Positions 1 through 64,000 of a stretch of DNA of 64,000 bases are shown here, piece after piece. The position numbers and the translations under genes were made by a program. The stretch's first letter is position 1; each line of letters begins with the position of its first letter. The notes beneath the pieces are model-generated. The model worked only from the letters and a program-made list of their open reading frames with translations. It did not search any database and was not told the DNA's origin. Origin of the DNA: Bryobacter sp. CoA8 C33 (lineage in GTDB: Bacteria; Acidobacteriota; Terriglobia; Bryobacterales; Bryobacteraceae). The stretch covers positions 1 through 64,000 of the forward strand of contig JAINDK010000026.1 in NCBI GenBank assembly GCA_019931185.1, written 5' to 3'.

Positions 1-1
1 C

Positions 2-190
2 CAGAGCATGCATGCCAAAGCGGGCAAAGTGGCGCACTTACTGGCGAGGATAAGTGGGTGGTTCAAAAGGTTCAAGATAATGGCGGAGCAGTTGGCGCTG
101 AGTCAGAGGTGGTGCGTGATGCTGCGCTGGATTTTTCAATACTTCACCGCGGAAAAGCGGTCAGGGAAGCTGCTGGAGGAGACTGCGTGA
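2..190 (+). CDS. possible 3' end of a gene entering from the left edge
   Basis: The frame is open from the first bases of the window to a TGA at 188-190, with one ATG at base 8. The roughly 60 codons look genuine for this genome (many GCG, CTG, GAG, CGG) and the peptide is basic and rich in tryptophan and phenylalanine. It may be the C-terminal tail of a protein whose start lies outside the window. It would be convergent with the HNH gene that ends at 214. No family is recognised, and a chance open frame is nearly as likely. Confidence 0.25.
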   Translation, partial: QSMHAKAGKVAHLLARISGWFKRFKIMAEQLALSQRWCVMLRWIFQYFTAEKRSGKLLEETA

Positions 191-213
191 GGGGGGCAAC
201 TGCCGTTTTCAGG

Positions 214-762
214 TTAATAGAACAAGTATTTGCGCCACTGTTCGTCGCTGCGGGCGAGCAGGCGCATGAGGTGGCGGGAGGTGTGGAGGCTGAAGGGTTT
301 GGGGGGGCGGAGGAGGCGGAAGTTTGCTTCCTCGGGGGTACGGTTGCCTTTGCGGTTATTGCAGGGGTGGCAGCAGGCGACGAGGTTTTCCCAACTGGTG
401 GCGCCGCCGCGGGAGCGGGGCATGACGTGGTCGAGGGTGAGTTCACCGGCGGGGAGAACTTTCTGACAGTACTGGCAGGTGTAGCGATCGCGCATGAGGA
501 TGTTTTTGCGCGAGAGGGAGCGGGTTTGGTGGGGGATGCGGCGGTAGTCGTGGAGGCGGATGACGCTGGGCAGGCGCAGTTCCTTACGGCTGGAGTGGAC
601 ATGGGACTGGGTGTGCTCCTCGGCGCTGGCGACTCCCTTGAGAATCAGTACCAGGGCGCGGCGGGCGGCACACACGTTGATCGGCTCGAAGCTGGCGTTG
701 AGGACCAGCACGGGCTTATGGAGTCGATCGAGGGTGTTTCGATCGTGCATTCGTTCGATCAT
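214..762 (-). CDS. HNH endonuclease
   Basis: This is a 182-residue HNH-family nuclease. The C-terminal half has the full zinc-stabilised HNH fold: a CxxC pair at residues 96 and 99, the catalytic Asp-His at 111-112 ([11 protein letters not shown]), Asn126 in the W-E-N-L element, and a second CxxC pair at 131 and 134 followed by N-N-R-K. The start is the ATG at 762, six bases before an AAGGAG ribosome site; the open frame goes further upstream but would run into comF. It lies directly after comF (stop at 773) with a translational-coupling arrangement. Stand-alone HNH proteins of this type are common in soil bacteria; their substrate is usually unknown, and a role in DNA repair or uptake beside comF is inference only. 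Confidence 0.88.
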
Positions 763-772
763 CAAGGGCTCC

Positions 773-1618
773 TTAGACAAACTGCAATAGGGCGAGAGCA
801 GCCTCTGGCCCCATGCCGATGCGGCGGTCGGCACGGGCCAGAGCCAGAAGAGAAACGGTCGACGCGCCGGCTTGTTTGAGGGCCAGCGCGCAGGCATTGG
901 CGGACGCGCCCGTGGTGAGCACGTCATCGATCAGCAGAATTCTTTTCCCGCGGACGCGGCCGGGATGGGGTACGGCAAAGGCGTCGCGGACATTGAGCCG
1001 GCGCTGCTTGCCAGACAGGCCAGCCTGGCGGGGCGTGTTTTTGACGCGTTTGACGAGGGCTTCGACGGGGAGGCCGCTTAAGGGAGCCACGGCGCGGGCA
1101 AGGACTTCGGCCTGGTTGAAGCCGCGATCCTGGTAGCGCCAGAAGTGGATGGGCATGGGCACGATGGCATCGAAGACGGCTTCGCGCGGGTAGCCGGTGC
1201 GGAGGAACCGGCCGAGGGGGACGCCGAGGCGCTGCATGCGGGAGTACTTGAAGAGGTGGATGAGTTCGCGGAGGCGGCCATCATAGGCGCCGACGCAGTA
1301 GAGCGCGTCGAAGTGGGTTTGGCCGGAGCGGCACAGACGGCAACGCCCATCTAGATCGAGAACCGCTTCGCTCTGAAAGGGGGCGTGGCACTGGATACAG
1401 AAGGCCTCCGCGGAGAGAGGGGCAGGGGGGGCCAGGCAGGAAGAACAGACAGGGTAGGGAGGGAAACCGGTTAAGCGGGTGTAGCAAATGCGGCAATCGT
1501 CGGGATACGTAAGCGCAAGAACACCCGCGGCGGCTTGTCTGGCTTTGTCGTGCGCCGCCGTCCACCATCCTCGCCTCAATCGCGCCAAGGCTCGAGGGCG
1601 AGGTTTGATCGCATCCAT
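773..1618 (-). CDS. comF: ComF family phosphoribosyltransferase-like protein
   Basis: The 281-residue protein has the two ComF parts. The N-terminal zinc module has four CxxC pairs (Cys42/45, 58/61, 74/77, 93/96). The C-terminal type I phosphoribosyltransferase domain carries the PRPP-binding motif [13 protein letters not shown] around residues 227-239. In naturally competent bacteria ComF helps take up or process transforming DNA; in many others its role is unproven, so the competence role here is by family only. Its tail overlaps the HNH reading frame by only a few bases, so the two are probably co-transcribed. An ATG at 1618 is used; a strong GGAGG lies more than 30 bases upstream, so initiation is uncertain. 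Confidence 0.9.
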
Positions 1619-1680
1619 GAGGCCGCGAAAGAGGATTCCCGCGAAAACTCACCTCCTCGAAGTTATGATTGTATCTTAAG

Positions 1681-2730
1681 ATGTGTGCTTGGCAAGAGCC
1701 CCGGGCAACAAGACCGGGCGCCCGCGAGCGGGCGCGGCTGGAGGTTCTGGGGCGTCTGACGGGTCCGGTGCTGCATGATCTGAATAACCTGCTGATGCTG
1801 ATTGGCGGGGAGGCGGAGATTCTGCTCGCAGAAGGGGAGCCAAGCAGCGCAAGCGAGGCGGGGCTGCGCCGGATCGTGGCGGCCATCGAGGAAGCGACGC
1901 AGTTGTCGCAGGCCTTGCTCAGCGGGGCGCGGACCAACCCCGGACCGGTGGTGGAGGTGGATCTCGACGCGCGTCTGGACGAACTGATGCCGCTGCTGCG
2001 GCGATTGGGCGGAGGGGCAATTGAATGCCGCAGGGTGCGCTCGCAGCGGACGCTGCGGGCGCGGGTACGCACCCCCGAACTCGATCAGGTGATCCTAAAT
2101 CTATTCACGAACGCTGTGCATGCTCTCGGTGGTAAGGGAACCGTGACGGTGGAGACCGATGGGGAGCAACAGCGATTCTCGATTGAGGATAACGGACCCG
2201 GCATCGACAGGGAAATCGCGGCACGAATCTTTGAACCCTACTTTACGACCAAGCCGGCTGGGGAGGGTACGGGTATGGGTTTGGCGCTGGCAGCCGAAGC
2301 CGTCCGCGGCTGGGGAGCGGAGTTACGTCACGAGCCGGGCCAGGAGGACGGAGCGCGGTTTACGGTCAGCTGGAATTGGCAGGCGGCCAAGCCCGCACGA
2401 GTGTTGCTGGTCGAGGACGAACGGGCGCTGCGGTACTTGCTGGCGCGGGCGCTGCGGCTAGCAGGCTATCAGGTGACTGAGGCAGGCAGTGCCGCCGCGG
2501 CTCTGGAGCGTTTCCAGAAGGCGGCAGGGGACTTCGATTTGCTCATTACCGATCTGAGCCTGCCGGACCGCCCGGGTGAGCAACTGCGGCAAGACTTGTC
2601 GGCGATGCCGGCCCTGCTGATTTCCGGATATCCAGCTCAGCCGCGCGGTAAGCGAGAGGCCGTGCTGACGAAGCCTTTTTCCACCGCCGAGCTGATGCGG
2701 GCAGTACAGGGACTACTGAGACACGGCTAA
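1681..2730 (+). CDS. sensor-less hybrid histidine kinase/response regulator
   Basis: The 349-residue protein has a HisKA-like phosphoacceptor helix with His32 in H-D-L-N-N, an HATPase_c domain (N box NLFTNAVHA, G1 box DNGPGI, G2 box GTGMGLAL) and a C-terminal receiver with phosphoacceptor Asp291 and Lys331. There is no PAS, GAF or membrane segment before the kinase core, so it is likely cytoplasmic and must receive its signal from a partner. Start is taken at the ATG at 1681; a TTG at 1669 is an alternative, and neither has a clear ribosome site. It is divergent from comF. A separate Hpt protein follows at 2959, suggesting a multi-step phosphorelay split over two genes. Confidence 0.88.
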   Translation: MCAWQEPRATRPGARERARLEVLGRLTGPVLHDLNNLLMLIGGEAEILLAEGEPSSASEAGLRRIVAAIEEATQLSQALLSGARTNPGPVVEVDLDARLDELMPLLRRLGGGAIECRRVRSQRTLRARVRTPELDQVILNLFTNAVHALGGKGTVTVETDGEQQRFSIEDNGPGIDREIAARIFEPYFTTKPAGEGTGMGLALAAEAVRGWGAELRHEPGQEDGARFTVSWNWQAAKPARVLLVEDERALRYLLARALRLAGYQVTEAGSAAAALERFQKAAGDFDLLITDLSLPDRPGEQLRQDLSAMPALLISGYPAQPRGKREAVLTKPFSTAELMRAVQGLLRHG

Positions 2731-2888
2731 GAACTTGTTGAAAAACTCGCTGATTCGAAAAGCGGCCTCACGAGTTGAAAATTCTTGGCCCACAAACGGC
2801 ACAGAATCGATCGGCAGCGGGCTGGCAATGGTTTGCGGCCCCCGTGAAAGGGTTGAAATCGGCAAGAGGGGATTTTTTCAACAGGCTC
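2731..2888. mobile_element. MITE-like element with terminal inverted repeats
   Basis: A 158-base non-coding block begins directly after the kinase stop codon. Its left end (2731-2748) begins GAACTTGTTGAAAAAC and its right end (2871-2888), read on the opposite strand, begins GAGCCTGTTGAAAAAA; the two 18-base ends agree at 15 positions. The flanks are CTAA and CTAG, a possible degenerate 4-base target duplication. There is no transposase or usable reading frame inside. This fits a miniature inverted-repeat element or the ends left by a larger insertion sequence. Confidence 0.55.
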
Positions 2889-2958
2889 CTAGAGCGCTAC
2901 AATTGCGCTAAAGAGTGCGGCTCCTACAGTCGATTGACTCCTTGAGGCAAAGTTCAAC

Positions 2959-3306
2959 GTGCAGACACAGCTTTTTGACCGGGAAGCAGCCCTAGCGAGA
3001 GTCGGTGACGACGAGGAATTGTTGACTGAGCTAATACGGATCTTCCTCGACGATTATCCCAATAGCCTGTCGGTAATAGACGAAGCCGTCGCCAAGCAGG
3101 ACCCGCCACGGCTTGAGAAGGCCGCACATACCCTCAAGGGAGCAGTGGCTAACTTTGGGGCGCACGCCGTGGTGAAGGAAGCCTTCGAGTTGGAGAGATT
3201 GGCGCGAAGCGGAGACCTAAGCCTCGCCTCGGAAAGCCTGAGTCGGCTGCATGTAGTATTAGAGCAACTCGACTATGAGTTGCGGCCAATCGCGGAAATG
3301 GCTTAA
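2959..3306 (+). CDS. Hpt (histidine phosphotransfer) domain protein
   Basis: This single-domain protein of 115 residues is a four-helix Hpt module. The phosphoacceptor is His57 in the motif A-A-H-T-L-K-G-A, the standard Hpt signature, and the rest is acidic and helical. It starts at a GTG with a weak GAGG upstream. Hpt proteins carry phosphate between the receiver of a hybrid kinase and a final response regulator. The neighbouring hybrid kinase (1681-2730) is the obvious upstream partner, although a MITE-like element now separates the genes. No terminal response regulator is in the window. Confidence 0.9.
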   Translation: MQTQLFDREAALARVGDDEELLTELIRIFLDDYPNSLSVIDEAVAKQDPPRLEKAAHTLKGAVANFGAHAVVKEAFELERLARSGDLSLASESLSRLHVVLEQLDYELRPIAEMA

Positions 3307-3307
3307 C

Positions 3308-3333
3308 AAGCAAGCCTCCTCGAGGGGTTGCTT
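3308..3333 (+). terminator. stem-loop after Hpt gene
   Basis: AAGCAA pairs with TTGCTT, with an inner CCTC/GAGG stem, directly after the Hpt stop codon. The T tract that follows is short (TTGTT), so termination may be weak or the hairpin may act on RNA stability. Confidence 0.4.
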
Positions 3334-3356
3334 TGTTAAACTGAAGTAGTATCTTT

Positions 3357-4202
3357 ATGGAAGAATCTTCATTACGGGAAATCGTGTGCGCACACAGCCC
3401 GGACTCCGACGATGCCTATATGTTTTACGCGCTGGCAACGCGGAAGCTGCGCAGTTCTCTCGTCCACTTCGTCCATAAACTGTCGGATATCCAGTTGTTG
3501 AACCAGAAGGCGCTGGCCGGGGAATACGAGCTGACGGCGATCAGCTACCATGCCTATCCCTATGTGGCGGACAAATACCAGTTGATGGCTTCGGGATCAA
3601 GCATTGGGGATGGCTACGGGCCGATGATCGTGGCGACCACGCCGATGGCGCCGGAGGATTTGAAGGGGAAGCGGATCGCGGTGCCGGGAAAGATGACGAC
3701 GGCCTATCTGACGATGCGGTTGTTTGAGCCGGACTTCACGGAAGTGGTGGTGCCGTTTGACAAGATTCTCGACGCGGTGAGTGACGGGGTAGCCGACGCT
3801 GGGTTAGTTATCCATGAGGCGCAGCTGACCTACGGACGCAGCGGCTATCACAAGGTGATCGACCTGGGGGTGTGGTGGAAGAATACGCAGGGACTGCCCC
3901 TGCCGCTGGGGGCGAATGCCATATTGCGCTCGCTGCCGGAGGACATCAAGACCGAGTGCTGCCGGTTGATGCGCGAGAGCATTGAGTATGCCATTGAACA
4001 CAAGGACGAGGCGCTCCCGTATGCAATGCAGTTTGCCCGCGATATGGAGCAACCGCTGGCCGAGAAGTTTGTCGGAATGTATGTGAACCATTACACCGTG
4101 GATTGTGGCGAGATCATTCCGCGCGCGGCGCAGTTGCTTCTCGACATGGGCCATGAGCGAGGATTAATCCCCCATCGTGTCGAAGTTGAATTTGTGCGCT
4201 AG
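3357..4202 (+). CDS. mqnD: MqnD-type 1,4-dihydroxy-6-naphthoate synthase (futalosine menaquinone pathway)
   Basis: The 281-residue protein has the periplasmic-binding-protein-like fold of the VitK2_biosynth family. The N terminus carries a HSPDSDDAYMFYAL segment, which matches the SPCPNDTF region of MqnD rather than MqnA, and the family hallmark around SGSSIGDGYGP is intact. MqnD cleaves cyclic de-hypoxanthine futalosine to 1,4-dihydroxy-6-naphthoate, a menaquinone precursor. No signal peptide is present, as expected for the cytoplasmic enzyme. The ATG at 3357 has no strong ribosome site. The next gene starts inside its last 26 bases. Other mqn genes are not in the window. Confidence 0.85.
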   Translation: MEESSLREIVCAHSPDSDDAYMFYALATRKLRSSLVHFVHKLSDIQLLNQKALAGEYELTAISYHAYPYVADKYQLMASGSSIGDGYGPMIVATTPMAPEDLKGKRIAVPGKMTTAYLTMRLFEPDFTEVVVPFDKILDAVSDGVADAGLVIHEAQLTYGRSGYHKVIDLGVWWKNTQGLPLPLGANAILRSLPEDIKTECCRLMRESIEYAIEHKDEALPYAMQFARDMEQPLAEKFVGMYVNHYTVDCGEIIPRAAQLLLDMGHERGLIPHRVEVEFVR

Positions 4203-5454
4203 ATACGCGTTCGTTCTGTTGGCCTTGGCCGCAACCGGCCAAGACAAACCGAAGGACAAGATCAAGAACCTGGAAGCGCTGGCCAAACAGGGACGGGCGG
4301 CGGTGCCTTCGATTCGGCCCTGGCAGCAGGATGCGGACGCGAGCGTGCGCTACGCGGCGGTGGAGGCGCTGATTGAGGCCGGCGGTGTGGAGAGCGTGGA
4401 TGCGCTGCAGGCAAGCCTGGCCGATACCACCCCCGAGGTGCAGCGGTTGGCGGTGGCGGGAATCGTGAATTTTTACCGCCCGGGTTATGTCCGCAAGGGT
4501 ATACGGGCGAAGCTGAACGCGGTGGGGGAGAAAATTAGCCGGTCGGGCATGGAGCCTGTGGTGGACCCCTGGGTGGCGGTGCGGAGCCAAGACATCGAAG
4601 CCGTGCGCAAGGCGCTGCGCGAGTCCGGCAACCGGGACGTGAAATTGCAGGCGGCCGAGGCTTTGGCGACATTGCGGGCGCGCGGGGCGCTCGGGGACAT
4701 TTATCCGCTGTTGAAGACCAAGGACGATGGCCTGATGCTGGCGGCATTACGGGCTATCGAGACGGCCGGCGACAAGGCGGCGGCGCAGGAGACGGTGTTT
4801 CTGCTGCGGGATCTGAACAACCGGATCCAGTCGCGGGCGATTCTGGTGAACGGAATCTTCCGCAATGAGAAGGCGTTACCGGATCTGGCCGAGGTGTTCG
4901 CGCGGAGCCGCAATGCGCAAAGCCAGGCAGCGGCGCTGGAGGCCATCGCGATGATCGCCGCGCCGGAGAGCCGGGGCTTGTTTGAACAGAATCTGGAAAA
5001 CAGGGAAGAGCGCTTGCGGGGCTTGGCCGCCGAGGGGCTGGGCCGGGTAGGAGACGGGGCGGCGCGTCAACGGCTGGCTGAGCTGTTTGCGGCTGAGAAG
5101 ACGCCGCGCGGCCGGCTGGGGCAAGCCTTTGCGCTTGTGAAGCTGGGCGACCGGGAGGCGTCGCAGTTCAGCCCGTTTCAGTATCTGTTTGATTCGCTGA
5201 ATTCAGCGGCCTGGCATGACTATGCCGAGGCTTATTTGCTTGAGCTGGGGCGGCATCGTGAGGTGAGAAAGCTATTGCGGGAGAAGGCGCCGACGGGGAC
5301 GAGAGCGGAAAAGGTGGGAATCGCGCGCATTCTGGCGCGAGAGGGGACAGCCGAGGACCGGGCGATCGTAGATGCACTGGCGAACGACCGGGACCGGATT
5401 GTAGCTGAAGAAGGCATAAAGGCAGCCCGAGCGCTGGGCTCGCGGCTGCCTTAA
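4177..5454 (+). CDS. HEAT-repeat protein, probably exported
   Basis: The 425-residue protein starts with a short hydrophobic leader (residues about 8-21) after a GTG codon that lies inside the end of mqnD. The rest is a chain of HEAT-like helical pairs rich in Ala, Leu and Arg, with recurring elements such as VRYAAVEALIEAG, VKLQAAEALATL and LRGLAAEGLGRVG. Such scaffolds bind other proteins; no catalytic motif is visible. The 26-base overlap with mqnD suggests translational coupling, but a link to menaquinone synthesis is not shown. Secretion is uncertain, since the leader is short and lacks a clear cleavage site. Confidence 0.8.
   Translation: MSKLNLCARYAFVLLALAATGQDKPKDKIKNLEALAKQGRAAVPSIRPWQQDADASVRYAAVEALIEAGGVESVDALQASLADTTPEVQRLAVAGIVNFYRPGYVRKGIRAKLNAVGEKISRSGMEPVVDPWVAVRSQDIEAVRKALRESGNRDVKLQAAEALATLRARGALGDIYPLLKTKDDGLMLAALRAIETAGDKAAAQETVFLLRDLNNRIQSRAILVNGIFRNEKALPDLAEVFARSRNAQSQAAALEAIAMIAAPESRGLFEQNLENREERLRGLAAEGLGRVGDGAARQRLAELFAAEKTPRGRLGQAFALVKLGDREASQFSPFQYLFDSLNSAAWHDYAEAYLLELGRHREVRKLLREKAPTGTRAEKVGIARILAREGTAEDRAIVDALANDRDRIVAEEGIKAARALGSRLP
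5419..5452. terminator. long hairpin overlapping the HEAT gene stop codon
   Basis: AAGGCAGCC at 5419-5427 pairs with GGCTGCCTT at 5444-5452, with an inner CGAGC/GCTCG stem and a 5-base loop: about 14 paired bases with one bulge. It ends on the stop codon and lies between two convergent genes. No T tract follows on either side, so it may block read-through in both directions without being a classic intrinsic terminator. Confidence 0.45.
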
Positions 5455-5480
5455 GGGTTCGGATCGACGGAAGGGAAGCT

Positions 5481-5690
5481 TTACTTAGCCTTCTTCTGTT
5501 TCTGCTGACCGACGCGGACTTTGAACTGCCGGGCTTGCGCATCGGCATAGGCTTTCCAGTCGAAACGCTTGGCGGCGTCAGACAGGTATGCATTCACGTC
5601 GGCTTCCTTGGGGAGAACAGCCATGATGGTGGCCGTTTGGGTGCCATCGGGATTGGAGATCCGATAGCGCTTTACGTTCGGGATAGCCAT
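5481..5690 (-). CDS. small basic protein of unknown function
   Basis: A 69-residue protein beginning MAIPNVKRYRISNPDG and ending in a lysine-rich tail (GQQKQKKAK). It has no signal peptide, membrane segment or cysteine. It lies only 7 bases after the SDR gene, which in turn lies 7 bases after the photolyase, so it is most likely the third gene of that operon. The N-terminal part looks like a small beta-rich fold and the middle is helical. I do not recognise the family. The tight operon position and normal codon use support it as a real gene. Confidence 0.7.
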   Translation of the reverse strand: MAIPNVKRYRISNPDGTQTATIMAVLPKEADVNAYLSDAAKRFDWKAYADAQARQFKVRVGQQKQKKAK

Positions 5691-5697
5691 AGCATTT

Positions 5698-6597
5698 CTA
5701 GTATAGCAAGGAGCGGAGGGCGGGCTCGAGGGTGGGGTGCTGAAAACGGTAGTCTTGGGCGATGAGTGAGGCGGGGAGCACGCGCTGGCTGGACAGGATG
5801 ATGGCGCTCATCTCGCCGAGCAGGAAGCGAAGCGCGATTTCGGGGACGGGAAGGAACGCAGGACGGTGCAATACTTTACCGAGGGTCCGAGTGAAATCGG
5901 CATTACGGGCGGGTTCGGGAGCAGTGAGATTGAGAGGACCGGAGGGGAGACCGGGACCGAGCAGGAAGGCAACGGCGGCAGTCCAGTCATCGATGTGAAT
6001 CCAGCTCATCCATTGCTGTCCGCTGCCCAGTTTGCCGCCGATGCCGAGGCGAAAGACCGGCAACATGCTGGCCAGAGCGCCGCCCTCGCGGCCGAGCACG
6101 ACACCAGTGCGGAGACAGTTGACGCGGATGCCGAGCGAGCGGGCGAGGTTGGCTTCTTTTTCCCATTCGAGGGTGAGGCCAGAGAGAAAGCCAGAGCCGG
6201 GAGCGGAATCCTCCGTCAAGGTTTCGTCACCGCGGTCTCCATAAATACCGACGGCGGAGGCGCAGAGAAAGATACCGGGGCGGGCCGAAAGGGTCGACAG
6301 AGAGTGAACGAGGGAGCGGGTGGTGTCGAGACGGCTCGCGCGCAAGAGGGCTTTGGTTTCGGGGGTCCAGCGCTGGTTGACCGAAGCGCCGCTCAAGTGA
6401 ATGAGGGCATCGGCGCCGGATAGGGCTTCGGGGGGAGCATCGAGGCGGGGCGGGTTCCAGAGAAAGGTTTCCACACCCGGCGGCAGGCCGGTGACGGGAC
6501 GGCGGACGAGGAGGCGGAGTTCATGACCGGCGGCATGAAGGCGCCGCACGAGGCGATCACCAAGAAAGCCGGTTGCGCCGCTGAGAGTGATGCGCAT
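5698..6597 (-). CDS. TIGR01777-type NAD(P)-dependent epimerase (YfcH-like SDR)
   Basis: This 299-residue extended short-chain dehydrogenase has the Rossmann nucleotide motif SGATGFLG near the N terminus, the family segment LIHLSGASVNQRW, the S-A-V-G-I-Y-G-D active-site region with the Tyr, and a C-terminal DUF1731-like part (LPASLIAQDYRFQHPTLEPAL). The family is often called epimerase/SulA-like, but its substrate is not known. The start is the ATG at 6597, just after the photolyase stop at 6605; the open frame extends upstream but that part overlaps the photolyase. Pairing with a photolyase occurs in other bacteria, yet a shared role in light or DNA-damage response is inference. Confidence 0.88.
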   Translation of the reverse strand: MRITLSGATGFLGDRLVRRLHAAGHELRLLVRRPVTGLPPGVETFLWNPPRLDAPPEALSGADALIHLSGASVNQRWTPETKALLRASRLDTTRSLVHSLSTLSARPGIFLCASAVGIYGDRGDETLTEDSAPGSGFLSGLTLEWEKEANLARSLGIRVNCLRTGVVLGREGGALASMLPVFRLGIGGKLGSGQQWMSWIHIDDWTAAVAFLLGPGLPSGPLNLTAPEPARNADFTRTLGKVLHRPAFLPVPEIALRFLLGEMSAIILSSQRVLPASLIAQDYRFQHPTLEPALRSLLY

Positions 6598-6604
6598 CGA
6601 GGAC

Positions 6605-8023
6605 CTATTGTAGGGGATGCGGCTCGCAGCCGGTAGACTCGAGCCAGGCAATCTCGCGGAGGTAGGCGGCTGAATCGGTCTTGCGCTTCATACCGTCGTA
6701 GGACATAAAGCGGATCTGGCCGAAGATGGAGCGTTCGCCCCAGGGCCGGTCATGGAGGCCAAAACACCAGAGAATGCCGGTGTAGGTATTGGGGTCGCGG
6801 CCATCGAGGGCATATTTGTCGTGTAAGTAGATCATGGTTTCGAGGGCGTCCTGGCAGGTGGGAGACCACTCGATGATCTTCTTACCCCAGTACATGCGGT
6901 AGTAGCCATGCATCTTGCCGCGCAATAGAAGCTCTTTCTGGGTGGCGTTCCAAATGTCGTCGTGGGTGAGGGCTCGCTCGAACTGCTCGCGGGAGTAGCA
7001 GGGCTTGCGCTCGTCGGTAGCGTGCGCGAGTAGGGTACGGCGGGCCCAGTCTGGCAGACTCGAGAGGCATTCAGTCTGACGGCCGGCATAGCGGGCGAAG
7101 TTGAAGGCGAGTTCGCGGCGGACGATCATCTCCTCGAGGAATTCGGCGCTCGAGAGGTTGTTTTCAAGGCCGTGCCGCTCGACGGCAAGGGCAACATCGA
7201 GAGCACTGATCATGCCGAAATGAAGATAGGGGCTGAGGTTGGAGGTGGCGTGGGCAGCAGGGTGGTTGCGGTCGGTCGAGTAGCGGCGGAGATTGCGGTC
7301 GAGAAAAACAGCAAGGCGCTTTTCGGCCTCGAGGGCGCCGCCGCGAAAGGTGAGCGAGGGAGCGACGGAATGGTCAATTTCACAGGAGGCGACGAGGGCA
7401 TCGATGTTGCCGGCGGTCACTTCGGTGTGAAAGGCGGGCAGGGGCAGGTTCCAGCGTTGGCGCAGGACCGGCATATCCCAGGGTTTGAGATATTCGGGCA
7501 GGAGGCGGTGGACCTTGGGCCGAATCGTGTAGGCGGCGTACTCGCGCTTCTCGAAACGATTCATGGGAATTACGCAACTGGAATCGACGGCGAGGTAGGG
7601 GATGGAAAGCTTGGCGGGGACCGAAGAGTTATGTTGGGCGGCGATAAAGGTGGGGTAATCGTCGGTGATAAGGGCGGCGGCGTTTTCGGCCAGACGATAG
7701 AGCGTGTTGTTGGAGTCGGACTTGCGGGCGCGGAGGTAGAAGACGTAGCCCGCGCCGAGAGCGGCGAGGCGTTTGGCGGTTTCCGGCACTCCTTCGAGGA
7801 TAAAGGTGTGGAGGCGGCGGTTCGCCTGGCGGTAGGTGCAGGTAAGGGCTTCGTAAACCAGAAGGGGGAGCTTGAGGCTGTTGGCCAAGGAGATGGCGTG
7901 GGCGAGGGCGTGATTGCCGCTGACGCGGCGGTTCATCTGGCTCCAATAGAGCACGTATTGGGCATGGGGACGCAGTGGCGCCTGATTCAAACCGCGGACG
8001 CGGTCGTGGAAGAGAGAATTCAA
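6605..8023 (-). CDS. phrB: class II deoxyribodipyrimidine photolyase
   Basis: The 472-residue flavoprotein uses light and FADH- to split cyclobutane pyrimidine dimers in DNA. The FAD-binding C-terminal half has the class II hallmarks: HPAAHATSNLSPYLHFG, FLEEMIVRRELAFNFARY, WNATQKELLLRGKMHGYYRMYWGKK (given here in overlapping parts) and GLHDRPWGERSIFG. The N-terminal antenna domain starts YVLYWSQMNRRVSGNHAL. A TTG at 8023 is chosen as start because it gives the normal class II length and leaves about 50 bases to the divergent radical SAM gene; the open frame upstream would overlap that gene. It heads an operon with the SDR and the 69-residue protein. Confidence 0.92.
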   Translation of the reverse strand: MNSLFHDRVRGLNQAPLRPHAQYVLYWSQMNRRVSGNHALAHAISLANSLKLPLLVYEALTCTYRQANRRLHTFILEGVPETAKRLAALGAGYVFYLRARKSDSNNTLYRLAENAAALITDDYPTFIAAQHNSSVPAKLSIPYLAVDSSCVIPMNRFEKREYAAYTIRPKVHRLLPEYLKPWDMPVLRQRWNLPLPAFHTEVTAGNIDALVASCEIDHSVAPSLTFRGGALEAEKRLAVFLDRNLRRYSTDRNHPAAHATSNLSPYLHFGMISALDVALAVERHGLENNLSSAEFLEEMIVRRELAFNFARYAGRQTECLSSLPDWARRTLLAHATDERKPCYSREQFERALTHDDIWNATQKELLLRGKMHGYYRMYWGKKIIEWSPTCQDALETMIYLHDKYALDGRDPNTYTGILWCFGLHDRPWGERSIFGQIRFMSYDGMKRKTDSAAYLREIAWLESTGCEPHPLQ

Positions 8024-8074
8024 TTCGTTTCTACAGATGAGTGTTGTTTGACCAACGCTACAATAAAACAAACG

Positions 8075-9145
8075 ATGCGAGCATGGAACCGCGCTCGCCT
8101 GTTGTGGGGATATCTGACGCGGAAGCCGCGGCTGAACGCCCTGCCCGTCGAGTACATCGTCGAAACTACGGCTAAATGTAACATCTACTGCCCGATGTGC
8201 CCGCGTGAGACGCACAAGCAGCCGAAGGAAGACATGACGGATGCCGTCTTCGAACGGCTCGTGCGGGAAAGCGGGGAATCCGCCGAGCACATGATGTTGA
8301 TTGGGCTGGGAGAACCTTTGCTCGATCCGAAGATCTATGACCGGATCGAGTTTTGCGAGAAGCACCGGATTTCAACGCTGTTGTCGACCAATGGAACGCT
8401 GCTCGACGAGAAGGCGGCTGCGCGGCTGCTTGCGACCCCGCTCGAGCATATTACGCTGAGCTTTGACGGGGCGACGGCGGAGAGTTTTGAGTTCTACCGC
8501 AAGGGGGCGCGCTATGAGCGGGTGCGGGACAACTTTGTGCGTTTCGCCGGCATGAAGGCGCGCTTGAAGTCGAAGCTGCAGGTGGTGGTGCAGATGGTTC
8601 GGATGGAGAAGAATTGGGACGAGGTGGAGGACTTTGAGCGGTACTGGCGGTCGGTGCCGGGCGTCGATCAGACGCGAGTAAAGGCCGATGAGACGAACCT
8701 GATGAACCCTGAGGGAGGACACGCGCCGGCCGACTTTGCGCATCCTTGTCACTATCTATGGCGCGGGCCGATGTACATTAAGCATAACGGGGACGCCTAT
8801 CCGTGCTGTCAAAGTTATATGCTCGACGGGGCGCCCGTGGGGCGAATCGGGGAGCAGCCGCTGGCGGAGATTTTCAATTCGCCGGCCATGCAGGAGATGA
8901 GAAAGCTCCATGCGGAGGGCCGGGCGGGAGAGATCGGGATTTGCGCGAAGTGCCGGACGTCGATTCCGCATCCGGTGCTGGTGGCGGGGAGTTTAATATT
9001 CCACGGACGGACGGTGAGAAAACTGCTGCCGCTGGTGGAGAAGCTCGCGTATTGGACGCGGATGCCGTTACGGCTCCTGCGGCCGGCCAAGCAGGCGCGA
9101 CCGCAGGCGCGGGATCTGGTGCGGATCAACGGACAGAAAGACTGA
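8075..9145 (+). CDS. radical SAM/SPASM domain protein
   Basis: The 356-residue protein has the CxxxCxxC cluster motif at Cys35, 39 and 42 (CNIYCPMC) that binds the SAM-cleaving 4Fe-4S cluster, followed by a partial TIM barrel with GLGEPLLD and STNGTLLD. The C-terminal region is SPASM-like: CHYLWRGP, DAYPCCQSYM, GRIGEQPLAEIF and a final CAKC, with cysteines for an auxiliary cluster. SPASM enzymes modify peptides, proteins or small molecules; no precursor peptide gene is seen next to it, so the substrate is unknown. It is divergent from the photolyase, and its last 20 bases overlap the convergent anti-sigma gene. The ATG at 8075 is the first after the divergent promoter region. Confidence 0.88.
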   Translation: MRAWNRARLLWGYLTRKPRLNALPVEYIVETTAKCNIYCPMCPRETHKQPKEDMTDAVFERLVRESGESAEHMMLIGLGEPLLDPKIYDRIEFCEKHRISTLLSTNGTLLDEKAAARLLATPLEHITLSFDGATAESFEFYRKGARYERVRDNFVRFAGMKARLKSKLQVVVQMVRMEKNWDEVEDFERYWRSVPGVDQTRVKADETNLMNPEGGHAPADFAHPCHYLWRGPMYIKHNGDAYPCCQSYMLDGAPVGRIGEQPLAEIFNSPAMQEMRKLHAEGRAGEIGICAKCRTSIPHPVLVAGSLIFHGRTVRKLLPLVEKLAYWTRMPLRLLRPAKQARPQARDLVRINGQKD

Positions 9146-9722
9146 ATTCGCGGACAACACTCTCACCCTGCTTGAGGCGAATCCAGAATTGGCCGGAGGG
9201 AAGTCCCTCGAGTTCAATGTGGCCGTCTCGCAAAGCACCTTCCTCGAGCTTTTCGCCAGAGGCCGAGACAAGTTCCCAGGAGACCGTACCGGCAGGCAGA
9301 CCAGTGAGATCCGTCTTGAGGTGGAGCTTGCGGCCGGCGGGGGCTTGCGTGCGGTTTTCATTGCGCACCGCAACGAGTTCGAGATCGGCGGGATTTGAGT
9401 ACCGCTCGAGGGCGGCGGGGATCAGCAGAAGGCCAACAGCACCGGCGGCGATGGCTGCGGGCAGGTAGCCGCGAGGCTGGCCGGATGAGGGCCGGTCGAG
9501 TACAGCTTGGGCCGCCGACTTAGTGGCGGTGGTAAAGGCATCGATCTTCTCCAGTCGGGTCTGGCACCAGGAGCAGAGCAGCAAGTGCTCTTCGAGAACC
9601 GCAACATCCTCCTCGCAGGACAGACGTCCGAGGGAATACGCTTCAAGAGCTTCCTCAATGAGGTGTGAGTTTTCGATGATCCGCGGCGCGGACGCTTCCC
9701 GCTCAGGCAAACGCCTATCCAT
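9126..9722 (-). CDS. membrane-anchored zinc-finger anti-sigma factor
   Basis: The 198-residue protein has a ZAS-type zinc-binding anti-sigma module with H-x3-C-x2-C at His46, Cys50 and Cys53. A single membrane helix follows at about residues 85-104. The C-terminal 90 residues are beta-rich (LHLKTDLTGLPAGTVSWEL ... ELEGLPSGQFWIRL) and resemble a carboxypeptidase-regulatory or Ig-like domain. By the usual topology the zinc module is cytoplasmic and binds sigma while the beta domain faces the periplasm. It follows the sigma gene by 65 bases in the same operon, the normal place for a cognate anti-sigma factor. Its periplasmic domain is a candidate target for the lipoprotein protease encoded upstream. 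Confidence 0.82.
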   Translation of the reverse strand: MDRRLPEREASAPRIIENSHLIEEALEAYSLGRLSCEEDVAVLEEHLLLCSWCQTRLEKIDAFTTATKSAAQAVLDRPSSGQPRGYLPAAIAAGAVGLLLIPAALERYSNPADLELVAVRNENRTQAPAGRKLHLKTDLTGLPAGTVSWELVSASGEKLEEGALRDGHIELEGLPSGQFWIRLKQGESVVREFSLSVR

Positions 9723-9787
9723 AAAGCCTCCAATACGAGCAGTCAAGGGCGGGGGAGGTGGTTCCTTGTCTCACTCGAGAGTATGAG

Positions 9788-10513
9788 TTAAGAGTGGGCG
9801 GCGCCGGAACTTTTTCTCACAAAAAATGCACGAAAATTGTTTTTTGCCATTCGGCGGCGGCCTTCGTCGCTAAAGCGCTGCTTGGCGCGAGACTTAAGCA
9901 GACGGAATTGGGTATCGTTGAGACCCATTTCGGCGCAGATTTGCTCCTGGGATTGTTCGAGGAGGTAGAAGCGGGTGAGAATTTCGCGGTCCCGGCGGGA
10001 ACAGTCACGGAGAATCTCCTCCATGATCCGCGAGTTTTGGGTCCGGATGGCGGCTTCCTCGGGGCTGATGTTGCGATCGGCGACGCGGACTCCGCTATCG
10101 ATGTCGAGCTCATCGCGGCGCCGCGTGTAGATTTTTTCGATGAAATTCGCGATCTGGCGGCGGACGATCGTGCGGACAAACCCCATCAGGCGTTCTGGTT
10201 CGCGAAGTTCACCGCGCTGAATCGCTTGGACCACAATGACAAATGTGTCATGGACGCGGTCGTCGATATCCTGACGGCCCAACTGGCGGACGATCATGAA
10301 CTTGATGCCGCGGGAGAAGAGGCCGTAGAGTTGCTCGAGGGCAGCGGATTCGTTGCGTTGGATACGCGCGACAAGCTCATGCCAGTCAACGGATTGAGCG
10401 GGATCGGGAGGAGCATTGGCGGGGACTGGACCCTGCCGCGGCTCAGCCCTGTCAGCGGACTTGTCTTGATTATCGATGGCGCGGGGCTCATCCATGGTGT
10501 GGATCAAAAGCAT
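9788..10513 (-). CDS. ECF-type RNA polymerase sigma factor
   Basis: The 241-residue protein has sigma region 2 (LEQLYGLFSRGIKFMIVRQL and DIDDRVHDTFVIVVQAI) and region 4 with its helix-turn-helix (REILTRFYLLEQSQEQICAEMGL), but no region 1.1 or 3, as in group 4 (ECF) factors. An acidic, proline-rich stretch of about 40 residues precedes region 2. The start is the ATG at 10513, just after an AAGG site that overlaps the stop codon of the CHAT gene (stop 10519-10521), so translation of the two is probably coupled. It would direct RNA polymerase to a small stress regulon, possibly including its own operon. Confidence 0.9.
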   Translation of the reverse strand: MLLIHTMDEPRAIDNQDKSADRAEPRQGPVPANAPPDPAQSVDWHELVARIQRNESAALEQLYGLFSRGIKFMIVRQLGRQDIDDRVHDTFVIVVQAIQRGELREPERLMGFVRTIVRRQIANFIEKIYTRRRDELDIDSGVRVADRNISPEEAAIRTQNSRIMEEILRDCSRRDREILTRFYLLEQSQEQICAEMGLNDTQFRLLKSRAKQRFSDEGRRRMAKNNFRAFFVRKSSGAAHS

Positions 10514-10518
10514 CGACC

Positions 10519-12981
10519 TTATCCTTTCCCCAACAAGATGAAGCTGGCCCAGTAGACGGGCCGGGCGCTCCAATCGGAGCGCTGTAGGAGTTGCAGTTGA
10601 GCATGGCGAAGGGCGGAGGCGACATCGCGGGAGCTGCCAGGGCGGTCGAGGACATGCTGGTAAAAAAGCGGAAACAGGGGGCCGTCGGTGTCCTGAAGAG
10701 GCCAAAGCGTGGCCAGGACATTGCTGGCGCCGGAAATCAGGAAGGCTCGGGCAAGGCTATTGATGGCAATGCCGGAGTGGGATACGCCCTGCGCCGAGGC
10801 GCAGCCGGAGAGCACAACAAGCTTGGCGGTGGTACGAACGGAGTTGAGGTCTTCCAGACCGAACAGACCAGCCTCGTCGGAGGATCCATTTGGGCTGAGA
10901 GCGATTTGGGTGGATTGTGCGCCGCTGCCTTGGCTGATGACGTGCGCAGAGATGTGAAGGATGCCAGAGGATTGACCTAGTGCGTTGCGCAGATTGGCTG
11001 GGGTTGCTTCGGCGCCCGTGCGCGAGAAGCGGCGCCAGTGGCGGCGCTCGAAAATCGCCCCGGTTTGTTCCCACTCCCGCGCGGAAGCAACGAGCCGGTT
11101 CAGACCAAGGAGAGCCTTTGTCTTTCCGCGTTCGTCAGCCGTATTGTAGACCGGGTCGACGAAGCCAGTGATTGAGGGCGTCCAACTCCAGGCGGAATCA
11201 CGGCCCAGCATCATCGCCGAGGGCAGGAAGCGTAATGTTTTGTCTTCGACGAGATATCGCGACGGGTTCTCGGGGCTGGGCAGTGCGGCAAATGCCAGCT
11301 TGGCCAAGTCCTGGTCTATAACCATGGTCCAGAAAGGGGTAGTCGGTCTAGAACGGGAAAAATCTCCAAACAATTGCCGGGAGAGTTCCATTCCGGAACG
11401 GCTACACTGGGCCGGGGAGCGAGAGACGAGGGCGCGCGAGAATTCTTCAATGAGTTTTCCCAGTTTGGCGCGGCCGGCGAGACGGTGAACGGTGACTTGG
11501 CCACGGCGGACGATCCAGACGAGGGAATTGGGTTCACTGAGGTAGTAAGAGAAGAGCGTTTCATCCCCGGGGAGGCGACGCAGCCAAGAGGAGATCTGAC
11601 CGGAACCGACGGCTTCGGGACGAGGCAACTCTAGGCCGACGGCGATTTCGGCCATTTTCAGATGGTGCTCGAGGTCGGCCAGCTCGTGGGGGGAGACAGG
11701 TTTACCCGCGGCGGAAAGGGTTTGGAGTTGTTGAAAGCGGGCTAGTTTGGCCCAATAGGTGGAATCGAGCTGGCCGGCGAACTGAGTTTGGGACCACTGG
11801 GCGGCGCGCATGCTGCCGAAGCGGGCTTCTTCGGCGATCTGGAGGGACTCTTCGGCTACTCCGGATTGGTTGAGGTTGAAGTCATTGCGGGCGAGGATGT
11901 CGAGAAAGGCGTGTTGGATTTCGCTGTCGAGGTTGGCTTCGAAGTTGAGAAAAGTTGAATTGGCTGGCAGAACCTCCATGCGCCAGCTGCGGGCGCGCCG
12001 GAGAGCGGAGCGAAGATAGGGAAGCGAGCCGCTAAAGCTACCTCGGGCGAGTTCAATCCGGGCGCGTTCACGGTCGAGCAGAAACAGGAGCATGGGGCTG
12101 CGGTTGCCGGGATCGAGAGCTTGTGCGGTGGCCAGCAGGCGGATGGCCTCGGGGAAGCGTTTGCGGCCGCGCTCAACCATGGCGAGGTGCAGAACTTCCC
12201 GCAACCGGTTTTGATCACGATAGGTAGCGCGGATACGGTAGGCCTCGAGGCAGTACTTTTCGGCCGCCTCGAAACGTCCCTCATGGAGGAGCAACTGGGA
12301 GTACATTGCCATGGCGTAGGCGCGACGCAATTCCCTGGCACTTTCGGGCCACTTGCCGATGGTGTGCTGATAGGCGGCGAGAACGGCGGGGGGCGGATCA
12401 CGATCAGCCTCAGTCAAGGCGAGCAGAAATGCGCGATGGGCCCCGTCGTGGTCCTTCAGGCGGGCCCGGATGCTGGCCAGCAGCATCAGACCCTGGAGCC
12501 GTACGGAGGGGATTATGTGGGAACCGTCTTCGGGGTAACGGTTGACAACGCGCGCGGCGCCCGCAATCTCGCCCATTTCGAGCAGGATGCTGGCAACGTT
12601 GAGGGCAGCCGTATTTTCGAGTTCGCGCAGGCCATTTTTCCGGGCCAGTTCCAAGGCCTCGCTATAGTAGCGCATGGCTTCCCGGTAGCTTGAGATGGCC
12701 TGGTGGCAACCCGCCAGATTATTCGTCAGTTGCACGAGGAGTTTGGTGTCGCCGCTCAAGCGCGCTTCGGATCGAGCCTGCTGGTAAAGATCAATGGCAG
12801 TTTCGTAGTTCTGCTCGACCGTTTTCTGGTAGGCCTCTGCTTTGAGAGCAGACAGTTTAGGAGGGGGAGCTTTGCCGGCAGGGTAGGTTTCGTTTAGCCA
12901 GACCTGCTGAGTGGGGGACTTGCATCCTCCCAGTAGAAGAATCAGGATGCCGAAATAAAGAAAGCGCGTTTCCTGGAGCAT
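10519..12981 (-). CDS. TPR-CHAT caspase-like protease lipoprotein
   Basis: An 820-residue lipoprotein precursor. The leader ends in L-L-L-G-G-C with lipidated Cys20, so the mature protein should sit in the cell envelope. Residues about 45-420 form TPR-like helical repeats (AIDLYQQARSEARLSG, REAMRYYSEALELARKNG, RFEAAEKYCLEAYRI). The C-terminal 300 residues are a CHAT domain, a clan CD cysteine protease relative of caspases, with the catalytic dyad His680 (LHISAHV) and Cys727 (VVLSGCASAQG). TPR-CHAT proteins use the repeats to sense a trigger and then cleave a partner. It is translationally coupled to the ECF sigma gene. The start is the ATG at 12981, chosen because it gives a perfect lipoprotein leader. 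Confidence 0.9.
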   Translation of the reverse strand: MLQETRFLYFGILILLLGGCKSPTQQVWLNETYPAGKAPPPKLSALKAEAYQKTVEQNYETAIDLYQQARSEARLSGDTKLLVQLTNNLAGCHQAISSYREAMRYYSEALELARKNGLRELENTAALNVASILLEMGEIAGAARVVNRYPEDGSHIIPSVRLQGLMLLASIRARLKDHDGAHRAFLLALTEADRDPPPAVLAAYQHTIGKWPESARELRRAYAMAMYSQLLLHEGRFEAAEKYCLEAYRIRATYRDQNRLREVLHLAMVERGRKRFPEAIRLLATAQALDPGNRSPMLLFLLDRERARIELARGSFSGSLPYLRSALRRARSWRMEVLPANSTFLNFEANLDSEIQHAFLDILARNDFNLNQSGVAEESLQIAEEARFGSMRAAQWSQTQFAGQLDSTYWAKLARFQQLQTLSAAGKPVSPHELADLEHHLKMAEIAVGLELPRPEAVGSGQISSWLRRLPGDETLFSYYLSEPNSLVWIVRRGQVTVHRLAGRAKLGKLIEEFSRALVSRSPAQCSRSGMELSRQLFGDFSRSRPTTPFWTMVIDQDLAKLAFAALPSPENPSRYLVEDKTLRFLPSAMMLGRDSAWSWTPSITGFVDPVYNTADERGKTKALLGLNRLVASAREWEQTGAIFERRHWRRFSRTGAEATPANLRNALGQSSGILHISAHVISQGSGAQSTQIALSPNGSSDEAGLFGLEDLNSVRTTAKLVVLSGCASAQGVSHSGIAINSLARAFLISGASNVLATLWPLQDTDGPLFPLFYQHVLDRPGSSRDVASALRHAQLQLLQRSDWSARPVYWASFILLGKG

Positions 12982-12990
12982 TTTATTTCG

Positions 12991-13023
12991 TCCTAGGAGT
13001 ACCAAAGCTCAGTACTCCTAGGA
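12991..13023. promoter_or_regulatory. perfect 12-bp inverted repeat upstream of the CHAT operon
   Basis: TCCTAGGAGTAC (12991-13002) and GTACTCCTAGGA (13012-13023) are exact reverse complements separated by 9 bases. Each arm also contains the self-complementary octamer TCCTAGGA next to GTAC. On the minus strand a TATATT box at 13023-13028 abuts the distal arm, which would place the palindrome at the start of the transcript. It could be an operator for a dimeric repressor or a 5' leader hairpin, and it ends only 9 bases upstream of the CHAT start codon, close to its ribosome site. Confidence 0.6.
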
Positions 13024-13028
13024 ATATA
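13023..13028 (-). promoter_or_regulatory. candidate -10 box of the CHAT operon
   Basis: On the minus strand the sequence reads TATATT here, directly upstream of the palindrome. The -35 region (around TTATTG, 18 bases further) is a poor match, as expected if the promoter needs an activator or an alternative sigma factor. Confidence 0.3.
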
Positions 13029-13354
13029 TCAGAGTTTCGACTTAGGCAATAAAGTTTTCACTTTTTCCACAATATAGCTAGAGCTTTGTTGCCGGATTGG
13101 GGCGATGCCCCGCGAACTAGAACAGGTCAGGGATGATGATGATGATGGGTTCCATGAGCGGTATCCTTTTGAGCAAACAGAGTTTGTGTGACACTTGGTC
13201 AACGGATTGAGGGTAAAGAACAGCGGGACGGACCCCGGCGGTTTAACGCGCGAAACGCACGCAAGCTGTTCAAAACGTTGTGGAAAAAATATTTCCGAAA
13301 CGTGCGAACCCGGTTTTCGGTCTGGATAAGTGGGACCTGCTAATCTGAAGAGGG
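13029..13354. other. intergenic region between the CHAT operon and the LPS export genes
   Basis: This divergent spacer of about 330 bases should hold promoters for both directions. Besides the palindrome, TATATT box and short ORF listed separately, it has an (ATC)n run at 13133-13149 and an A/T-rich stretch at 13050-13080. An overlapping 114-codon minus-strand frame has poly-Ser from the same ATC run and no coding character. No further gene is seen. Confidence 0.6.
13117..13155 (-). CDS. 12-residue leader-like ORF with five Ile codons
   Basis: An ATG at 13155 is preceded by an AAAGGA ribosome site 8 bases upstream. It encodes MEPIIIIIPDLF and stops with TAG. The five isoleucines come from an (ATC)5 run. 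It lies about 135 bases upstream of the CHAT gene on the same strand, and a GGGGC/GCCCC mini-hairpin follows its stop codon. The arrangement recalls leader peptides that regulate by ribosome stalling, but the gene downstream has nothing to do with isoleucine synthesis. A chance ATC microsatellite remains possible. Confidence 0.35.
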   Translation of the reverse strand: MEPIIIIIPDLF

Positions 13355-13357
13355 TTG

Positions 13358-15625
13358 ATGCGCCGCGCCTCACCTTACCTGTTGTTGACCGTCATCCTGG
13401 GGATCGGCGGAGTTGTCTGGTACAGCTACCAGCAGCGAGTGGCTGTACAAAAACGAAACAGAATAGCGGCACCACAACCCCTATCAAGCACGCTGAATTC
13501 CAAAGCAGAGGGCTTTGTTTATGCAACGAGCGAGGGGAACCGCACGGTGGCGGAATTGCGGGCGCGGGATTACCGGGAGATCAAGGATCCGCCCCACATG
13601 CAACTGGAGGAAATGGAGTTGCGACTCTTCCATCCCGACGGGAAGACGTTTGACTTGGTGAAGGCGGCGCGGGGAAGTTTTTATCCGGCGGAAAGCCGGC
13701 TCTCGAGCGAAGAACGGGTGGAAGTACAAATGGCTATGAGTACTGAGGGTCCGGTAGCTGGGCGAATTCTGAACATTGTGGCGAAGGGGGCAAGTTTAGA
13801 GATCAAGACGGGCAAAATGATGAGTCAAGGGGATGTGGAGTTTCGATTTGAACAGGAGGGTGGTATTGGACAGGGACAGGCGCGCGGGGCCGAGTACGAT
13901 CCGGGGACGAAAGAGCTACGGCTGTTGGCAGCATCGAGGTTAAGCTGGAACGCGAAGGGGCCTGGCGTGGAGGCCATTGAGGTGGAAAGTGAACAGGTGT
14001 TGTACCAGGAACGGGAGGCTAAGGTGTATCTGTCTCCCTGGTCGAAGATGCGCAAGGGAGGCTTTGAGTTGGCTGGGACGCAAAGCGAAGTCAAGCTGGA
14101 AAAGGGAGTGATCCGGCACGTAACGGCAAATGAAGCGCGGGGAGTGGACCGGGGACCGAGGCGGGTGGTGAACTATGCGGCACGGTTGTTGAATGTGGAC
14201 TTTAATGAAAACGGGCAGATTGAGAAAGTGATCGCCGAGCAGGATGCGCGGCTCGAAACGACTGGGGATAGTGGAGTTACGAAGTCGGCGGCACAAAGGA
14301 TGGATTTGTTTTTTCTGACGGTGGCGAAGGGATCGCAATTGGAAAAGGCGCTGGCGAATGGAAAGGCTTCGATCGTCTCGACACCGCCGGCGCGGGAAGG
14401 CAGGCCGGTTGGGGAGACGAAGATTCTGCGGAGTGAAGCGATTGAGATGAAGATGCGGCGGGGCGGAGAGGAATTGGAAGTGGTGGAGACACATGCGCCG
14501 GGAACGCTGGAGTTTGTACCGAACCGGACGGGACAGCGGCGGCGCCGGCTGGCTGCGGAACGGATGGTGATACAGTATGCGGCGAACAATCAACTGGAGC
14601 GTTACCGGGCCGTTGGTGTGGAGACGCGCACGGAGCCGGCCGAGGGCGCGCCCAAGGGATCGACAGCAATGCTGACATCCAGCCGGGACCTGGAGGCGTA
14701 CTTTGAGCCGAAAACGGGCGAATTGAAGCGGCTCGAGCAGTGGAACGATTTTCGTTATCAGGAAGGAGAACGGTACGCGCGGGCCGAACAGGCGGTGCAG
14801 CAGGGCCCGGAACAGTGGATTACACTGACGACGAAGGCGCGAGTATGGGACACAAGTGGTTCGACCGAGGCGCGGGAAATCACACTCGAGCAGCGAACAG
14901 GGGAATTTGTGGCTGTGGGGCAAGTGAGATCGACGCGGGAGCCTGAGCGAGGGCAGAAGGGGGCAGTGCCGACACAGGCGACGGCGGAGCGGATGGAGGC
15001 GCGCGAGGCGAACACCAAAATTCGTTATGAGGGCAATGCGGTGATGTGGCAGGCAGAGAATCGGCTGCGGGCCCCGCGCATTGACATTGACCGCAAGGCG
15101 GCACAATTGAGGGCTTTCGGGGGCCTCACGCATCAGATGGTGGATGAGCGCTCGGCGCAGGCGCGAAAGTCCGGAGGGGTGCTGACGACGGTGACTGCAG
15201 CCGAGATGTTCTATGATGACCGGGAGCGCCTGGTGGAATACCGCGGTGGGGTGCGGATGAACCGGCCGGGGCTTGAAGTTTTGTCGAGTCTGTTGCGCTC
15301 GTATCTGGAGCCGGAAGACACAGAGCGATTCAATGAGCAGCCGTCTGGAGGGATTGAAAAAGCCTTTGCCTACGGAAATGTGCGCATCACCGAGACGGGC
15401 ATGGAGAGAGTCCGGAAGGGTGTGGGGGACTCTGGTGAGTATTACACGGCGGAAGGGCGGCTGGTGCTCGAAGGCAAGAAACCGGAAATGCTGGATATCG
15501 TGCGGGGCGTCGAGCGGCGGCGGGCTACCGGCAAGCAACTGAGCTGGTTTGCCAATAACAACAAAATCATCGTCGATGGGGCCGAGCAGAAACCGGGGCT
15601 GAGCACGCTTGAGCGAAAGCGGTAA
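13358..15625 (+). CDS. LptC/LptA (OstA)-like LPS transport protein, long fused form
   Basis: The 755-residue protein has one N-terminal membrane helix (residues 7-24) and then a very long beta-rich region built of OstA/LptA- and LptC-type jelly-roll repeats: elements such as ATRGxxY/AxxMDLFF, ISLEIKTGKMMSQGDVEF, ARVWDTSGSTEAREITLEQ and RAPRIDIDRKAAQLRAFG. In proteobacteria LptC (about 190 residues) and LptA (about 185) are separate; this protein is long enough to join the membrane anchor and several bridge segments in one chain. It lies 9 bases upstream of lptB, the ATPase of the same transporter. It begins at the ATG at 13358, after GAAGAGG. Identification rests on fold-like repeats and context. 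Confidence 0.75.
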   Translation: MRRASPYLLLTVILGIGGVVWYSYQQRVAVQKRNRIAAPQPLSSTLNSKAEGFVYATSEGNRTVAELRARDYREIKDPPHMQLEEMELRLFHPDGKTFDLVKAARGSFYPAESRLSSEERVEVQMAMSTEGPVAGRILNIVAKGASLEIKTGKMMSQGDVEFRFEQEGGIGQGQARGAEYDPGTKELRLLAASRLSWNAKGPGVEAIEVESEQVLYQEREAKVYLSPWSKMRKGGFELAGTQSEVKLEKGVIRHVTANEARGVDRGPRRVVNYAARLLNVDFNENGQIEKVIAEQDARLETTGDSGVTKSAAQRMDLFFLTVAKGSQLEKALANGKASIVSTPPAREGRPVGETKILRSEAIEMKMRRGGEELEVVETHAPGTLEFVPNRTGQRRRRLAAERMVIQYAANNQLERYRAVGVETRTEPAEGAPKGSTAMLTSSRDLEAYFEPKTGELKRLEQWNDFRYQEGERYARAEQAVQQGPEQWITLTTKARVWDTSGSTEAREITLEQRTGEFVAVGQVRSTREPERGQKGAVPTQATAERMEAREANTKIRYEGNAVMWQAENRLRAPRIDIDRKAAQLRAFGGLTHQMVDERSAQARKSGGVLTTVTAAEMFYDDRERLVEYRGGVRMNRPGLEVLSSLLRSYLEPEDTERFNEQPSGGIEKAFAYGNVRITETGMERVRKGVGDSGEYYTAEGRLVLEGKKPEMLDIVRGVERRRATGKQLSWFANNNKIIVDGAEQKPGLSTLERKR

Positions 15626-15634
15626 TCTGGAAGC

Positions 15635-16381
15635 TTGCGAACACTCAAGACCACGGAACTGATCAAGGCCTACTCGGGACGGCGCGTTGTCGATGGCGTG
15701 AGCGTATCGGTGGAGCAGGGTGAGGTGGTTGGTCTGTTGGGGCCGAACGGGGCGGGCAAGACCACTTCCTTCTACATGATTGTGGGATTGGTGTCGCCCG
15801 ACAGCGGCAGGATTCTTCTGGATCACGCGGATGTGACGGATTTGGCGATGTATGAGCGAGCGCGCCGGGGCATTAGCTATCTGCCACAAGAGCCAAGTGT
15901 GTTTCGCAAGTTGAGTGTTGAGCAAAATCTCATGGCCATCCTCGAGACGCTGCCCCTAGACGGGCGGCAGCGGCGCGAGCGGATGAACCGCCTGATTGAG
16001 CAATTGGGGTTGGAAAAGGTGGCGCGCAATCAGGGCTACATGCTGAGCGGAGGAGAGCGGCGGAGGGTGGAGATCGCGCGGAGTCTGGTGATTGAGCCGC
16101 ATTTTCTACTGCTGGATGAGCCTTTTTCGGGGATTGATCCGATCCAGGTGCTTGAATTGCAGAGGATCATCGGGGAGCTAAAGCGGCAGGGGATCGGGAT
16201 CCTGATGACGGATCACAATGTGCGGGAGACGCTGGCGGTGACGGACCGGGCCTACATCATCAATAACGGGAAAATCTTCCGAGCCGGCAGCCCGGCGGAG
16301 TTGGGGCGGGACGCGGAGGTCAAGCGCGTTTATCTGGGGGAAAACTTCTTTTTTCAGGACGGTGGTGCGCGGCCGCACTGA
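15635..16381 (+). CDS. lptB: LPS export ABC transporter ATPase LptB
   Basis: The 248-residue ATPase has Walker [10 protein letters not shown], the Q-loop in [13 protein letters not shown], signature [13 protein letters not shown], Walker B FLLLDEPF and the H-loop TDHNVRETL. The [14 protein letters not shown] segment is typical of LptB rather than of branched-chain amino acid ATPases. LptB powers LptFG to pull lipopolysaccharide from the inner membrane into the Lpt bridge. It starts at a TTG, 9 bases after the LptC/A-like gene, with a TGGAAG site. LptF and LptG are not in the window. Confidence 0.95.
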
Positions 16382-16437
16382 GAGCGGCAAACAATCTCTC
16401 TAGTGGAAACGGCTGCTGCCGATAAGGACATTTAACA

Positions 16438-17295
16438 ATGTTTTCCATTATCGGTATCGTCGTCGTTCTAGGCGCCGTGGCAGGTGGCTTCGCCATGTCT
16501 CACGGCAAGTTTCCCGTGCTTTGGCAGCCCGCGGAATTGGTCGTGATATTTGGCGCCGCGCTGGGCAGTATGCTGGTGGCCAATCCCATCGCCAACATAA
16601 TGGCGCTAATCAAGGGAATTCTGAGTGTTCTGAAGGGGAGTCCCTATAACAAGAATTATTATCTGGACACGCTGAAGGCGCTGGCGGATGTATTCAACTA
16701 TGGAAGGAAAAACGGCTTACAGAAGCTGGAGACGGATATTGAGAATCCGAAGCAAAGCCAGCTCTTTACGCAGCACAAGTGCTTCACCACGAATCATCAT
16801 GCGATGGACTTTGTTTGTGACACGCTGAGGACATCGATTGCGGGCGGTATTGGGCACTTCGAATTGGAGCAATCGATGGAGGCCGACATCGACATCATGA
16901 AGCACGAGCTGGAGCAGCCGGTGGGGGCATTGAAGGAGATGGCGGATTCGTTGCCTGGCATGGGGATTGTAGCGGCGGTTTTGGGCGTTGTGATCACGAT
17001 GGGCAGCCTAGGTGGGCCGCCGGAGGAGATTGGGGAACACGTAGCGGCGGCGCTGGTCGGAACTTTTCTGGGGATCCTGTTCTGCTATGGGATATTTGGG
17101 CCACTGGCGAGCAACATACAAAAGATCAACGAAGGGGAAATTGAATATATGCACGTGCTGCGGGCGGGAGTGGGGGCATTCATCAAGGGTGCTGCGCCCA
17201 TTCTGGCGGTCGAGATGGCGCGGCGGTCGATTCCACCGCATGTCCGGCCGAGCTTCAAGGATATGGAGCAGAAGGTGAAGGGCGGGGGCAAGTAA
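16438..17295 (+). CDS. motA: flagellar motor stator protein MotA
   Basis: The 285-residue inner-membrane protein has four predicted membrane helices: two near the N terminus (residues 1-20 and about 30-52) and two in the second half (around 195-245), separated by the large cytoplasmic loop that contacts the rotor. The signature ADSLPGMGIVAAVLGVVITMG, with the conserved Pro before helix 3, is intact. With MotB it forms the ion-conducting stator of the flagellum. The ribosome site AAGGA lies 9 bases before the ATG. motB follows after 4 bases. It lies 56 bases after lptB, so the two operons may be joined. Confidence 0.95.
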   Translation: MFSIIGIVVVLGAVAGGFAMSHGKFPVLWQPAELVVIFGAALGSMLVANPIANIMALIKGILSVLKGSPYNKNYYLDTLKALADVFNYGRKNGLQKLETDIENPKQSQLFTQHKCFTTNHHAMDFVCDTLRTSIAGGIGHFELEQSMEADIDIMKHELEQPVGALKEMADSLPGMGIVAAVLGVVITMGSLGGPPEEIGEHVAAALVGTFLGILFCYGIFGPLASNIQKINEGEIEYMHVLRAGVGAFIKGAAPILAVEMARRSIPPHVRPSFKDMEQKVKGGGK

Positions 17296-17299
17296 AGCG

Positions 17300-18253
17300 G
17301 TGGCCGATAACAATTCAGAACAACCGATTTATTTGATCAAGAAGAAGGTCCATGGACATGGTCATCATGGTGGGGCCTGGAAGGTGGCTTACGCTGATTT
17401 CGTTACGGCGATGATGGCGTTTTTCATGGTGATGTGGCTGATGGGTTCCTCCGAGAAGGTAAAGAGCGCTGTCAGCGGCTACTTTCGCGATCCAGAAGGA
17501 TTCAAGAAGGAGACCGGAACCGGAGTGGCCGGAGAAGGTGAGCAGATCACTCTTTCCAGGGATGACATGGAAGGATTAAAAGACAAAATTCAGGCCGCGA
17601 TGAAGCAGTTGCCCGATTTCAAACAGCTCCAGGACCATGTAACGATGACGGTTACGGGCGAGGGCTTGCGCATCGAATTGCTCGAAAAGGAAAAAGGCAT
17701 GTTTTTTGATTCCGGCAGTTCGGTGCCAAGCACCTTCGGCAGCAGCGTATTATCACGCTTGAGCTCCGAGTTGGCCAAGCTGCCCAACAACGTCACCATT
17801 GAAGGCCATACCGATGCAAAGCCTTTTTCAAAGACTGGCAATTACTCTAATTGGGAGCTGTCAACCGACAGGGCGAATTCGGCGCGGCGCGTCATGACGG
17901 AGACCGGATTGCGGCAGAATCAGGTCAAACAGGTACGCGGATTTGCCGATCAACGTCTGATGGATCGAAAGGATCCCAACGCACCCAGGAACAGGCGTAT
18001 TTCTATCATCGTGCAGTACCAAATGGAACCCCAACAATCCGCAGAAGACAAACAAGAGGGCAAGAAAGGCGGACAGGATGAAGGTGACCACCAGATGGGT
18101 GCTCGTGGTCCGGAGAAGCCGGGCAAAGAGGACCAAGCCAAGCAAGGCCACCCGAAGGTAGACCATACCTCACCGGAAAATCGCCAACAAGGTCAACCGA
18201 TTCCAGCAGCCAGCGCAGCGGGCAAACCAGTAAAGCCCTCAGCCGCTAAGTAG
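17300..18253 (+). CDS. motB: flagellar motor stator protein MotB
   Basis: The 317-residue protein has a short cytoplasmic N terminus rich in His and Lys, one membrane helix with the ion-binding Asp33 (VAYADFVTAMMAFFMVMWL), a plug region and a C-terminal OmpA-like peptidoglycan-binding domain (TIEGHTDAKPF, NWELSTDRANSARR, NRRISI). The last 70 residues are a low-complexity Gln/Lys/Pro/Gly tail not found in short MotB proteins. It starts at a GTG 4 bases after motA. It anchors the stator to the cell wall and carries the proton or sodium path. Confidence 0.95.
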   Translation: MADNNSEQPIYLIKKKVHGHGHHGGAWKVAYADFVTAMMAFFMVMWLMGSSEKVKSAVSGYFRDPEGFKKETGTGVAGEGEQITLSRDDMEGLKDKIQAAMKQLPDFKQLQDHVTMTVTGEGLRIELLEKEKGMFFDSGSSVPSTFGSSVLSRLSSELAKLPNNVTIEGHTDAKPFSKTGNYSNWELSTDRANSARRVMTETGLRQNQVKQVRGFADQRLMDRKDPNAPRNRRISIIVQYQMEPQQSAEDKQEGKKGGQDEGDHQMGARGPEKPGKEDQAKQGHPKVDHTSPENRQQGQPIPAASAAGKPVKPSAAK

Positions 18254-18268
18254 GTTTCCACGACAATT

Positions 18269-18287
18269 CTCAGCTTCGTTAGCTGAG
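18269..18287. terminator. stem-loop after motB
   Basis: CTCAGCT and AGCTGAG form a perfect 7-bp stem with the loop TCGTT, 16 bases after the motB stop. No T tract follows. Together with the next hairpin it separates the convergent motB and fliA genes. Confidence 0.4.
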
Positions 18288-18330
18288 CCCACGCAAGGTC
18301 GACTACCTCCGCGCATCAAATTCTTCTTGC

Positions 18331-18352
18331 TGATCCGAAGGATCTCGGATCA
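18331..18352. terminator. stem-loop covering the fliA stop codon
   Basis: TGATCCGA (18331-18338) and TCGGATCA (18345-18352) form a perfect 8-bp stem with a 6-base loop. The fliA stop codon is part of the stem. There is no T tract on the minus strand, so it may mark the end of the transcript by pausing or protect it from decay. Confidence 0.4.
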
Positions 18353-19171
18353 GAAAGCAGTGGCAGACCGGATTCCCGCCTGCCCTAGCGCATTAGCCAT
18401 TTTTTCGAGCGCTGCTTTGTGAATCTGGGATACACGGCTTTCGTTGATTCCCAGCATGCTGCCTATTTCTTTCATGGTGAGCTCATTGGAGTAATAGAGC
18501 AATACAACCCTTTGGTAGCGCTCGGGCAAGGTATGCAGGGCCATCGCCAGCATACCCTTCAGTTCTTCCCGGGCACAAATCGAGTCTGGGTGGTAGTCTG
18601 CGCTAGTGGGATAGTCCGGAGCCGGCAGATCCTCATTTTCGTGGGTCCGCGTCGAAGCGGATACCAAGCCGACATTACGCAGGTCAATCATCATTTGCCG
18701 CCAGCGATCCACCTCAACTCCCATTTTGCCCGCGATCTCCTCCTCGGTGGGATTTCGCTGCAGTTCCGCCAACAAATCCCGCGTGACCGCCTCAACCTGC
18801 TTGTGGCGGCGGCGCAGGTCCCTTGACGCCCAATCGAGTTGCCGAAGGCTGTCGAGAATAGCTCCCTTAATGCGGTGCTTGGCGTAGGAGGAAAACGCTA
18901 CGTTCTTTTCCATGTCATATTTGGTGGCAGCATCAAACAAGCCCATTATGCCTGCGTGGATCAAATCGTCAAGATCAACATGGACAGGGAGATTATCGTG
19001 AACGCGCACCGCAATGGAGCGCACTAGCGGCAAATGCTCAAGCACGACACAATCGCGCTGAGCATAGCGGCTTTGCGTAAGTTGATCCTCGGCTGAGGTC
19101 GCTAACTCAAGGTTGGCGGTTGCCTCCATGCTGTGAGTCAGGGTTTGAAGCGAAAATTGAGCGGCATTCAT
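18350..19171 (-). CDS. fliA: flagellar sigma factor FliA (sigma-28)
   Basis: The 273-residue factor has sigma regions 2 (LEHLPLVRSIAVRVHDNLP, DLDDLIHAGIMGLFDAATKYD), 3 (TEEEIAGKMGVEVDRW) and 4 (LPERYQRVVLLYYSNELTMKEIGSMLGINESRVSQIHKAA, split here by description only). Region order and spacing are those of the FliA/WhiG group. It should control late flagellar and chemotaxis genes. The ATG at 19171 is chosen because it has TGGAGAG 9 bases upstream and gives the usual FliA length; the frame stays open for 85 more codons to an ATG at 19426. It is convergent with motAB. No other flagellar genes are in the window. Confidence 0.9.
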   Translation of the reverse strand: MNAAQFSLQTLTHSMEATANLELATSAEDQLTQSRYAQRDCVVLEHLPLVRSIAVRVHDNLPVHVDLDDLIHAGIMGLFDAATKYDMEKNVAFSSYAKHRIKGAILDSLRQLDWASRDLRRRHKQVEAVTRDLLAELQRNPTEEEIAGKMGVEVDRWRQMMIDLRNVGLVSASTRTHENEDLPAPDYPTSADYHPDSICAREELKGMLAMALHTLPERYQRVVLLYYSNELTMKEIGSMLGINESRVSQIHKAALEKMANALGQAGIRSATAF

Positions 19172-19707
19172 CGGTATGCTCTCCAGGCTGGCAGTGGATT
19201 TATCTTTTCGGCTTGGCCTGGGCAGGACGACTTCCATCTGAAGCTCAACTTTTTCGGCGATGCAACCGATGTTTTCTTTAGCAGGTGGCTTGCGCATGGT
19301 CTCAGGTTCTTTACCGGTCCGCCGCGATGTCTCTGCGGAGACGACGCCATATGCAATGCACGACTCGTGCCGTTTTCTTGGCAGAACTTTAGCCCCATTT
19401 TCACTGATTACACGTGCCATGCCCATTTTTTTTATTCACTCCAACTAATTCAAAATTAAGGGCTTAGGTAACTTCCCTAAAGAATCTCCGGCTTTTTTCG
19501 GCAGCTCCTAGATTTTCCACACTCCCGAACTGGGATTCATTCCTGAACTGCTGGTTCATATCGGAGCAGAATGTTCCAATTTGAAACTCGATTGGGCCTT
19601 CACAACCTTAGTACTCTGCCGAAACAGATCACCTAATGCATTATGACCTATTCTCGGTAGTTCTAAGGGTTTGAAAACAAAGGAATTTTGTCTTAGAGCA
19701 AATAGGT
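19172..19707. other. region upstream of fliA
   Basis: The first 255 bases (19172-19426) continue the fliA frame without a stop and have fairly coding-like codons; they could encode an N-terminal extension or a decayed small gene. GGAG lies 12 bases before the ATG at 19426. The part from 19441 to 19707 is A/T-richer than the surroundings and is probably the promoter and leader of fliA and the end region of the EamA gene. No RNA gene or known operator is recognised. Confidence 0.4.
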
Positions 19708-20595
19708 TTAACAACTTAATTTGCGGACAAGGTATACACCTGAGAAAATCACGCACATGCATGCTAACTCATTGATTCCAAGAGATTCGCGATAGAAAAT
19801 CCAGCCTAGGGTGACGGCCACTATCGGATTGATGTAGGTGTAGATCGAAACGACAGCCACTGGCAGATGCTGTAAGGCATACAGGAAGGAACTGTAGGCA
19901 ACAATGGAGCCGAACAGAGCCAAGTATAGGATGGCCCCCAGGACGCGAGTACTGAGGTGAAACTCAGCTCCGCCACTCAGAATGGAGAGCAGCGTAGCAG
20001 TAATGCCGACAGCGAACTGTTGCACGGCCCCAATGAGGACGGGATGAACCCCATCACGGCGGCGCTTCTGCAAAATCGAGCCAAGCGACCAGCCCAGACA
20101 ACTGAGCTGGAGAATAAGGAATCCCTTGACGGTTGCCCCGTCGAAGCCTCGCTCCAGAGCTTCGGGGGCAACGAGCCAGACAGCGCCGGCAAAGCCAATC
20201 CACATGCCAATCCAGGCTCTAGGATGGACCGGATCGCCGCCGGGCACGGCGCGCTCCATGCCAACCATCCAGAAGGGGCTGACGGTGATAAACAGGGCCG
20301 CCAGGCCGCTGGGGATATAGGTTTCGGCGAGCGAAAGGCAATAGTTTCCCATGCCGAGTGTCAGCATACCGGTACCCACAGGCCACCAGAGGGCGGCGCC
20401 GCGCGGCATTGTCCAGCCCCGCCACCAGGCAAAGATGAGAATCAAGGCGCCACTGAGCAGGAAGCGGCTGGCGACTAGGACGAGAGGCGTGAGGCCTTCG
20501 AGGGCAACGCGAATGCCGAGATAGGTCGTCCCCCAGAAAAAGCAGACGGCGGCGAGGCTCCACCACGCAGTTGCACTCTGATTCTCAGCCGGCAA
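19708..20595 (-). CDS. EamA/DMT-family exporter
   Basis: The 295-residue protein has ten predicted membrane helices in two EamA repeats. The first begins WWSLAAVCFFWGTTYLGIRVAL with the typical W-G family start, and the second contains LILQLSCLGWSLGSILQKR and ends near YTYINPIVAVTLGWIFYRE, the usual conserved motif before helix 9. Members export amino acids, metabolites or drugs; the substrate cannot be told from sequence. The start is a TTG at 20595 with a weak CTGGA site. It stands alone between fliA and the divergent sugar kinase. Confidence 0.88.
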   Translation of the reverse strand: MPAENQSATAWWSLAAVCFFWGTTYLGIRVALEGLTPLVLVASRFLLSGALILIFAWWRGWTMPRGAALWWPVGTGMLTLGMGNYCLSLAETYIPSGLAALFITVSPFWMVGMERAVPGGDPVHPRAWIGMWIGFAGAVWLVAPEALERGFDGATVKGFLILQLSCLGWSLGSILQKRRRDGVHPVLIGAVQQFAVGITATLLSILSGGAEFHLSTRVLGAILYLALFGSIVAYSSFLYALQHLPVAVVSIYTYINPIVAVTLGWIFYRESLGINELACMCVIFSGVYLVRKLSC

Positions 20596-20749
20596 GATTC
20601 CAGACTAGCAAGGCCAAGAAGGGCTGGTGGCGGGAACGGGCGCGAGCCGGGAGAAGCTTTCGCCATCAGCTTTTTTTCGGGCTGGGTTTTGCCGGGTAGC
20701 GCGGACGGGGACCTCGGATTCGGGCGGCGCAAGAGAGTACAATCGTGAG

Positions 20750-21679
20750 TTGATCATTAGCGTCACCCTCAATCCAGCCATCGACCAGAACATTGCGGCC
20801 GATCAGCTGGTGTTTGAAGACCGCGCATATATCCTCGATACCTTTCAGTCGGCCGGGGGGCGTGGCATCAATGCCTCGCGAGTGATTCATTCCTTTGGCG
20901 GCAAGACGCTGGCAGTCACGTTTTCCGGTGGCGAGGGAGCGGGGGAATTTGAGAAGTTGCTGCGCAGCTACGGCTTTCCCTGTGAATTCGTAGCGATGAA
21001 GAATGCAATCCGGCACAATTTATCGATCACTGACCGTCAGGGGCTGAGCGTGAAGCTGAACGAACGGGGTCCTGAGCTGAGCCGGGCCGAAGTAAAGGGT
21101 ATTGAAGACGCCATTCGGCGGCGCCTGCCCAAAGCAAAGGTATTGATGCTTTGCGGCAGTCTTCCGCCGGGGGTGCCGAGCGAATTTTACTCGCGGCTGG
21201 TGCATGCCGCGCGGGAGCAGAAGGTACGCACGCTGCTCGACACGGACAGCGATCCGCTGACGCTATCGATTGAAGCCGGGCCGACGGTGGTGACGCCTAA
21301 CCAGTCGGAGGCGGAGCGTCTGCTGGGCCGCGCGTTGCTGACACGCTCTCATTTTGTCGAAGCGGCGCAGCGGATCCGGGAAATGGGGGCGGAATCGGTG
21401 GTGTTGTCGCTCGGGGCGCGCGGCGCGGTGGGGGCAACGGAGGATCGTGTGTTTGAGTGTGTACCGCCGCGTGTCGAAGCAGTTTGCCCGATCGGAGCCG
21501 GCGACGCGCTGGCGGCGGCCTTTGCCTGGGCGACGAGCAAGGGCAAGGCGTTTTATGACGCGCTGCGTTGGGGGGTAGCCGCGGGAACGGCTTCGGCGAT
21601 GCTCCCCGGGATCAGTTTCGCCTCACTCGAGCAGACCAAGGCGATCTATAGGCACGTCGATGTTCGGCCCGTGTCCTAG
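20750..21679 (+). CDS. PfkB-family kinase, 1-phosphofructokinase-like
   Basis: The 309-residue ribokinase-fold enzyme starts IISVTLNPAIDQN, which is typical of the 1-phosphofructokinase/tagatose-6-phosphate kinase branch. It has the first PfkB signature AGGRGINASRVI and the second PIGAGDALAAAFAWA, with catalytic Asp252. It would phosphorylate fructose 1-phosphate, fructose 6-phosphate or tagatose 6-phosphate. The start is a TTG at 20750, matching where homology to the family begins; the open frame upstream has no family features. No PTS gene is nearby. It is convergent with katG, with a strong hairpin between. Confidence 0.88.
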   Translation: MIISVTLNPAIDQNIAADQLVFEDRAYILDTFQSAGGRGINASRVIHSFGGKTLAVTFSGGEGAGEFEKLLRSYGFPCEFVAMKNAIRHNLSITDRQGLSVKLNERGPELSRAEVKGIEDAIRRRLPKAKVLMLCGSLPPGVPSEFYSRLVHAAREQKVRTLLDTDSDPLTLSIEAGPTVVTPNQSEAERLLGRALLTRSHFVEAAQRIREMGAESVVLSLGARGAVGATEDRVFECVPPRVEAVCPIGAGDALAAAFAWATSKGKAFYDALRWGVAAGTASAMLPGISFASLEQTKAIYRHVDVRPVS

Positions 21680-21687
21680 AAAAAGAT

Positions 21688-21715
21688 AAGGGCGGCGCCC
21701 AAGAACGCCGCCCTT
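21688..21715. terminator. bidirectional terminator hairpin between pfkB-type kinase and katG
   Basis: AAGGGCGGCG (21688-21697) and CGCCGCCCTT (21706-21715) are exact reverse complements with an 8-base loop. The stem is GC-rich, has A-rich sequence on its left and a short T run on its right, and lies between two convergent genes. Confidence 0.75.
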
Positions 21716-21735
21716 CGATTTGGCCGCCGGCCCGA

Positions 21736-24356
<2,621 letters not shown>

Positions 24357-26336
24357 CTAAAGACCGAGGGCTTTTTTGCCCGCCGCGATGACGGCGAGGA
24401 TGCGATCGACATCATAGACGGCGCCGGCCCAGGTGCCGCCGCTGACATCCTGCAGGGCGGCCCAGAGGCGGGTGTCGTCGGGCAATTGCGGGTCGGGGCG
24501 CATCTCGGGCGTCCAATCGCGCGTGGCAATGAGTTGGTCGCCACCGGCGGCGCCTTCGGCTTCGGTGATGAGGTTGACGGTGCCGGTGAGGTCGTTGCGG
24601 TTGATTGTGATCTCGATCAGATCGCCTTCGCGGACTTTGCCGATGGGTCCGCCGGCGAGGGCCTCGGGGGTGACGTGGCCGATGCAGGCGCCGGTGGATA
24701 CGCCACTGAAGCGGGCATCGGTAAGGACGGCGACATGCTTGCCGAAGTCGAGAAACTTGAGGGCGCTGGTCAACTGATAGGTCTCCTCCATGCCGCTGCC
24801 CATGGGCCCGCGGCAACAGAGCACGAGGATGTCACCGGCGACGATGCGGTCATGGCCTTTGCTCTTGATGGCGCGGATGGCGGCCGGTTCGCTATGGAAG
24901 ACGCGGGCGCGGCCGCGCTTGCGGTAGACGTTGTCGGGGTCGACGACGGAGGGATCAATCGAGGTGCTTTTGATGACGGCTCCGCCCGGAGCCAGATTGC
25001 CGGTGGGGAAGCTAACGGTCGCCGTGAGACCACGGGCGCGCGCGGCATCGGGAGAGAGGATCACCTGGTCGGGGTCGACCCCATCGCGCTCCCGCAACTG
25101 TTTGCGGAGATGGGCGCGGCGTTCGCTTTGCTCCCACCAGTCGAGGCAATCGCCGAGGGAGGAGCCGCTGACGGTTTGCACGCTGAGGTCGAGCAGGCCG
25201 GCGCGCTTGAGATGCAGCATCACCTCGGGAACGCCGCCGGCGAGGAAGACCTGGATCGTCGGATGGTTGCGGGGCCCGTTCGGCAGGGCATCGACGATGC
25301 GGGGAATCTGGCGGTGGATGTGAGTCCAGTCGGCGGGGGTGGGCCGCTTGAGGCCGGCGTGGAAGGCGACGGCGCCAATGTGGAGAATGAGATTCGTGGA
25401 GCCGCCAAAGGCGGCAAACACGGCCATGGCGTTATCGAGAGCCGCTTGGGTGAGGACGGTCTTGGTGGTCATCCCGAGACGGAGCTGAGCGAGCAGGGCA
25501 CGGGCTGAGCGCCGCGCCATATCGAGCCAGATGGGCGCCCCGCTCGGGCTCAGCGCGGAGTGGGGCAAGGACATGCCGAGGGCTTCGCCGATCACCTGCG
25601 CGGTGGCCGCCGTACCGAGAAACTGACAGCCGCCGCCCGGGGAGGCGCAACTGCGGCAGCCCATGTCGGCGGCATATTCGAGCGTAATGTCGCCATGGGC
25701 AAAGCGCGCCCCGATGGTCTGTACCTTGCCCGTGTCCTCGCCGTCCTCGGTGGCGAGCATCACGCCGCCTGGCACGAGGACGGTCGGCAGAGTGTGCGTG
25801 GCGGCGAGCGCCATCATCATCGCCGGCAGGCCCTTGTCGCAAGTGGCGACGCCGACGACGCCTTGGCGGGTGGGGAGACTGCGAATGAGACGGCGGAAGA
25901 CCTGCGCGGCGTCGTTGCGATAGGGCAAGGAATCGAACATGCCGACGGTGCCCTGGCTGCGGCCGTCGCAGGGGTCGGTGACAAAGCCGGCAAAGGGAAT
26001 GGCCCGCTGTTTCATGAGCTCTTCCGCGGCGGCCTGGATGAGGAGATTCACCTCCCAGTGGCCGGAATGGTAGCCGAGGGCGATCGGTTTGCCGTCCTCG
26101 GCGCGGATGCCCCCGTGGGTGGAGAGCAACAGGATCTCCTTGCCGCCGAGCAGGCGCGGGTCAAGCCCCATGCCGGCGTTTTGCGTCCAGCCGAAAATGT
26201 CGCCCGAGGGGCGCTCGATCAACATTTCCGGCGTGAGCGGCAGCGAGCCCTCGGGGCCCTTTGCCTTCGACACCACGTTTAATACCGACCGGTCTTCGGC
26301 CTCGAGGATCGCGAGAAAATTGCTGCTATCCGCCAT
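24357..26336 (-). CDS. yjhG: IlvD/Edd-family dehydratase, YjhG/YagF type (D-xylonate dehydratase)
   Basis: The 659-residue protein closely follows the E. coli YjhG/YagF proteins along its whole length, for example [73 protein letters not shown] and [16 protein letters not shown]. The Cys residues of the first three motifs would hold the Fe-S cluster, and the last motif contains the catalytic Ser. YjhG/YagF convert D-xylonate to 2-keto-3-deoxy-xylonate; a related sugar acid is possible here. It is about 60 residues longer than IlvD, as expected for this branch. It is divergent from a Tat-exported oxidoreductase with a shared 50-base promoter region holding an inverted repeat. Confidence 0.9.
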
Positions 26337-26344
26337 AAAACGTC

Positions 26345-26379
26345 ATCGTATCGCGAGCGTGACATAAAACTGATACGAT
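26345..26379. promoter_or_regulatory. inverted repeat between yjhG and the Gfo/Idh/MocA gene
   Basis: ATCGTATC (26345-26352) and GATACGAT (26372-26379) are exact reverse complements with a 19-base spacer, in the 50 bases between the two divergent start codons. The right arm overlaps a possible extended -10 element (TGATACGAT) for the oxidoreductase gene. It looks like an operator for a regulator controlling both genes. Confidence 0.45.
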
Positions 26380-26386
26380 TTGCGCG

Positions 26387-27727
26387 ATGTCCCTTAGCCG
26401 ACGCAGTTTCACGACCGCTGTTTCCGCCGCTGCTTATTCCCGGATTCTCGGGGCCAATGAACGCCTTCAAGTGGGCTTTATTGGTTATGGGTTGATTGGT
26501 GCGCAGCACGTTTACGACTTCAAGAACCAGCGCGATGTCGATCTGGCGGCGATGAGCGACACCTTTCAGCCACGGATGGAGGAAGGCATCCAGGCTTGCG
26601 GCGGCAAAGCGAAAGGCTACAAGGATTTTCGCCGCTTACTGGACGACAAGGACATACAAGCCGTTGTCGTCTCGACGCCAGACCACTGGCACGCGATGAT
26701 GACGATCATGGCCTGCGCGGCGGGCAAGGATGTTTATGTCGAAAAGCCGATGACGCTCTTTGTGCGCGAAGGCCGCTGGATGATCCAAGCCGCGCGCAAG
26801 TACAAGCGCGTGGTGCAGGTGGGCACGCAGCAGCGCTCGGGTAAACACTACCAGTTGGCGAAGCAACTGCTGGCCGACGGGGTGATCGGTAAGGTGCACT
26901 CGGTGCGCATGGCGAGCTTCCGCAACATCATGCCCGGGTTCGGGCGGCCGACGGCAAACCAAGTTCCCTCCGAGCTTGATTATGAAATGTGGCTGGGCCC
27001 GGCGCCGAAGAAGCCGTACAGCCCGCACCGCGCGCTCTATCATTTCCGCTGGTTCTGGGATTATTCGGGCGGGCAGATGACGAATCTCGGCGCGCACCAG
27101 ATCGACATTCTGCAGTGGTATCTGGGTTTCAAGGGGCCGCAAGCCGTTTACTCCAACGGCGGCCGCTTCGTGGTTGAAGATGACGGAGAGACGCCCGACA
27201 CGCAGGATGCCGCTTTTACTTACAACGGCCTGACCTCGTTGTGGAGCCATCGCGAGGGCAGCCAGGGATCGGGCTCCGGCTCGGGGCTTGAATTCTATGG
27301 CACCAAGGGCAGCCTCAAGATCGACCGCGGCAACTTCACGATCACGGGCGACATGAAGCGGCCGCCCGAGAATGCGATCCCGGTCTTTCAGGGCCATCCC
27401 ACGGGCGGGGCGCGCAAGACGGAAACCAAGGCCGAACAGTGGGTGGCCAATCGCAGCGAGAAGGGCTCAAGCCCGGAGCAGTTCGACCTGCATGTCCGCA
27501 ATTTCATCGACTGCATCAAGACGCGGCAGCGGACCGTGGCCGACGTCGAGGATGGGCATCAAACGGCTGTGGCTTGCCACCTGGCCAATCTGTCGCTGCG
27601 CTTGGGGCGCGTTCTCAAGTGGGACCCGGTGAAGGAGGAGATCCTCGGCGACCGCGAGGCCAACGCCATGCTCGAGCGCCCTTACCGTGAGCCCTGGGCT
27701 CGCCTGCTGCGCAGCTTCAATCTTTAA
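26387..27727 (+). CDS. Tat-exported Gfo/Idh/MocA family oxidoreductase
   Basis: The 446-residue protein starts with a twin-arginine leader ([15 protein letters not shown]) and then a Rossmann fold with [10 protein letters not shown]. The conserved E-K-P motif appears in [11 protein letters not shown] and the C-terminal alpha/beta domain carries [19 protein letters not shown]. Members use NAD(P) on sugars or sugar derivatives; exported Tat forms with tightly bound cofactor are frequent in Acidobacteriota and Planctomycetes. Its divergent partner is a sugar-acid dehydratase, so oxidation of a sugar feeding that pathway is a reasonable inference. Its last 11 bases overlap the convergent lipoprotein gene. 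Confidence 0.88.
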
Positions 27728-28469
27728 GCGCTTCGAGACGCTTGCGGACCCTGGCGAAGGCTTCACGCGCCGGGATCCTTTTGCCGCTAGGGAACTCCAG
27801 TATGTCCACGTGCTGGTCGAGCAGCAGCAGGCTGTCGGCAATGATCTCGTTAGCCAGTTTGCGGTCGCCCATGGCGCGGGCGGCCTCGATCAGCTCGAAA
27901 GCCAGGTGTTCGTTGAAGTATTGTTTCGAGCCGAGATCTTCCTTGCGGTAGAGTTCAGCGGCGTTCAGTTTCGCGCCCGGATGTTCACTCGAATAGACGA
28001 TGCGCCCCTGGCCGGAGCCGGCGGGAAACCAGCAGACCTCATGCACCTGCTTCAAGCCGCCGTCTCCCATCGCGCAAGTTGGCAAGCTCACGCGAGCCAC
28101 CCCGCCCGGCCTGACTTCGAGACGCTCCGGGCTCCAGCCGCAGTAGACATCGCCGTAGGAGTCGTCATAGGAACGGGCTTGTAAATAGCCATCTTCGGTG
28201 ATACGCAGAAATCCAGCGAGGCGGCCGAGGCCGGCGCGGTTGAGGCCCAGCTCGCTCGCCTTAGGCTCGCGGCCATACTCAACGGAGACACCATGGCCCC
28301 AATCGCCCGACGGATGAAGAGGATGGGACGAGGCGCGCTTCACACTCGCTGTGTCGCCGGCGAAACAGGCGGCGCCCGGAGGGCGAGTTTTCGCGAGTGA
28401 GGGGTGATCGATCACTTCCTGGGTACAGGAGGAAAAGCATCCCAGCAAGACAAGCAGGGCCAGACGCAC
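27717..28469 (-). CDS. hypothetical lipoprotein
   Basis: The 250-residue protein has a very short hydrophobic leader with two possible lipidated cysteines, Cys11 (LLVLLGC) or Cys15 (FSSC). The mature part has six further cysteines spread over the middle and no recognisable enzyme motif. The C-terminal third is helical and charged (AFELIEAARAMGDRKLANEIIADSLLLLDQHVD). It starts at a GTG, facing coaD across a mirrored 45-base spacer. Its 3' end overlaps the oxidoreductase gene by 11 bases. I do not recognise the family. Confidence 0.75.
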   Translation of the reverse strand: MRLALLVLLGCFSSCTQEVIDHPSLAKTRPPGAACFAGDTASVKRASSHPLHPSGDWGHGVSVEYGREPKASELGLNRAGLGRLAGFLRITEDGYLQARSYDDSYGDVYCGWSPERLEVRPGGVARVSLPTCAMGDGGLKQVHEVCWFPAGSGQGRIVYSSEHPGAKLNAAELYRKEDLGSKQYFNEHLAFELIEAARAMGDRKLANEIIADSLLLLDQHVDILEFPSGKRIPAREAFARVRKRLEALKD

Positions 28470-28471
28470 GC

Positions 28472-28513
28472 CCTGAGGATAACAAGGGCTTACAATAAAG
28501 GCTTATTCTCAGG
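28472..28513. promoter_or_regulatory. mirrored start regions of the lipoprotein gene and coaD
   Basis: CCTGAGGATAA (28472-28482) and TTATTCTCAGG (28503-28513) are reverse complements at 10 of 11 positions, separated by 20 bases. Each arm ends 1-2 bases before the GTG start of one of the two divergent genes and carries its CTCAGG ribosome-site-like sequence. It is either a symmetrical operator or a coincidence of two similar translation starts. Confidence 0.4.
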
Positions 28514-28514
28514 C

Positions 28515-29003
28515 GTGCTCACAGCAATCTATCCGGGGTCGTTTGACCCGATCACGAATGGTCACCTCGATGTGATCGGCCGGGCCTCCCGGCTGGCTGA
28601 CCGTTTAATCGTAGGCGTCTTGTTGAATGCCAACAAGAATCCGCTTTTCGATATCGAGGAGCGTGTCGAGATGACGCGCGAGGCCGTACGGCCGTATCCG
28701 AACATCGAGGTGCGGCACTTCGACGGATTGCTGGTGGAGTTTGCCGAGCGCGAGCGGGCGCGGATTATCGTCCGCGGCATTCGCGCCATTTCGGACTACG
28801 AGTTTGAACTGCAGATGGCGCTGATGAACCGCCGCCTCAAGCCCGATCTGGAGACCGTTTTTCTGATGGCCAGTGAGAATCACTCTTTCGTGAGCTCGCG
28901 CATCATCAAGGAAGTCGCCCGCCTGGGCGGGGATGTCCGCGACATGGTCCCGCCGCAGGTCGAAGCCCGCCTGCGGGCTCGATTCCAAAGGAGTGAAAAC
29001 TAA
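28515..29003 (+). CDS. coaD: phosphopantetheine adenylyltransferase
   Basis: The 162-residue nucleotidyltransferase has the T/HxGH motif in YPGSFDPITNGHLDVI, the substrate loop IVRGIRAISDYEFELQMALMN and the SSRIIKEVA motif that binds ATP phosphates. It makes dephospho-CoA from 4'-phosphopantetheine and ATP, the fourth step of CoA synthesis. A GTG at 28515 gives the standard length; an in-frame extension upstream would overlap the divergent lipoprotein gene. It is followed after 7 bases by an aminotransferase gene. Confidence 0.95.
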   Translation: MLTAIYPGSFDPITNGHLDVIGRASRLADRLIVGVLLNANKNPLFDIEERVEMTREAVRPYPNIEVRHFDGLLVEFAERERARIIVRGIRAISDYEFELQMALMNRRLKPDLETVFLMASENHSFVSSRIIKEVARLGGDVRDMVPPQVEARLRARFQRSEN

Positions 29004-29010
29004 CAATACA

Positions 29011-30204
29011 ATGCCTGTTGCCCCGCCTTCTGTTCTTGCCGAACGTATCTCCCGCATCAGTGTCAGCGCCACGATGAAGGTAGCCGCCGATGCGGACCGT
29101 CTGCGCCGTGAAGGTCATGACGTGGTTGACTTCAGCGTGGGAGAGCCAGACTTTCCTACCCCGGCCAACGTAAAGCAGGCGGCCATTGACGCCATCAACA
29201 AGAACTTTACAAAGTACACACCCGCCGGGGGCACCGCCGAGTTGAAAGCGGCGATCGTGCAGCGGCACAAGACCGACTACGGCACGGACTATTCGCCGGC
29301 GGAATGCGCCGTGACAGTAGGCGGCAAGTATGGCATCTTTGCCGTCGTGCAGGCGCTCGTCAGCGAAGGCGATGAAGTGATCATCCCGGTGCCTTATTGG
29401 GTGAGCTTTGCCGACATCGTGAACTACGCCGGCGGCAAGGCGGTTTTCGTGCCCAGTTCGGAAGCCTCGGGCTTCGCCGTCTCGGCCGAGGCGATCGCGG
29501 AGCACATCACGCCGAAGACCCGGGCCATCATAATCAATTCCCCTTCCAACCCGAGCGGGGCCGTGATCCCGACGCCGGAGCTCGAGAAGATCTTTGCTCT
29601 CGCCCGCGAGCGGGGCATCTGGATCCTGGCCGATGAATGCTACTGCCGCTTTCTCTATGACAGCGCGCCCTTCTCGATGGCCTCGCTGCCGGGCGGCAAG
29701 GAGACCGTGATCGTGATGGGCTCGTTGTCAAAAACCTATGCCATGACGGGCTGGCGCGTCGGCTTTTTGCTGGGCCCCAAGTTTGTGATCGATGCCTGCG
29801 GCAAGCTGCTTACGCACTCGACCTCAAACCCGAATTCGATTGCTCAGAAGGCCGCCGTTGAGGCGCTTGCGGGTCCGCAGGACTCGGTGGTGGAGATGCT
29901 GGCGGAATTCCGCAAACGGCGCGACTATACGCTAGAGCGGCTGAGGGCGATTCCGGGCTTTACGGCGCAGACCCCGCAGGGGGCATTCTATGCCTACCCG
30001 AATATCAGCGGCGTATTCGGCAAGGGCGGGATCAACACGCCGATGGAGTTTGCCTCCCGGCTGCTTGCCGAAGCCCTGGTGACGGTTGTGCCGGGTGAGG
30101 CGTTTGGCACGCAGGAACACATACGCATCTCTTATGCCGCGAGCATGGACGACCTCAAGAAGGGCCTCGACCGCATCGAAGAGTTTGTCAAGAAGCTGGC
30201 ATGA
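29011..30204 (+). CDS. class I pyridoxal-phosphate aminotransferase (aspartate aminotransferase type)
   Basis: The 397-residue enzyme is of the fold type I, subgroup I-gamma kind seen in Thermus and Rhizobium aspartate aminotransferases: VVDFSVGEPDFPTP, INSPSNPSGAV, the Schiff-base Lys in MGSLSKTYAMTGWRVGF and the substrate Arg near the C terminus (HIRISYAAS). It moves the amino group between aspartate (or a related acid) and 2-oxoglutarate; some close relatives prefer prephenate. The ATG at 29011 is chosen; AAAGGAG lies 18 bases upstream, nearer to an in-frame GTG at 28993. It overlaps the next gene by ATGA. Confidence 0.92.
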   Translation: MPVAPPSVLAERISRISVSATMKVAADADRLRREGHDVVDFSVGEPDFPTPANVKQAAIDAINKNFTKYTPAGGTAELKAAIVQRHKTDYGTDYSPAECAVTVGGKYGIFAVVQALVSEGDEVIIPVPYWVSFADIVNYAGGKAVFVPSSEASGFAVSAEAIAEHITPKTRAIIINSPSNPSGAVIPTPELEKIFALARERGIWILADECYCRFLYDSAPFSMASLPGGKETVIVMGSLSKTYAMTGWRVGFLLGPKFVIDACGKLLTHSTSNPNSIAQKAAVEALAGPQDSVVEMLAEFRKRRDYTLERLRAIPGFTAQTPQGAFYAYPNISGVFGKGGINTPMEFASRLLAEALVTVVPGEAFGTQEHIRISYAASMDDLKKGLDRIEEFVKKLA

Positions 30205-30977
30205 CGATCGGACCCGGCGCGCGGCGCCTGAAGGCAACCCGCTATGAAAAAGTGTGGGGGACAACGGATTTGTGCCCCCTTTTCGCGCCGGCGCCCAACA
30301 AAGTGGGTGAGATCTGGCTCGAGGACGAAGAGCGGCTGCCGCTGCTGTTCAAATTTCTGTTTACCTCCGAACGGCTGTCGATTCAGGTGCACCCGGATGA
30401 CGAATATGGCCGCGCGTATGAGAACTCGCTCGGCAAGACCGAGATGTGGCACATTCTGCGGGCCGACCCGGGCGCAACGATCGGCCTGGGATTCACGGGC
30501 GCCTATTCGCCGGAGCAGGTCCGCTCTGGCGCGCTCACGGGTGAGATTGAAACGATGGTGCGCTGGCAGCCGGTCAACCCGGGCGAAAGTTATTTCGTGC
30601 CAGCCGGCGTCGTGCACGCGATCGGGGCGGGGCTGGCCATCTGCGAGATCCAGCAGAACTCCGACATCACTTACCGGCTCTACGACTATGGCCGGCCGCG
30701 GGAATTGCACCTCGATCGCGGCATGGCCGTGAGCCGCGCAGATGTCTACGACGGGCTGCGTTCGAGCCCAGTGGAGTGCACCTACTTTCGCACCGAGCGC
30801 CTGCGCATTGATGATGCTCTGGCCCTGAGTGGACCACGCGCGGTGGTGATGTTTCTCGAGGGCAGCGGCAAGATCGCCGGTGAGCTCTATGAAAAGGGCG
30901 AGGGCTGGCGGCTCTTGCGCAATGTCACGATCGAACCGGCGCGAGCCACCACACTGCTCTACGTCACGTGGCCCTGA
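30201..30977 (+). CDS. manA: mannose-6-phosphate isomerase, class I
   Basis: The 258-residue cupin-type isomerase has the zinc-ligand motifs QVHPDDEY, GKTEMWH and PAGVVHAIG plus EIQQNSDITYRLYDYGR, which forms the active-site wall. It interconverts mannose 6-phosphate and fructose 6-phosphate and feeds GDP-mannose synthesis. It is of the short bacterial type. Start and stop overlap the aminotransferase by 4 bases and the glycosyltransferase by 10, so the run from coaD to the PHP gene is probably one transcript. Its position just before a glycosyltransferase gene suggests a supply role for glycan synthesis. Confidence 0.93.
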   Translation: MTIGPGARRLKATRYEKVWGTTDLCPLFAPAPNKVGEIWLEDEERLPLLFKFLFTSERLSIQVHPDDEYGRAYENSLGKTEMWHILRADPGATIGLGFTGAYSPEQVRSGALTGEIETMVRWQPVNPGESYFVPAGVVHAIGAGLAICEIQQNSDITYRLYDYGRPRELHLDRGMAVSRADVYDGLRSSPVECTYFRTERLRIDDALALSGPRAVVMFLEGSGKIAGELYEKGEGWRLLRNVTIEPARATTLLYVTWP

Positions 30978-32101
30978 AGGTTCTGTACACGGCCGCGCAC
31001 AGCGGCGCCGCCTCCCGCGTCTCGATCGGCGGCGGGGGAGCGATTGCCCGCCAACTAGTGGCCGCCTGGAACACCACCTCGCCCTTCGCGCTCGAAGTGA
31101 TCGCCCCGCCGGAACCGCCCGAGGAGATCATTCGCTACTCGGCGTTGGAATACGCCCAATTCTCGCGGCGCTTTTGCCGCGAAGCTACTTCGCGCATTCT
31201 CAGCCAGGATCCGGCCTGGACGCGCGTGCTCGTCAACGACATCAGCGAAGGCCCTGATTTCGCGGTACTGGCCCGCCATGGCTACCAGGTGTTCACGATT
31301 TGGCATGTCGATGTCGTGGCGTTTGTGGCTCGCATGTACCTCGGCGGCTGGTGGCGCCCCGAGACACTGACGCGCGGCTTGCGGCCACTCGAGCGCTATC
31401 TCCCCGGGCCGCTCGATCTTGTCTTTACCAAGCAGCGCGCCTGTGTCGAACATTGCGCCGGGCACATCGTGATGACAGTCGCCATGAAACAAACCATCCT
31501 CGCCTGTTATCCCGGCACGGACCCGGCGCGGATACACGTCATCCCCTGGGGTGTTGACTTGCCGCCGCTTGGCTCACTCGCGCGCGAGCCGCGCCTGCTC
31601 ACGCTTAGCCGCATCTCGCCGGAAAAGGGACAGCACCGGCTGCTGGAGGCACTGCGCGGCATGGCGGGCCCGCCACCGCTGACCATTGCCGGGGCGGCGG
31701 CTTTTATGGGCGGCGCCGCTTACGCGCGTAAGTTGCGGCGGCTGGCCCGGGGCTTGCCGGTAGTCTTTGCCGGCCACCTGGGAAACGACGCCAAAACCGC
31801 CGCTTTCGCCTCGGCGGCGCTCTACGTTTTTCCGAGTGTCTCGGAGAGCTACGGGCTGACGCTGATGGAGGCGCTGGCCCATGGCCTGCCCGTCATTGCC
31901 TGGGATCATGATGGCGCCCGCGCCATCATTGATCCCTCCTTCGGTGTGCTGGTCAGCTCTGTCGCGCAACTGCGCGAGGCGATCACGGCACTTCTCAACG
32001 ATGCGCCGCGCCGTGCGGCCATGTCCGCGGCGGCGCGGGCCTATGCCGCCCGGCATCCCTTTGCGACCACCGCCGCCGCGGTAGCTCAACTGTTTATTTG
32101 A
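30968..32101 (+). CDS. GT4-family glycosyltransferase
   Basis: The 377-residue GT-B enzyme has an N-terminal glycine-rich acceptor part (SRVSIGGGGAIARQL) and a C-terminal group 1 donor domain with LTLSRISPEKGQHRLLEAL and the E-x7-E type motif in SVSESYGLTLMEALAHGLPV. It would transfer a nucleotide sugar, possibly GDP-mannose in view of the manA gene directly upstream; this is inference. No membrane helix is visible. The start is a GTG inside manA. The acceptor cannot be told from sequence. Confidence 0.88.
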   Translation: MALKVLYTAAHSGAASRVSIGGGGAIARQLVAAWNTTSPFALEVIAPPEPPEEIIRYSALEYAQFSRRFCREATSRILSQDPAWTRVLVNDISEGPDFAVLARHGYQVFTIWHVDVVAFVARMYLGGWWRPETLTRGLRPLERYLPGPLDLVFTKQRACVEHCAGHIVMTVAMKQTILACYPGTDPARIHVIPWGVDLPPLGSLAREPRLLTLSRISPEKGQHRLLEALRGMAGPPPLTIAGAAAFMGGAAYARKLRRLARGLPVVFAGHLGNDAKTAAFASAALYVFPSVSESYGLTLMEALAHGLPVIAWDHDGARAIIDPSFGVLVSSVAQLREAITALLNDAPRRAAMSAAARAYAARHPFATTAAAVAQLFI

Positions 32102-32105
32102 GGTG

Positions 32106-33098
32106 ATGCGTCTCATCCTTCTTTTCTGCCTTGTGCTGCCGCTGCTCGCTCAGGGGGAGCGCCGCAATCCCTTGCCTATTCCCGATATAGCCGGCTACTC
32201 GACGCTCAAGTGCGACTTTCACATGCACACGGTTTTCTCCGATGGGGTGGTCTGGCCCGAGACGCGCGTGGCCGAGGCTTGGCGCGATGGCCTCGACTGC
32301 CTCGCCATTACCGATCATGACGATTACCACCCGCACAAGGAAACCGTCAGCACGGATCTCAGCAAGCCGCACGCCATCGCCGCGCCGCTCGCGCGGCGCC
32401 TCGGGCTTGTGCTGGTTCCTGGCATCGAGATCACGAAGGGCGACCTGCATGTCAATGCGCTCTTTGTGACTGATTTCAACGCCACGGCCGGCAAACCGTT
32501 GCTCGAATCCCTGCGCGAGGCCAAGCGGCAGAATGCCTTCACGTTCTGGAATCATCCGGGCTGGAAGGGCCGGCTCGACTGGTATCCGGAGATCGACGAG
32601 GCACACCGGCAGGGGCTGCTCGACGGCGTGGAAGTGGTGAACTTCGGCAAGCTCGAGCCGCAGACGCTCGGCTGGATCGGGCCGAAGAATCTCACCATTC
32701 TCTCCAATACGGACATCCACGAGCTGGTTGAGATCCCAGCCGGCCAGCACCGCGAGAGTATTACGCTCGTGTTTGCGCGCAGCCGCGACCTCGACGGGAT
32801 CCGCGAAGCGCTCAAGCAGCGCCGCACGCTTGCCTGGCTGCGCGATGAGCTCTGGGGCCAGCCCAATCTGCTGCGTCCGCTCGCCGATAGCCTGCTCAGC
32901 GCGCGGCGGGCCGACAAACTGGTGATCTTCCGCAATCGGGGTTCGATTCCGCTTTCGCTCCAGGTTGGCCAGGAAACAGTCTTCGTTCATGCCAACGCCG
33001 AGACGCGCATCGAGCTGCCCCAGGGACCCAAGAAGGTCGAGGTGTTGAACTTCCACCTCACTGCCGGCGGCAACCTGAGCTTTACCGCGGAGTGGTAG
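32106..33098 (+). CDS. exported PHP-domain phosphodiesterase (Sb-PDE-like)
   Basis: The 330-residue protein has a short signal peptide (MRLILLFCLVLPLLAQG) and a PHP metal-dependent phosphoesterase domain with CDFHMHTVFSDG, AITDHDDYH, the Glu of PGIEITKGDLHVNAL, FWNHPGW and NTDIHE, together supplying the metal ligands. The NPLPIPDIAGY start and overall order resemble the family named after the Sphingobium phosphodiesterase Sb-PDE; the natural substrate of such proteins is not known. It follows the glycosyltransferase by 4 bases. Its last 17 bases overlap the convergent hydrolase gene. The C-terminal 60 residues look like a small beta domain. Confidence 0.82.
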   Translation: MRLILLFCLVLPLLAQGERRNPLPIPDIAGYSTLKCDFHMHTVFSDGVVWPETRVAEAWRDGLDCLAITDHDDYHPHKETVSTDLSKPHAIAAPLARRLGLVLVPGIEITKGDLHVNALFVTDFNATAGKPLLESLREAKRQNAFTFWNHPGWKGRLDWYPEIDEAHRQGLLDGVEVVNFGKLEPQTLGWIGPKNLTILSNTDIHELVEIPAGQHRESITLVFARSRDLDGIREALKQRRTLAWLRDELWGQPNLLRPLADSLLSARRADKLVIFRNRGSIPLSLQVGQETVFVHANAETRIELPQGPKKVEVLNFHLTAGGNLSFTAEW

Positions 33099-35001
33099 CG
33101 GCTGGGCGCCAAAATTCGTCGAAGAAGCCGGCAGCGGCAATGCGGCCAGGGCGCGCTGGGCCGGGCTTTTCGTCGAGTCCCACCAAAGCCCAGTCGGGCA
33201 GGCGGGGAGTCTGCAGGGAGTTTGTGCCGTTGGAATCTTCGCGCAGGGTAGGGCCGGAATTAAGCACGACATAGCGGGCGCGGTTCAGCGGGTTGGGGTA
33301 GATGAGCACGGGCATGCAGTTCGTGCATTCTTCCTGGCCGAGCTTGACCTTGCCGGCGCTCCATTCCAGGGGCAGGCCTGGCAGCACCTTGGCCATTAGC
33401 GTATTGGTGCCGGGCTCACCCCAAAGCACGAGATGAGACCGGGCGATATCCTCGCCGGTCACTTCGCTATCTTTCTTCACGCGCGCCTCGCCGCGAAACA
33501 ACTCGCGCCAGCGCCGGATCGCCCGCTCGCTTTCCGCCTTCACCCACTCGCTCATCGGCCCCGAGGGCAGCACGAAGAGAAAGTTTGCAAGAAAGGCGTC
33601 GTCAATCGGACCCTGCAGGCCGTGGCGCTTTCGCAGCGGCGCATCGTCGGCGCCCAACTGCCAACTGGAACCGCGGCGCACGAAACTGGCGCGGAGACCG
33701 CGGTCGGTCTTCGGTGTAACACTGGCGGCGCGCTGGCCATTGATGCGCACGGTAGCCGGACGATCGAGGGCATAGCGCCAGCCCCCGGCGGCGAAATCAA
33801 TGGTCAGCGAACTGACGTTGCTCGCCTCGATCTGTATGTCGCCGCTGTCGAGGATCTGCGCGTTCACGCGCGCCCGCTCCCAGTGCTGGTCTAGACCGTC
33901 GACGACGATCCAGCGCATGCGGTTGTAGCGCAGCGTGTAGGTGGTGAAGCGAATCTGGTCGGGATAGGGGTTGCGGCCCGCGCGCGCAATGCCGGCCAGA
34001 CGTTTTTCGATTTCCGGTTTTGCCTCGGGGTGGTACTTGTGTTCCGTGTTGGGGCCGATGACGTGAGCCAGCTCCAGCCCCTCCTGGGCGAGGTAGCGCT
34101 GCATGATCTGCGCGGCCTGAATCTGACGGTCTTTCTCGCCGGAATAAGCCACCAGTGGCAGATTGAAAAAGTTGGCGGCATACTCGGTGGCGTCATACCA
34201 GCGCCAGAGCTTCTGCTCATACCAGGGACGAACGTCACCCTTGGCCGCCAGATCCTGGTACTCGCGTGTTTCGGCAAACCCCGCGCCGGGCGCGGCGGCG
34301 GCGAAGAGATGAGCATGGTGAGCGGCGATGTGCCAGGTGGAGGCGCCCCCCATCGAAAAGCCGCGGGCAAAGATGCGGTCTTCGTCGATGGAATAATGAC
34401 GGCGAACGTGGGCCAGGGCTTCGAGCACGTCCACCTCGCCGGCAAACTTGGTGGCGTTGCAGTAGCGGCCATAGAGGTGCAGCATGATGGCATCGGGCGG
34501 GGTAAACTCCCCGGGCCGCGTCATGCGTTCAGTGAGGAAGTTGATCTCGTTCAGCGTGTCGCTACGCCCGTGAAACCACAAATCCAGCCGGCGCGCGCCG
34601 CCGGGCGGAATCACCAGGCCGTAGGGCTGCACACTACCGTCAATCTCCGAGCGATAACCCCGCACCACCAGGCCGGTGGCCGTTGTCCAGGGGGATTGCC
34701 CCGAGGCGAGCTGGCGGGCCCGCAACAAGCCTTCTTCGACGAGTCGAACGGCCTTGGCGCCTTCCTCCGGTTTGAAGAACTCGTTGTAGTCGAGGGCATA
34801 GCGGGCCGCCTCGCGAAAGATGAGTACGTCGGGCAGCAGGGGATGCTGGCTGAGCGGGGCTAGGGTGGCGTTCAGTTCCCGCAGTTGCGCTGTCAGTGTG
34901 GCGCGCACTGCGTCGGGAATGGGCACGCCCGGTGGCGGCAAGGGCTTCGGCGTCTGCGCGGCGAGAGCCGCGGCAATCAACAACATCAGACTGGATTTCA
35001 T
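33082..35001 (-). CDS. secreted alpha/beta-hydrolase (prolyl-oligopeptidase-like esterase)
   Basis: The 639-residue protein has a signal peptide (MKSSLMLLIAAALAAQT). The central alpha/beta-hydrolase domain carries the nucleophile elbow GFSMGGAS, the oxyanion region DLWFHGRSD and a likely acid and His in LVAYSGEKDRQ and NTEHKYH. A C-terminal beta-rich part of about 250 residues follows. Such proteins are esterases or peptidases acting outside the cytoplasm. It overlaps the upstream phosphoesterase gene by ATGA, so the two are translated together. The convergent PHP gene overlaps its last 17 bases. Confidence 0.82.
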   Translation of the reverse strand: MKSSLMLLIAAALAAQTPKPLPPPGVPIPDAVRATLTAQLRELNATLAPLSQHPLLPDVLIFREAARYALDYNEFFKPEEGAKAVRLVEEGLLRARQLASGQSPWTTATGLVVRGYRSEIDGSVQPYGLVIPPGGARRLDLWFHGRSDTLNEINFLTERMTRPGEFTPPDAIMLHLYGRYCNATKFAGEVDVLEALAHVRRHYSIDEDRIFARGFSMGGASTWHIAAHHAHLFAAAAPGAGFAETREYQDLAAKGDVRPWYEQKLWRWYDATEYAANFFNLPLVAYSGEKDRQIQAAQIMQRYLAQEGLELAHVIGPNTEHKYHPEAKPEIEKRLAGIARAGRNPYPDQIRFTTYTLRYNRMRWIVVDGLDQHWERARVNAQILDSGDIQIEASNVSSLTIDFAAGGWRYALDRPATVRINGQRAASVTPKTDRGLRASFVRRGSSWQLGADDAPLRKRHGLQGPIDDAFLANFLFVLPSGPMSEWVKAESERAIRRWRELFRGEARVKKDSEVTGEDIARSHLVLWGEPGTNTLMAKVLPGLPLEWSAGKVKLGQEECTNCMPVLIYPNPLNRARYVVLNSGPTLREDSNGTNSLQTPRLPDWALVGLDEKPGPARPGRIAAAGFFDEFWRPAATTPR

Positions 35002-37691
35002 GGTTTTGGCTTCTCGTGCTCCCGGCGCAGGTAGAAGGGGTCATCCATGCGCGGGCCGGGTGTGGGGTCCCTGGGCTCCTTGGCCCGGGCTGGATCGAAG
35101 ATTTCGGGGTTGGCGGGCCGCAGCTCGAAGGGCGTCAGATCGGGGCTCAGGGTGAAGAGGTCGGCTAGATCCTGCGCGGCATGATCGTAGAGATTCAGTG
35201 AGGGGATGCCAAGAAGACGGAATGTTGTCTTGAGCAGGCCGGGAAAGCTCGTGTTCACGCGGGAAACATAATTCTGGCGCACGTATGGGCCGAGAGCGAG
35301 AAACACAGTGCGATGGCTATCGATGTGGTCGACACCGCCCTGGGCATCGTCCTCGGTAACAAAGACGGTCATGTTGGCCCAGTACTTTGTGTGGGAGAGA
35401 AAGTCGACGATTCGGCCGAGGGCATAGTCGTTATCGGCCATGAAGCTGGCCGGCACCGGATAGCCATCTTCGCGGCGGGGCTTGGCCCCGTGGTCGTTCG
35501 GCAGGTGGATGAAGATGAGCCGGGGCAGCTCTTGGCCGCCATCGAGGAAGCGGGCCTTAACATCGGCAATGAACTGGTCGGCGCGGAACTGATCGGGGAT
35601 GTTGGTGTTGTAGTTGGGATAGTCGCGGGCCGTGTTGCGATAGAGCGGATCGGGCATGGGCACGTTGGTGAGGTAGCGGGCGCCGGTGGGCTTCAGCCCG
35701 GTGCCTTCGTCGGCGCCGGCCAACTCAAAGCCTTCCCCATAATTGCGGAAGGAGATCGAATGGCGCTCGAGGTGGTGCCAGAGTGCGCCGCCCTCGAGCT
35801 GTTCTTCGGGATGGACGCTTGAATTGCTGCCGGGAAATAGGAACCGGCCGGGGGCGCTTGTGGGCAGGCGAAAATCCTTCTGCCCGCCATAGGCGGCCAT
35901 CAGCGTCGATTCGGTGAATGCATTCGGATAACTGCCGACGATCCAGTGATGGCCATCCACGCTCACCTCGCTGTCGGCGTAAAAGTTATCGCTGATGGCA
36001 AAACGCTGGGCCAGCGCGATATGGTTCGGGCTGATTACCTGGCCCTTTTGGCTGATGCGAGGTTTCAGCGCGTTGCGCTCCACCTGCACGATGCCATAGC
36101 GCCCGTAGCGCGCCAACAGCCAGGCGCCGCGGATCTCGCCGTTGCCCGCTTTTTCAAGGTCACCAAAGACCTCGTCAAAGGTGCGGTTTTCCTTGAGGAT
36201 GATGACAACGTGCTTTATCGGCGGCAAGGGCAAGGGCGGCTCGGCCGCCTCAAGAAAACCATTGTTGCGGTAAACGGTTTCAGTGAGCTTGGGGAACTCC
36301 GAGTCCGACGGGAGATCGAAATGCTGAATGACGCCACGGCGCAACTCGGCCTGAAAGCTGCGCTCGAAGGCGACCGTCGAGGTGGCGTTGGGGCCGGTGC
36401 CGAAGCCCTTGGCGGCGACGGCGAAAACCTGGTTGCCGTGCACGGCAAGGTCGGTGGGGAACCAGGCGCTGGGGATGTGGCCCAGCACGCGGCGTGATTG
36501 CGGATCGATCACGCCAATGGCGTTGATGCCCGCTTCGGCAACCAGCAGGCGCTTGCTCGCCTCGTGCCAGGCAAGGCCGACGGGCAAAACGCCGCGCAGA
36601 CGCTCCAGCTTCGGGATGCGGATGGGGATTTCCTCGAGCCGCTCGAGGCGCCGCGCGTCGATGACCGTAATGGAATCGTTGTGCCCGTTGGCGACAAAGA
36701 CGCGATCACTGGTGGCGACGACGCCGCTCGGTGAACTGCCGCCCAGACTTTGTCCGCCGAAGGGCAAGCCGGTGCGAATGAATTTGAGCAGCCGCGCCGC
36801 CCCGGGAGTGGCGACATCCAGAATCGCCAGGGAGTTCGATTCTTCACGGTTCGGGTCTCCCAACGGAGGCACACGCACCTTGCCCATCGCCGTCTCGCGG
36901 TCGACGCCAGCGGCCGATTCCTGGGAGGGGAAGCCAAAGGCGGGAAAGGGCAGGCCGGTTTGCCGGGCCTTGCCGCGGTCCGCCCCCGGCAGGGCTGAAT
37001 ACTCGAACATGCCCAGATTGGTGACATAGAGACGGCGACGGTCGGGGGAGAGCGTCAGAGCAAAGGGGAGCCGTCCTACTTTCACGCTCTGCAACAGGCG
37101 GCGTTTGGCCGTATCGAAAATGGCAACGCGGAAGTTGGCCTGATCGACGGCATATAGCAGCTTGCGCACGGCATCGAAGACGAGGTCGCCCGAGTAGCTG
37201 TCGCGGAAATCACCCTGGTTGAGTTCCAGCTTGTATTGCGTCTTGCCATTGTCGGCATCGAGATGGCGCACCGTGCCGGAATTGCCCTCCGAGACAAAAA
37301 GTCCGGAATCGCCATCGAAGGCAAGCCCCTGAAAGACGCTGTGGAAGCCCTCCTCCTCGGGCTCGTCTTCATCGTCGTCGCGTTTGGCCTTCTTGCCGCG
37401 AATGGTGCGGGTGCGCCAGAAGCTGCCAGTCTTTTTGACAATGGTTAGAGAAAAGCGATTGGGGCCGCCATCGGCGGAGACGACCATGTCGGCTTTGGAG
37501 TTCACGGCCACTCCGAAAGGACCGGGGCCGGTGATGTGCGTTTGACCGAGGGGAGTGACAAAGCGCCCGCCGGGAAGAATCGTAAGTGCGCCGGGGCGAC
37601 GGGCGGCGGTTTCGGTTCCGGCCGGGGTCTTGAAGTCGCCAGCCAACAGAAACCACGCGCTCAGGGCCAGGCAGAACAAACGAAGGGGCAT
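34998..37691 (-). CDS. YncE-like beta-propeller fused to a phosphoesterase
   Basis: The 897-residue exported protein has a leader (MPLRLFCLALSAWFLLAG), then a seven-bladed YVTN-type propeller over about residues 35-460 (GTVRHLDADNG, RRRLYVTNLG, DSITVIDARRLERL, INAIGVIDPQSRRVLG), and a C-terminal phosphoesterase of the phospholipase C/acid phosphatase family (HVVIILKENRTFDEVFGD, FIHLPNDHG, VFVTEDDAQGGVDHIDSHR). The metal-binding Glu, Asp and His residues of the second half are present. An acidic insert D-D-D-E-D-E-P-E-E-E-E sits in the first blades. Bifunctional proteins of this kind are common in Acidobacteriota; substrates are unknown. Confidence 0.88.
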   Translation of the reverse strand: MPLRLFCLALSAWFLLAGDFKTPAGTETAARRPGALTILPGGRFVTPLGQTHITGPGPFGVAVNSKADMVVSADGGPNRFSLTIVKKTGSFWRTRTIRGKKAKRDDDEDEPEEEGFHSVFQGLAFDGDSGLFVSEGNSGTVRHLDADNGKTQYKLELNQGDFRDSYSGDLVFDAVRKLLYAVDQANFRVAIFDTAKRRLLQSVKVGRLPFALTLSPDRRRLYVTNLGMFEYSALPGADRGKARQTGLPFPAFGFPSQESAAGVDRETAMGKVRVPPLGDPNREESNSLAILDVATPGAARLLKFIRTGLPFGGQSLGGSSPSGVVATSDRVFVANGHNDSITVIDARRLERLEEIPIRIPKLERLRGVLPVGLAWHEASKRLLVAEAGINAIGVIDPQSRRVLGHIPSAWFPTDLAVHGNQVFAVAAKGFGTGPNATSTVAFERSFQAELRRGVIQHFDLPSDSEFPKLTETVYRNNGFLEAAEPPLPLPPIKHVVIILKENRTFDEVFGDLEKAGNGEIRGAWLLARYGRYGIVQVERNALKPRISQKGQVISPNHIALAQRFAISDNFYADSEVSVDGHHWIVGSYPNAFTESTLMAAYGGQKDFRLPTSAPGRFLFPGSNSSVHPEEQLEGGALWHHLERHSISFRNYGEGFELAGADEGTGLKPTGARYLTNVPMPDPLYRNTARDYPNYNTNIPDQFRADQFIADVKARFLDGGQELPRLIFIHLPNDHGAKPRREDGYPVPASFMADNDYALGRIVDFLSHTKYWANMTVFVTEDDAQGGVDHIDSHRTVFLALGPYVRQNYVSRVNTSFPGLLKTTFRLLGIPSLNLYDHAAQDLADLFTLSPDLTPFELRPANPEIFDPARAKEPRDPTPGPRMDDPFYLRREHEKPKP

Positions 37692-37728
37692 CAAAGGTAC
37701 TCTAACGAGTAGCCCACCCGCGGCGCAA

Positions 37729-38496
37729 ATGTCAGAATCAATCGATCGCCGCGAATTCTTGGAACTGGTGACGGGAGGAAGCTCGATGGTTGGAGTTGAT
37801 CGGTGCTATGAGGCGGGGCCGGTGTATGCGATGCAGCAGTTCTTTCTGGAAAACGGCGAGCAGTTGGGGAGGCTGAATGCGTACCTGAAGGATGCTCTAC
37901 TGCCGGCGCTGCGGCAAGCCGCCGGTCCGGGGCAACTGGTGCTCGAGGCGATCGTGGCGGCTCATCAGCCGCAGGTGGTCTTTTTGCAGCAATTTGCCGA
38001 TGTGGCCAGCTGGCGGGAGGTGAGCCTCCAGTTGAAGGAGGACAAAGCACTGCGCGCCGCCACCGATGCGTGGTCCCAGGCGAACCCCTACCGCTCTCAC
38101 GGCGTCAGTCTGCTGGCGGCGACGGGTTACTGTCCGCCGCTCGAGGGCATCGAGGGCGCCCAGCGTGTTTTTGAGATGCGCGTTTATGAAGCGGCAAGTG
38201 AATGGCAACTGAATGGCGTGCACGAACGCTTTGCCGGGCCGGAGATCCCGATCTTTCACCGCTGCGGCATCCACCCGCTGCTTTATGCCACGACGATTGC
38301 CGGCGCCCAGATGCCGAACCTGACTTACCTGACGCCCTTTGACAGCCTCGCCGGGCGCGAGGCTGCCTGGAGCCGCTTTCAGGCAGACCCGGAATGGCGA
38401 CGCGTGCGCCAGGCTTCGATCGAAAGCCACGGCTTTGCCCCGCGCGTGATCACGATTTCGTTGTTTAAGGCGTCGCTGTATTCACCGGTGAAGTGA
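37729..38496 (+). CDS. NIPSNAP-family protein
   Basis: The 255-residue protein holds two ferredoxin-like (dimeric alpha/beta barrel) halves; the second has the NIPSNAP features VFEMRVYEAASEWQLNGVHERF, GIHPLLYATTIAG and LTYLTPFDSLAGREAAWSRF. The N terminus (SIDRREFLELVTGGSS) has a twin-arginine-like stretch, but the hydrophobic part is weak and export is uncertain. NIPSNAP proteins have no proven bacterial reaction. It is divergent from the phosphoesterase gene by 37 bases, and its end overlaps the convergent TolC gene by 32 bases. Confidence 0.85.
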   Translation: MSESIDRREFLELVTGGSSMVGVDRCYEAGPVYAMQQFFLENGEQLGRLNAYLKDALLPALRQAAGPGQLVLEAIVAAHQPQVVFLQQFADVASWREVSLQLKEDKALRAATDAWSQANPYRSHGVSLLAATGYCPPLEGIEGAQRVFEMRVYEAASEWQLNGVHERFAGPEIPIFHRCGIHPLLYATTIAGAQMPNLTYLTPFDSLAGREAAWSRFQADPEWRRVRQASIESHGFAPRVITISLFKASLYSPVK

Positions 38497-39967
38497 AGGA
38501 GGGCTTGGCGCCGGGTACAAGGGCGCGAGCGATGGCTAACTCATAGCTGGCGTAGGCGCGGAAGTAATCCGCCAAGGCATTCGCCTCGCGGACCGCTGCT
38601 TCGGCCGTGGCCTGCTCACGCAGGTTGAGCACGAACAGTGTGCTGTCGCCCAACTCAAAGCGCAGGCGCTCCGCGGCTTCCACATCCCGTGTCACCTGTA
38701 ATTCCTGGGTGAGCACAAGCGATCGCTCATAGGCGGCGCGCACCGCCGAAGCCGCATCGCGCACGTCCGCGCTTACCTGATCCCGCTGAAACTGCAGACG
38801 CTGGCGAATCTGACCCAGGCGGGCCTCGGCGTTCTCGAGGCGAGCCGTGGCTTGACGCCGCTGCAGCGGCAGATCGAACAAGATGCCAACACGAAGATCA
38901 TTCGGGCCCCGCTTCACGGGACCAGCCCCAAATTCGCGCAAATACTCGGTGAATAGATCGACATTGGGCAGCCGTTGATTTTGCGCCAGGCGCTTGTCAA
39001 TCTCAACCTGGTCGCGTTGAAACATGAAGCGCAGCACATCCGGCCGGCGGTTCAACGCGGCCGTCATGTCCTCGAAGATCTGGCTCTCGGTCAGCTCAGC
39101 CGGATCGGGAAAGCCGGGCAAGAGTTTGTCCGATTCCGGCACGAGAGGCTGGCCCTGGTCATCCCTAAGGAATAGGCTCAGTTCGATTGCCGCGTTTTCG
39201 AGGCTGCGTCGCGCCTCAACGACATTGTTGCGCCGCTGCAGAACAATGCGCTGGTTGTCGAGTTGTTCAAACTGCGGCAGCGCGCCGATTTTGACTGCCT
39301 CCGAAAGAATGCTGTCGCGGCCGAGGGCGACATCGAGCAGGGTATTGGCAATCAGCAGCCGGCGCCCGGCAGCCACCCAATCCCAGTAACGGCGTGTGGC
39401 CGATTGCAAAATAGTAAGCCGCTGCTGGTCAATGGAAAGGTCGGCGAGCCGCAGACCAATGCGCGCCTTGCCCAGATCGGCGCGGCGATTGTCAATCACC
39501 CGGTCCCGCGCCAAAGGTACACGAGCCCCGGCGCGATATTGCCCGGCTTCATTCGTGACGGCCTTGCCGTCATAGTCCGGATAGCGGCCACGGCTGATGG
39601 AATAACCACTAAACAAGGTAGCGCCCCAGAGCGTGGTCGGCTGTTCAATGCCAATATCGAAGCGCTCGTTCTGGTAAAACCCAAAATTTTGTGTCTCGAG
39701 CCTGCTTCGCAACACGAGGTCGAAGCGGCCCTGCTGATTCAGTACTTCGGCCTCGGCTAATGGCCGCTCGAGCAGGGCGGCGCGCAACGGCGGGTAATGT
39801 TTGTTGACAGACTCAAGAACCGACTCCAGAGTCAGCATGCGAGTTTCGATCGGCGCCTTCGAATTCGACAGCCGGTTGTTGAGCGGCCGCGATTGCGGTA
39901 AGCGGAATTGCTGCTGGGCCTCAACGCTGAGCAGCGGAAGAAGAATCAGAGCGCCGAGCGGCCTCAT
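38465..39967 (-). CDS. TolC-like outer membrane efflux protein
   Basis: The 500-residue protein starts with a signal peptide (MRPLGALILLPLLSVEAQ) and has two long alpha-helical coiled regions separated by short beta segments, the pattern of the OEP/TolC family (GQYRAGARVPLARDRVIDNRRAD, DLRVGILFDLPLQRRQATARLENAEARL, AAYERSLVLTQELQVT). As a trimer it forms the outer membrane channel and periplasmic tunnel of a type I secretion or efflux system. It overlaps the upstream HlyD gene by ATGA and completes a three-gene export operon. The 3' end overlaps the NIPSNAP gene. Confidence 0.9.
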   Translation of the reverse strand: MRPLGALILLPLLSVEAQQQFRLPQSRPLNNRLSNSKAPIETRMLTLESVLESVNKHYPPLRAALLERPLAEAEVLNQQGRFDLVLRSRLETQNFGFYQNERFDIGIEQPTTLWGATLFSGYSISRGRYPDYDGKAVTNEAGQYRAGARVPLARDRVIDNRRADLGKARIGLRLADLSIDQQRLTILQSATRRYWDWVAAGRRLLIANTLLDVALGRDSILSEAVKIGALPQFEQLDNQRIVLQRRNNVVEARRSLENAAIELSLFLRDDQGQPLVPESDKLLPGFPDPAELTESQIFEDMTAALNRRPDVLRFMFQRDQVEIDKRLAQNQRLPNVDLFTEYLREFGAGPVKRGPNDLRVGILFDLPLQRRQATARLENAEARLGQIRQRLQFQRDQVSADVRDAASAVRAAYERSLVLTQELQVTRDVEAAERLRFELGDSTLFVLNLREQATAEAAVREANALADYFRAYASYELAIARALVPGAKPSFTSPVNTATP

Positions 39968-41277
39968 TTTTTCTTGCTATCCCCCTTCGAGGTGGCGTCC
40001 CCCTGCGGCGTAACCGTGGGCGGGAAGCCGTTGAACTGCCGCCAAAGCTCAAATCCGAGGCTGACCTGATTGAGCAGGACCCAGCCGTTGGTGCGAACGC
40101 CCTGGCGGAGATAGCGGTTGGAAGGCCAGGGCTCATCTTTCGGATCGGGCTCGACCAGAATACGGAATTTGCCTTCGCCGTTATCGGTGGCATCGACCAG
40201 CATGACGCGGCCGCCGAAGGTGCCAACGGCGACTGAAGGCCAACCGGTGAACTGCACCGCCGGCCAGCCCTCAAACTGCAGCCGCACCTGATCCCCAGAG
40301 TGGATGAGAGGCACGTCATTGCCATCCATCCAAAGCTCCACAACGAGATTGGCCGTCTCCGGCACGAAAGCAGCTATCGAGTCCCCCGGCTTCAGCAATT
40401 CTCCACCCGGCTGTGAGAGAAGACGGAGGATCGTGCCGTTGCGAGGGGCACGAATCGTTTGGGTTAGTTGGCGGGCCACGCGCACGTCGACGCGCTGCTT
40501 TTCGGCGCCGATGTTGGCGATATCCGCGCGGCTGGCGGCCAGCGTGGCCTTGGCAGTGGCAAGGGAATTCTGAAAGTCGGTCTCGATGCGCTGGTAGTCG
40601 GCGTCGCGTGCTAATTTTTCGTTGATCGCCGCCTGCAGTGAGGCCTTGGCCCGGTCCACGTCAGCCTCTGAGCTGGCATTGGCCTGCACCTGCTGTTCGT
40701 ACTGGCGCTGGGAAAACAAGCCGCTGGCCAGGCCAGCCTTTACGCGATCGAGGTTTAACTTGTTGGCGGTGAGTATGGCTTCGGCGGAAAGAAGCGAATT
40801 CTGCGCCGCTTTGATATTGTCTTCGGCGACCTTGATTCGGCTGCGCGCGCTCTCGAGGGCGTTTTGACGCGAAAGCTCGAGCTGGCCGAGGGCGATTTCC
40901 TGCGCCGTGACGCGGCTCTTGGCCTGGTCGAGGCGCATCGTGATCAGATTGCTTTCCTCGCGCAAGCGCTCGAGAATCAGCGGATCGTTATCGGCGATTT
41001 CAGCGACCAGATCGCCTTCCTTCACCTTGGAACCCTCAATCACGTACCACTTGACGACGCGGCCTTCGACCGGCGTGTCAATGGTTTGTTGCCGCTCGAA
41101 AGGCGTGGTGCCCACTACCTTGCCAACGCCCGACACATTCTGCACCCAAGGGGCGAAGATGAGCGTGGGGATGCCAATGAGAAAAATCAGCGCCAGCGCC
41201 CAGGCCAGCAGTCGGGAACCGCCAGCATAGCCGACTTGGCTCATGGCGGGGAGACGGAAATCAATTTCGGGCCTCAT
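39964..41277 (-). CDS. HlyD-family membrane fusion protein
   Basis: The 437-residue periplasmic adaptor has one N-terminal membrane helix (about residues 23-43), a biotinyl-lipoyl-like half (DTPVEGRVVKWYVIEGSKVKEGDLVAEIADNDP), a long coiled-coil hairpin (about residues 100-265) and the second lipoyl half plus beta-barrel (IRAPRNGTILRLLSQPGGELLKPGD). It links the inner membrane ABC pump to the TolC channel. It starts 2 bases after the ABC gene with GGAG 11 bases upstream and overlaps tolC by 4 bases. The C-terminal tail is rich in Ser, Asp and Lys. Confidence 0.92.
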   Translation of the reverse strand: MRPEIDFRLPAMSQVGYAGGSRLLAWALALIFLIGIPTLIFAPWVQNVSGVGKVVGTTPFERQQTIDTPVEGRVVKWYVIEGSKVKEGDLVAEIADNDPLILERLREESNLITMRLDQAKSRVTAQEIALGQLELSRQNALESARSRIKVAEDNIKAAQNSLLSAEAILTANKLNLDRVKAGLASGLFSQRQYEQQVQANASSEADVDRAKASLQAAINEKLARDADYQRIETDFQNSLATAKATLAASRADIANIGAEKQRVDVRVARQLTQTIRAPRNGTILRLLSQPGGELLKPGDSIAAFVPETANLVVELWMDGNDVPLIHSGDQVRLQFEGWPAVQFTGWPSVAVGTFGGRVMLVDATDNGEGKFRILVEPDPKDEPWPSNRYLRQGVRTNGWVLLNQVSLGFELWRQFNGFPPTVTPQGDATSKGDSKKK

Positions 41278-41279
41278 AG

Positions 41280-42971
41280 CTAGTGTTTCTCCTGGCCGCG
41301 AATCTGGCCGTGAACCAGTTGAATGTGGTTCTGACAGTGCTTGAGCACGAACTGCGACCGGCTGGAAACAATCAGCGTCCAGGGGTTTTCCGGCGCCGTC
41401 AAGCGTTGCATCAGCGCGTTCTGCTCCGGGCTGTCCTCCATGCGGTCGAGAATCTCATCGAGGATGAGAACGCGCGGCCGCAAGGCCATGGCCCGGGCCA
41501 GCATTAGACGGTAACTCTGGCCCTGCGTCAGCGGCTGCCCGCCGGTGGTCAGCATCGTCTGCAGGCCCTCCGGCAAACTCTCCACGGTCTCGAGCAGGCC
41601 TATGGTCTCAAGGATGTGGCGGAGATCGTGTGAGCTCAACTCAGCGATGCCGAGACGGATGTTGTCTTCAATCGTGCCGTGAAAAATTTCAATGCCGCGA
41701 ACCAGCGCGATCTGCCCCCGCAAGTCATATAGCTTGAGCTTGCGGTAGTCGCTGCCCTCAAACAGCAGGGTGCCCTGCGACGGTTCGCGCAGCCCGTAGA
41801 TCAGATCGATCAGCGTACTCTTGCCGGACCCAAGGCCACCGGTGATCGCAAGCCGGCTACCGGCGGGGATCGTCAGATCGAGGTCTTCGAGCAACGGATG
41901 GCCGGGATGGTGAGCAAAGGAGACCGAGCGAAACTCGATCGCCGCCGCCTGACCCTGGTTCGTCCGCTCCGAGCCAGATTCTTCCATCGGCAGGTCTGTC
42001 AGGTATCCGAGCTTGTCGACGGCGGCCAGCAGATCGTAGAACGTCTCAAGCTGTTTGCCGAACTTTGAAAAGCTGCCGAGTGAAGCGGCGACAACAAGCT
42101 CGGCGGCAACCAGTTGGCCGAGGGTCAATTGGCGCTGCATGACAAGCCAACCGCCAGCACCCAGTACAGCGGCCGTGCCGATGGCCTGCATGGCATGCGA
42201 GCCAATAATTTGCCGCACCAGCACGCGCCAGTGGGCACGCCGGTGCTGGATGTAATCGGCTATGATCGCATCACTCCGCTTGAGGGCGAAGCTCGCTCCT
42301 GGCAGCGATTTGAAGGTTGCGGGGTGGCGCGCCAACTCTTGCAGCCACGCCGCCAGAGCGTACTTCGATTTGCTTTCGCTGATGGCGGTGCGTATCGCTC
42401 CGTAGCCGAGGGGAAAAAGCACGACGATTATGCTCACGGTCATCACCACCGAGAAGATCAGCAGCACCGGATGGTAAACGCCCAGCAGGATCATGCCAAT
42501 CAGTGTGGTCATAATCACTTCGAGCCCATCCACCAGGAGAGTTGCTCCGCCTTTTTGCAGTGTCACCACTTCGAAAAAGCGATTGACCAGCTCTGGGCCG
42601 TGGTCGTCATCGAAGGCTTGGATACGCACTCGCAACAGCCGCTCGATCGTGTCGTTGGACACGCGCACGAAGATGCGCCGCTGCATCACTTCGACCACAT
42701 GACTCCGTAGCACCTTGAGCACGGCAGCGAAGGTGAGGCCGAGAAGCACCAGCAAGGACAGCACCACGAGCGGCTGCAATAGTGTGCCGAAGGCGATCGT
42801 GTTCACAAGCGACTGTGTAGCGATCGGCACCACCAACGAAAGCAACCCGATGGCAACCGAGTAAATCACGACAACCCAAATATCGGTACGCTCGAATGCC
42901 ATCCAACCCCGCAGCCGGGACAGCGGCGAAGGATGCTCGTGCGCAGCCGCATGCGTGTTTGCTTGTGCCAT
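41280..42971 (-). CDS. ABC transporter with fused membrane and ATPase domains, degenerate motifs
   Basis: The 563-residue half-transporter has a six-helix exporter-type membrane domain (residues about 35-310) and a C-terminal ATPase domain with Walker A GGLGSGKST and Walker B VLILDEI. The signature is L-T-Q-G-Q instead of L-S-G-G-Q and the H-loop reads IVSSRSQF, with Ser where the switch His is expected, so ATP hydrolysis may be altered. There is no C39 peptidase domain. It heads the operon with HlyD and TolC. The ATG at 42971 lacks a clear ribosome site; an in-frame GTG at 43028 with an AGGT site is an alternative and adds 19 residues. Confidence 0.9.
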   Translation of the reverse strand: MAQANTHAAAHEHPSPLSRLRGWMAFERTDIWVVVIYSVAIGLLSLVVPIATQSLVNTIAFGTLLQPLVVLSLLVLLGLTFAAVLKVLRSHVVEVMQRRIFVRVSNDTIERLLRVRIQAFDDDHGPELVNRFFEVVTLQKGGATLLVDGLEVIMTTLIGMILLGVYHPVLLIFSVVMTVSIIVVLFPLGYGAIRTAISESKSKYALAAWLQELARHPATFKSLPGASFALKRSDAIIADYIQHRRAHWRVLVRQIIGSHAMQAIGTAAVLGAGGWLVMQRQLTLGQLVAAELVVAASLGSFSKFGKQLETFYDLLAAVDKLGYLTDLPMEESGSERTNQGQAAAIEFRSVSFAHHPGHPLLEDLDLTIPAGSRLAITGGLGSGKSTLIDLIYGLREPSQGTLLFEGSDYRKLKLYDLRGQIALVRGIEIFHGTIEDNIRLGIAELSSHDLRHILETIGLLETVESLPEGLQTMLTTGGQPLTQGQSYRLMLARAMALRPRVLILDEILDRMEDSPEQNALMQRLTAPENPWTLIVSSRSQFVLKHCQNHIQLVHGQIRGQEKH

Positions 42972-43127
42972 AGAAATAGTTGTTGCGGTGAGGGATGATT
43001 TGGTTGACTCTGACCGCCGAGCAGCCACATCACTACCTGATGATATGGATTCAATTCAGGAGAGAAAGGATCTATTCGATGGGAATAATTTTGATCAATA
43101 CAACCGGATCCACCCTCTCACGACGCA

Positions 43128-43147
43128 TGCATGTATTTTAACATGCA
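43128..43147. promoter_or_regulatory. palindrome between the ABC export operon and its ArsR-type regulator
   Basis: TGCATG (43128-43133) and CATGCA (43142-43147) are reverse complements separated by the A/T-rich 8-base spacer TATTTTAA. It lies in the 240-base divergent region, 83 bases before the regulator's ATG. Size and symmetry suit a dimeric winged-helix regulator such as the ArsR protein next door. Confidence 0.4.
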
Positions 43148-43175
43148 AAACCCGGTATCAGTCCGGAACTTCAGA

Positions 43176-43181
43176 TATAAT
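43176..43181 (+). promoter_or_regulatory. -10 box TATAAT for the ArsR-type gene
   Basis: A perfect TATAAT lies 30 bases before the start codon. No good -35 element is seen 16-18 bases further upstream. Confidence 0.5.
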
Positions 43182-43210
43182 GTGGGTCGAGGAAAGAAAT
43201 AAGGGCAATT

Positions 43211-43654
43211 ATGCCTTGGCGTGCATTATTGACTAAGGAAATGGGGGACTTCTTGGGAATTCTCGCACACCCCCACCGGATCCGGATCATCCAGGAGCTG
43301 CGTAACAAGGAGTTGGACGTCAACGGACTGCAATCGGTTCTGGAGATCAGTCATTCGCGCGTTTCTCAACATCTGTCCGTACTCAGGTCGCACCATGTAG
43401 TAATGGAGCGTAGAGAGGGCCGTCATGTGTTTTATCGGCTGTTGCAGCCAAGTCTGGCACAGTGGCTTTCAAACGGTTTGGAGTTTCTCAGGCAAGAGTC
43501 CGCGCATCATGCGGAAGTGTCCGCCGCGGTGACGAAGTCCAAGAGCCTGTGGCCGGATGCCAGTTCGGGCAGCGAACTGAAGTGGATCCAAGGAGTGGAC
43601 GGCAAGATTAAGGAGGCGGCGCTTGGCGGCGACGAGGAGGAGCCAGGGGGCTAG
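43211..43654 (+). CDS. ArsR-family transcriptional regulator
   Basis: The 147-residue protein has a winged helix-turn-helix domain at residues about 10-85: the family start LGILAHPHRIRIIQELRNKELDV, recognition helix SHSRVSQHLSVLRSHHVV and wing ERREGRHVFYRL. No CxC metal-binding motif is present in helix 3, so it is not a classic arsenic or cadmium sensor; a His pair (HHVV, HH near the C-terminal part) is visible. AAGG lies 7 bases before the ATG. It is divergent from the export operon, which it probably controls. Its stop overlaps the convergent rsmI gene by 4 bases. Confidence 0.9.
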   Translation: MPWRALLTKEMGDFLGILAHPHRIRIIQELRNKELDVNGLQSVLEISHSRVSQHLSVLRSHHVVMERREGRHVFYRLLQPSLAQWLSNGLEFLRQESAHHAEVSAAVTKSKSLWPDASSGSELKWIQGVDGKIKEAALGGDEEEPGG

Positions 43655-44487
43655 GCTTTTTCTTTCTCAAGCAGATCGTAGGCCGCGCGTTTGTTGAGCC
43701 CGGCTTCGCGGGCTGCCTGCTTGATGGCATCCATGCGGGACAGACCATCCTGCTGCAGTTGCCGGACACGGGCGGCGAGAGAAGCGGGAGACGAGTCGAG
43801 GGAAATTGCTTCGTTGCCGCGGTCGATGACCAGCGTAAATTCTCCCTTGATCGAGGGGCGGGCCGCGAGCCGGGCGGCGATTTCCGCCGCGCTTCCGCGC
43901 AAGATCTCCTCATGCAGCTTCGTTAACTCGCGGCAAGCGGCCATGCGCCGCGCGGGCCAAAGGGCGGCGATATCGGCGAGAGATTCGAGGATTCGGTGCG
44001 GGGATTCAAAGCAGACGAGCGTGGCGGGAGCGGTAGACCAGGATTCCAGATGGGCGCGGCGGGCAGCAGGCTTGGGTGGGAGAAACCCGATAAAGACAAA
44101 CTGGTCGGTGGGCAGGCCGGCTATGGACAAAGCCGATATCACCGCGCTCGGACCGGGTATGGGGCTGACACGGATGCCGGCGGCAATCGCCGCCTCCACC
44201 AAGCGATAGCCCGGGTCGGAGATCAGCGGCGTACCCGCGTCGGAAATCAAAGCAACATCCTCGCCTTGACTCAAGCGGTCCAGGATTTCATGGCATCGGG
44301 TGGCCTCATTGTGTTCGTGCAGGCTGACCAGGGGCCGGGCCGCTTCCGCCGCTGCCATCAACTTTGCGCTCTGGCGGGTGTCTTCGCACGCAACTAGCGA
44401 GACAGCACGCAAGATCCGCCGGGCCCGGGTAGTGAGATCATCAAGGTTACCGATCGGCGAGGCAACAACGTAGAGAACTCCAGGCAC
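43651..44487 (-). CDS. rsmI: 16S rRNA (cytidine-1402-2'-O)-methyltransferase
   Basis: The 278-residue tetrapyrrole-methylase-fold enzyme has the RsmI hallmarks VVASPIGNLDDLTTRA, ACEDTRQSAKL, the SAM loop ALISDAGTPLISDPGYRLV, PIPGPSAVISALSIAGLP and FESPHRI. It adds the 2'-O-methyl group to C1402 in the ribosomal decoding centre. The C-terminal small domain (GLSRMDAIKQAAREAGLNKRAAYDLL) is also present. It is a single gene, divergent from the JAB-like gene and convergent with the ArsR-type gene. Confidence 0.95.
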   Translation of the reverse strand: MPGVLYVVASPIGNLDDLTTRARRILRAVSLVACEDTRQSAKLMAAAEAARPLVSLHEHNEATRCHEILDRLSQGEDVALISDAGTPLISDPGYRLVEAAIAAGIRVSPIPGPSAVISALSIAGLPTDQFVFIGFLPPKPAARRAHLESWSTAPATLVCFESPHRILESLADIAALWPARRMAACRELTKLHEEILRGSAAEIAARLAARPSIKGEFTLVIDRGNEAISLDSSPASLAARVRQLQQDGLSRMDAIKQAAREAGLNKRAAYDLLEKEKA

Positions 44488-44564
44488 CCGTTGATGATAA
44501 CGAATCGCAACAATGCTTCTTGAGGATTATGCCCGGGCCAACTAGCATAGTAGGGAATAGCTGC

Positions 44565-45698
44565 ATGAAAGATGTAGTTCAAACGCCAACTCACTTTGTG
44601 TGGGCAGTAGAAGGCAAAGCGATCACCATCCACCTCGATTTTGGCGTGGTGGACCGCATTGCCTCGGATGTCATGCGTGGCTTTGGCGCTGTGCCCAAGC
44701 GGGGTGCGGAGGTTGGCGGCATCTTACTCGGCAGCTTCGAGGAATGGGAAGGCCAGACCGTGGTGAAGGTTCAGGACTTTGAGTTGGTGGCCTGCGACTA
44801 TTTGCGCGGCCCATCCTACTTGTTGACTGAAAACGATGAGTCTCGCTTTGCGGAATCCGTTGCCAGGGCAAAAACCCAGGATCTGCTTCCCGTGGGATTC
44901 TTTCGCAGCCATACGCGGAAAGGATTCGGGCTCGCCGACGAGGACGTTGCTCTTTTTGAGAAGTACTTCGGCCAAAACCGGCAGGTGATTCTTCTTGTGC
45001 GGCCTTTCGCGGCAAAGACCAGCTTGGGGGGATTTTTCATCAAGGAAGGCGATGAATTCCACCGTGAAAATTCTTACCGCGAGTTCCCTTTCCGGAGAAA
45101 AGATCTGGGCGGAGGCAATCCGCCGCCCGCGCGAATTTCTCCGCCCGAATTGCCAGAGTCCGTCAATACGCCATTCGCGCATCCGGAACCCGATCTGCGG
45201 GACTGGATCAAAACCCATCGGGGGGAACCAAGAAAGCCTGCTGAATTGACGGATGTGGAAGCTGTTCCAGTGGCTTTGCATTCCGATAACTCAACAGCCA
45301 ATTTACGCAAACGCTGGGTCTGGGTGCCACTATCCCTTGTTTTTCTCGTCGTGGGTGTCGTGACCGGCTTTCAGATCGCCATGCTGTTAAACCGGCAGGA
45401 CGTGGAGCGGGCCTCGAAACGCTCTTTCTCCCTCGGGCTGACCGCGGATTGGGAGAATGATAGGATCGCTGTCCGATGGGACCGCGAGTCGGCTCCCATC
45501 CAAAATGCGCAGAGTGGTTCGCTGCGCATCCTGGATGGCCAGTACTCAAAAATGGTGGCTCTCGATGAGCGCCAACTGCGCAATGGCAGTGTGCTGTACA
45601 TGAGCGCCGACAACCGGGTTAGCTTCCGGCTCGAGGTCAACACCCGGCAGGGTACACAGTTCATCGAGACGGCCAACTACATCCCGGACGGCCGCTAG
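44565..45698 (+). CDS. membrane protein with a degenerate JAB/MPN domain
   Basis: The 377-residue protein begins with a JAB/MPN-like domain: the Glu49 motif AEVGGILLG, then VGFFRSHTRKGFGLADED where active JAMM enzymes have H-S-H-P and a downstream Asp. Arg114 replaces the first zinc-binding His and Thr117 the Pro, while His116 and Asp125/127 remain. A Pro-rich linker, one membrane helix (about residues 245-270) and a C-terminal beta-rich domain follow. It is probably non-catalytic or has changed metal chemistry. The ATG at 44565 has AGGGA 9 bases upstream. Its stop overlaps the convergent AAA gene by 4 bases. Confidence 0.75.
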   Translation: MKDVVQTPTHFVWAVEGKAITIHLDFGVVDRIASDVMRGFGAVPKRGAEVGGILLGSFEEWEGQTVVKVQDFELVACDYLRGPSYLLTENDESRFAESVARAKTQDLLPVGFFRSHTRKGFGLADEDVALFEKYFGQNRQVILLVRPFAAKTSLGGFFIKEGDEFHRENSYREFPFRRKDLGGGNPPPARISPPELPESVNTPFAHPEPDLRDWIKTHRGEPRKPAELTDVEAVPVALHSDNSTANLRKRWVWVPLSLVFLVVGVVTGFQIAMLLNRQDVERASKRSFSLGLTADWENDRIAVRWDRESAPIQNAQSGSLRILDGQYSKMVALDERQLRNGSVLYMSADNRVSFRLEVNTRQGTQFIETANYIPDGR

Positions 45699-46744
45699 TT
45701 GTCCTCGTCGTCGGTATGGATGCGAATCAGGATTTTTTCCCCGTTTTTGAGATCCATGTCGACGAGGGATCCTGGCGGGATCTGCCCGGTGTTGATTACT
45801 CCCGCTAGCGGCTGCAGAATAAAGCGTTGAATTGTACGCTTCAACTCCCGTGCTCCATACTCGAGGCTCGTGCCCTTCTCAAGCAGAAACTTCTTGAGTT
45901 TCGGAGTGACTTCGAGCTCAAAGGAGCGGGCGCCCAGACGGGCGTCGACGTGGCGCTGGATCCGGTCCAGTTGCAAATCAAGTATCTGATGGAGTGCTTT
46001 GTCATCAAGAGGCTGGTAGGCGATCGTGGCATCGATTCGATTCATAAACTCGGGTGAGAACTTGCGCTTGGCCGCGGCAAGGCCGATCGACTCGAGGCGG
46101 CTCGCGGCGGCTGCCTTGCCTTGCGCCACGGGGGCGGCAAAGCCCAGGGTCGGGGTTAGTTCCTTCTGCATCTTGTCGGCGCCGAGGTTGCTCGTCATGA
46201 AGATCATCGTTCGTTCGAGATTGACGAGGTTGTTGTCACCGAGGCGCAGAATGCCGCGGTCGAGCACACCCAGCAATATGCGCATCATCGAAGGCGCCGC
46301 CTTTTCGATTTCGTCAAACAGAAGAATCGAGAGCGTCGAACGCTCGCTCGCCACCGAGTTGATACGGGCCTGGGAAAGCAGGGGTTGCGTCTCGCGATGG
46401 CCCAGATATCCCGGAGGGGCTCCAACGAGCTTGGCCACCTCATGATCCATCTGATACTCGCCGCAGTCGATACGCAGAATGTGGCGGTTCGATCCGTGCA
46501 AGGATTCCGCAAGTGCTTCCACCGAACGCGTCTTGCCCGTACCGGTCGGGCCAAGCAAAAGAAAGACGCCGGCCGGCCGGCCTTCGGGTGAAAGTCCCGC
46601 TGCAAACATTTCGACGTAAGGCAGGATCTGCCGGGCTACACCCGGTTGGCCGACGAGCAGCCGTTCAAACTCCGCCGCGAGCGGAAGGTCGTTCATGTTG
46701 CGGCGGAAGTTGCTGTTGTAATTCTGTGAACCGTAGGTTGCCAT
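45695..46744 (-). CDS. single-ring AAA+ ATPase resembling the ClpB D2 domain
   Basis: The 349-residue protein is an isolated Clp-type ATPase module: Walker A GPTGTGKT (residues 65-72), the pore loop GAPPGYLGH, Walker B SILLFDEIEK, sensor MTSNLGADKM and a C-terminal ClpB D2-small domain (LEVTPKLKKFLLEKG, EYGARELKRTIQRFILQPLA). The N-domain, D1 ring and middle domain of ClpB/ClpA are absent, and no IGF/IGL loop for ClpP docking is obvious. It probably unfolds or remodels specific proteins. AGGAG lies 9 bases upstream. It follows infA after 150 bases and is convergent with the JAB-like gene. Confidence 0.88.
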   Translation of the reverse strand: MATYGSQNYNSNFRRNMNDLPLAAEFERLLVGQPGVARQILPYVEMFAAGLSPEGRPAGVFLLLGPTGTGKTRSVEALAESLHGSNRHILRIDCGEYQMDHEVAKLVGAPPGYLGHRETQPLLSQARINSVASERSTLSILLFDEIEKAAPSMMRILLGVLDRGILRLGDNNLVNLERTMIFMTSNLGADKMQKELTPTLGFAAPVAQGKAAAASRLESIGLAAAKRKFSPEFMNRIDATIAYQPLDDKALHQILDLQLDRIQRHVDARLGARSFELEVTPKLKKFLLEKGTSLEYGARELKRTIQRFILQPLAGVINTGQIPPGSLVDMDLKNGEKILIRIHTDDEDN

Positions 46745-46894
46745 GGGGTTGACTCCTCTTGCGAGTCAGAATGGCGAACGGGGGAGAGCAAAAGGACGCC
46801 CGACAGCTGCAGCGGGCCGTGCGGCTCAGTGATAAATGATTGTATTAATTGGGATTAGCGAAAAAGTAGGCGCGCGAAAAAAAACCGTGAACGC

Positions 46895-47113
46895 CTATTT
46901 GTGACGATAGGTGATGCGACCCTTGGTCAGGTCATAGGGGGAGAGCTCAAGCGTGACCCGGTCCCCGGCCAGTACACGAATGCGATTCTGACGAAGTTTG
47001 CCTGCCAAGTGGGCCAGCACAAGCCGGTCCTGATCCAGTTGCACGCTGAATTTGCCATCCGGGAGTTTTTCCACAACCACTCCGGTCACTTCAATCGAAT
47101 CTTCTTTGCTCAT
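46895..47113 (-). CDS. infA: translation initiation factor IF-1
   Basis: This 72-residue OB-fold protein carries the normal IF-1 sequence from [19 protein letters not shown] to [15 protein letters not shown]-1 binds the ribosomal A site with IF-2 and IF-3 during initiation. A clear GGAG ribosome site lies 7 bases before the ATG, and a TATACT box at 47146-47151 on the minus strand could be its promoter. It is not in the usual ribosomal protein cluster here. A run of eight T follows its stop codon by about ten bases. Confidence 0.96.
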
Positions 47114-47145
47114 CCGTCTCCTGGAAAGGGAAATTCCCCCCTGAA

Positions 47146-47151
47146 GTATAC
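47146..47151 (-). promoter_or_regulatory. candidate -10 box of infA
   Basis: TATACT on the minus strand, 33 bases before the infA start codon. The -35 region is not well conserved, so the assignment rests on the -10 match and position. Confidence 0.35.
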
Positions 47152-47195
47152 CTTAAGCAATCCCCCGATTCCGAAACTGACGGCGCGGCATGCCC

Positions 47196-49220
47196 TCAGC
47201 GCAGCCAGCGCTGCAGCCAGTCAAGTAACTCCGAGTAAAAAAAGCGTGAGTCTTCGGCCTTCAAAATCCAATGATTCGCATCGGGGAAAACAATCAGCTT
47301 CGAGGGAATGCGCAGGCGCTGCAGCACCGACCAGTATTCAAGACTATTGTTGAGCGGCACGCGGAAGTCCCTCTCGCCAACCGTAACCAGTGCGGGAGTT
47401 TTGAATTGGGCCGCATAGCGGATCGGGTTCTGCTTCCGCCATGTTTCTCCCTGTTGCCAGATTGGGCCGCCGCTGTTGATCTCACGATGATAGATGCTGT
47501 CGCTGGTGCCCCACTGCGACTCGAGATTGATCAACCCGGCATGAGACACCAAGCATTTGTAGCGGGCCGTCGTGGCCTGAAGCCAGTTCGCCAAGTGCCC
47601 CCCATAGCTGGCGCCGCCAGCGGCTTGCCTTGCCGGATCGATAAACGAAAACAACCGCAACGCCTCATCGGCTGCTTCGTTCAACTCATCGCCCGGGGTA
47701 GCCAGCGGATCACCCTGAATTGCCTGCGCGAACTTTTCGCCGAAGCCGGTGGACCCGGTATAGTTCGTGAGCAACACGACATAGCCAGGGCTGGCGATCA
47801 GGTGGTAGTTCCAGCGCAGAAAGAACTGGTCTTTCCACATACCGTGCGGGCCGCCGTGGATCAACACAAACAGCGGATAGCGCTTGGTCTCATCAAAGCC
47901 GGGCGGCGTAATCAGCAGGTTGTGAATGAGGCGGCCTTTCTTCGAAGTGAAGTAAAAGTGCCGGGGAGCGGATAAGTCGAGTTCCGCGAGTGTGGCGGCG
48001 TTGAAGCTGGTGATCGCCCTCATCTGCTTCAAGATAGGATCGAAGCGGTAGATTTCCGCCGGGCTGGTGGCGCTGTCGTAGTTGGCGAAAAGCAGGTTGC
48101 CGCCGCCGGCGAGATTGGCGTAATTACCTTCTGTCTGCGGGTGCTCGGCGAGCGCACCGCCTTCGGCTGGGATCATCTGCAGCCGCCCCAGGCCGCCCTG
48201 GTCGGCCGCGAAAAAGATCGACTTCGAATCGGGCGTCAGCACGAAGCTCTCGACGGAGCGGTCGATGTTTTCCGTCACCGTGCGCGGCAGCCCCGCCTGC
48301 GGCCAGGGAATCAGCGCCAGGCGGTTGAGCGAGTAAGTTGCGTTGTTTACCCCTTCCCGGCTTTCGATCGCGTAGAGCGCCTTGCCATCGGGCCGGAAGC
48401 GCGGGCTTGAGTAGGAGTAAGCTCCGGAAGTAAGTGGCCGCGGCTCTCCGCCGCTGGCCGAAATCAGAAAGAGCTTCGTCTTCACAAAGGCGTGAGCGGC
48501 CTCATGACGGTTGATGTCGCTGGCGAACACGATCGAGCGGGAATCGGGCGTCCATACCGCCGTGAAGTCTTCTCCCGAGTTGGCCAGCGGCGCACCCATG
48601 CCGGGCGTCGAAGCCCACTGCGTGCCCGCTAGAATGTCGTTCGGCGCCGCCCCGGGGCTCGACTCCATTACAAACAAATGCGCCCGCCGGTTGTCCAGCC
48701 AGTGATCCCACATGCGCACCGGAAAAGACTCAAAAACGCGAGCATTTGATTTTGTTTTGGGGGCTTCTCCCGCGGCCACCATCGAGGTGAACAGGATCCT
48801 GCGTCCGTCCGGAGACCAGCGCGGATCGCTTACTCCGGTGGCGATTTGCGTATAGCGCTGCGCCTCGCCGCCGCCGAGTACATCAAGCACATACAACTGC
48901 GCTTCGTTGTCGCCCTCCCGCGTGGCCGTGAAGGCGAGAAGCCGCCCGTCGGGCGACCAGACGGGGGATGACTCCATCGCGCGGGTGAAGGTAATCTGCC
49001 GGGGCGGCGCGGAACCATCGCCGGGAACCAGCCAGAGATCGGTCGATTGCTCCTTGGGATCATAGGCGGGCTGCGTCACCGGAAAGACTACCCACTTGCC
49101 GTCGGGTGAAGGGCTCGGCGCGCCCACGCGCTTGAGCAGCCACATCGATTCGTGCGTGATTGGCTTGCGCGCGGCAAAGGCAAGCGCAGCGAAAAGCATG
49201 GCGAAAATCAATTTACTCAT
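47196..49220 (-). CDS. secreted S9-family peptidase (acylaminoacyl-peptidase type)
   Basis: The 674-residue enzyme has a signal peptide (MSKLIFAMLFAALAFAA), a TolB/WD-like beta-propeller over residues about 30-390 (SPSPDGKWVVFPV, SSPVWSPDGRLLAFTA, DPRWSPDGRRILF) and a C-terminal alpha/beta-hydrolase. The catalytic triad is Ser in GGASYGGHLANW, Asp in GERDFRVP and His in DANHWI. It removes residues or dipeptides from short peptides; the propeller limits access. It stands alone, divergent from the DeoC-like gene by 22 bases. Its length is usual for the family. Confidence 0.93.
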   Translation of the reverse strand: MSKLIFAMLFAALAFAARKPITHESMWLLKRVGAPSPSPDGKWVVFPVTQPAYDPKEQSTDLWLVPGDGSAPPRQITFTRAMESSPVWSPDGRLLAFTATREGDNEAQLYVLDVLGGGEAQRYTQIATGVSDPRWSPDGRRILFTSMVAAGEAPKTKSNARVFESFPVRMWDHWLDNRRAHLFVMESSPGAAPNDILAGTQWASTPGMGAPLANSGEDFTAVWTPDSRSIVFASDINRHEAAHAFVKTKLFLISASGGEPRPLTSGAYSYSSPRFRPDGKALYAIESREGVNNATYSLNRLALIPWPQAGLPRTVTENIDRSVESFVLTPDSKSIFFAADQGGLGRLQMIPAEGGALAEHPQTEGNYANLAGGGNLLFANYDSATSPAEIYRFDPILKQMRAITSFNAATLAELDLSAPRHFYFTSKKGRLIHNLLITPPGFDETKRYPLFVLIHGGPHGMWKDQFFLRWNYHLIASPGYVVLLTNYTGSTGFGEKFAQAIQGDPLATPGDELNEAADEALRLFSFIDPARQAAGGASYGGHLANWLQATTARYKCLVSHAGLINLESQWGTSDSIYHREINSGGPIWQQGETWRKQNPIRYAAQFKTPALVTVGERDFRVPLNNSLEYWSVLQRLRIPSKLIVFPDANHWILKAEDSRFFYSELLDWLQRWLR

Positions 49221-49242
49221 AAATTCCTTATATAACTAAGAG

Positions 49243-49938
49243 ATGCACTATAGCGATCTGGCCGGGTTGGTGGACTATCATTTGTCCAGTCCCCTAATGA
49301 CCGAAGAGCAGGTTCATGAGGGTTGCGTCACCGCCGCTGCTTATGGCGTGCGGGCCGTTATTGTACGCCCTTGCGATCTCGATCTGGCCAAGGAATGGAC
49401 CGGCACCCAAGTGCGCCTCGGCAGCCGCACCAGCGCCGCGCCAGGTGACGCCACCACGGCGGTCAAGCAGTTCGAAGTCCGCGACATGCTGCGCCGCGGC
49501 GCCGTGGATGTAGAGGCCAAAATCAACCTTCCCAAGATGATGAGCCGCCAGTTTCAATACGTCGAGATCGAGCTGATGCAACTGCTGAAGACTTGTGAGG
49601 AGGGCCTCGCCAAGCTCGTCGCCAGCTGCGACGTCAGCATGCTCGATGAGGAGCGGACCTTGATTCTGTGCAAGATGGCCAAACGCGGCGGCGTGGCTAT
49701 GCTGAGCGCCAGCGAGTACCGCGCCGAGCAGGTGGATAAGATGCTCGCCAAGCTGGCGCCGCACGTGGAACTCAAGCTGATGGTCGATGGCAAAACCTTG
49801 TCCGAGGTCCTGGCCCTCAAACAAGCCGGAGTCGCCCGCTTTGGCGTGCGGCATCCGGGGCCGCTGCTCGATAGCTGGAAGCTGCATCTCGAGGAACTGC
49901 GCCGCCAACAAGAGCCCCCGGTGGCGGTGGTAAGCTAA
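49243..49938 (+). CDS. DeoC-like TIM-barrel protein lacking the Schiff-base lysine
   Basis: The 231-residue protein aligns by pattern with deoxyribose-phosphate aldolase: AGLVDYHLSSPLMTEEQV at the start, a DVEAKIN segment at the E-x-D-M-V-I-N position, ERTLILCKMAKRGG, and ELKLMVDGKTLSEVLALKQAG for the second active-site Lys. Where DeoC has the Schiff-base Lys (F-V-K-T-S-T-G), this protein has A-M-L-S-A-S-E-Y. It is thus probably not a normal DERA. It is 25 bases upstream of the fused aroDE gene and likely co-transcribed with it. Function unknown. Confidence 0.75.
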   Translation: MHYSDLAGLVDYHLSSPLMTEEQVHEGCVTAAAYGVRAVIVRPCDLDLAKEWTGTQVRLGSRTSAAPGDATTAVKQFEVRDMLRRGAVDVEAKINLPKMMSRQFQYVEIELMQLLKTCEEGLAKLVASCDVSMLDEERTLILCKMAKRGGVAMLSASEYRAEQVDKMLAKLAPHVELKLMVDGKTLSEVLALKQAGVARFGVRHPGPLLDSWKLHLEELRRQQEPPVAVVS

Positions 49939-49963
49939 GGGACGTTTCCGTTTCCTAACTCCT

Positions 49964-51463
49964 ATGTCAACGCGCGCGGCACTTCCCAAGGTTTGTATTG
50001 CTTTGGGCCTACCCACGGTGGATAAACTTCTCGAGCAGGCCAGCAAGGAAGTCGCCGCTGGTGAGTCTTTTCTCGAATTCCGCCTCGACTATCTGCCTCG
50101 GCCGGAAGCCGGACTGAAGGCGATCCAGGACTTTCTCGGTAAGCACCCCGATGTATCGCTTCTGGCCACCTGCCGGCGTCATCAGAACCATGGCAAGTAT
50201 GACGGCCTGATTGAAGACCAGATCCGTATTCTTGATGCCGCGATCGATGCCGGCGCTCATGCCATCGATGTCGAAATCGAAACCGCCGAAAAGATCGTGG
50301 CCCGTCTTGAGCCCATGCGCGCCAAGGCGCACCTGATCGTCAGCTGGCATGATTACGAAGGCACTCCGCCGCTCGAGCCGGTGCTGCGGCGCATGCTCAA
50401 AGTGCCGGCCGACGGCTACAAGGTAGTCACCACGGCACGCAAACCAAGCGATGCCGCCCGCGTGCTTGCGCTCAAGAAAGCTCATCCCAAGGTGCCGCTT
50501 ATCCTGCTGGCCATGAGCGAGACCGGTTTTGCCAGCCGCGTTTTATGCAACGCCCAGGGCAGCCTCTACACCTACGCCGCGCCCAACGCGGTGGAGGGCA
50601 CGGCGTCGGGACAAGTTAGTGCCCGTCTGCTGCGGCAGCTCTATCGCATCGACAAGATTACGAAAGCCGCCAAGGTTTACGGCGTCGTTGCCGACCCCGT
50701 GCGCCACTCCCTGTCACCCAACGTGCACAACCGCGCCTTTCAGGCCCGCCGCCTCGATGCCGTCTATCTGCCGTTTCTGGTCAAGCCGGCGCAGCTCAAG
50801 GACTTCCTCGGTTTCTGTGAGTCTCTGCCCGTGCAGGGCTTCAGCGTGACGATTCCTCACAAGCAGAAGATCATTCGATACCTTGACGCGGTGGAGCCGC
50901 TGGCGCGCCGCATCGGGGCCGTCAATACCGTCTGGAAGAAAGCCGGTAAGTGGCGCGGCACCAATACGGACGCCCTGGCTGTCACTAAACCGCTCAGCAA
51001 GCGCATCAAGCTCAACCGCAGCACGGTGCTGCTGGTGGGCAATGGCGGCGCGGCCCGCGGCGCGGCCTTTGCCCTGGCCGACGCGGGCGCCAAGGTCGTC
51101 ATCACCGGGCGCAATGCCGACCGCGTGCGGGCCTTCGCCAAGCTCTGCGGCGCCGAAGCGCTGGTGCGCGCCGAGTTGAAAGACCGCAAGTTCGACGCCC
51201 TCGTTCATGCCACTCCGATGGGCATGTTTCCCCACGTCAACGAGTGTTTCTTCGATGGCGACCTTCCGGCCGACGTCGTCTTCGACATGGTCTATAACCC
51301 GCTCGAGACCGAACTCATCCGCCGGGCAAGCGCTCAAGGCAGCGCCGTGATTCCCGGCCTTGAGATGTTTCTGGCTCAAGCCGCCGAACAGTTTGAAATC
51401 TGGACCGGAGAAAGCGCGCCGGCCAGTGTGATGGAAAAAGCCGCGCGGGAGGCCCTCAAATGA
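49964..51463 (+). CDS. aroDE: bifunctional 3-dehydroquinate dehydratase/shikimate dehydrogenase
   Basis: The 499-residue protein fuses two shikimate pathway enzymes. Residues about 8-225 are type I dehydroquinase with FLEFRLDYLP, the catalytic His in LIVSWHDYEGTP and the Schiff-base Lys in YKVVTTARKP. Residues about 230-499 are shikimate dehydrogenase with GVVADPVRHSLSPNVHN, the catalytic Lys in FSVTIPHKQK, WRGTNTDALA, the NADP motif GNGGAARGAAFAL and FDMVYNPLET. Together they turn 3-dehydroquinate into shikimate. Such fusions are typical of plants but also occur in some bacteria. A small exported protein gene starts in its stop codon. Confidence 0.95.
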   Translation: MSTRAALPKVCIALGLPTVDKLLEQASKEVAAGESFLEFRLDYLPRPEAGLKAIQDFLGKHPDVSLLATCRRHQNHGKYDGLIEDQIRILDAAIDAGAHAIDVEIETAEKIVARLEPMRAKAHLIVSWHDYEGTPPLEPVLRRMLKVPADGYKVVTTARKPSDAARVLALKKAHPKVPLILLAMSETGFASRVLCNAQGSLYTYAAPNAVEGTASGQVSARLLRQLYRIDKITKAAKVYGVVADPVRHSLSPNVHNRAFQARRLDAVYLPFLVKPAQLKDFLGFCESLPVQGFSVTIPHKQKIIRYLDAVEPLARRIGAVNTVWKKAGKWRGTNTDALAVTKPLSKRIKLNRSTVLLVGNGGAARGAAFALADAGAKVVITGRNADRVRAFAKLCGAEALVRAELKDRKFDALVHATPMGMFPHVNECFFDGDLPADVVFDMVYNPLETELIRRASAQGSAVIPGLEMFLAQAAEQFEIWTGESAPASVMEKAAREALK

Positions 51464-51654
51464 AGCTCAAGCGCAGAGAAATCCTTGTGGCTGCCGCCGC
51501 GGCCGCCAGTACCCAGCAGGCCCCGGCGCAAGTCCCAGCCCCCAGCGGCGATCTGCTCGATCTGGCCCGGCGCACGCAGAAAAGCAATCGTGAGGCCTTG
51601 GACAAAGTGTTGCTCCCCATGGCGGCCGAGCCCGCCTTCCATTTCAAGGCATAA
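51460..51654 (+). CDS. small exported protein with Tat-like leader
   Basis: The 64-residue protein begins MKLKRREILVAAAAAAS, a lysine/arginine-arginine motif followed by an alanine-rich hydrophobic stretch, as in twin-arginine leaders. The mature part (about 38 residues) is helical and charged (LLDLARRTQKSNREALDKVLLP). It overlaps the aroDE stop by ATGA and precedes the amidase by 5 bases. It could be a small partner or chaperone subunit carrying the amidase, which has no leader of its own; this is inference from gene order. Family not recognised. Confidence 0.7.
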   Translation: MKLKRREILVAAAAAASTQQAPAQVPAPSGDLLDLARRTQKSNREALDKVLLPMAAEPAFHFKA

Positions 51655-51659
51655 ACACC

Positions 51660-53093
51660 ATGGCACTCGCGGGCGAGGACCTCTTCTTTCAAACAGCCGC
51701 GGAACTGAACGCCGGCTGGAAAAAAGGCGATTACTCCAGCCAGGAGTTGACTCGCGCTTTTCTCGACCGGCTCGAGAAACAGGGCGCCGCGCACAACGCA
51801 GTCGCGCTCAGCCTGCGTGAGGAAGCGCTGCGCAAAGCCAAGGAAGTCGATGAAGAGCGCAAGCGCGAACGCCTTCGCGGCCGCCTCCAAGGCGTGCCCT
51901 TCGGCGCCAAGGACCTCCTCGCCTGGCCCAACCATCCCACCACTTGGGGCGCCAAGCCCTATGCAACGCAGGTGTTGGAGGAACCAGCAACCGTTCTGAA
52001 GAAACTCTCCAAGGCCGGCGCGGTGCTCATCGGCAAGCTGTCCATGATTCAACTCGCGGGCGGAGGCGGCTATCGCTACGCCGCCGCCTCGCTCACCGGG
52101 CCGTGCCTCAACCCCTGGAATAAAGCCCACTGGGCCGGCGGATCCTCGAGCGGCAGTGGCGCCGCCGTTGCCGCCGGTTGTGTGCCCTTTGCCCTCGGCA
52201 GTGAAACCAGTGGCAGCATTCTCACGCCCGCCGCCTTCTGCGGCGTCACCGGTCTGCGCCCCACCTACGGCCTGGTAAGCCGCGCCGGTGCGATGGCGCT
52301 CAGCTGGACTCTCGACAAAATCGGCCCCCTCGCCCGCAGCGCCGAAGATTGTGGCATCATCCTCGAAGCCATCGCCGGCGGGGACAGCGCCGACCCGATG
52401 AGCGCCGGCAAGGGGTTTTATTACGCTCCGCAGTTCGCCCGGCCTTTGAGCGATTACACCGTCGGCTACGCCAAAGTGGATTGGGAGGAATGGGCGGAGC
52501 CGGAAACGCGCGAGACCTTTGAAAAGGCGCTCGAGGTGGTGCGCTCCCTCGGCGTCAAGATGAAGGAAGCCGAACTGCCCGACTTCCCCTATGGCCCCCT
52601 TGTCAGCACGATTCTTTCCGGCGAAGCAGGCAGCATCTTTGAAGACCTCATCGCCAGCGGGCGCATCGACGAGATTGCCGATCAGAAACAAGCCGCCGGT
52701 CTCAAGGCCGCCCTCGATCTGCCGGCGCGTGACTATCTGAAGGCCATGCGCGTGCGGCGCCTGGTGCTGAATGCATTCCGCGATCTGTTCTACGAAACAG
52801 ATATGATCCTCGCGCCGACGCGCCTGGGTGTGGCCAACCGTGTCGATACCCCGCTCGATGCGCCCCCGCGCAATGGCCCTCCACCCGCCAATCGCAAACG
52901 GGGACTCGCCGCGCACATCCCCGCCGGCAATCTAGCTGGCCTGCCCGCGCTCAGCTTGCCCTGCGGCTTTGCCGGCGGCCTACCGCTCGGCATCACCCTC
53001 ATGGGGCGCGCCTTCACGGAAAACGCGCTGCTTGCCGTCGGCAAGGCCTTTCAGGCGCGCACCGACTGGCACAAACGCCGCCCCGGAGCTTAA
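51660..53093 (+). CDS. amidase-signature family amidase
   Basis: The 477-residue enzyme has the Ser-Ser-Lys catalytic set of the amidase signature family: Lys in VPFGAKDLLAW, the glycine/serine loop WAGGSSSGSGAAVAAG and the nucleophile region ALGSETSGSILTPAAFCGVTGLRPTYG (shown in shortened form: SETSGSI). It would hydrolyse an amide bond such as in nicotinamide, acetamide or a dipeptide amide; the substrate cannot be told. It is not a GatA, since no gatB or gatC is near and the C-terminal part differs. It lies in the run from the DeoC-like gene to the prepilin peptidase. Confidence 0.9.
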   Translation: MALAGEDLFFQTAAELNAGWKKGDYSSQELTRAFLDRLEKQGAAHNAVALSLREEALRKAKEVDEERKRERLRGRLQGVPFGAKDLLAWPNHPTTWGAKPYATQVLEEPATVLKKLSKAGAVLIGKLSMIQLAGGGGYRYAAASLTGPCLNPWNKAHWAGGSSSGSGAAVAAGCVPFALGSETSGSILTPAAFCGVTGLRPTYGLVSRAGAMALSWTLDKIGPLARSAEDCGIILEAIAGGDSADPMSAGKGFYYAPQFARPLSDYTVGYAKVDWEEWAEPETRETFEKALEVVRSLGVKMKEAELPDFPYGPLVSTILSGEAGSIFEDLIASGRIDEIADQKQAAGLKAALDLPARDYLKAMRVRRLVLNAFRDLFYETDMILAPTRLGVANRVDTPLDAPPRNGPPPANRKRGLAAHIPAGNLAGLPALSLPCGFAGGLPLGITLMGRAFTENALLAVGKAFQARTDWHKRRPGA

Positions 53094-53096
53094 GCC

Positions 53097-54464
53097 ATGG
53101 CCGTCGAGCTCGAGCGCTTCTATCTCGGCTGTCTCGCCCATGCCTCCTACATGGTCGGCTCCGGCGGCGAAGCGGCGGTCATTGATCCGCAGCGCGACAT
53201 CGACCAATACCTCGAGCGCGCCGCCGAACGTGGCTGGCAAATTCGCCACGTCATCGAGACCCACCTTCATGCCGATTTCGTCTCCGGCCACGGCGAACTG
53301 GCCGAGCGCACCGGAGCGCGAATCTACTTCGGCGCCGCCGCCAACGCTCTCTTTGATCATGTGGCCGTCCACGATGGCGATCAAATCCGCTTTGGCGATT
53401 GCCGTCTGCGCTTTCTCGAAACCCCCGGCCACACCCTCGAAAGCGTCTGCGTGCTCATGGAGGACCTCAGCGCTCCCGGTCAGCCGATGGTTTTGTTTTC
53501 CGGCGATACTCTGTTTGCCGGCGACGTCGGCCGGCCTGATCTTTCTCCCACGCACACCCCGGAACAGCTCGCTGCCATCCTCTACGACAGCCTGCACCAG
53601 AAACTGATGCCGCTGCCCGACGACACGGTCATTTATCCGGCGCACGGCGCGGGTTCACTCTGCGGGCGGCAACTGGGCCCGGAAAGCTGGTCGACCCTCG
53701 GCCGCCAGAAACAGACAAACTACGCCCTGCGCGCCGGCAGCCGTGAGGACTTCGTTCATTTGCTCACCGCCGAGATGCCGCCACGGCCGGAGTACTTTGC
53801 CCGCGACGTCGATCTGAACCGGCGCGGCGCCACGGCTCTCGCCGAGCTGAAAGAACTCGAGGCACTCAGCCCGGCGCAAGTCCGGGAGCGCCAGCAGGCC
53901 GGCGCCCTCGTGGTCGACACCCGGCCCGCGATTGAGTTTGCCGCCGCCCATGTTCCCGGCTCGATCCACATCGGCCTCAGCGGCCAATATGCTTCCTGGG
54001 CCGCCCGCATTCTGGGCCTCGACCGCGAACTGATTCTGTGCTGTGAAGACGATGGGCATTTACACGAGTCGCGCCTCAGGCTGGCGCGGGTGGGTGTGGA
54101 GAATGTACACGGCTATCTGCGCGATGGCCTGGCCGGCTGGGTCCGCGATGGCGGCCGCCTCGAATACATCCCTCAAATCAGCGCCGCCGAAGTGCGCGAA
54201 CTCCTGGGCAAGGAACCGGTTTGCATTCTTGATGTTCGCGAGACCAGCGAGTTCGAGGCCGGCCACATTGCCGGCGCGCTTTCACTCCCTCTGGGTGAAC
54301 TCGAGTCGCGGCTCGGCGAGCTGCCGCGTGACCGCCTGCTGATTGTTCACTGCAAAGGCGGCTACCGCAGCTCGATCGCCACCAGTCTGCTGCAGCGCGC
54401 CGGCCTGGCCGATCTCGCCAATCTCACGGGCGGCTACGACGCCTGGAAGGCAACCGGGGCCTGA
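53097..54464 (+). CDS. persulfide dioxygenase-type metallo-beta-lactamase with two rhodanese domains
   Basis: The 455-residue protein has an ETHE1-like metallo-beta-lactamase domain with H-x-H-x-D at His56, His58, Asp60 and His65, FLETPGHT and LFSGDTLFAGDVGRPDL. Two rhodanese domains follow (about residues 260-350 and 360-455). The second has an active-site Cys419 in IVHCKGGYRSS; the first has CCEDD instead of a proper loop and is probably inactive. Such fusions oxidise glutathione or other persulfides to sulfite and move sulfane sulfur. It starts 3 bases after the amidase and abuts the next gene with no gap. Confidence 0.9.
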   Translation: MAVELERFYLGCLAHASYMVGSGGEAAVIDPQRDIDQYLERAAERGWQIRHVIETHLHADFVSGHGELAERTGARIYFGAAANALFDHVAVHDGDQIRFGDCRLRFLETPGHTLESVCVLMEDLSAPGQPMVLFSGDTLFAGDVGRPDLSPTHTPEQLAAILYDSLHQKLMPLPDDTVIYPAHGAGSLCGRQLGPESWSTLGRQKQTNYALRAGSREDFVHLLTAEMPPRPEYFARDVDLNRRGATALAELKELEALSPAQVRERQQAGALVVDTRPAIEFAAAHVPGSIHIGLSGQYASWAARILGLDRELILCCEDDGHLHESRLRLARVGVENVHGYLRDGLAGWVRDGGRLEYIPQISAAEVRELLGKEPVCILDVRETSEFEAGHIAGALSLPLGELESRLGELPRDRLLIVHCKGGYRSSIATSLLQRAGLADLANLTGGYDAWKATGA

Positions 54465-54962
54465 ATGCGCGATGCCTTGGTGCTGCTGCTGAGTCTGGGC
54501 GCGGCAGCCTGGGACTGGCGCGTCAGGCGGATCCCCAACTGGCTCTGCCTCGGCGGGCTCCTCGCCGGATTTCTCGTCAATGACACGCGGAGCGCCCTGG
54601 CGGGCGCCGGCCTGGCGCTGGCGATCCATCTGCCGCTGTTTGCCCTGCGTGCTACCGGCGGTGGCGACTTGAAGCTGATGGCCGCCCTCGGCGCGCTGCT
54701 CGGCTGGGAGACCTGGCTGCGCGTCTTTCTGCTTAATGCCGTGCTCGGCGGCGTAGTAGCCCTGGCCCTGGTTCTCTGGCGTGGCGCTGGCCGCGAAACC
54801 GCTAGGCGCCTTGGGCACGTGTTGCGCACTCTGGCCCGCGGTCAGGCGCCCTATCTCGCCCAGCCCGAGCTCGATGTCACCACCGGTCTCGGCCGCACTT
54901 TACCGCGCGGCGTCGTCGTCGCCCTCGCTGTACTCGTCTGGAAATTTAGCGGCTGGCGATAA
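54465..54962 (+). CDS. A24-family prepilin peptidase (CpaA/TadV-like)
   Basis: The 165-residue inner-membrane aspartic protease has the two catalytic Asp residues: Asp17 in AAWDWRVRRIPNW and Asp68 in GGGDLKLMAALGALLGW, the classic G-x-G-D motif. About five membrane helices are predicted. It lacks the N-terminal cytoplasmic methylase domain of PilD, so it is of the short CpaA/TadV kind that processes Flp-type pilins. The ATG follows directly on the stop codon of the previous gene. No pilin or tad genes are in the window. Confidence 0.88.
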   Translation: MRDALVLLLSLGAAAWDWRVRRIPNWLCLGGLLAGFLVNDTRSALAGAGLALAIHLPLFALRATGGGDLKLMAALGALLGWETWLRVFLLNAVLGGVVALALVLWRGAGRETARRLGHVLRTLARGQAPYLAQPELDVTTGLGRTLPRGVVVALAVLVWKFSGWR

Positions 54963-54971
54963 GTCTGCCGC

Positions 54972-56366
54972 CTAGCGCGAAATCGTGAAGCGGTCCAGCT
55001 CTTTGCCGTCCTCGCCGATTTGCCGGAAGCGCAGCTGCTTGGCCGTCGTGTCGATCACCGAAAAGGAATGCACCGTCGATACAAAGCGCGTCGTGAATTC
55101 CTGCCAGCTCGCTTTGTCGGCCGTCTGCTCCTGGTTATAAAGGCTTGCCCCGCCCGCACCGGTCACGATGTAGATCACGCCTTTCGGCTTTTGATTCCTC
55201 TCGCCGTCAAAGGATTTGTCGAGCGTCCACTTGCCGGGTACCTCCTGCTTCTTGCCCAGCTCGAAGCCCGCCTCGACGGCGAACGTGAGCGGATGCGTGC
55301 GCTGGTAGTTGTGTACATGCCCGGCCAGCACCAGATCGGCCTTGCCCTGCTCGAAGATGTCGGCGAGAACCCGCATGCGCTGGTAGCTGAAGTGCGCCTT
55401 CGAGGAGTTAAAGGGCGGATGGTGCAGGCCGATAATGCGCCACTTCGCCTTCGCCGCCGCCTTCAGATCATTGAGCACCCACTGGCGAAAGGCCGGCGTC
55501 GACCAGTCCACATATGGGTTGGAATCGAGAATCGTCCAGTGAACGTTACCGTAATCAAACGAGAAGTTCGCCATGCCGGGAAAGGTGTCTTTCGTCGCCG
55601 CGAGAAATTTCGCCTGCAGGGCGGCATCTCCCTTAAACTGCGGCACCGAGGGATGATCGAGCCCGGTAGCCGGACCATTCACCGGCTGCGACCAGTAAAG
55701 ATAAAACGCCAGCGGGTCGGGGTTCTTCTCAAACTCGATGGGCGATTGTGAATCGTGATTGCCCACCACGGCGGTGAACAACGTCGATTGTAGAAGCGGG
55801 GCGCCCTTCTTCGGATCCGCGGTGGCATGGCTGTAGATGGGCCAGAAATTCGTCTGGTATTCCGACACCCGTCCGCGGCTATAGACGATGTCACCCGTGA
55901 TGAAAATATAGTCGGGCTTCTCGAGCGAAGCATGATAGGCGACCGCGCGCTGCCCGCCGGTCTTGGCCGCGCAATCCCCAAAAACAACAAAGTGCGTATT
56001 CTGATTGGCGCTCTTGCGCGACATCGACGCCGCTTCAAAAACCGTCTTGCCCCCCACCGACACCCGGTAGGAGAAGCGTACACCGGGCTTCAGCTTTTCG
56101 AGCGAAGCGGCGTAAACCCGGTGTGGCGGCGTTCCGGCAAAGTCCACGCGGCGCACCTGACTCACCGCCGCCGGCATCCATCCACCCGAGCTCTTGTACT
56201 CCACCTTGAAATCGACATCCTTGTCGTGGCCCAGCCACATCAGATCCAGCGCGCCACTCGTCGCCGCCGGCCGCTTTCCCAGTTGCAGATAAGGCGTCTC
56301 GAAGAAGTAATCGTCGCGGGCGGCAAGCGACAGCGCGAGTGTGAGGAGAACGAAAAACAAACGCAT
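54972..56366 (-). CDS. secreted purple-acid-phosphatase-like metallophosphoesterase
   Basis: The 464-residue protein has a signal peptide (MRLFFVLLTLALSLAA), a fibronectin III-like N-terminal domain (residues about 40-125) and a calcineurin-like domain with the metal-ligand series VVFGDCAAK, FITGDIVYS, AVVGNHDS, GLHHPPF and LAGHVHNYQRT. The last motif and the Fn3 part are typical of purple acid phosphatases. It would release phosphate from organic esters outside the cytoplasm. It is convergent with the prepilin peptidase and divergent from the sulfatase by 49 bases. Confidence 0.9.
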   Translation of the reverse strand: MRLFFVLLTLALSLAARDDYFFETPYLQLGKRPAATSGALDLMWLGHDKDVDFKVEYKSSGGWMPAAVSQVRRVDFAGTPPHRVYAASLEKLKPGVRFSYRVSVGGKTVFEAASMSRKSANQNTHFVVFGDCAAKTGGQRAVAYHASLEKPDYIFITGDIVYSRGRVSEYQTNFWPIYSHATADPKKGAPLLQSTLFTAVVGNHDSQSPIEFEKNPDPLAFYLYWSQPVNGPATGLDHPSVPQFKGDAALQAKFLAATKDTFPGMANFSFDYGNVHWTILDSNPYVDWSTPAFRQWVLNDLKAAAKAKWRIIGLHHPPFNSSKAHFSYQRMRVLADIFEQGKADLVLAGHVHNYQRTHPLTFAVEAGFELGKKQEVPGKWTLDKSFDGERNQKPKGVIYIVTGAGGASLYNQEQTADKASWQEFTTRFVSTVHSFSVIDTTAKQLRFRQIGEDGKELDRFTISR

Positions 56367-56415
56367 GGCTTTTTCTATTTTGCTCCTCCGCGTTTGAATT
56401 TAAAATTACGAAACA

Positions 56416-57816
56416 ATGTTCCGGCGAGATTTTCTGACTGCAATGGCGGCGCAGACAACGCGCACGCGGGACCTGACCAGCGACAAGCCCAATGTCATCT
56501 GGCTTCTCGCCGACCAGCATCGGGGGCAAGCCATTGGCGCCAATGGTGACCCGAATGCGAACACGCCGAACCTCGACCGCCTCTCCGCCGGTGGCGTCAA
56601 TTTCACTGCCGCCGTCAGCGGCATGCCCTTGTGTTGTCCCTTTCGCGGCAGTCTGCTTACGGGCAAGTATCCCCATGAGTGCGTGCCGGGCCACGAATAC
56701 CCTCTACCCAAGGGCCAACCCACGATCACCACACCGCTGCGCGAGGCTGGATATACAACCGCCTGGTTCGGAAAATGGCATCTCGGCGGCTTTCACGAAC
56801 GCGATGGCCGGGCGGCGAAGTTCATTGTGCCCCCCGATCTGCGAGGCGGCTTTGATAAATGGGTGGGCTATGAGAATAACAATAGCCAGTGGGATTGTTG
56901 GGTGCACGGCGGCCAGGGTCAGGATGCGTTTCTCGAACGCCTGCCCGGTTATGAAACCGACGCTCTCACCGACCTGATGATCGACTATGTTCGCCAACAG
57001 GCCCACGCACAGCGCGAGGGCCGGGGCAAACCCTTCTTCGCCTGCCTCAGCGTCCAACCCCCGCACGACCCCTACGCCGCCCCTGAACAGTACATGTCCC
57101 GCTATAACCCCGCCCGCATCGAACTGCGGCCCAACGTGCCCCGCGTGGCTCGCCTCGAGGCCCAGGCCCGCCGCGATCTCGCCGGCTACTACGCCATGAT
57201 CGAAAATTGGGATAGCAATATCGGACGCCTCCGCCGCGTGCTCGATCAGGAGGGCATCAGCTTTCGTACCCACCTGATGGTCTTCAGCGATCACGGTGAT
57301 ATGCACGGCAGTCATGGCATGTTCCGCAAGATGACCGTTCATGAGGAGAGCATCCGCGTGCCCATGATCCTCGGCGGCGAACAGCCCGTGTACGAGGGCC
57401 GAGCCACGGGCCGATTCCCCGTGCCGCTCAATCACGTTGATATCGCCCCCACCACGCTCGGCCTCTGCGGTATTGAAAAACCCGCTTTCATGCGCGGCTT
57501 TGATTATTCCGGCTACCGGCTCACGCGGCGCAAGCGCGGCGGCGAGCCAGACAGCGCCTATCTGCAGTCGGTCGTGCCCACGGGCCACAATCACAGCATC
57601 AATAAAGCCTGGCGCGGCCTCGTCACACGCGACGGTTGGAAGTACGCCTGCTTTGAAAACACCAGCTGGCTCTTGTTCAATCTGAACGAAGACCCCTATG
57701 AACAGATGAACCTCGCGCACAACAACGCCTACCGCGCGGAACGGTCAAAACTCATCACGCGGCTCCGCGCCTGGGCCGCCGATACCGGCGACCGCTTCGC
57801 CATCCCGGCGGATTAG
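56416..57816 (+). CDS. sulfatase with formylglycine motif
   Basis: The 466-residue alkaline-phosphatase-fold enzyme has the sulfatase signature C-C-P-F-R at residues 73-77 (C-x-P-x-R), so Cys73 should be matured to formylglycine. Other marks are NVIWLLADQHRGQAIG at the start, TAWFGKWHLGG and VFSDHGDMHGSHGMF with the metal-binding Asp and His. The N terminus M-F-R-R-D-F-L resembles the end of a twin-arginine leader, but the hydrophobic part is short. It cleaves sulfate esters, perhaps on polysaccharides. No anaerobic maturase lies next to it; the substrate is unknown. Confidence 0.9.
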   Translation: MFRRDFLTAMAAQTTRTRDLTSDKPNVIWLLADQHRGQAIGANGDPNANTPNLDRLSAGGVNFTAAVSGMPLCCPFRGSLLTGKYPHECVPGHEYPLPKGQPTITTPLREAGYTTAWFGKWHLGGFHERDGRAAKFIVPPDLRGGFDKWVGYENNNSQWDCWVHGGQGQDAFLERLPGYETDALTDLMIDYVRQQAHAQREGRGKPFFACLSVQPPHDPYAAPEQYMSRYNPARIELRPNVPRVARLEAQARRDLAGYYAMIENWDSNIGRLRRVLDQEGISFRTHLMVFSDHGDMHGSHGMFRKMTVHEESIRVPMILGGEQPVYEGRATGRFPVPLNHVDIAPTTLGLCGIEKPAFMRGFDYSGYRLTRRKRGGEPDSAYLQSVVPTGHNHSINKAWRGLVTRDGWKYACFENTSWLLFNLNEDPYEQMNLAHNNAYRAERSKLITRLRAWAADTGDRFAIPAD

Positions 57817-57860
57817 GGCGCTGGTTTGCTAGATTGGTTGTGATCCCAAGGAATCAAGCA

Positions 57861-58148
57861 ATGAATTTACGGCCTTTGCACGATCACGTGCTCGTTAAGC
57901 GAATTGAATCACAAGGAAACAAAATCGGCAGTCTTTTTGTGCCGGATAGTGCGCAGGAAAAACCGCAAGAAGCCGAAGTGGTCGCTGTTGGTGCTGGAAA
58001 GCAACTCAAGGACGGCCGCCGCGTGGCAATGGAAGTCAAAGTGGGCGACCGGATCCTCTTCGGCAAATACTCCGGATCCGAAACCAAAATGGATGGCCAG
58101 GAGTTTCTCATTCTGAGGGAAAGTGAAATTCTCGCCGTCCTCGGCTAG
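57861..58148 (+). CDS. groES: co-chaperonin GroES, stand-alone gene
   Basis: The 95-residue protein has the GroES pattern NLRPLHDHVLVKRIE, the mobile loop region (GNKIGSLFVPDSAQEKPQ) and VGDRILFGKYSGSE. GroES caps the GroEL ring. AAGGA lies 10 bases before the ATG at 57861. Unlike the usual arrangement no groEL follows; the next gene is ompH/skp. The mobile loop reads S-L-F-V-P instead of the common G-I-V/I-L-P, a small change at the GroEL contact. No CIRCE repeat is seen upstream. Confidence 0.92.
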   Translation: MNLRPLHDHVLVKRIESQGNKIGSLFVPDSAQEKPQEAEVVAVGAGKQLKDGRRVAMEVKVGDRILFGKYSGSETKMDGQEFLILRESEILAVLG

Positions 58149-58184
58149 GGCCAAGCGCGGAAGAGAGCAGGAGACGTCAGGACA

Positions 58185-58694
58185 ATGAAAAAGATGATGA
58201 CCCGCGTTTTGCTCGGTGCGATGATGAGCGTCGCGCTGTTCGGCCAGGCCAAAATTGCCATTTTGAACACGCAGAAGGCCTTGCTCGACACGGCCGAAAT
58301 CAAGAAGGCACAAGCCGACCTCGAGGCAAAGTTCAAACCGCGCACCGATGAGCTGACTAAACTCAACACGGAACTAAACGACATCCAAACCCGTCTCAAC
58401 GCGGGAGCGGGCAAGTTGACGCCGCAAGTGGAAGCCGACCTGCAATCCCAGGGCCAGCGCAAGCAGCGCGAGTTGCAGCGCAAGCAGGAAGACCTGCAGG
58501 CCGAGGTCGAGCGCGACCGCCAGGAGATTCTCCTGCGCGCCAGCCAGCGCATGCAGGAAGTGGTCAAGAAACTGGCCGAGGAAAAGGGCTACGACGTAGT
58601 GCTCGACACCTCGAATGCAGTCCACTTCAAGGCCACGCTCGAGATCACGGCGGAAGCCACGGCGGCTTACGACAAAGCAAATCCCGCCAAGTAG
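58185..58694 (+). CDS. OmpH/Skp-family periplasmic chaperone
   Basis: The 169-residue protein has a signal peptide (residues 1-22, ending LFGQA), a short beta segment KIAILNTQKALLDTAE typical of OmpH starts, a long coiled coil rich in Lys, Glu and Gln (about residues 45-130), and a closing beta segment YDVVLDTSNAVHFK. As a trimer, Skp holds unfolded outer membrane proteins in its tentacles. AGGA precedes the ATG. It is followed after 6 bases by a small membrane protein gene, so the two are probably one transcript. Confidence 0.9.
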   Translation: MKKMMTRVLLGAMMSVALFGQAKIAILNTQKALLDTAEIKKAQADLEAKFKPRTDELTKLNTELNDIQTRLNAGAGKLTPQVEADLQSQGQRKQRELQRKQEDLQAEVERDRQEILLRASQRMQEVVKKLAEEKGYDVVLDTSNAVHFKATLEITAEATAAYDKANPAK

Positions 58695-58700
58695 GGTGGA

Positions 58701-59201
58701 ATGAGTTCTTTTCTCGACCAATACGGAGCTGGTGAAGAGCGGCGCAACAAGCTGATTGTTCGCGCCGTTCTTGCTTTATTGGCCCTGCTCTCCGTCGCTG
58801 TCGGCGGCTATTATGTGCTGCGTAACTGGAAGGAGCAGAATCGCCTTAGCGATTTTCGCGCTCTGCTCGAGAAAAAAGATTACCAAGGCGCTTACCAGCA
58901 TTGGGGATGCACGCCGGAAAAGCCCTGCCCCTACTACCCCTACTTAAAATTTCTCGAGGACTGGGGTGAGAAAAGCGGCCATACCGATTTCAACACCATG
59001 CAGGTGGTGCGCAAGGTGACCTGCAAGGATGGCTATGGCGCCGGCTGGAAGTTTGGCAAGGATACGGTCCATCTCTGGGTGGTGCGCGAAGACCAGATGT
59101 TGAGCTACGACCCTTGGCCTAACTGGCGCCAAACCTGGCTTGCGGCCCTGTTTAACGATTGCAGCGGGATGAACCGGAATCTGCGGATCCGGACGAATTA
59201 G
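58701..59201 (+). CDS. hypothetical single-pass membrane protein
   Basis: The 166-residue protein has one membrane helix at about residues 19-40 (IVRAVLALLALLSVAVGGYYVL), then a soluble domain with four Cys residues (CTPEKPCPYYPYLKFLEDWG, VTCKDGYGAGWKFG, and one near the C terminus) that may be disulfide-bonded outside the cytoplasm. Family not recognised. It lies 6 bases after ompH/skp. Its last 50 bases overlap the end of a convergent phosphoesterase gene, and the residues encoded there (NDCSGMNRNLRIRTN) are less typical, so the tail could be recently extended. Confidence 0.72.
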   Translation: MSSFLDQYGAGEERRNKLIVRAVLALLALLSVAVGGYYVLRNWKEQNRLSDFRALLEKKDYQGAYQHWGCTPEKPCPYYPYLKFLEDWGEKSGHTDFNTMQVVRKVTCKDGYGAGWKFGKDTVHLWVVREDQMLSYDPWPNWRQTWLAALFNDCSGMNRNLRIRTN

Positions 59202-59907
59202 CCGCCACTCGCACCACGGTCCTCTCCGGATAACGCAGCGCCGCTAGCGCCCCTCCATACACTGCCCCCAGATCGATATTCACTGTGTTGTTGAGCCAGC
59301 GCGGCTCAGGCACCGGCGTGTGCCCGTACACCACCAGCGCCCGCCCCCGGTAATCGGCCGCCCAATCCCGCCGCACCGGAAGCCCCTCCACCGTCTTCTC
59401 TCCTGTCGGCACTCCATATAAAGCCATTCGCCGCGCCGCCCCCGAATCCACCCCCTGCAGCTCCTCATACAACCCCGCATGGGCCACCACCAACCGCCCC
59501 TCATCAAGCACAAGTTGCGTCGGCAGACCACCGAGAAACTCGGCCAAGCCCTGCCTTTCCACCGCCGTCAACCCCGACAATTCCGCAATCGAGCGGTCCA
59601 GCCCATGCGTCACCTGAACGCGCCGTCCCATCAGCCACCGGCGCAACTTATCGTCATGGTTGCCCATAACAGCCAAGGCCCGCCCGCTTTCCACGAACGA
59701 TCGCACCAGCCGCAATGTCGCCAAAACCTCTGGGCCACGGTCCACCAGGTCCCCCACGAAAACAAGGCAGCGTCCCTGCTCGTGCACCCCCTCGTGATAA
59801 CCCAGCTCTTCGAGCAGCCGCACCAGCAGGTCATGGCAGCCATGCACGTCGCCGATAATGTCGAAGCAGCCGTGACACTCTAACGCGATGGATCTTGCTT
59901 GCGGCAT
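59152..59907 (-). CDS. calcineurin-like serine/threonine phosphatase (PrpE/ApaH-like)
   Basis: The 251-residue protein carries the full metallophosphoesterase motif series: DIIGDVHGCHD, VFVGDLVDRGPE, VMGNHDDKL, VVAHAGLY and VVYGHTPVP, with metal ligands in each. The order and length match the PrpE/polynucleotide-kinase-associated phosphatase group, which act on dinucleoside polyphosphates or phosphoproteins. The ATG at 59907 (MPQARS) is chosen because the catalytic domain begins soon after; the frame is open 12 codons further. No signal peptide. Its end overlaps the convergent membrane protein gene by 50 bases. Confidence 0.88.
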   Translation of the reverse strand: MPQARSIALECHGCFDIIGDVHGCHDLLVRLLEELGYHEGVHEQGRCLVFVGDLVDRGPEVLATLRLVRSFVESGRALAVMGNHDDKLRRWLMGRRVQVTHGLDRSIAELSGLTAVERQGLAEFLGGLPTQLVLDEGRLVVAHAGLYEELQGVDSGAARRMALYGVPTGEKTVEGLPVRRDWAADYRGRALVVYGHTPVPEPRWLNNTVNIDLGAVYGGALAALRYPERTVVRVAANSSGSADSGSSRCNR

Positions 59908-59978
59908 GAGTGGCGGTGGCGGACCCCGCCTGCCGCCCTTCATTTTAACCGGGCTCCGCCACGGGGTAACATGCGTTA

Positions 59979-61730
59979 GTGAGAACGGGAATCATTTTTT
60001 TCCTCGCCATGTCTTCCCTCTGCGCCCAACGCGTTGTGAAGGAAGCACGTTTTGCCGTCGACTATGACCAACCCGTGCGGCGCCTCGCCGCCGCCCGCCC
60101 GGTCAACGCCATCGGTCTGATCGCCGCTGAACACTCTCATGCCTCCCTGCGCGGTTCCCGCGACGGCGCCACTTGGGGTCCCTGGCAGCAGGTCGTCCTC
60201 GGCCACGAGGGCGGCACCGTCGTCTGGTTTGAACAGGGTGTCCAGGAGGTCGAATTCCAGGCCGGCTCCACGCTCCGCGTATTGTTCATCGACCCCGGCC
60301 CATCCAGCCGCCAAAGCACCAGTGAACCCATCGTCAGCCGCGCCGGCTGGGGCTGCGGCCCGGAATGCAACCCCGCCAGCCCTCCCGTATACGCCCCCGT
60401 CACTCACCTCGTCGTTCACCATTCCGCCGGCGGCAACTCCGCCACCGACTGGGCCGCCATCGTGCGCAGCATCTGGGTTCTGCACGTCCGCGGCAATGGC
60501 TGGAACGATATCGGCTACAACTATCTCATCGATCCCAATGGCGTCACCTACGAAGGCCGCGCCGGCGGCGAGGGTGTCGTCGGCGCTCATTTCTCCGGCG
60601 TCAACACCGGCACCATGGGGGTTTGCCTGATGGGTACTTACAGCACGGTCCCGCCTTCGGCCGCCGCTCTCGACTCACTCAGCCGCCTGCTCGGCCAACA
60701 GGCCCAGCGCTGGAGCCTCGACCCCCTCGGCCAAACCCTCCACACCGCCAGCGGCCTCACACTCAACGTCATCAGCGGACACCGTGACGCCGGCTTGAGC
60801 CCCCGCGCGAGCGGCGCAACCGAATGCCCCGGTAACGGCCTTTACACCTGGCTGCCCGCCCTGCGGAATCGCATCGAGCGCACACGCGCCTGCGCCCCTT
60901 CACTCGAGCGCCGCAATTACTGCTTCGGCGGCGCCGGCGGCAGCTTCCCCATCGCCGTCGAAGTGAATCCCGGCTGTGAGATCGGCGTCAGCGGGGGCGC
61001 CGAGTGGGTGCGCGTCCGTGACGGGCGCCTCATCGCCGACCCCAACCCAGCTCCGGCCCGCCGCGGCACCGACCTGCGCATTGGCGGCAGCGTCATCCAG
61101 GTGGCCCAGGCCGAAGCCGGCGTTGAACAATTGCCCTGCGTCGCCCGCGGCGGCGTGGTCAATGCCGCTAGCTTCGACGCTCGCCCCCTCGCCCTCGGCT
61201 CTATCGCCAGCCTCTTTGGTGAAGACCTGTGGCGCGAAGGCGCCCCGCCCTCCGTCACGGTCAATGGCCGCGCCGCCACCGTCTTTGGCGCCGTTCCCGG
61301 ACAGTTGAATTTCGCGCTCCCCGCCGGCACCCAAACCGGCAGCGCCCGCCTCGAAGTGGTGCGCCAGGGCATCCGCAGCCCCGAAACCATGATCTGGGTT
61401 ACCGAAGCCGCTCCCGCCATCTTCGCCGCTCAGAACTTCGATGACGGTAGCCTGCACTCCGCCTCCCGCCCCGTGCGCCCCGGCCGTCCCCTCATCATCT
61501 ACCTCACCGGTATCGGCGCCAACCGCGCCCTGCCCTGGGAAGTCCGCATCGATGGCGCCCCGGCCGAAGGTCTGTTTCTCGGCCCAGCTCCCGGCTTCCT
61601 CGGCCTCGGCCAGGCAAACGTTGCGGTACCAACGAATTTGTCGCCCGGTGAGCACCGCCTCGAAATCATCGTCAGCGGCGCGGCCAGTCCCCCGCTTCCC
61701 CTCTTTACCGGCCCTCTCAACTCAAACTGA
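59979..61730 (+). CDS. secreted PGRP-type N-acetylmuramoyl-L-alanine amidase with Solibacter C-terminal domain
   Basis: The 583-residue exported protein starts with a signal peptide (RTGIIFFLAMSSLCAQ). A peptidoglycan-recognition/amidase_2 domain spans residues about 115-310: zinc ligands His in VVHHSAGG, His in ISGHRDAG and Cys in ATECPGNG, with the Tyr of NDIGYNYLID, so it should be active. A Cys-rich linker follows. The last 200 residues match the Solibacter-type C-terminal domain (GGVVNAASFD, LGSIASLFGEDL, VFGAVPGQLNFALPAG, YLTGIGANR). The enzyme cuts the amide between muramic acid and alanine. Start is a GTG at 59979. Confidence 0.9.
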   Translation: MRTGIIFFLAMSSLCAQRVVKEARFAVDYDQPVRRLAAARPVNAIGLIAAEHSHASLRGSRDGATWGPWQQVVLGHEGGTVVWFEQGVQEVEFQAGSTLRVLFIDPGPSSRQSTSEPIVSRAGWGCGPECNPASPPVYAPVTHLVVHHSAGGNSATDWAAIVRSIWVLHVRGNGWNDIGYNYLIDPNGVTYEGRAGGEGVVGAHFSGVNTGTMGVCLMGTYSTVPPSAAALDSLSRLLGQQAQRWSLDPLGQTLHTASGLTLNVISGHRDAGLSPRASGATECPGNGLYTWLPALRNRIERTRACAPSLERRNYCFGGAGGSFPIAVEVNPGCEIGVSGGAEWVRVRDGRLIADPNPAPARRGTDLRIGGSVIQVAQAEAGVEQLPCVARGGVVNAASFDARPLALGSIASLFGEDLWREGAPPSVTVNGRAATVFGAVPGQLNFALPAGTQTGSARLEVVRQGIRSPETMIWVTEAAPAIFAAQNFDDGSLHSASRPVRPGRPLIIYLTGIGANRALPWEVRIDGAPAEGLFLGPAPGFLGLGQANVAVPTNLSPGEHRLEIIVSGAASPPLPLFTGPLNSN

Positions 61731-61733
61731 AAG

Positions 61734-61810
61734 TGGTGGGAACGGGCAGATTCGAACTGCCGACCTTCCGCTTAGGAGGCGGACGCTCTATCCAGCTGAG
61801 CTACGTCCCC
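61734..61810 (-). tRNA. tRNA-Arg (anticodon CCT)
   Basis: On the minus strand the cloverleaf is complete: acceptor stem GGGGACG/CGTTCCC, D stem GCTC/GAGC, anticodon stem TCCGC/GCGGA with loop CTCCTAA (anticodon CCT, reading AGG), T stem GGCAG/CTGCC with loop TTCGAAT, discriminator A and an encoded CCA. Its 3' end lies 4 bases from the stop of the convergent amidase gene. Confidence 0.97.
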
Positions 61811-61815
61811 ACTTG

Positions 61816-63081
61816 CTAATCAGTGTAGCGTTTCAAACCCTTCTGTCCAATATCGCGCCGGTACTGCATGCCTTCAAAGCGAATCGGCCGCACCGCTCCG
61901 TACACCGCATCGAGCGCCGCGCGCAGGCTCTCTCCCCGCCCCGTAACGCCCAGCACGCGCCCGCCCGCCGTGACGATCCGATCGCCCTCCCGCCGCGTCC
62001 CGGCATGAAACACCGTCGCCCCCTCCACCTCATCGAGTCCCTCAATGACATCCCCGGAGCGCACCTTGCCCGGATAGCCCGCCGCCGCCAGCACCACACA
62101 CGCGCTCGCCCCCGCGCCAATGCGCAACCGTGCCGAATCGAGCCGCCCTTCCGTCGCCGCCAGAATCGTCTCCGCGAATCCTCCTTCCATGCGATACAGC
62201 AGCGCCTGCGTCTCCGGGTCTCCCAGCCGCACGTTATACTCAAGCACCTTCGGCCCGTCGGCCGTCATCATCAGCCCCGCATAAAGAAACCCGCGGAACG
62301 GCATCCCTTCGGCCGCCATCCCCTCGAGCGTGCGGAGGATTACGTTGTTCAGGATCCATTCCTTTTGCTCGCCCGATAAAATGCGGTCATCCGAATAAGC
62401 GCCCATCCCCCCCGTGTTCGGCCCTTCATCGTTTTCAAAGATCGCCTTATGGTCCTGCGATGGCGGCAGCGCCCGCGCCCGGTCCTGATCGCAAATCGCG
62501 ATAAAGCTCACTTCCTCCCCACGCCAGAAATCCTCGATGATCACCCGGGATCCGGCCGCGCCAACCAGGTCCCCCGAAAACAACCCCTCGAGCGCCGCCT
62601 CGGCTTCCGCCCGCGTCTTGGCGATCACCACTCCCTTGCCCGCCGCCAGCCCGTCGGCCTTCAACACCACCGGCAGTTCAAAGCGCACCAACGCCGCCCG
62701 CGCCTCCGCCAGAGAATCAAAAATTTGAAAGCGCGCCGTCGGAATCCCGTGCCGCGCCATAAACTCCTTGGAGAACGCTTTCGAGCCCTCCAGTTGCGCC
62801 GCCTCCCGCCGCGGCCCGAAGACCTTCCGCCCATGCGATTCAAACAAATCCACGATCCCGGCCACCAGCGGCGCCTCCGGCCCTACAATCGTCAAATCGG
62901 CGTTGATCAGATTCGCCACTTCCAAATAGCGCTCAGGCGTCTGCGATTCGAGCGGCACACACTCGGCCACGGCCGCTATGCCAGGATTACCCGGCGCGGT
63001 CCAAACCTTATGTCCTTCCGCGGCACACCGCCAGGCGATCGCATGTTCCCGTCCGCCCGAACCGACAACGAGGATGTTCAA
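61816..63081 (-). CDS. purD: phosphoribosylamine-glycine ligase
   Basis: The 421-residue ATP-grasp enzyme starts NILVVGSGGREHAIAW and has the grasp signatures FELPVVLKADGLAAGKGVV, GPNTGGMGAYSDD and LEYNVRLGDPETQ with the metal-binding Glu and Asn. It joins phosphoribosylamine and glycine in the second step of purine synthesis. A TTG at 63081 is chosen: GGAGG lies 11 bases before it and the protein then begins at the normal PurD N terminus; another TTG at 63099 overlaps the ribosome site. It is divergent from mnmG by 48 bases and is followed by tRNA-Arg. Confidence 0.95.
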   Translation of the reverse strand: MNILVVGSGGREHAIAWRCAAEGHKVWTAPGNPGIAAVAECVPLESQTPERYLEVANLINADLTIVGPEAPLVAGIVDLFESHGRKVFGPRREAAQLEGSKAFSKEFMARHGIPTARFQIFDSLAEARAALVRFELPVVLKADGLAAGKGVVIAKTRAEAEAALEGLFSGDLVGAAGSRVIIEDFWRGEEVSFIAICDQDRARALPPSQDHKAIFENDEGPNTGGMGAYSDDRILSGEQKEWILNNVILRTLEGMAAEGMPFRGFLYAGLMMTADGPKVLEYNVRLGDPETQALLYRMEGGFAETILAATEGRLDSARLRIGAGASACVVLAAAGYPGKVRSGDVIEGLDEVEGATVFHAGTRREGDRIVTAGGRVLGVTGRGESLRAALDAVYGAVRPIRFEGMQYRRDIGQKGLKRYTD

Positions 63082-63129
63082 GTGAGAATTTGCCTCCAAA
63101 AGCTAGAATAAGGCTGAAGACCCCAAAAA

Positions 63130-64000
63130 ATGCTGTTCCCCCTCAAGCAAAGCCGTTATGACGTGATCGTGGTCGGCGCGGGGCATGCCGGCTGCGAGGC
63201 CGCCCGCGCCTGTGCCCGCATGGGCCTGCGTACCGCCATGATCACCATGAATATCGACTTGATCGCGCAAATGTCCTGTAATCCCGCCATCGGCGGAATC
63301 GCCAAAGGCCATCTCGTGCGTGAAATCGATGCCCTCGGCGGCGTCATGGGGGAAATCACCGATTCCGTCGGCATTCAGTTTCGCCTGCTCAATACCAGCC
63401 GCGGCCCCGCCGTCTGGAGCCCGCGCGCTCAATGCGACAAGAAGCAATACCGCATCCACATGAAGGAGGTCCTCGAACAGGAACCCAACCTCCGCATCCT
63501 GCAGGCCGAGGTCGCCGCCTTCCTCATCGAAGAACAGAATCACGTCCGCGGCGTTCTTCTCGGCGATGGCCGCCAACTGCGCTCTGGCGCCGTCGTTGTC
63601 ACCACCGGCACCTTTCTCAAAGGCATCGCCCATGTGGGTGAAACTACTTACTCCTGCGGTCGCAACGGCGAGGCCCCCAGCAATCTTCTCGCCGAGCAGC
63701 TCCGCGGTCTCGGTCTCAATTGGACCCGGCTCAAGACCGGCACACCGCCCCGCCTCGACGGCCGTACCATCGATTGGAAACGCTTCGAGCCCCAGGATGG
63801 CGACACCGTTCCCACTCCCTTCAGCTTCCTCACCAGCCGCATCGAACGCCGCCAGATTCAGTGCTTCCTCGCCTACACCAATGAACAGACCCACGCCGTG
63901 CTCTCTGCCGCCATCCCCCGCAGTCCTTTGTATAGCGGTCAGATCGAAGGCGTCGGGCCCCGCTATTGCCCCAGCATAGAAGACAAAATAGTCAAGTTTC
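63130..64000 (+). CDS. mnmG: tRNA uridine-5-carboxymethylaminomethyl modification enzyme MnmG, 5' part
   Basis: The reading frame is open from an ATG at 63130 to the right edge of the window (290 codons), so the C-terminal half is missing. It has the FAD motif [12 protein letters not shown], then [44 protein letters not shown] and the second family motif GRNGEAPSN, all typical of MnmG/GidA. With MnmE it makes the cmnm5 modification at wobble uridine 34 of several tRNAs. It is divergent from purD with a short shared promoter region; only a weak AAGG is seen well before the start. Confidence 0.95.

Follow-up and report, generated by a model that had tools for sequence, protein, structure and literature searches.

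A TPR-CHAT protein, an ECF sigma factor and a transmembrane anti-sigma factor form a conserved gene trio, usually behind a micropeptide ORF, in a family of soil bacteria

In one family of soil bacteria, a trio of genes coding for a TPR-CHAT protein, an ECF sigma factor and a zinc-finger transmembrane anti-sigma factor (ASF) is present in most of the genomes examined. The three genes are usually adjacent, and in most cases a short open reading frame (ORF) for a micropeptide precedes them. The arrangement is beyond chance, and the sequences suggest that the CHAT protein acts on the ASF, thus turning genes on. The reference locus lies in a stretch of 64,000 nucleotides from Bryobacter sp. CoA8 C33, termed here the window.

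Results

The three genes lie on the minus strand where the first-pass annotation had placed them (Table 1), and its assignment of His680 and Cys727 as the CHAT dyad was correct. The window protein is a member of the CHAT (caspase-like) proteases by its profile (Pfam PF12770 at 5.7e-41, 141.3 bits vs a cut-off of 24), its dyad and its modelled fold, and proteolytic activity is predicted; a TPR_12 match (Pfam, 5.6e-10) is also present. The profile of the whole protein, when compared with solved structures, was swamped by TPR proteins, and the CHAT part alone was therefore used. The CHAT model resembles both Csx29 (Foldseek E 1.5e-13, Z 24) and separase (E 1.5e-12, Z about 20). The dyad is invariant, both residues being intact in 135/135 sequences that cover them (138 rows, three of which are too short).

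The window protein starts with a lipobox-containing signal peptide, MLQETRFLYFGILILLLGGC, and had been called a lipoprotein. This label suits the window protein but was dropped as a defining feature of the family, whose members generally share no more than a hydrophobic N-terminal segment (118/122 relatives); a lipobox-like pattern occurs in just 21/122, several of them doubtful by eye.

The sigma factor scores 47.9 bits with NCBIfam TIGR02937, above the cut-off of 42.9, and is under the Pfam cut-offs for region 2 and region 4. Its ATG is located 5 nt past the CHAT stop codon (10519-10521), with AAAGGATAAGG spanning the junction, such that the coupling of the two genes described earlier is indeed tight, yet involves no overlap. 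The window ASF gives no Pfam match; zf-HC2 (Pfam) is found in 40/60 members of the ASF family, the window protein not among them, and profile matches include ChrR (1.3e-4) and RsiW (0.036). The zinc motif and the structure model, in which one helix (residues 87-107) is followed by an outer Ig-like beta-sandwich (112-197), bear out the earlier description of a ZAS-type anti-sigma factor with one membrane helix. The export segment of the CHAT protein and the predicted topology of the ASF likewise agree with the proposed placement of the former at the envelope and the latter in the membrane, with an outer domain.

Table 1. Features of the locus (window coordinates)
Feature	Position	Strand	Remarks
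TPR-CHAT protein gene, 820 aa	10519..12981	-	signal peptide with lipobox Cys20; profile and structure model
CHAT protein domain layout			TPR about 41-448; pseudo-caspase and caspase-like domains about 470-820
CHAT His680 codon	10942..10944	-	His in 135/135 sequences spanning both dyad positions
CHAT Cys727 codon	10801..10803	-	Cys in 135/135 sequences spanning both dyad positions
ECF sigma factor gene	9788..10513	-	ATG 10513
Zinc-finger transmembrane ASF gene, 198 aa	9126..9722	-	
ASF zinc motif H46-x3-C50-x2-C53	9564..9587	-	
ASF predicted transmembrane helix, residues 87-107	9402..9464	-	structure model
ASF Arg120 codon, putative cleavage (P1) site	9363..9365	-	loop, 13 residues outside membrane helix
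Conserved micropeptide ORF, MEPIIIIIPDLF-stop	13117..13155	-	
Promoter-like conserved element TCTGATAT	13026..13033	-	often TCTGGTATGATTC in relatives
Inverted repeat CCTAGGAGTAC-N9-GTACTCCTAGG	12992..13022	.	

A sigma-centred search returned both CHAT and ASF neighbours in 68/80 named loci. Among 150 loci, one per genome and with sigma matches of E up to 4e-85, the CHAT gene adjoins the sigma gene in 138, one of which holds a 143-aa remnant. Conservation of the trio in relatives, which the first-pass annotation had set as a check on its proposal, is thus evident. A further 20 family genomes match sigma less strongly and were viewed only via 1.5-kb flanks; CHAT adjoins sigma in 11 of them. In 10/180 family genomes no sigma match surpasses 1e-20; phylum-wide, 9/297 genomes match at this threshold. 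The state of CHAT or ASF is unknown at contig ends in 5/150 loci (L033, L123, L167, L174 and L179). The family is known here mainly through metagenome assemblies.

The components may also be dispersed. The ASF is not adjacent in 20 CHAT-bearing genomes (contig-end cases apart), yet all 20 code for a full-length ASF elsewhere, which rules out its loss and indicates that adjacency is not needed. In G194 and G124 the CHAT gene is apart from sigma, with a trio-type CHAT elsewhere in the genome (658 and 543 bits, respectively), and the distant genome L334 exhibits the order sigma-ASF-CHAT.

A trio-type CHAT is absent from ten genomes (best match at most 297 bits), and in 9/10 of these the ASF is either absent or without its outer domain, a condition found in 0/135 CHAT-bearing genomes of known state. 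L138 was considered as a counter-example and rejected, as its ASF is split across two frames, the second of which holds the outer domain. On the sigma tree there are five supported independent CHAT differences, for which the ASF domain changed the same way in four, the opposite way in none and was unchanged in one (sign test, 4 vs 0, p 0.125). The outer domain also co-diverges, over 100 loci, with the TPR region (partial r 0.47 given sigma) and with CHAT (0.40), compared to 0.21 and 0.16, respectively, for an equal number of columns from the cytoplasmic part, although such co-divergence can also stem from shared history uncaptured by sigma.

Five columns are invariant in 60 aligned ASFs (H46, C50, C53, R120 and E192), E192 equalling R120 in this respect. 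Arg120 is present in 135/136 full ASFs, the sole exception being that of G092, a genome without CHAT, and in 9/9 further full ASFs. In the structure model it occupies a loop at the base of the Ig-like domain, and 9/9 distant full ASFs retain it as well, four of them without a CHAT directly alongside (by eye), so it could be structural; perhaps it is the site at which CHAT cuts. Joint absence, the near-invariant Arg and co-divergence together lead to the view that CHAT probably acts on the ASF.

The conserved micropeptide ORF ahead of CHAT was added by the present analysis. Upstream regions were obtainable for 121/150 loci, and the ORF precedes CHAT in 89 of these 121. The micropeptide is mostly 11-16 residues long (consensus M-x(0-4)-[DE]-P-I-[IV]-[IV]-[IVF]...), a signal peptide is absent from it, and its co-variation with the TPR region is weak (partial r 0.17). 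Downstream of the ORF, the inverted repeat would form a hairpin as RNA, its 3' arm containing the AGGA that precedes the CHAT start; the 5' region gave no Rfam matches. The ORF and the repeat had both been overlooked in the first reading of the window. The repeat was rejected as a regulon-wide operator, its strict pattern occurring in 7/13 genomes with one site each. An Ile-codon attenuator was also rejected: Val, Phe and Trp stand in place of Ile in many relatives, which makes a codon-specific sensor unlikely.

Discussion

The reading favoured here, with confidence little better than even, is a switch in which the exported CHAT protein serves as a site-1 protease that cuts the ASF and frees the sigma factor. 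The cytoplasmic zinc domain of the ASF would keep sigma at the membrane, whereas its Ig-like domain would be displayed outside, to be recognized by the caspase-like TPR-CHAT protein. Once activated via its TPR solenoid, CHAT would cut the ASF in the loop that joins the membrane helix to the Ig-like body, with Arg120 as the likeliest P1 residue, and the short stub would then be degraded by an RseP-type M50 protease together with cytoplasmic proteases, thereby releasing sigma. We infer the protease activity, the substrate, the cut site, the trigger, the RseP step and the sigma targets. The genome has five RseP-type M50 matches (best 212 bits at G000:C125:86257-87498), yet the same family occurs in 14/14 control genomes, and its presence is thus weak evidence. 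The link between the CHAT protein and the ASF proposed in the first-pass annotation has been strengthened by the trio, the dyad, export and topology, the outer domain absent with CHAT and co-divergence, while the cleavage postulated with it is the inferred part.

Much of the same evidence could be accommodated if CHAT controlled the outer domain by binding, as a sensor or co-inhibitor in the manner of RseB for RseA, with its protease site working on another envelope protein. The joint-absence and co-divergence data require contact alone, and Arg120, kept as it is in four distant ASFs without a CHAT directly alongside, could have a contact or structural role. The invariant dyad speaks against this reading, as does the fact that the only CHAT-less genome with a full ASF has lost the Arg, and we consider the reading unlikely. 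CHAT may otherwise be the output, whereby the ASF senses by itself, sigma drives the operon and CHAT executes a protective or self-damaging envelope response. CHAT comes first among the three genes, several conflict systems use CHAT proteins as effectors, and sigma factor operons are often autoregulated, all in keeping with such a role; this reading is decidedly unlikely, however, as it predicts neither the absence of the ASF outer domain alongside that of CHAT nor their co-divergence. An old gene order, carried along through one family without any functional link, would explain why the same order is inherited, but the different order in L334, the retention of relocated parts and the correlated absences render it very improbable.

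The micropeptide adds a separate question to the favoured site-1 protease reading. It might be a signal or gate: the TPR solenoid of exported CHAT would bind it, and the protease would then cut the ASF at the conserved Arg; this appears quite unlikely. The SHP/Rgg and Rap-Phr peptide systems combine short peptides, Ile-rich in the case of SHP, with TPR-type receptors, and Rap and NprR rank among the many TPR matches of the CHAT model. In contrast to these systems, the window peptide is without a secretion signal and the role of receptor would fall to an exported protease. The chances are about even that the micropeptide is a mere leader, timing CHAT expression by making ribosomes pause at hydrophobic or Ile codons, with no ligand involved, which is compatible with all the mechanisms considered above. 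The ORF is just upstream and, in the window, is separated from CHAT by a hairpin that covers the probable ribosome site of that gene; the lack of a signal peptide and the weak TPR co-variation also fit a leader, whereas the Val, Phe and Trp substitutions and the promoter-like element between ORF and CHAT do not. The four-part system of micropeptide, CHAT, ASF and sigma was not found in the open-licence literature, among the matches listed.

Several known systems resemble the trio in part. In the type III-E CRISPR system CASP, the TPR-CHAT protein Csx29 cuts Csx30, an inhibitor of the ECF CASP-sigma (PMC10028731). A TPR-CHAT protein, a sigma inhibitor and an ECF sigma are thus common to both, but CASP is described there as RNA-activated with Cas7-11, whereas the window CHAT has an export segment instead. 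A CRISPR-like array was not apparent in window positions 3000-23000 (no family of direct repeats at least 22 bases long with spacings <120), and RAMP-family matches in the genome, to family-level models of which none is Cas7-11-specific, are only on another contig (C53). CalpL, CalpT and CalpS form a trio of protease, anti-sigma and ECF sigma in which CalpL is a Lon-type protease switched by cA4, unlike the window CHAT (PMC11417357). In the DegS/RseP-RseA-RpoE pathway, as outlined in PMC8103513, a site-1 cut outside the membrane is followed by an M50 site-2 protease; the site-1 enzyme is DegS in that pathway and would be a caspase-like CHAT here.

The closest comparison is DdvA of Myxococcus xanthus, the transmembrane anti-sigma factor of the ECF sigma factor DdvS, which is reported in a review to control a CBASS-CRISPR island; no link of the window trio to defence was noticed. 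DdvA 356-991 aligns to residues 33-818 of the window CHAT model (Z 19.9, 570 aligned, rmsd 7.8) and has retained His and Cys where the dyad lies; the zinc domain of DdvA matches the present ASF family weakly (E 0.063). DdvA thus joins anti-sigma factor and TPR-CHAT in one chain, whereas the window and the relatives examined have two separate genes. The earlier statement that no described system has this exact make-up needs DdvA set alongside it, as an anti-sigma factor whose chain ends in TPR-CHAT. The trio itself is absent from the open-licence literature, among the matches listed, a scope that excludes the 2021 ECF re-classification and the primary DdvA papers, and the trio may already figure in an ECF group catalogue.

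Conclusions

The present work adds an unexplained conserved micropeptide gene to the inventory of the family and offers, in Arg120, a precise and testable candidate cut site, while the genomes without a trio-type CHAT provide a natural knock-out series. If the proposed switch is correct, a relative of caspase and separase would open a transcription switch from outside the inner membrane of bacteria, outside CRISPR, and Craspase/CASP and DdvA would belong to a broader group of CHAT-sigma switches. If the micropeptide were its signal, the family would possess a caspase-like site-1 protease, gated by peptides whose type is lineage-specific, which steers transcription across the membrane.

Gene set and family assignment

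On the minus strand of the window, the gene for an exported TPR-CHAT protein (CHAT) precedes those for an ECF sigma factor and for a zinc-finger transmembrane anti-sigma factor with an Ig-like outer domain (ASF), with 5 nt between the CHAT stop codon and the sigma ATG. The sigma factor scores 47.9 bits with the NCBIfam ECF superfamily model (cut-off 42.9). A Pfam search of the window ASF gave no match; its family matches two zinc anti-sigma factors of the PDB, ChrR (1.3e-4) and RsiW (0.036), and 40 of 60 members match the zf-HC2 profile.

Features of the window around the gene set
Feature	Coordinates	Strand	Assignment
Apparent motA/motB pair, then FliA-like sigma factor	16438-19426	FliA-like gene opposite to the pair	by eye
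LptC/LptA-like protein and LptB-like ABC ATPase	13355-16381	divergent from micropeptide ORF	by eye
Micropeptide ORF, MEPIIIIIPDLF*	13155-13117	minus, same strand as CHAT and upstream	conserved ORF
TPR-CHAT gene, 820 aa	12981-10519	minus	PF12770 5.7e-41, TPR matches
ECF sigma gene	ATG 10513 to 9788	minus	NCBIfam ECF superfamily cut-off passed
Zinc-finger anti-sigma gene (ASF)	9722-9126	minus	family-level matches to zinc anti-sigma factors

The dyad His680/Cys727, placed by the first-pass annotation, was confirmed, and the two residues are His and Cys in all 135 CHAT proteins covering both positions (the other three of 138 rows are too short to do so). The description of CHAT as a lipoprotein held in part: a hydrophobic N-terminal segment occurs in 118 of 122 long CHATs, whereas lipobox-like patterns occur in 21 of the 122, several of them doubtful by eye. 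Export, as predicted from the N-terminal segment, is therefore general in the family and the lipobox is not; a second hydrophobic stretch was scored in one of these 122 rows. The model of the window CHAT (pLDDT 86.9) matches the structures of Csx29, of separase and of DdvA, an anti-sigma factor, and the CHAT part alone matches the sequences of DdvA (2e-10), separase (1e-5) and Csx29 (0.14). The genome holds two more CHAT matches (L002, L003; L-numbers denote fetched loci, G-numbers genomes and g-numbers genera), and inspection by eye of the frames at these short loci revealed no recognisable sigma factor.

Conservation of the gene set

The trio is real and widespread in the family of the window. 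Its co-occurrence in other genomes, which the first-pass annotation had proposed to examine, proved to be conserved. Named genomes were scanned with sigma as the query, which gave 191 matching stretches; the best 80 of these belong by title to Bryobacterales, Terriglobia and other Acidobacteriota, with one labelled Acidimicrobiia; among these best 80 of 191, CHAT lies immediately upstream of sigma in 73, a downstream ASF was recognised in 73, and both flank sigma in 68. The order was sampled with 200 genomes, of which 180 belong to the family; CHAT relatives turned up in 180 of the 200 (at most 5 candidates scored per genome) and sigma relatives in 183 (at most 14). Sigma loci were fetched from all 150 genomes among the matches listed (E up to 4e-85): CHAT adjoins sigma at 138, including a 143-aa remnant at L143, is absent from 11, and is lost to a contig end at one. 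At 20 CHAT loci, contig-end cases excluded, the ASF is not beside sigma, and a full-length ASF is encoded elsewhere in 20/20 genomes (E 5e-57 to 6e-38).

At some loci whose ASF is encoded elsewhere, the gene directly after sigma was named by eye: it is RecA/ImuA-like in genus g8 (L198, L200-L202, L205, L206, L209) and a PfkB-type sugar kinase gene at L150, L157, L212, L222, L224, L226 and L235. The reported sigma match contains in-frame stop codon(s) at L010/L133 (G139) and in G012, G112, G144, G147, G156 and G186, for which assembly error, a pseudogene or a match overrunning the gene end are candidate causes.

In a further 20 family genomes with weaker sigma matches, inspected over 1.5-kb flanks, CHAT adjoins sigma in 11 and a contig end lies upstream in two. 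The seven without CHAT comprise three of genus g4, with a short ASF in G010 and G178 and none recognised in G119; G085, which has a full ASF and a CHAT relative elsewhere (4e-48); and G044, G095 and G158, whose weak sigma matches have neither gene alongside within these flanks. Of the two short-ASF g4 genomes, G010 has only a weak CHAT relative (3e-12), and none was found in G178. CHAT adjoins sigma in G175 and G086, where no ASF was recognised within the 1.5-kb flank.

In the wider phylum, a sigma match at 1e-20 was found in 9 of 297 genomes, three of the window's family and six of other families. Outside the family, the order CHAT-sigma-ASF recurs in G444 (two loci), G371 and G390, and sigma-ASF-CHAT occurs in G366. 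Sigma-ASF pairs with no CHAT directly alongside were seen in G207 and at further G371 loci; G208 has sigma and a short zinc-domain frame with no CHAT alongside, and neither partner stands beside the second sigma relative of G006. In other Acidobacteriota, the sigma-ASF pairs at L331, L332, L336 and L337 have a longer outer segment with the same Ig-like end and R-[ASG]; none has CHAT directly alongside, and the contig of L332 carries one about 5 kb off.

Joint absence and co-divergence of CHAT and the ASF outer domain

A CHAT of the trio type is absent from 10 of the 150 genomes (best profile score at most 297 bits, against at least 543 for the trio type; 15 genomes compared). In nine of the ten, the ASF either ends ahead of or at the outer domain or, in G111, a full ASF was not found; of the truncated forms, that of G096 retains the membrane helix and that of G060 has a hydrophobic tail. 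The tenth, G092, has a full-length ASF minus the otherwise conserved Arg (R120, see below). Among CHAT-bearing genomes of known state, the ASF is full in 134 and split in one (L138), with the outer domain in the second of two frames. G194 and G124, with a full ASF and no CHAT beside sigma, encode a trio-type CHAT elsewhere. CHAT changes between present and absent seven times on the sigma tree, and the outer domain six (seven if L138 is scored as lacking it); in five independent supported contrasts the domain changes in the same direction in four, in the opposite direction in none, and is unchanged in one (sign test p 0.125). The joint absence is thus strong in counts, with few independent events beneath. 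The two short ASFs of genus g4 (G010, G178) add to it.

Across 100 loci, divergence of the ASF outer domain correlates with that of the TPR (r 0.66) and CHAT (r 0.58) parts. Given sigma, the partial r is 0.58 (TPR) and 0.48 (CHAT) for the outer domain, whereas the cytoplasmic part reaches 0.25 and 0.21. When each is sampled at 40 columns, these become 0.47/0.40 for the outer domain and 0.21/0.16 for the cytoplasmic part.

A candidate cleavage site and the proposed mechanism

The only invariant columns in 60 aligned ASFs are the zinc ligands H46, C50 and C53, together with R120 and E192. Arg occupies the R120 position in 134 of 136 full-length ASFs, and in L153, where a long low-complexity insert shortly after it misplaces it in the alignment; the following residue is Gly in 100 of the 136. 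By eye, Arg is kept in 9/9 full ASFs of the weaker set, and in 9/9 distant full ASFs the corresponding place holds an Arg whose next residue is Ala, Ser, Gly or Asn, although these distant forms differ in membrane spacing and do not retain R182/E192 (a tenth, L335, is a zinc-domain fragment only). In the model, R120 lies 13 residues past the membrane helix, in a loop between outer strands 112-116 and 124-127. Separase, metacaspases and gingipain cleave after Arg. The conservation, the loop position and these Arg-cutting proteases make R120 a candidate P1 site for CHAT; the alternative is that the residue has a structural or contact role instead.

CHAT would most likely be the site-1 protease acting on the ASF outer domain. 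An RseP-type protein is encoded in the window's genome, and likewise in 14/14 control genomes. Published work describes cutting of the sigma inhibitor Csx30 by Csx29 in type III-E CRISPR (PMC10028731) and of the anti-sigma CalpT by CalpL (PMC11417357), and a defence island governed by DdvS, the sigma factor of DdvA (PMC12288465). PDB titles and alignments show that DdvA joins an anti-sigma factor and a TPR-CHAT within one chain, whereas CHAT and ASF are separate genes in the window; unlike the Csx29/Csx30 system, the window has no CRISPR-like repeat array in 3000-23000. For these reasons we do not count the window system among the Csx29, CalpL or DdvA systems; it resembles DdvA in a split and exported form. 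We propose that the trio belongs with the known protease-released anti-sigma factors, as a variant in which CHAT would cleave the ASF.

A conserved micropeptide ahead of CHAT

The tiny ORF ahead of CHAT has the consensus M-x(0-4)-[DE]-P-I-[IV]-[IV]... A loose search detected it in 70 of 121 upstream regions; the reverse complements gave 3 and shuffles 6-9. A wider search, designed after viewing the misses, raised this to 89 of 121, every one starting with ATG; 76 of the 89 are 11-16 residues long, and a Shine-Dalgarno-like tetramer precedes 58 of the 89 (19/89 at random positions). In 40 close pairs, substitutions at codon positions 1/2/3 number 60/35/145, or 49/33/119 if the core demanded by the search is set aside, a pattern which, at the sequence level, is that of a translated gene.

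The core motif was searched for in 18 genomes, most of them chosen for a micro-ORF already seen there. It matched 21 times, with 16 of the matches at the CHAT locus and five elsewhere, and one genome had none; the reversed pattern gave two, one of them in the window's genome, whose sole true match is the window's micro-ORF. The ORF was not found within 1.5 kb upstream of sigma at 12/12 loci where sigma has no intact CHAT next to it, or in 19/19 short loci of other CHAT paralogues; the patterns behind these absences catch just 64 and 59 of 121 true upstream regions, so that the absences are telling, not proof. It precedes the relocated CHAT of G194 (MPDPIIIIFPDSWM) and was not found upstream of that of G124 or in the distant trios. 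The micro-ORF thus seems to travel with CHAT. At L244, L253, L259 and L261, its place is taken by a longer small ORF with a hydrophobic tail at about the same distance, perhaps a diverged version of the micropeptide.

Two further elements lie between the micro-ORF and CHAT. One is TCTG-N-TAT (50/121; shuffles give 0.65); the other is an inverted repeat (49/121, against 0-3), which in the window is predicted to fold as RNA at -20.6 kcal/mol and covers the likely CHAT ribosome site. The micropeptides resemble mature SHP pheromones of streptococci, and the peptide receptors Rap and NprR are among the many TPR matches of the CHAT model; co-variation of micropeptide and TPR is weak. The micropeptide could make the trio more than another protease-released anti-sigma factor.
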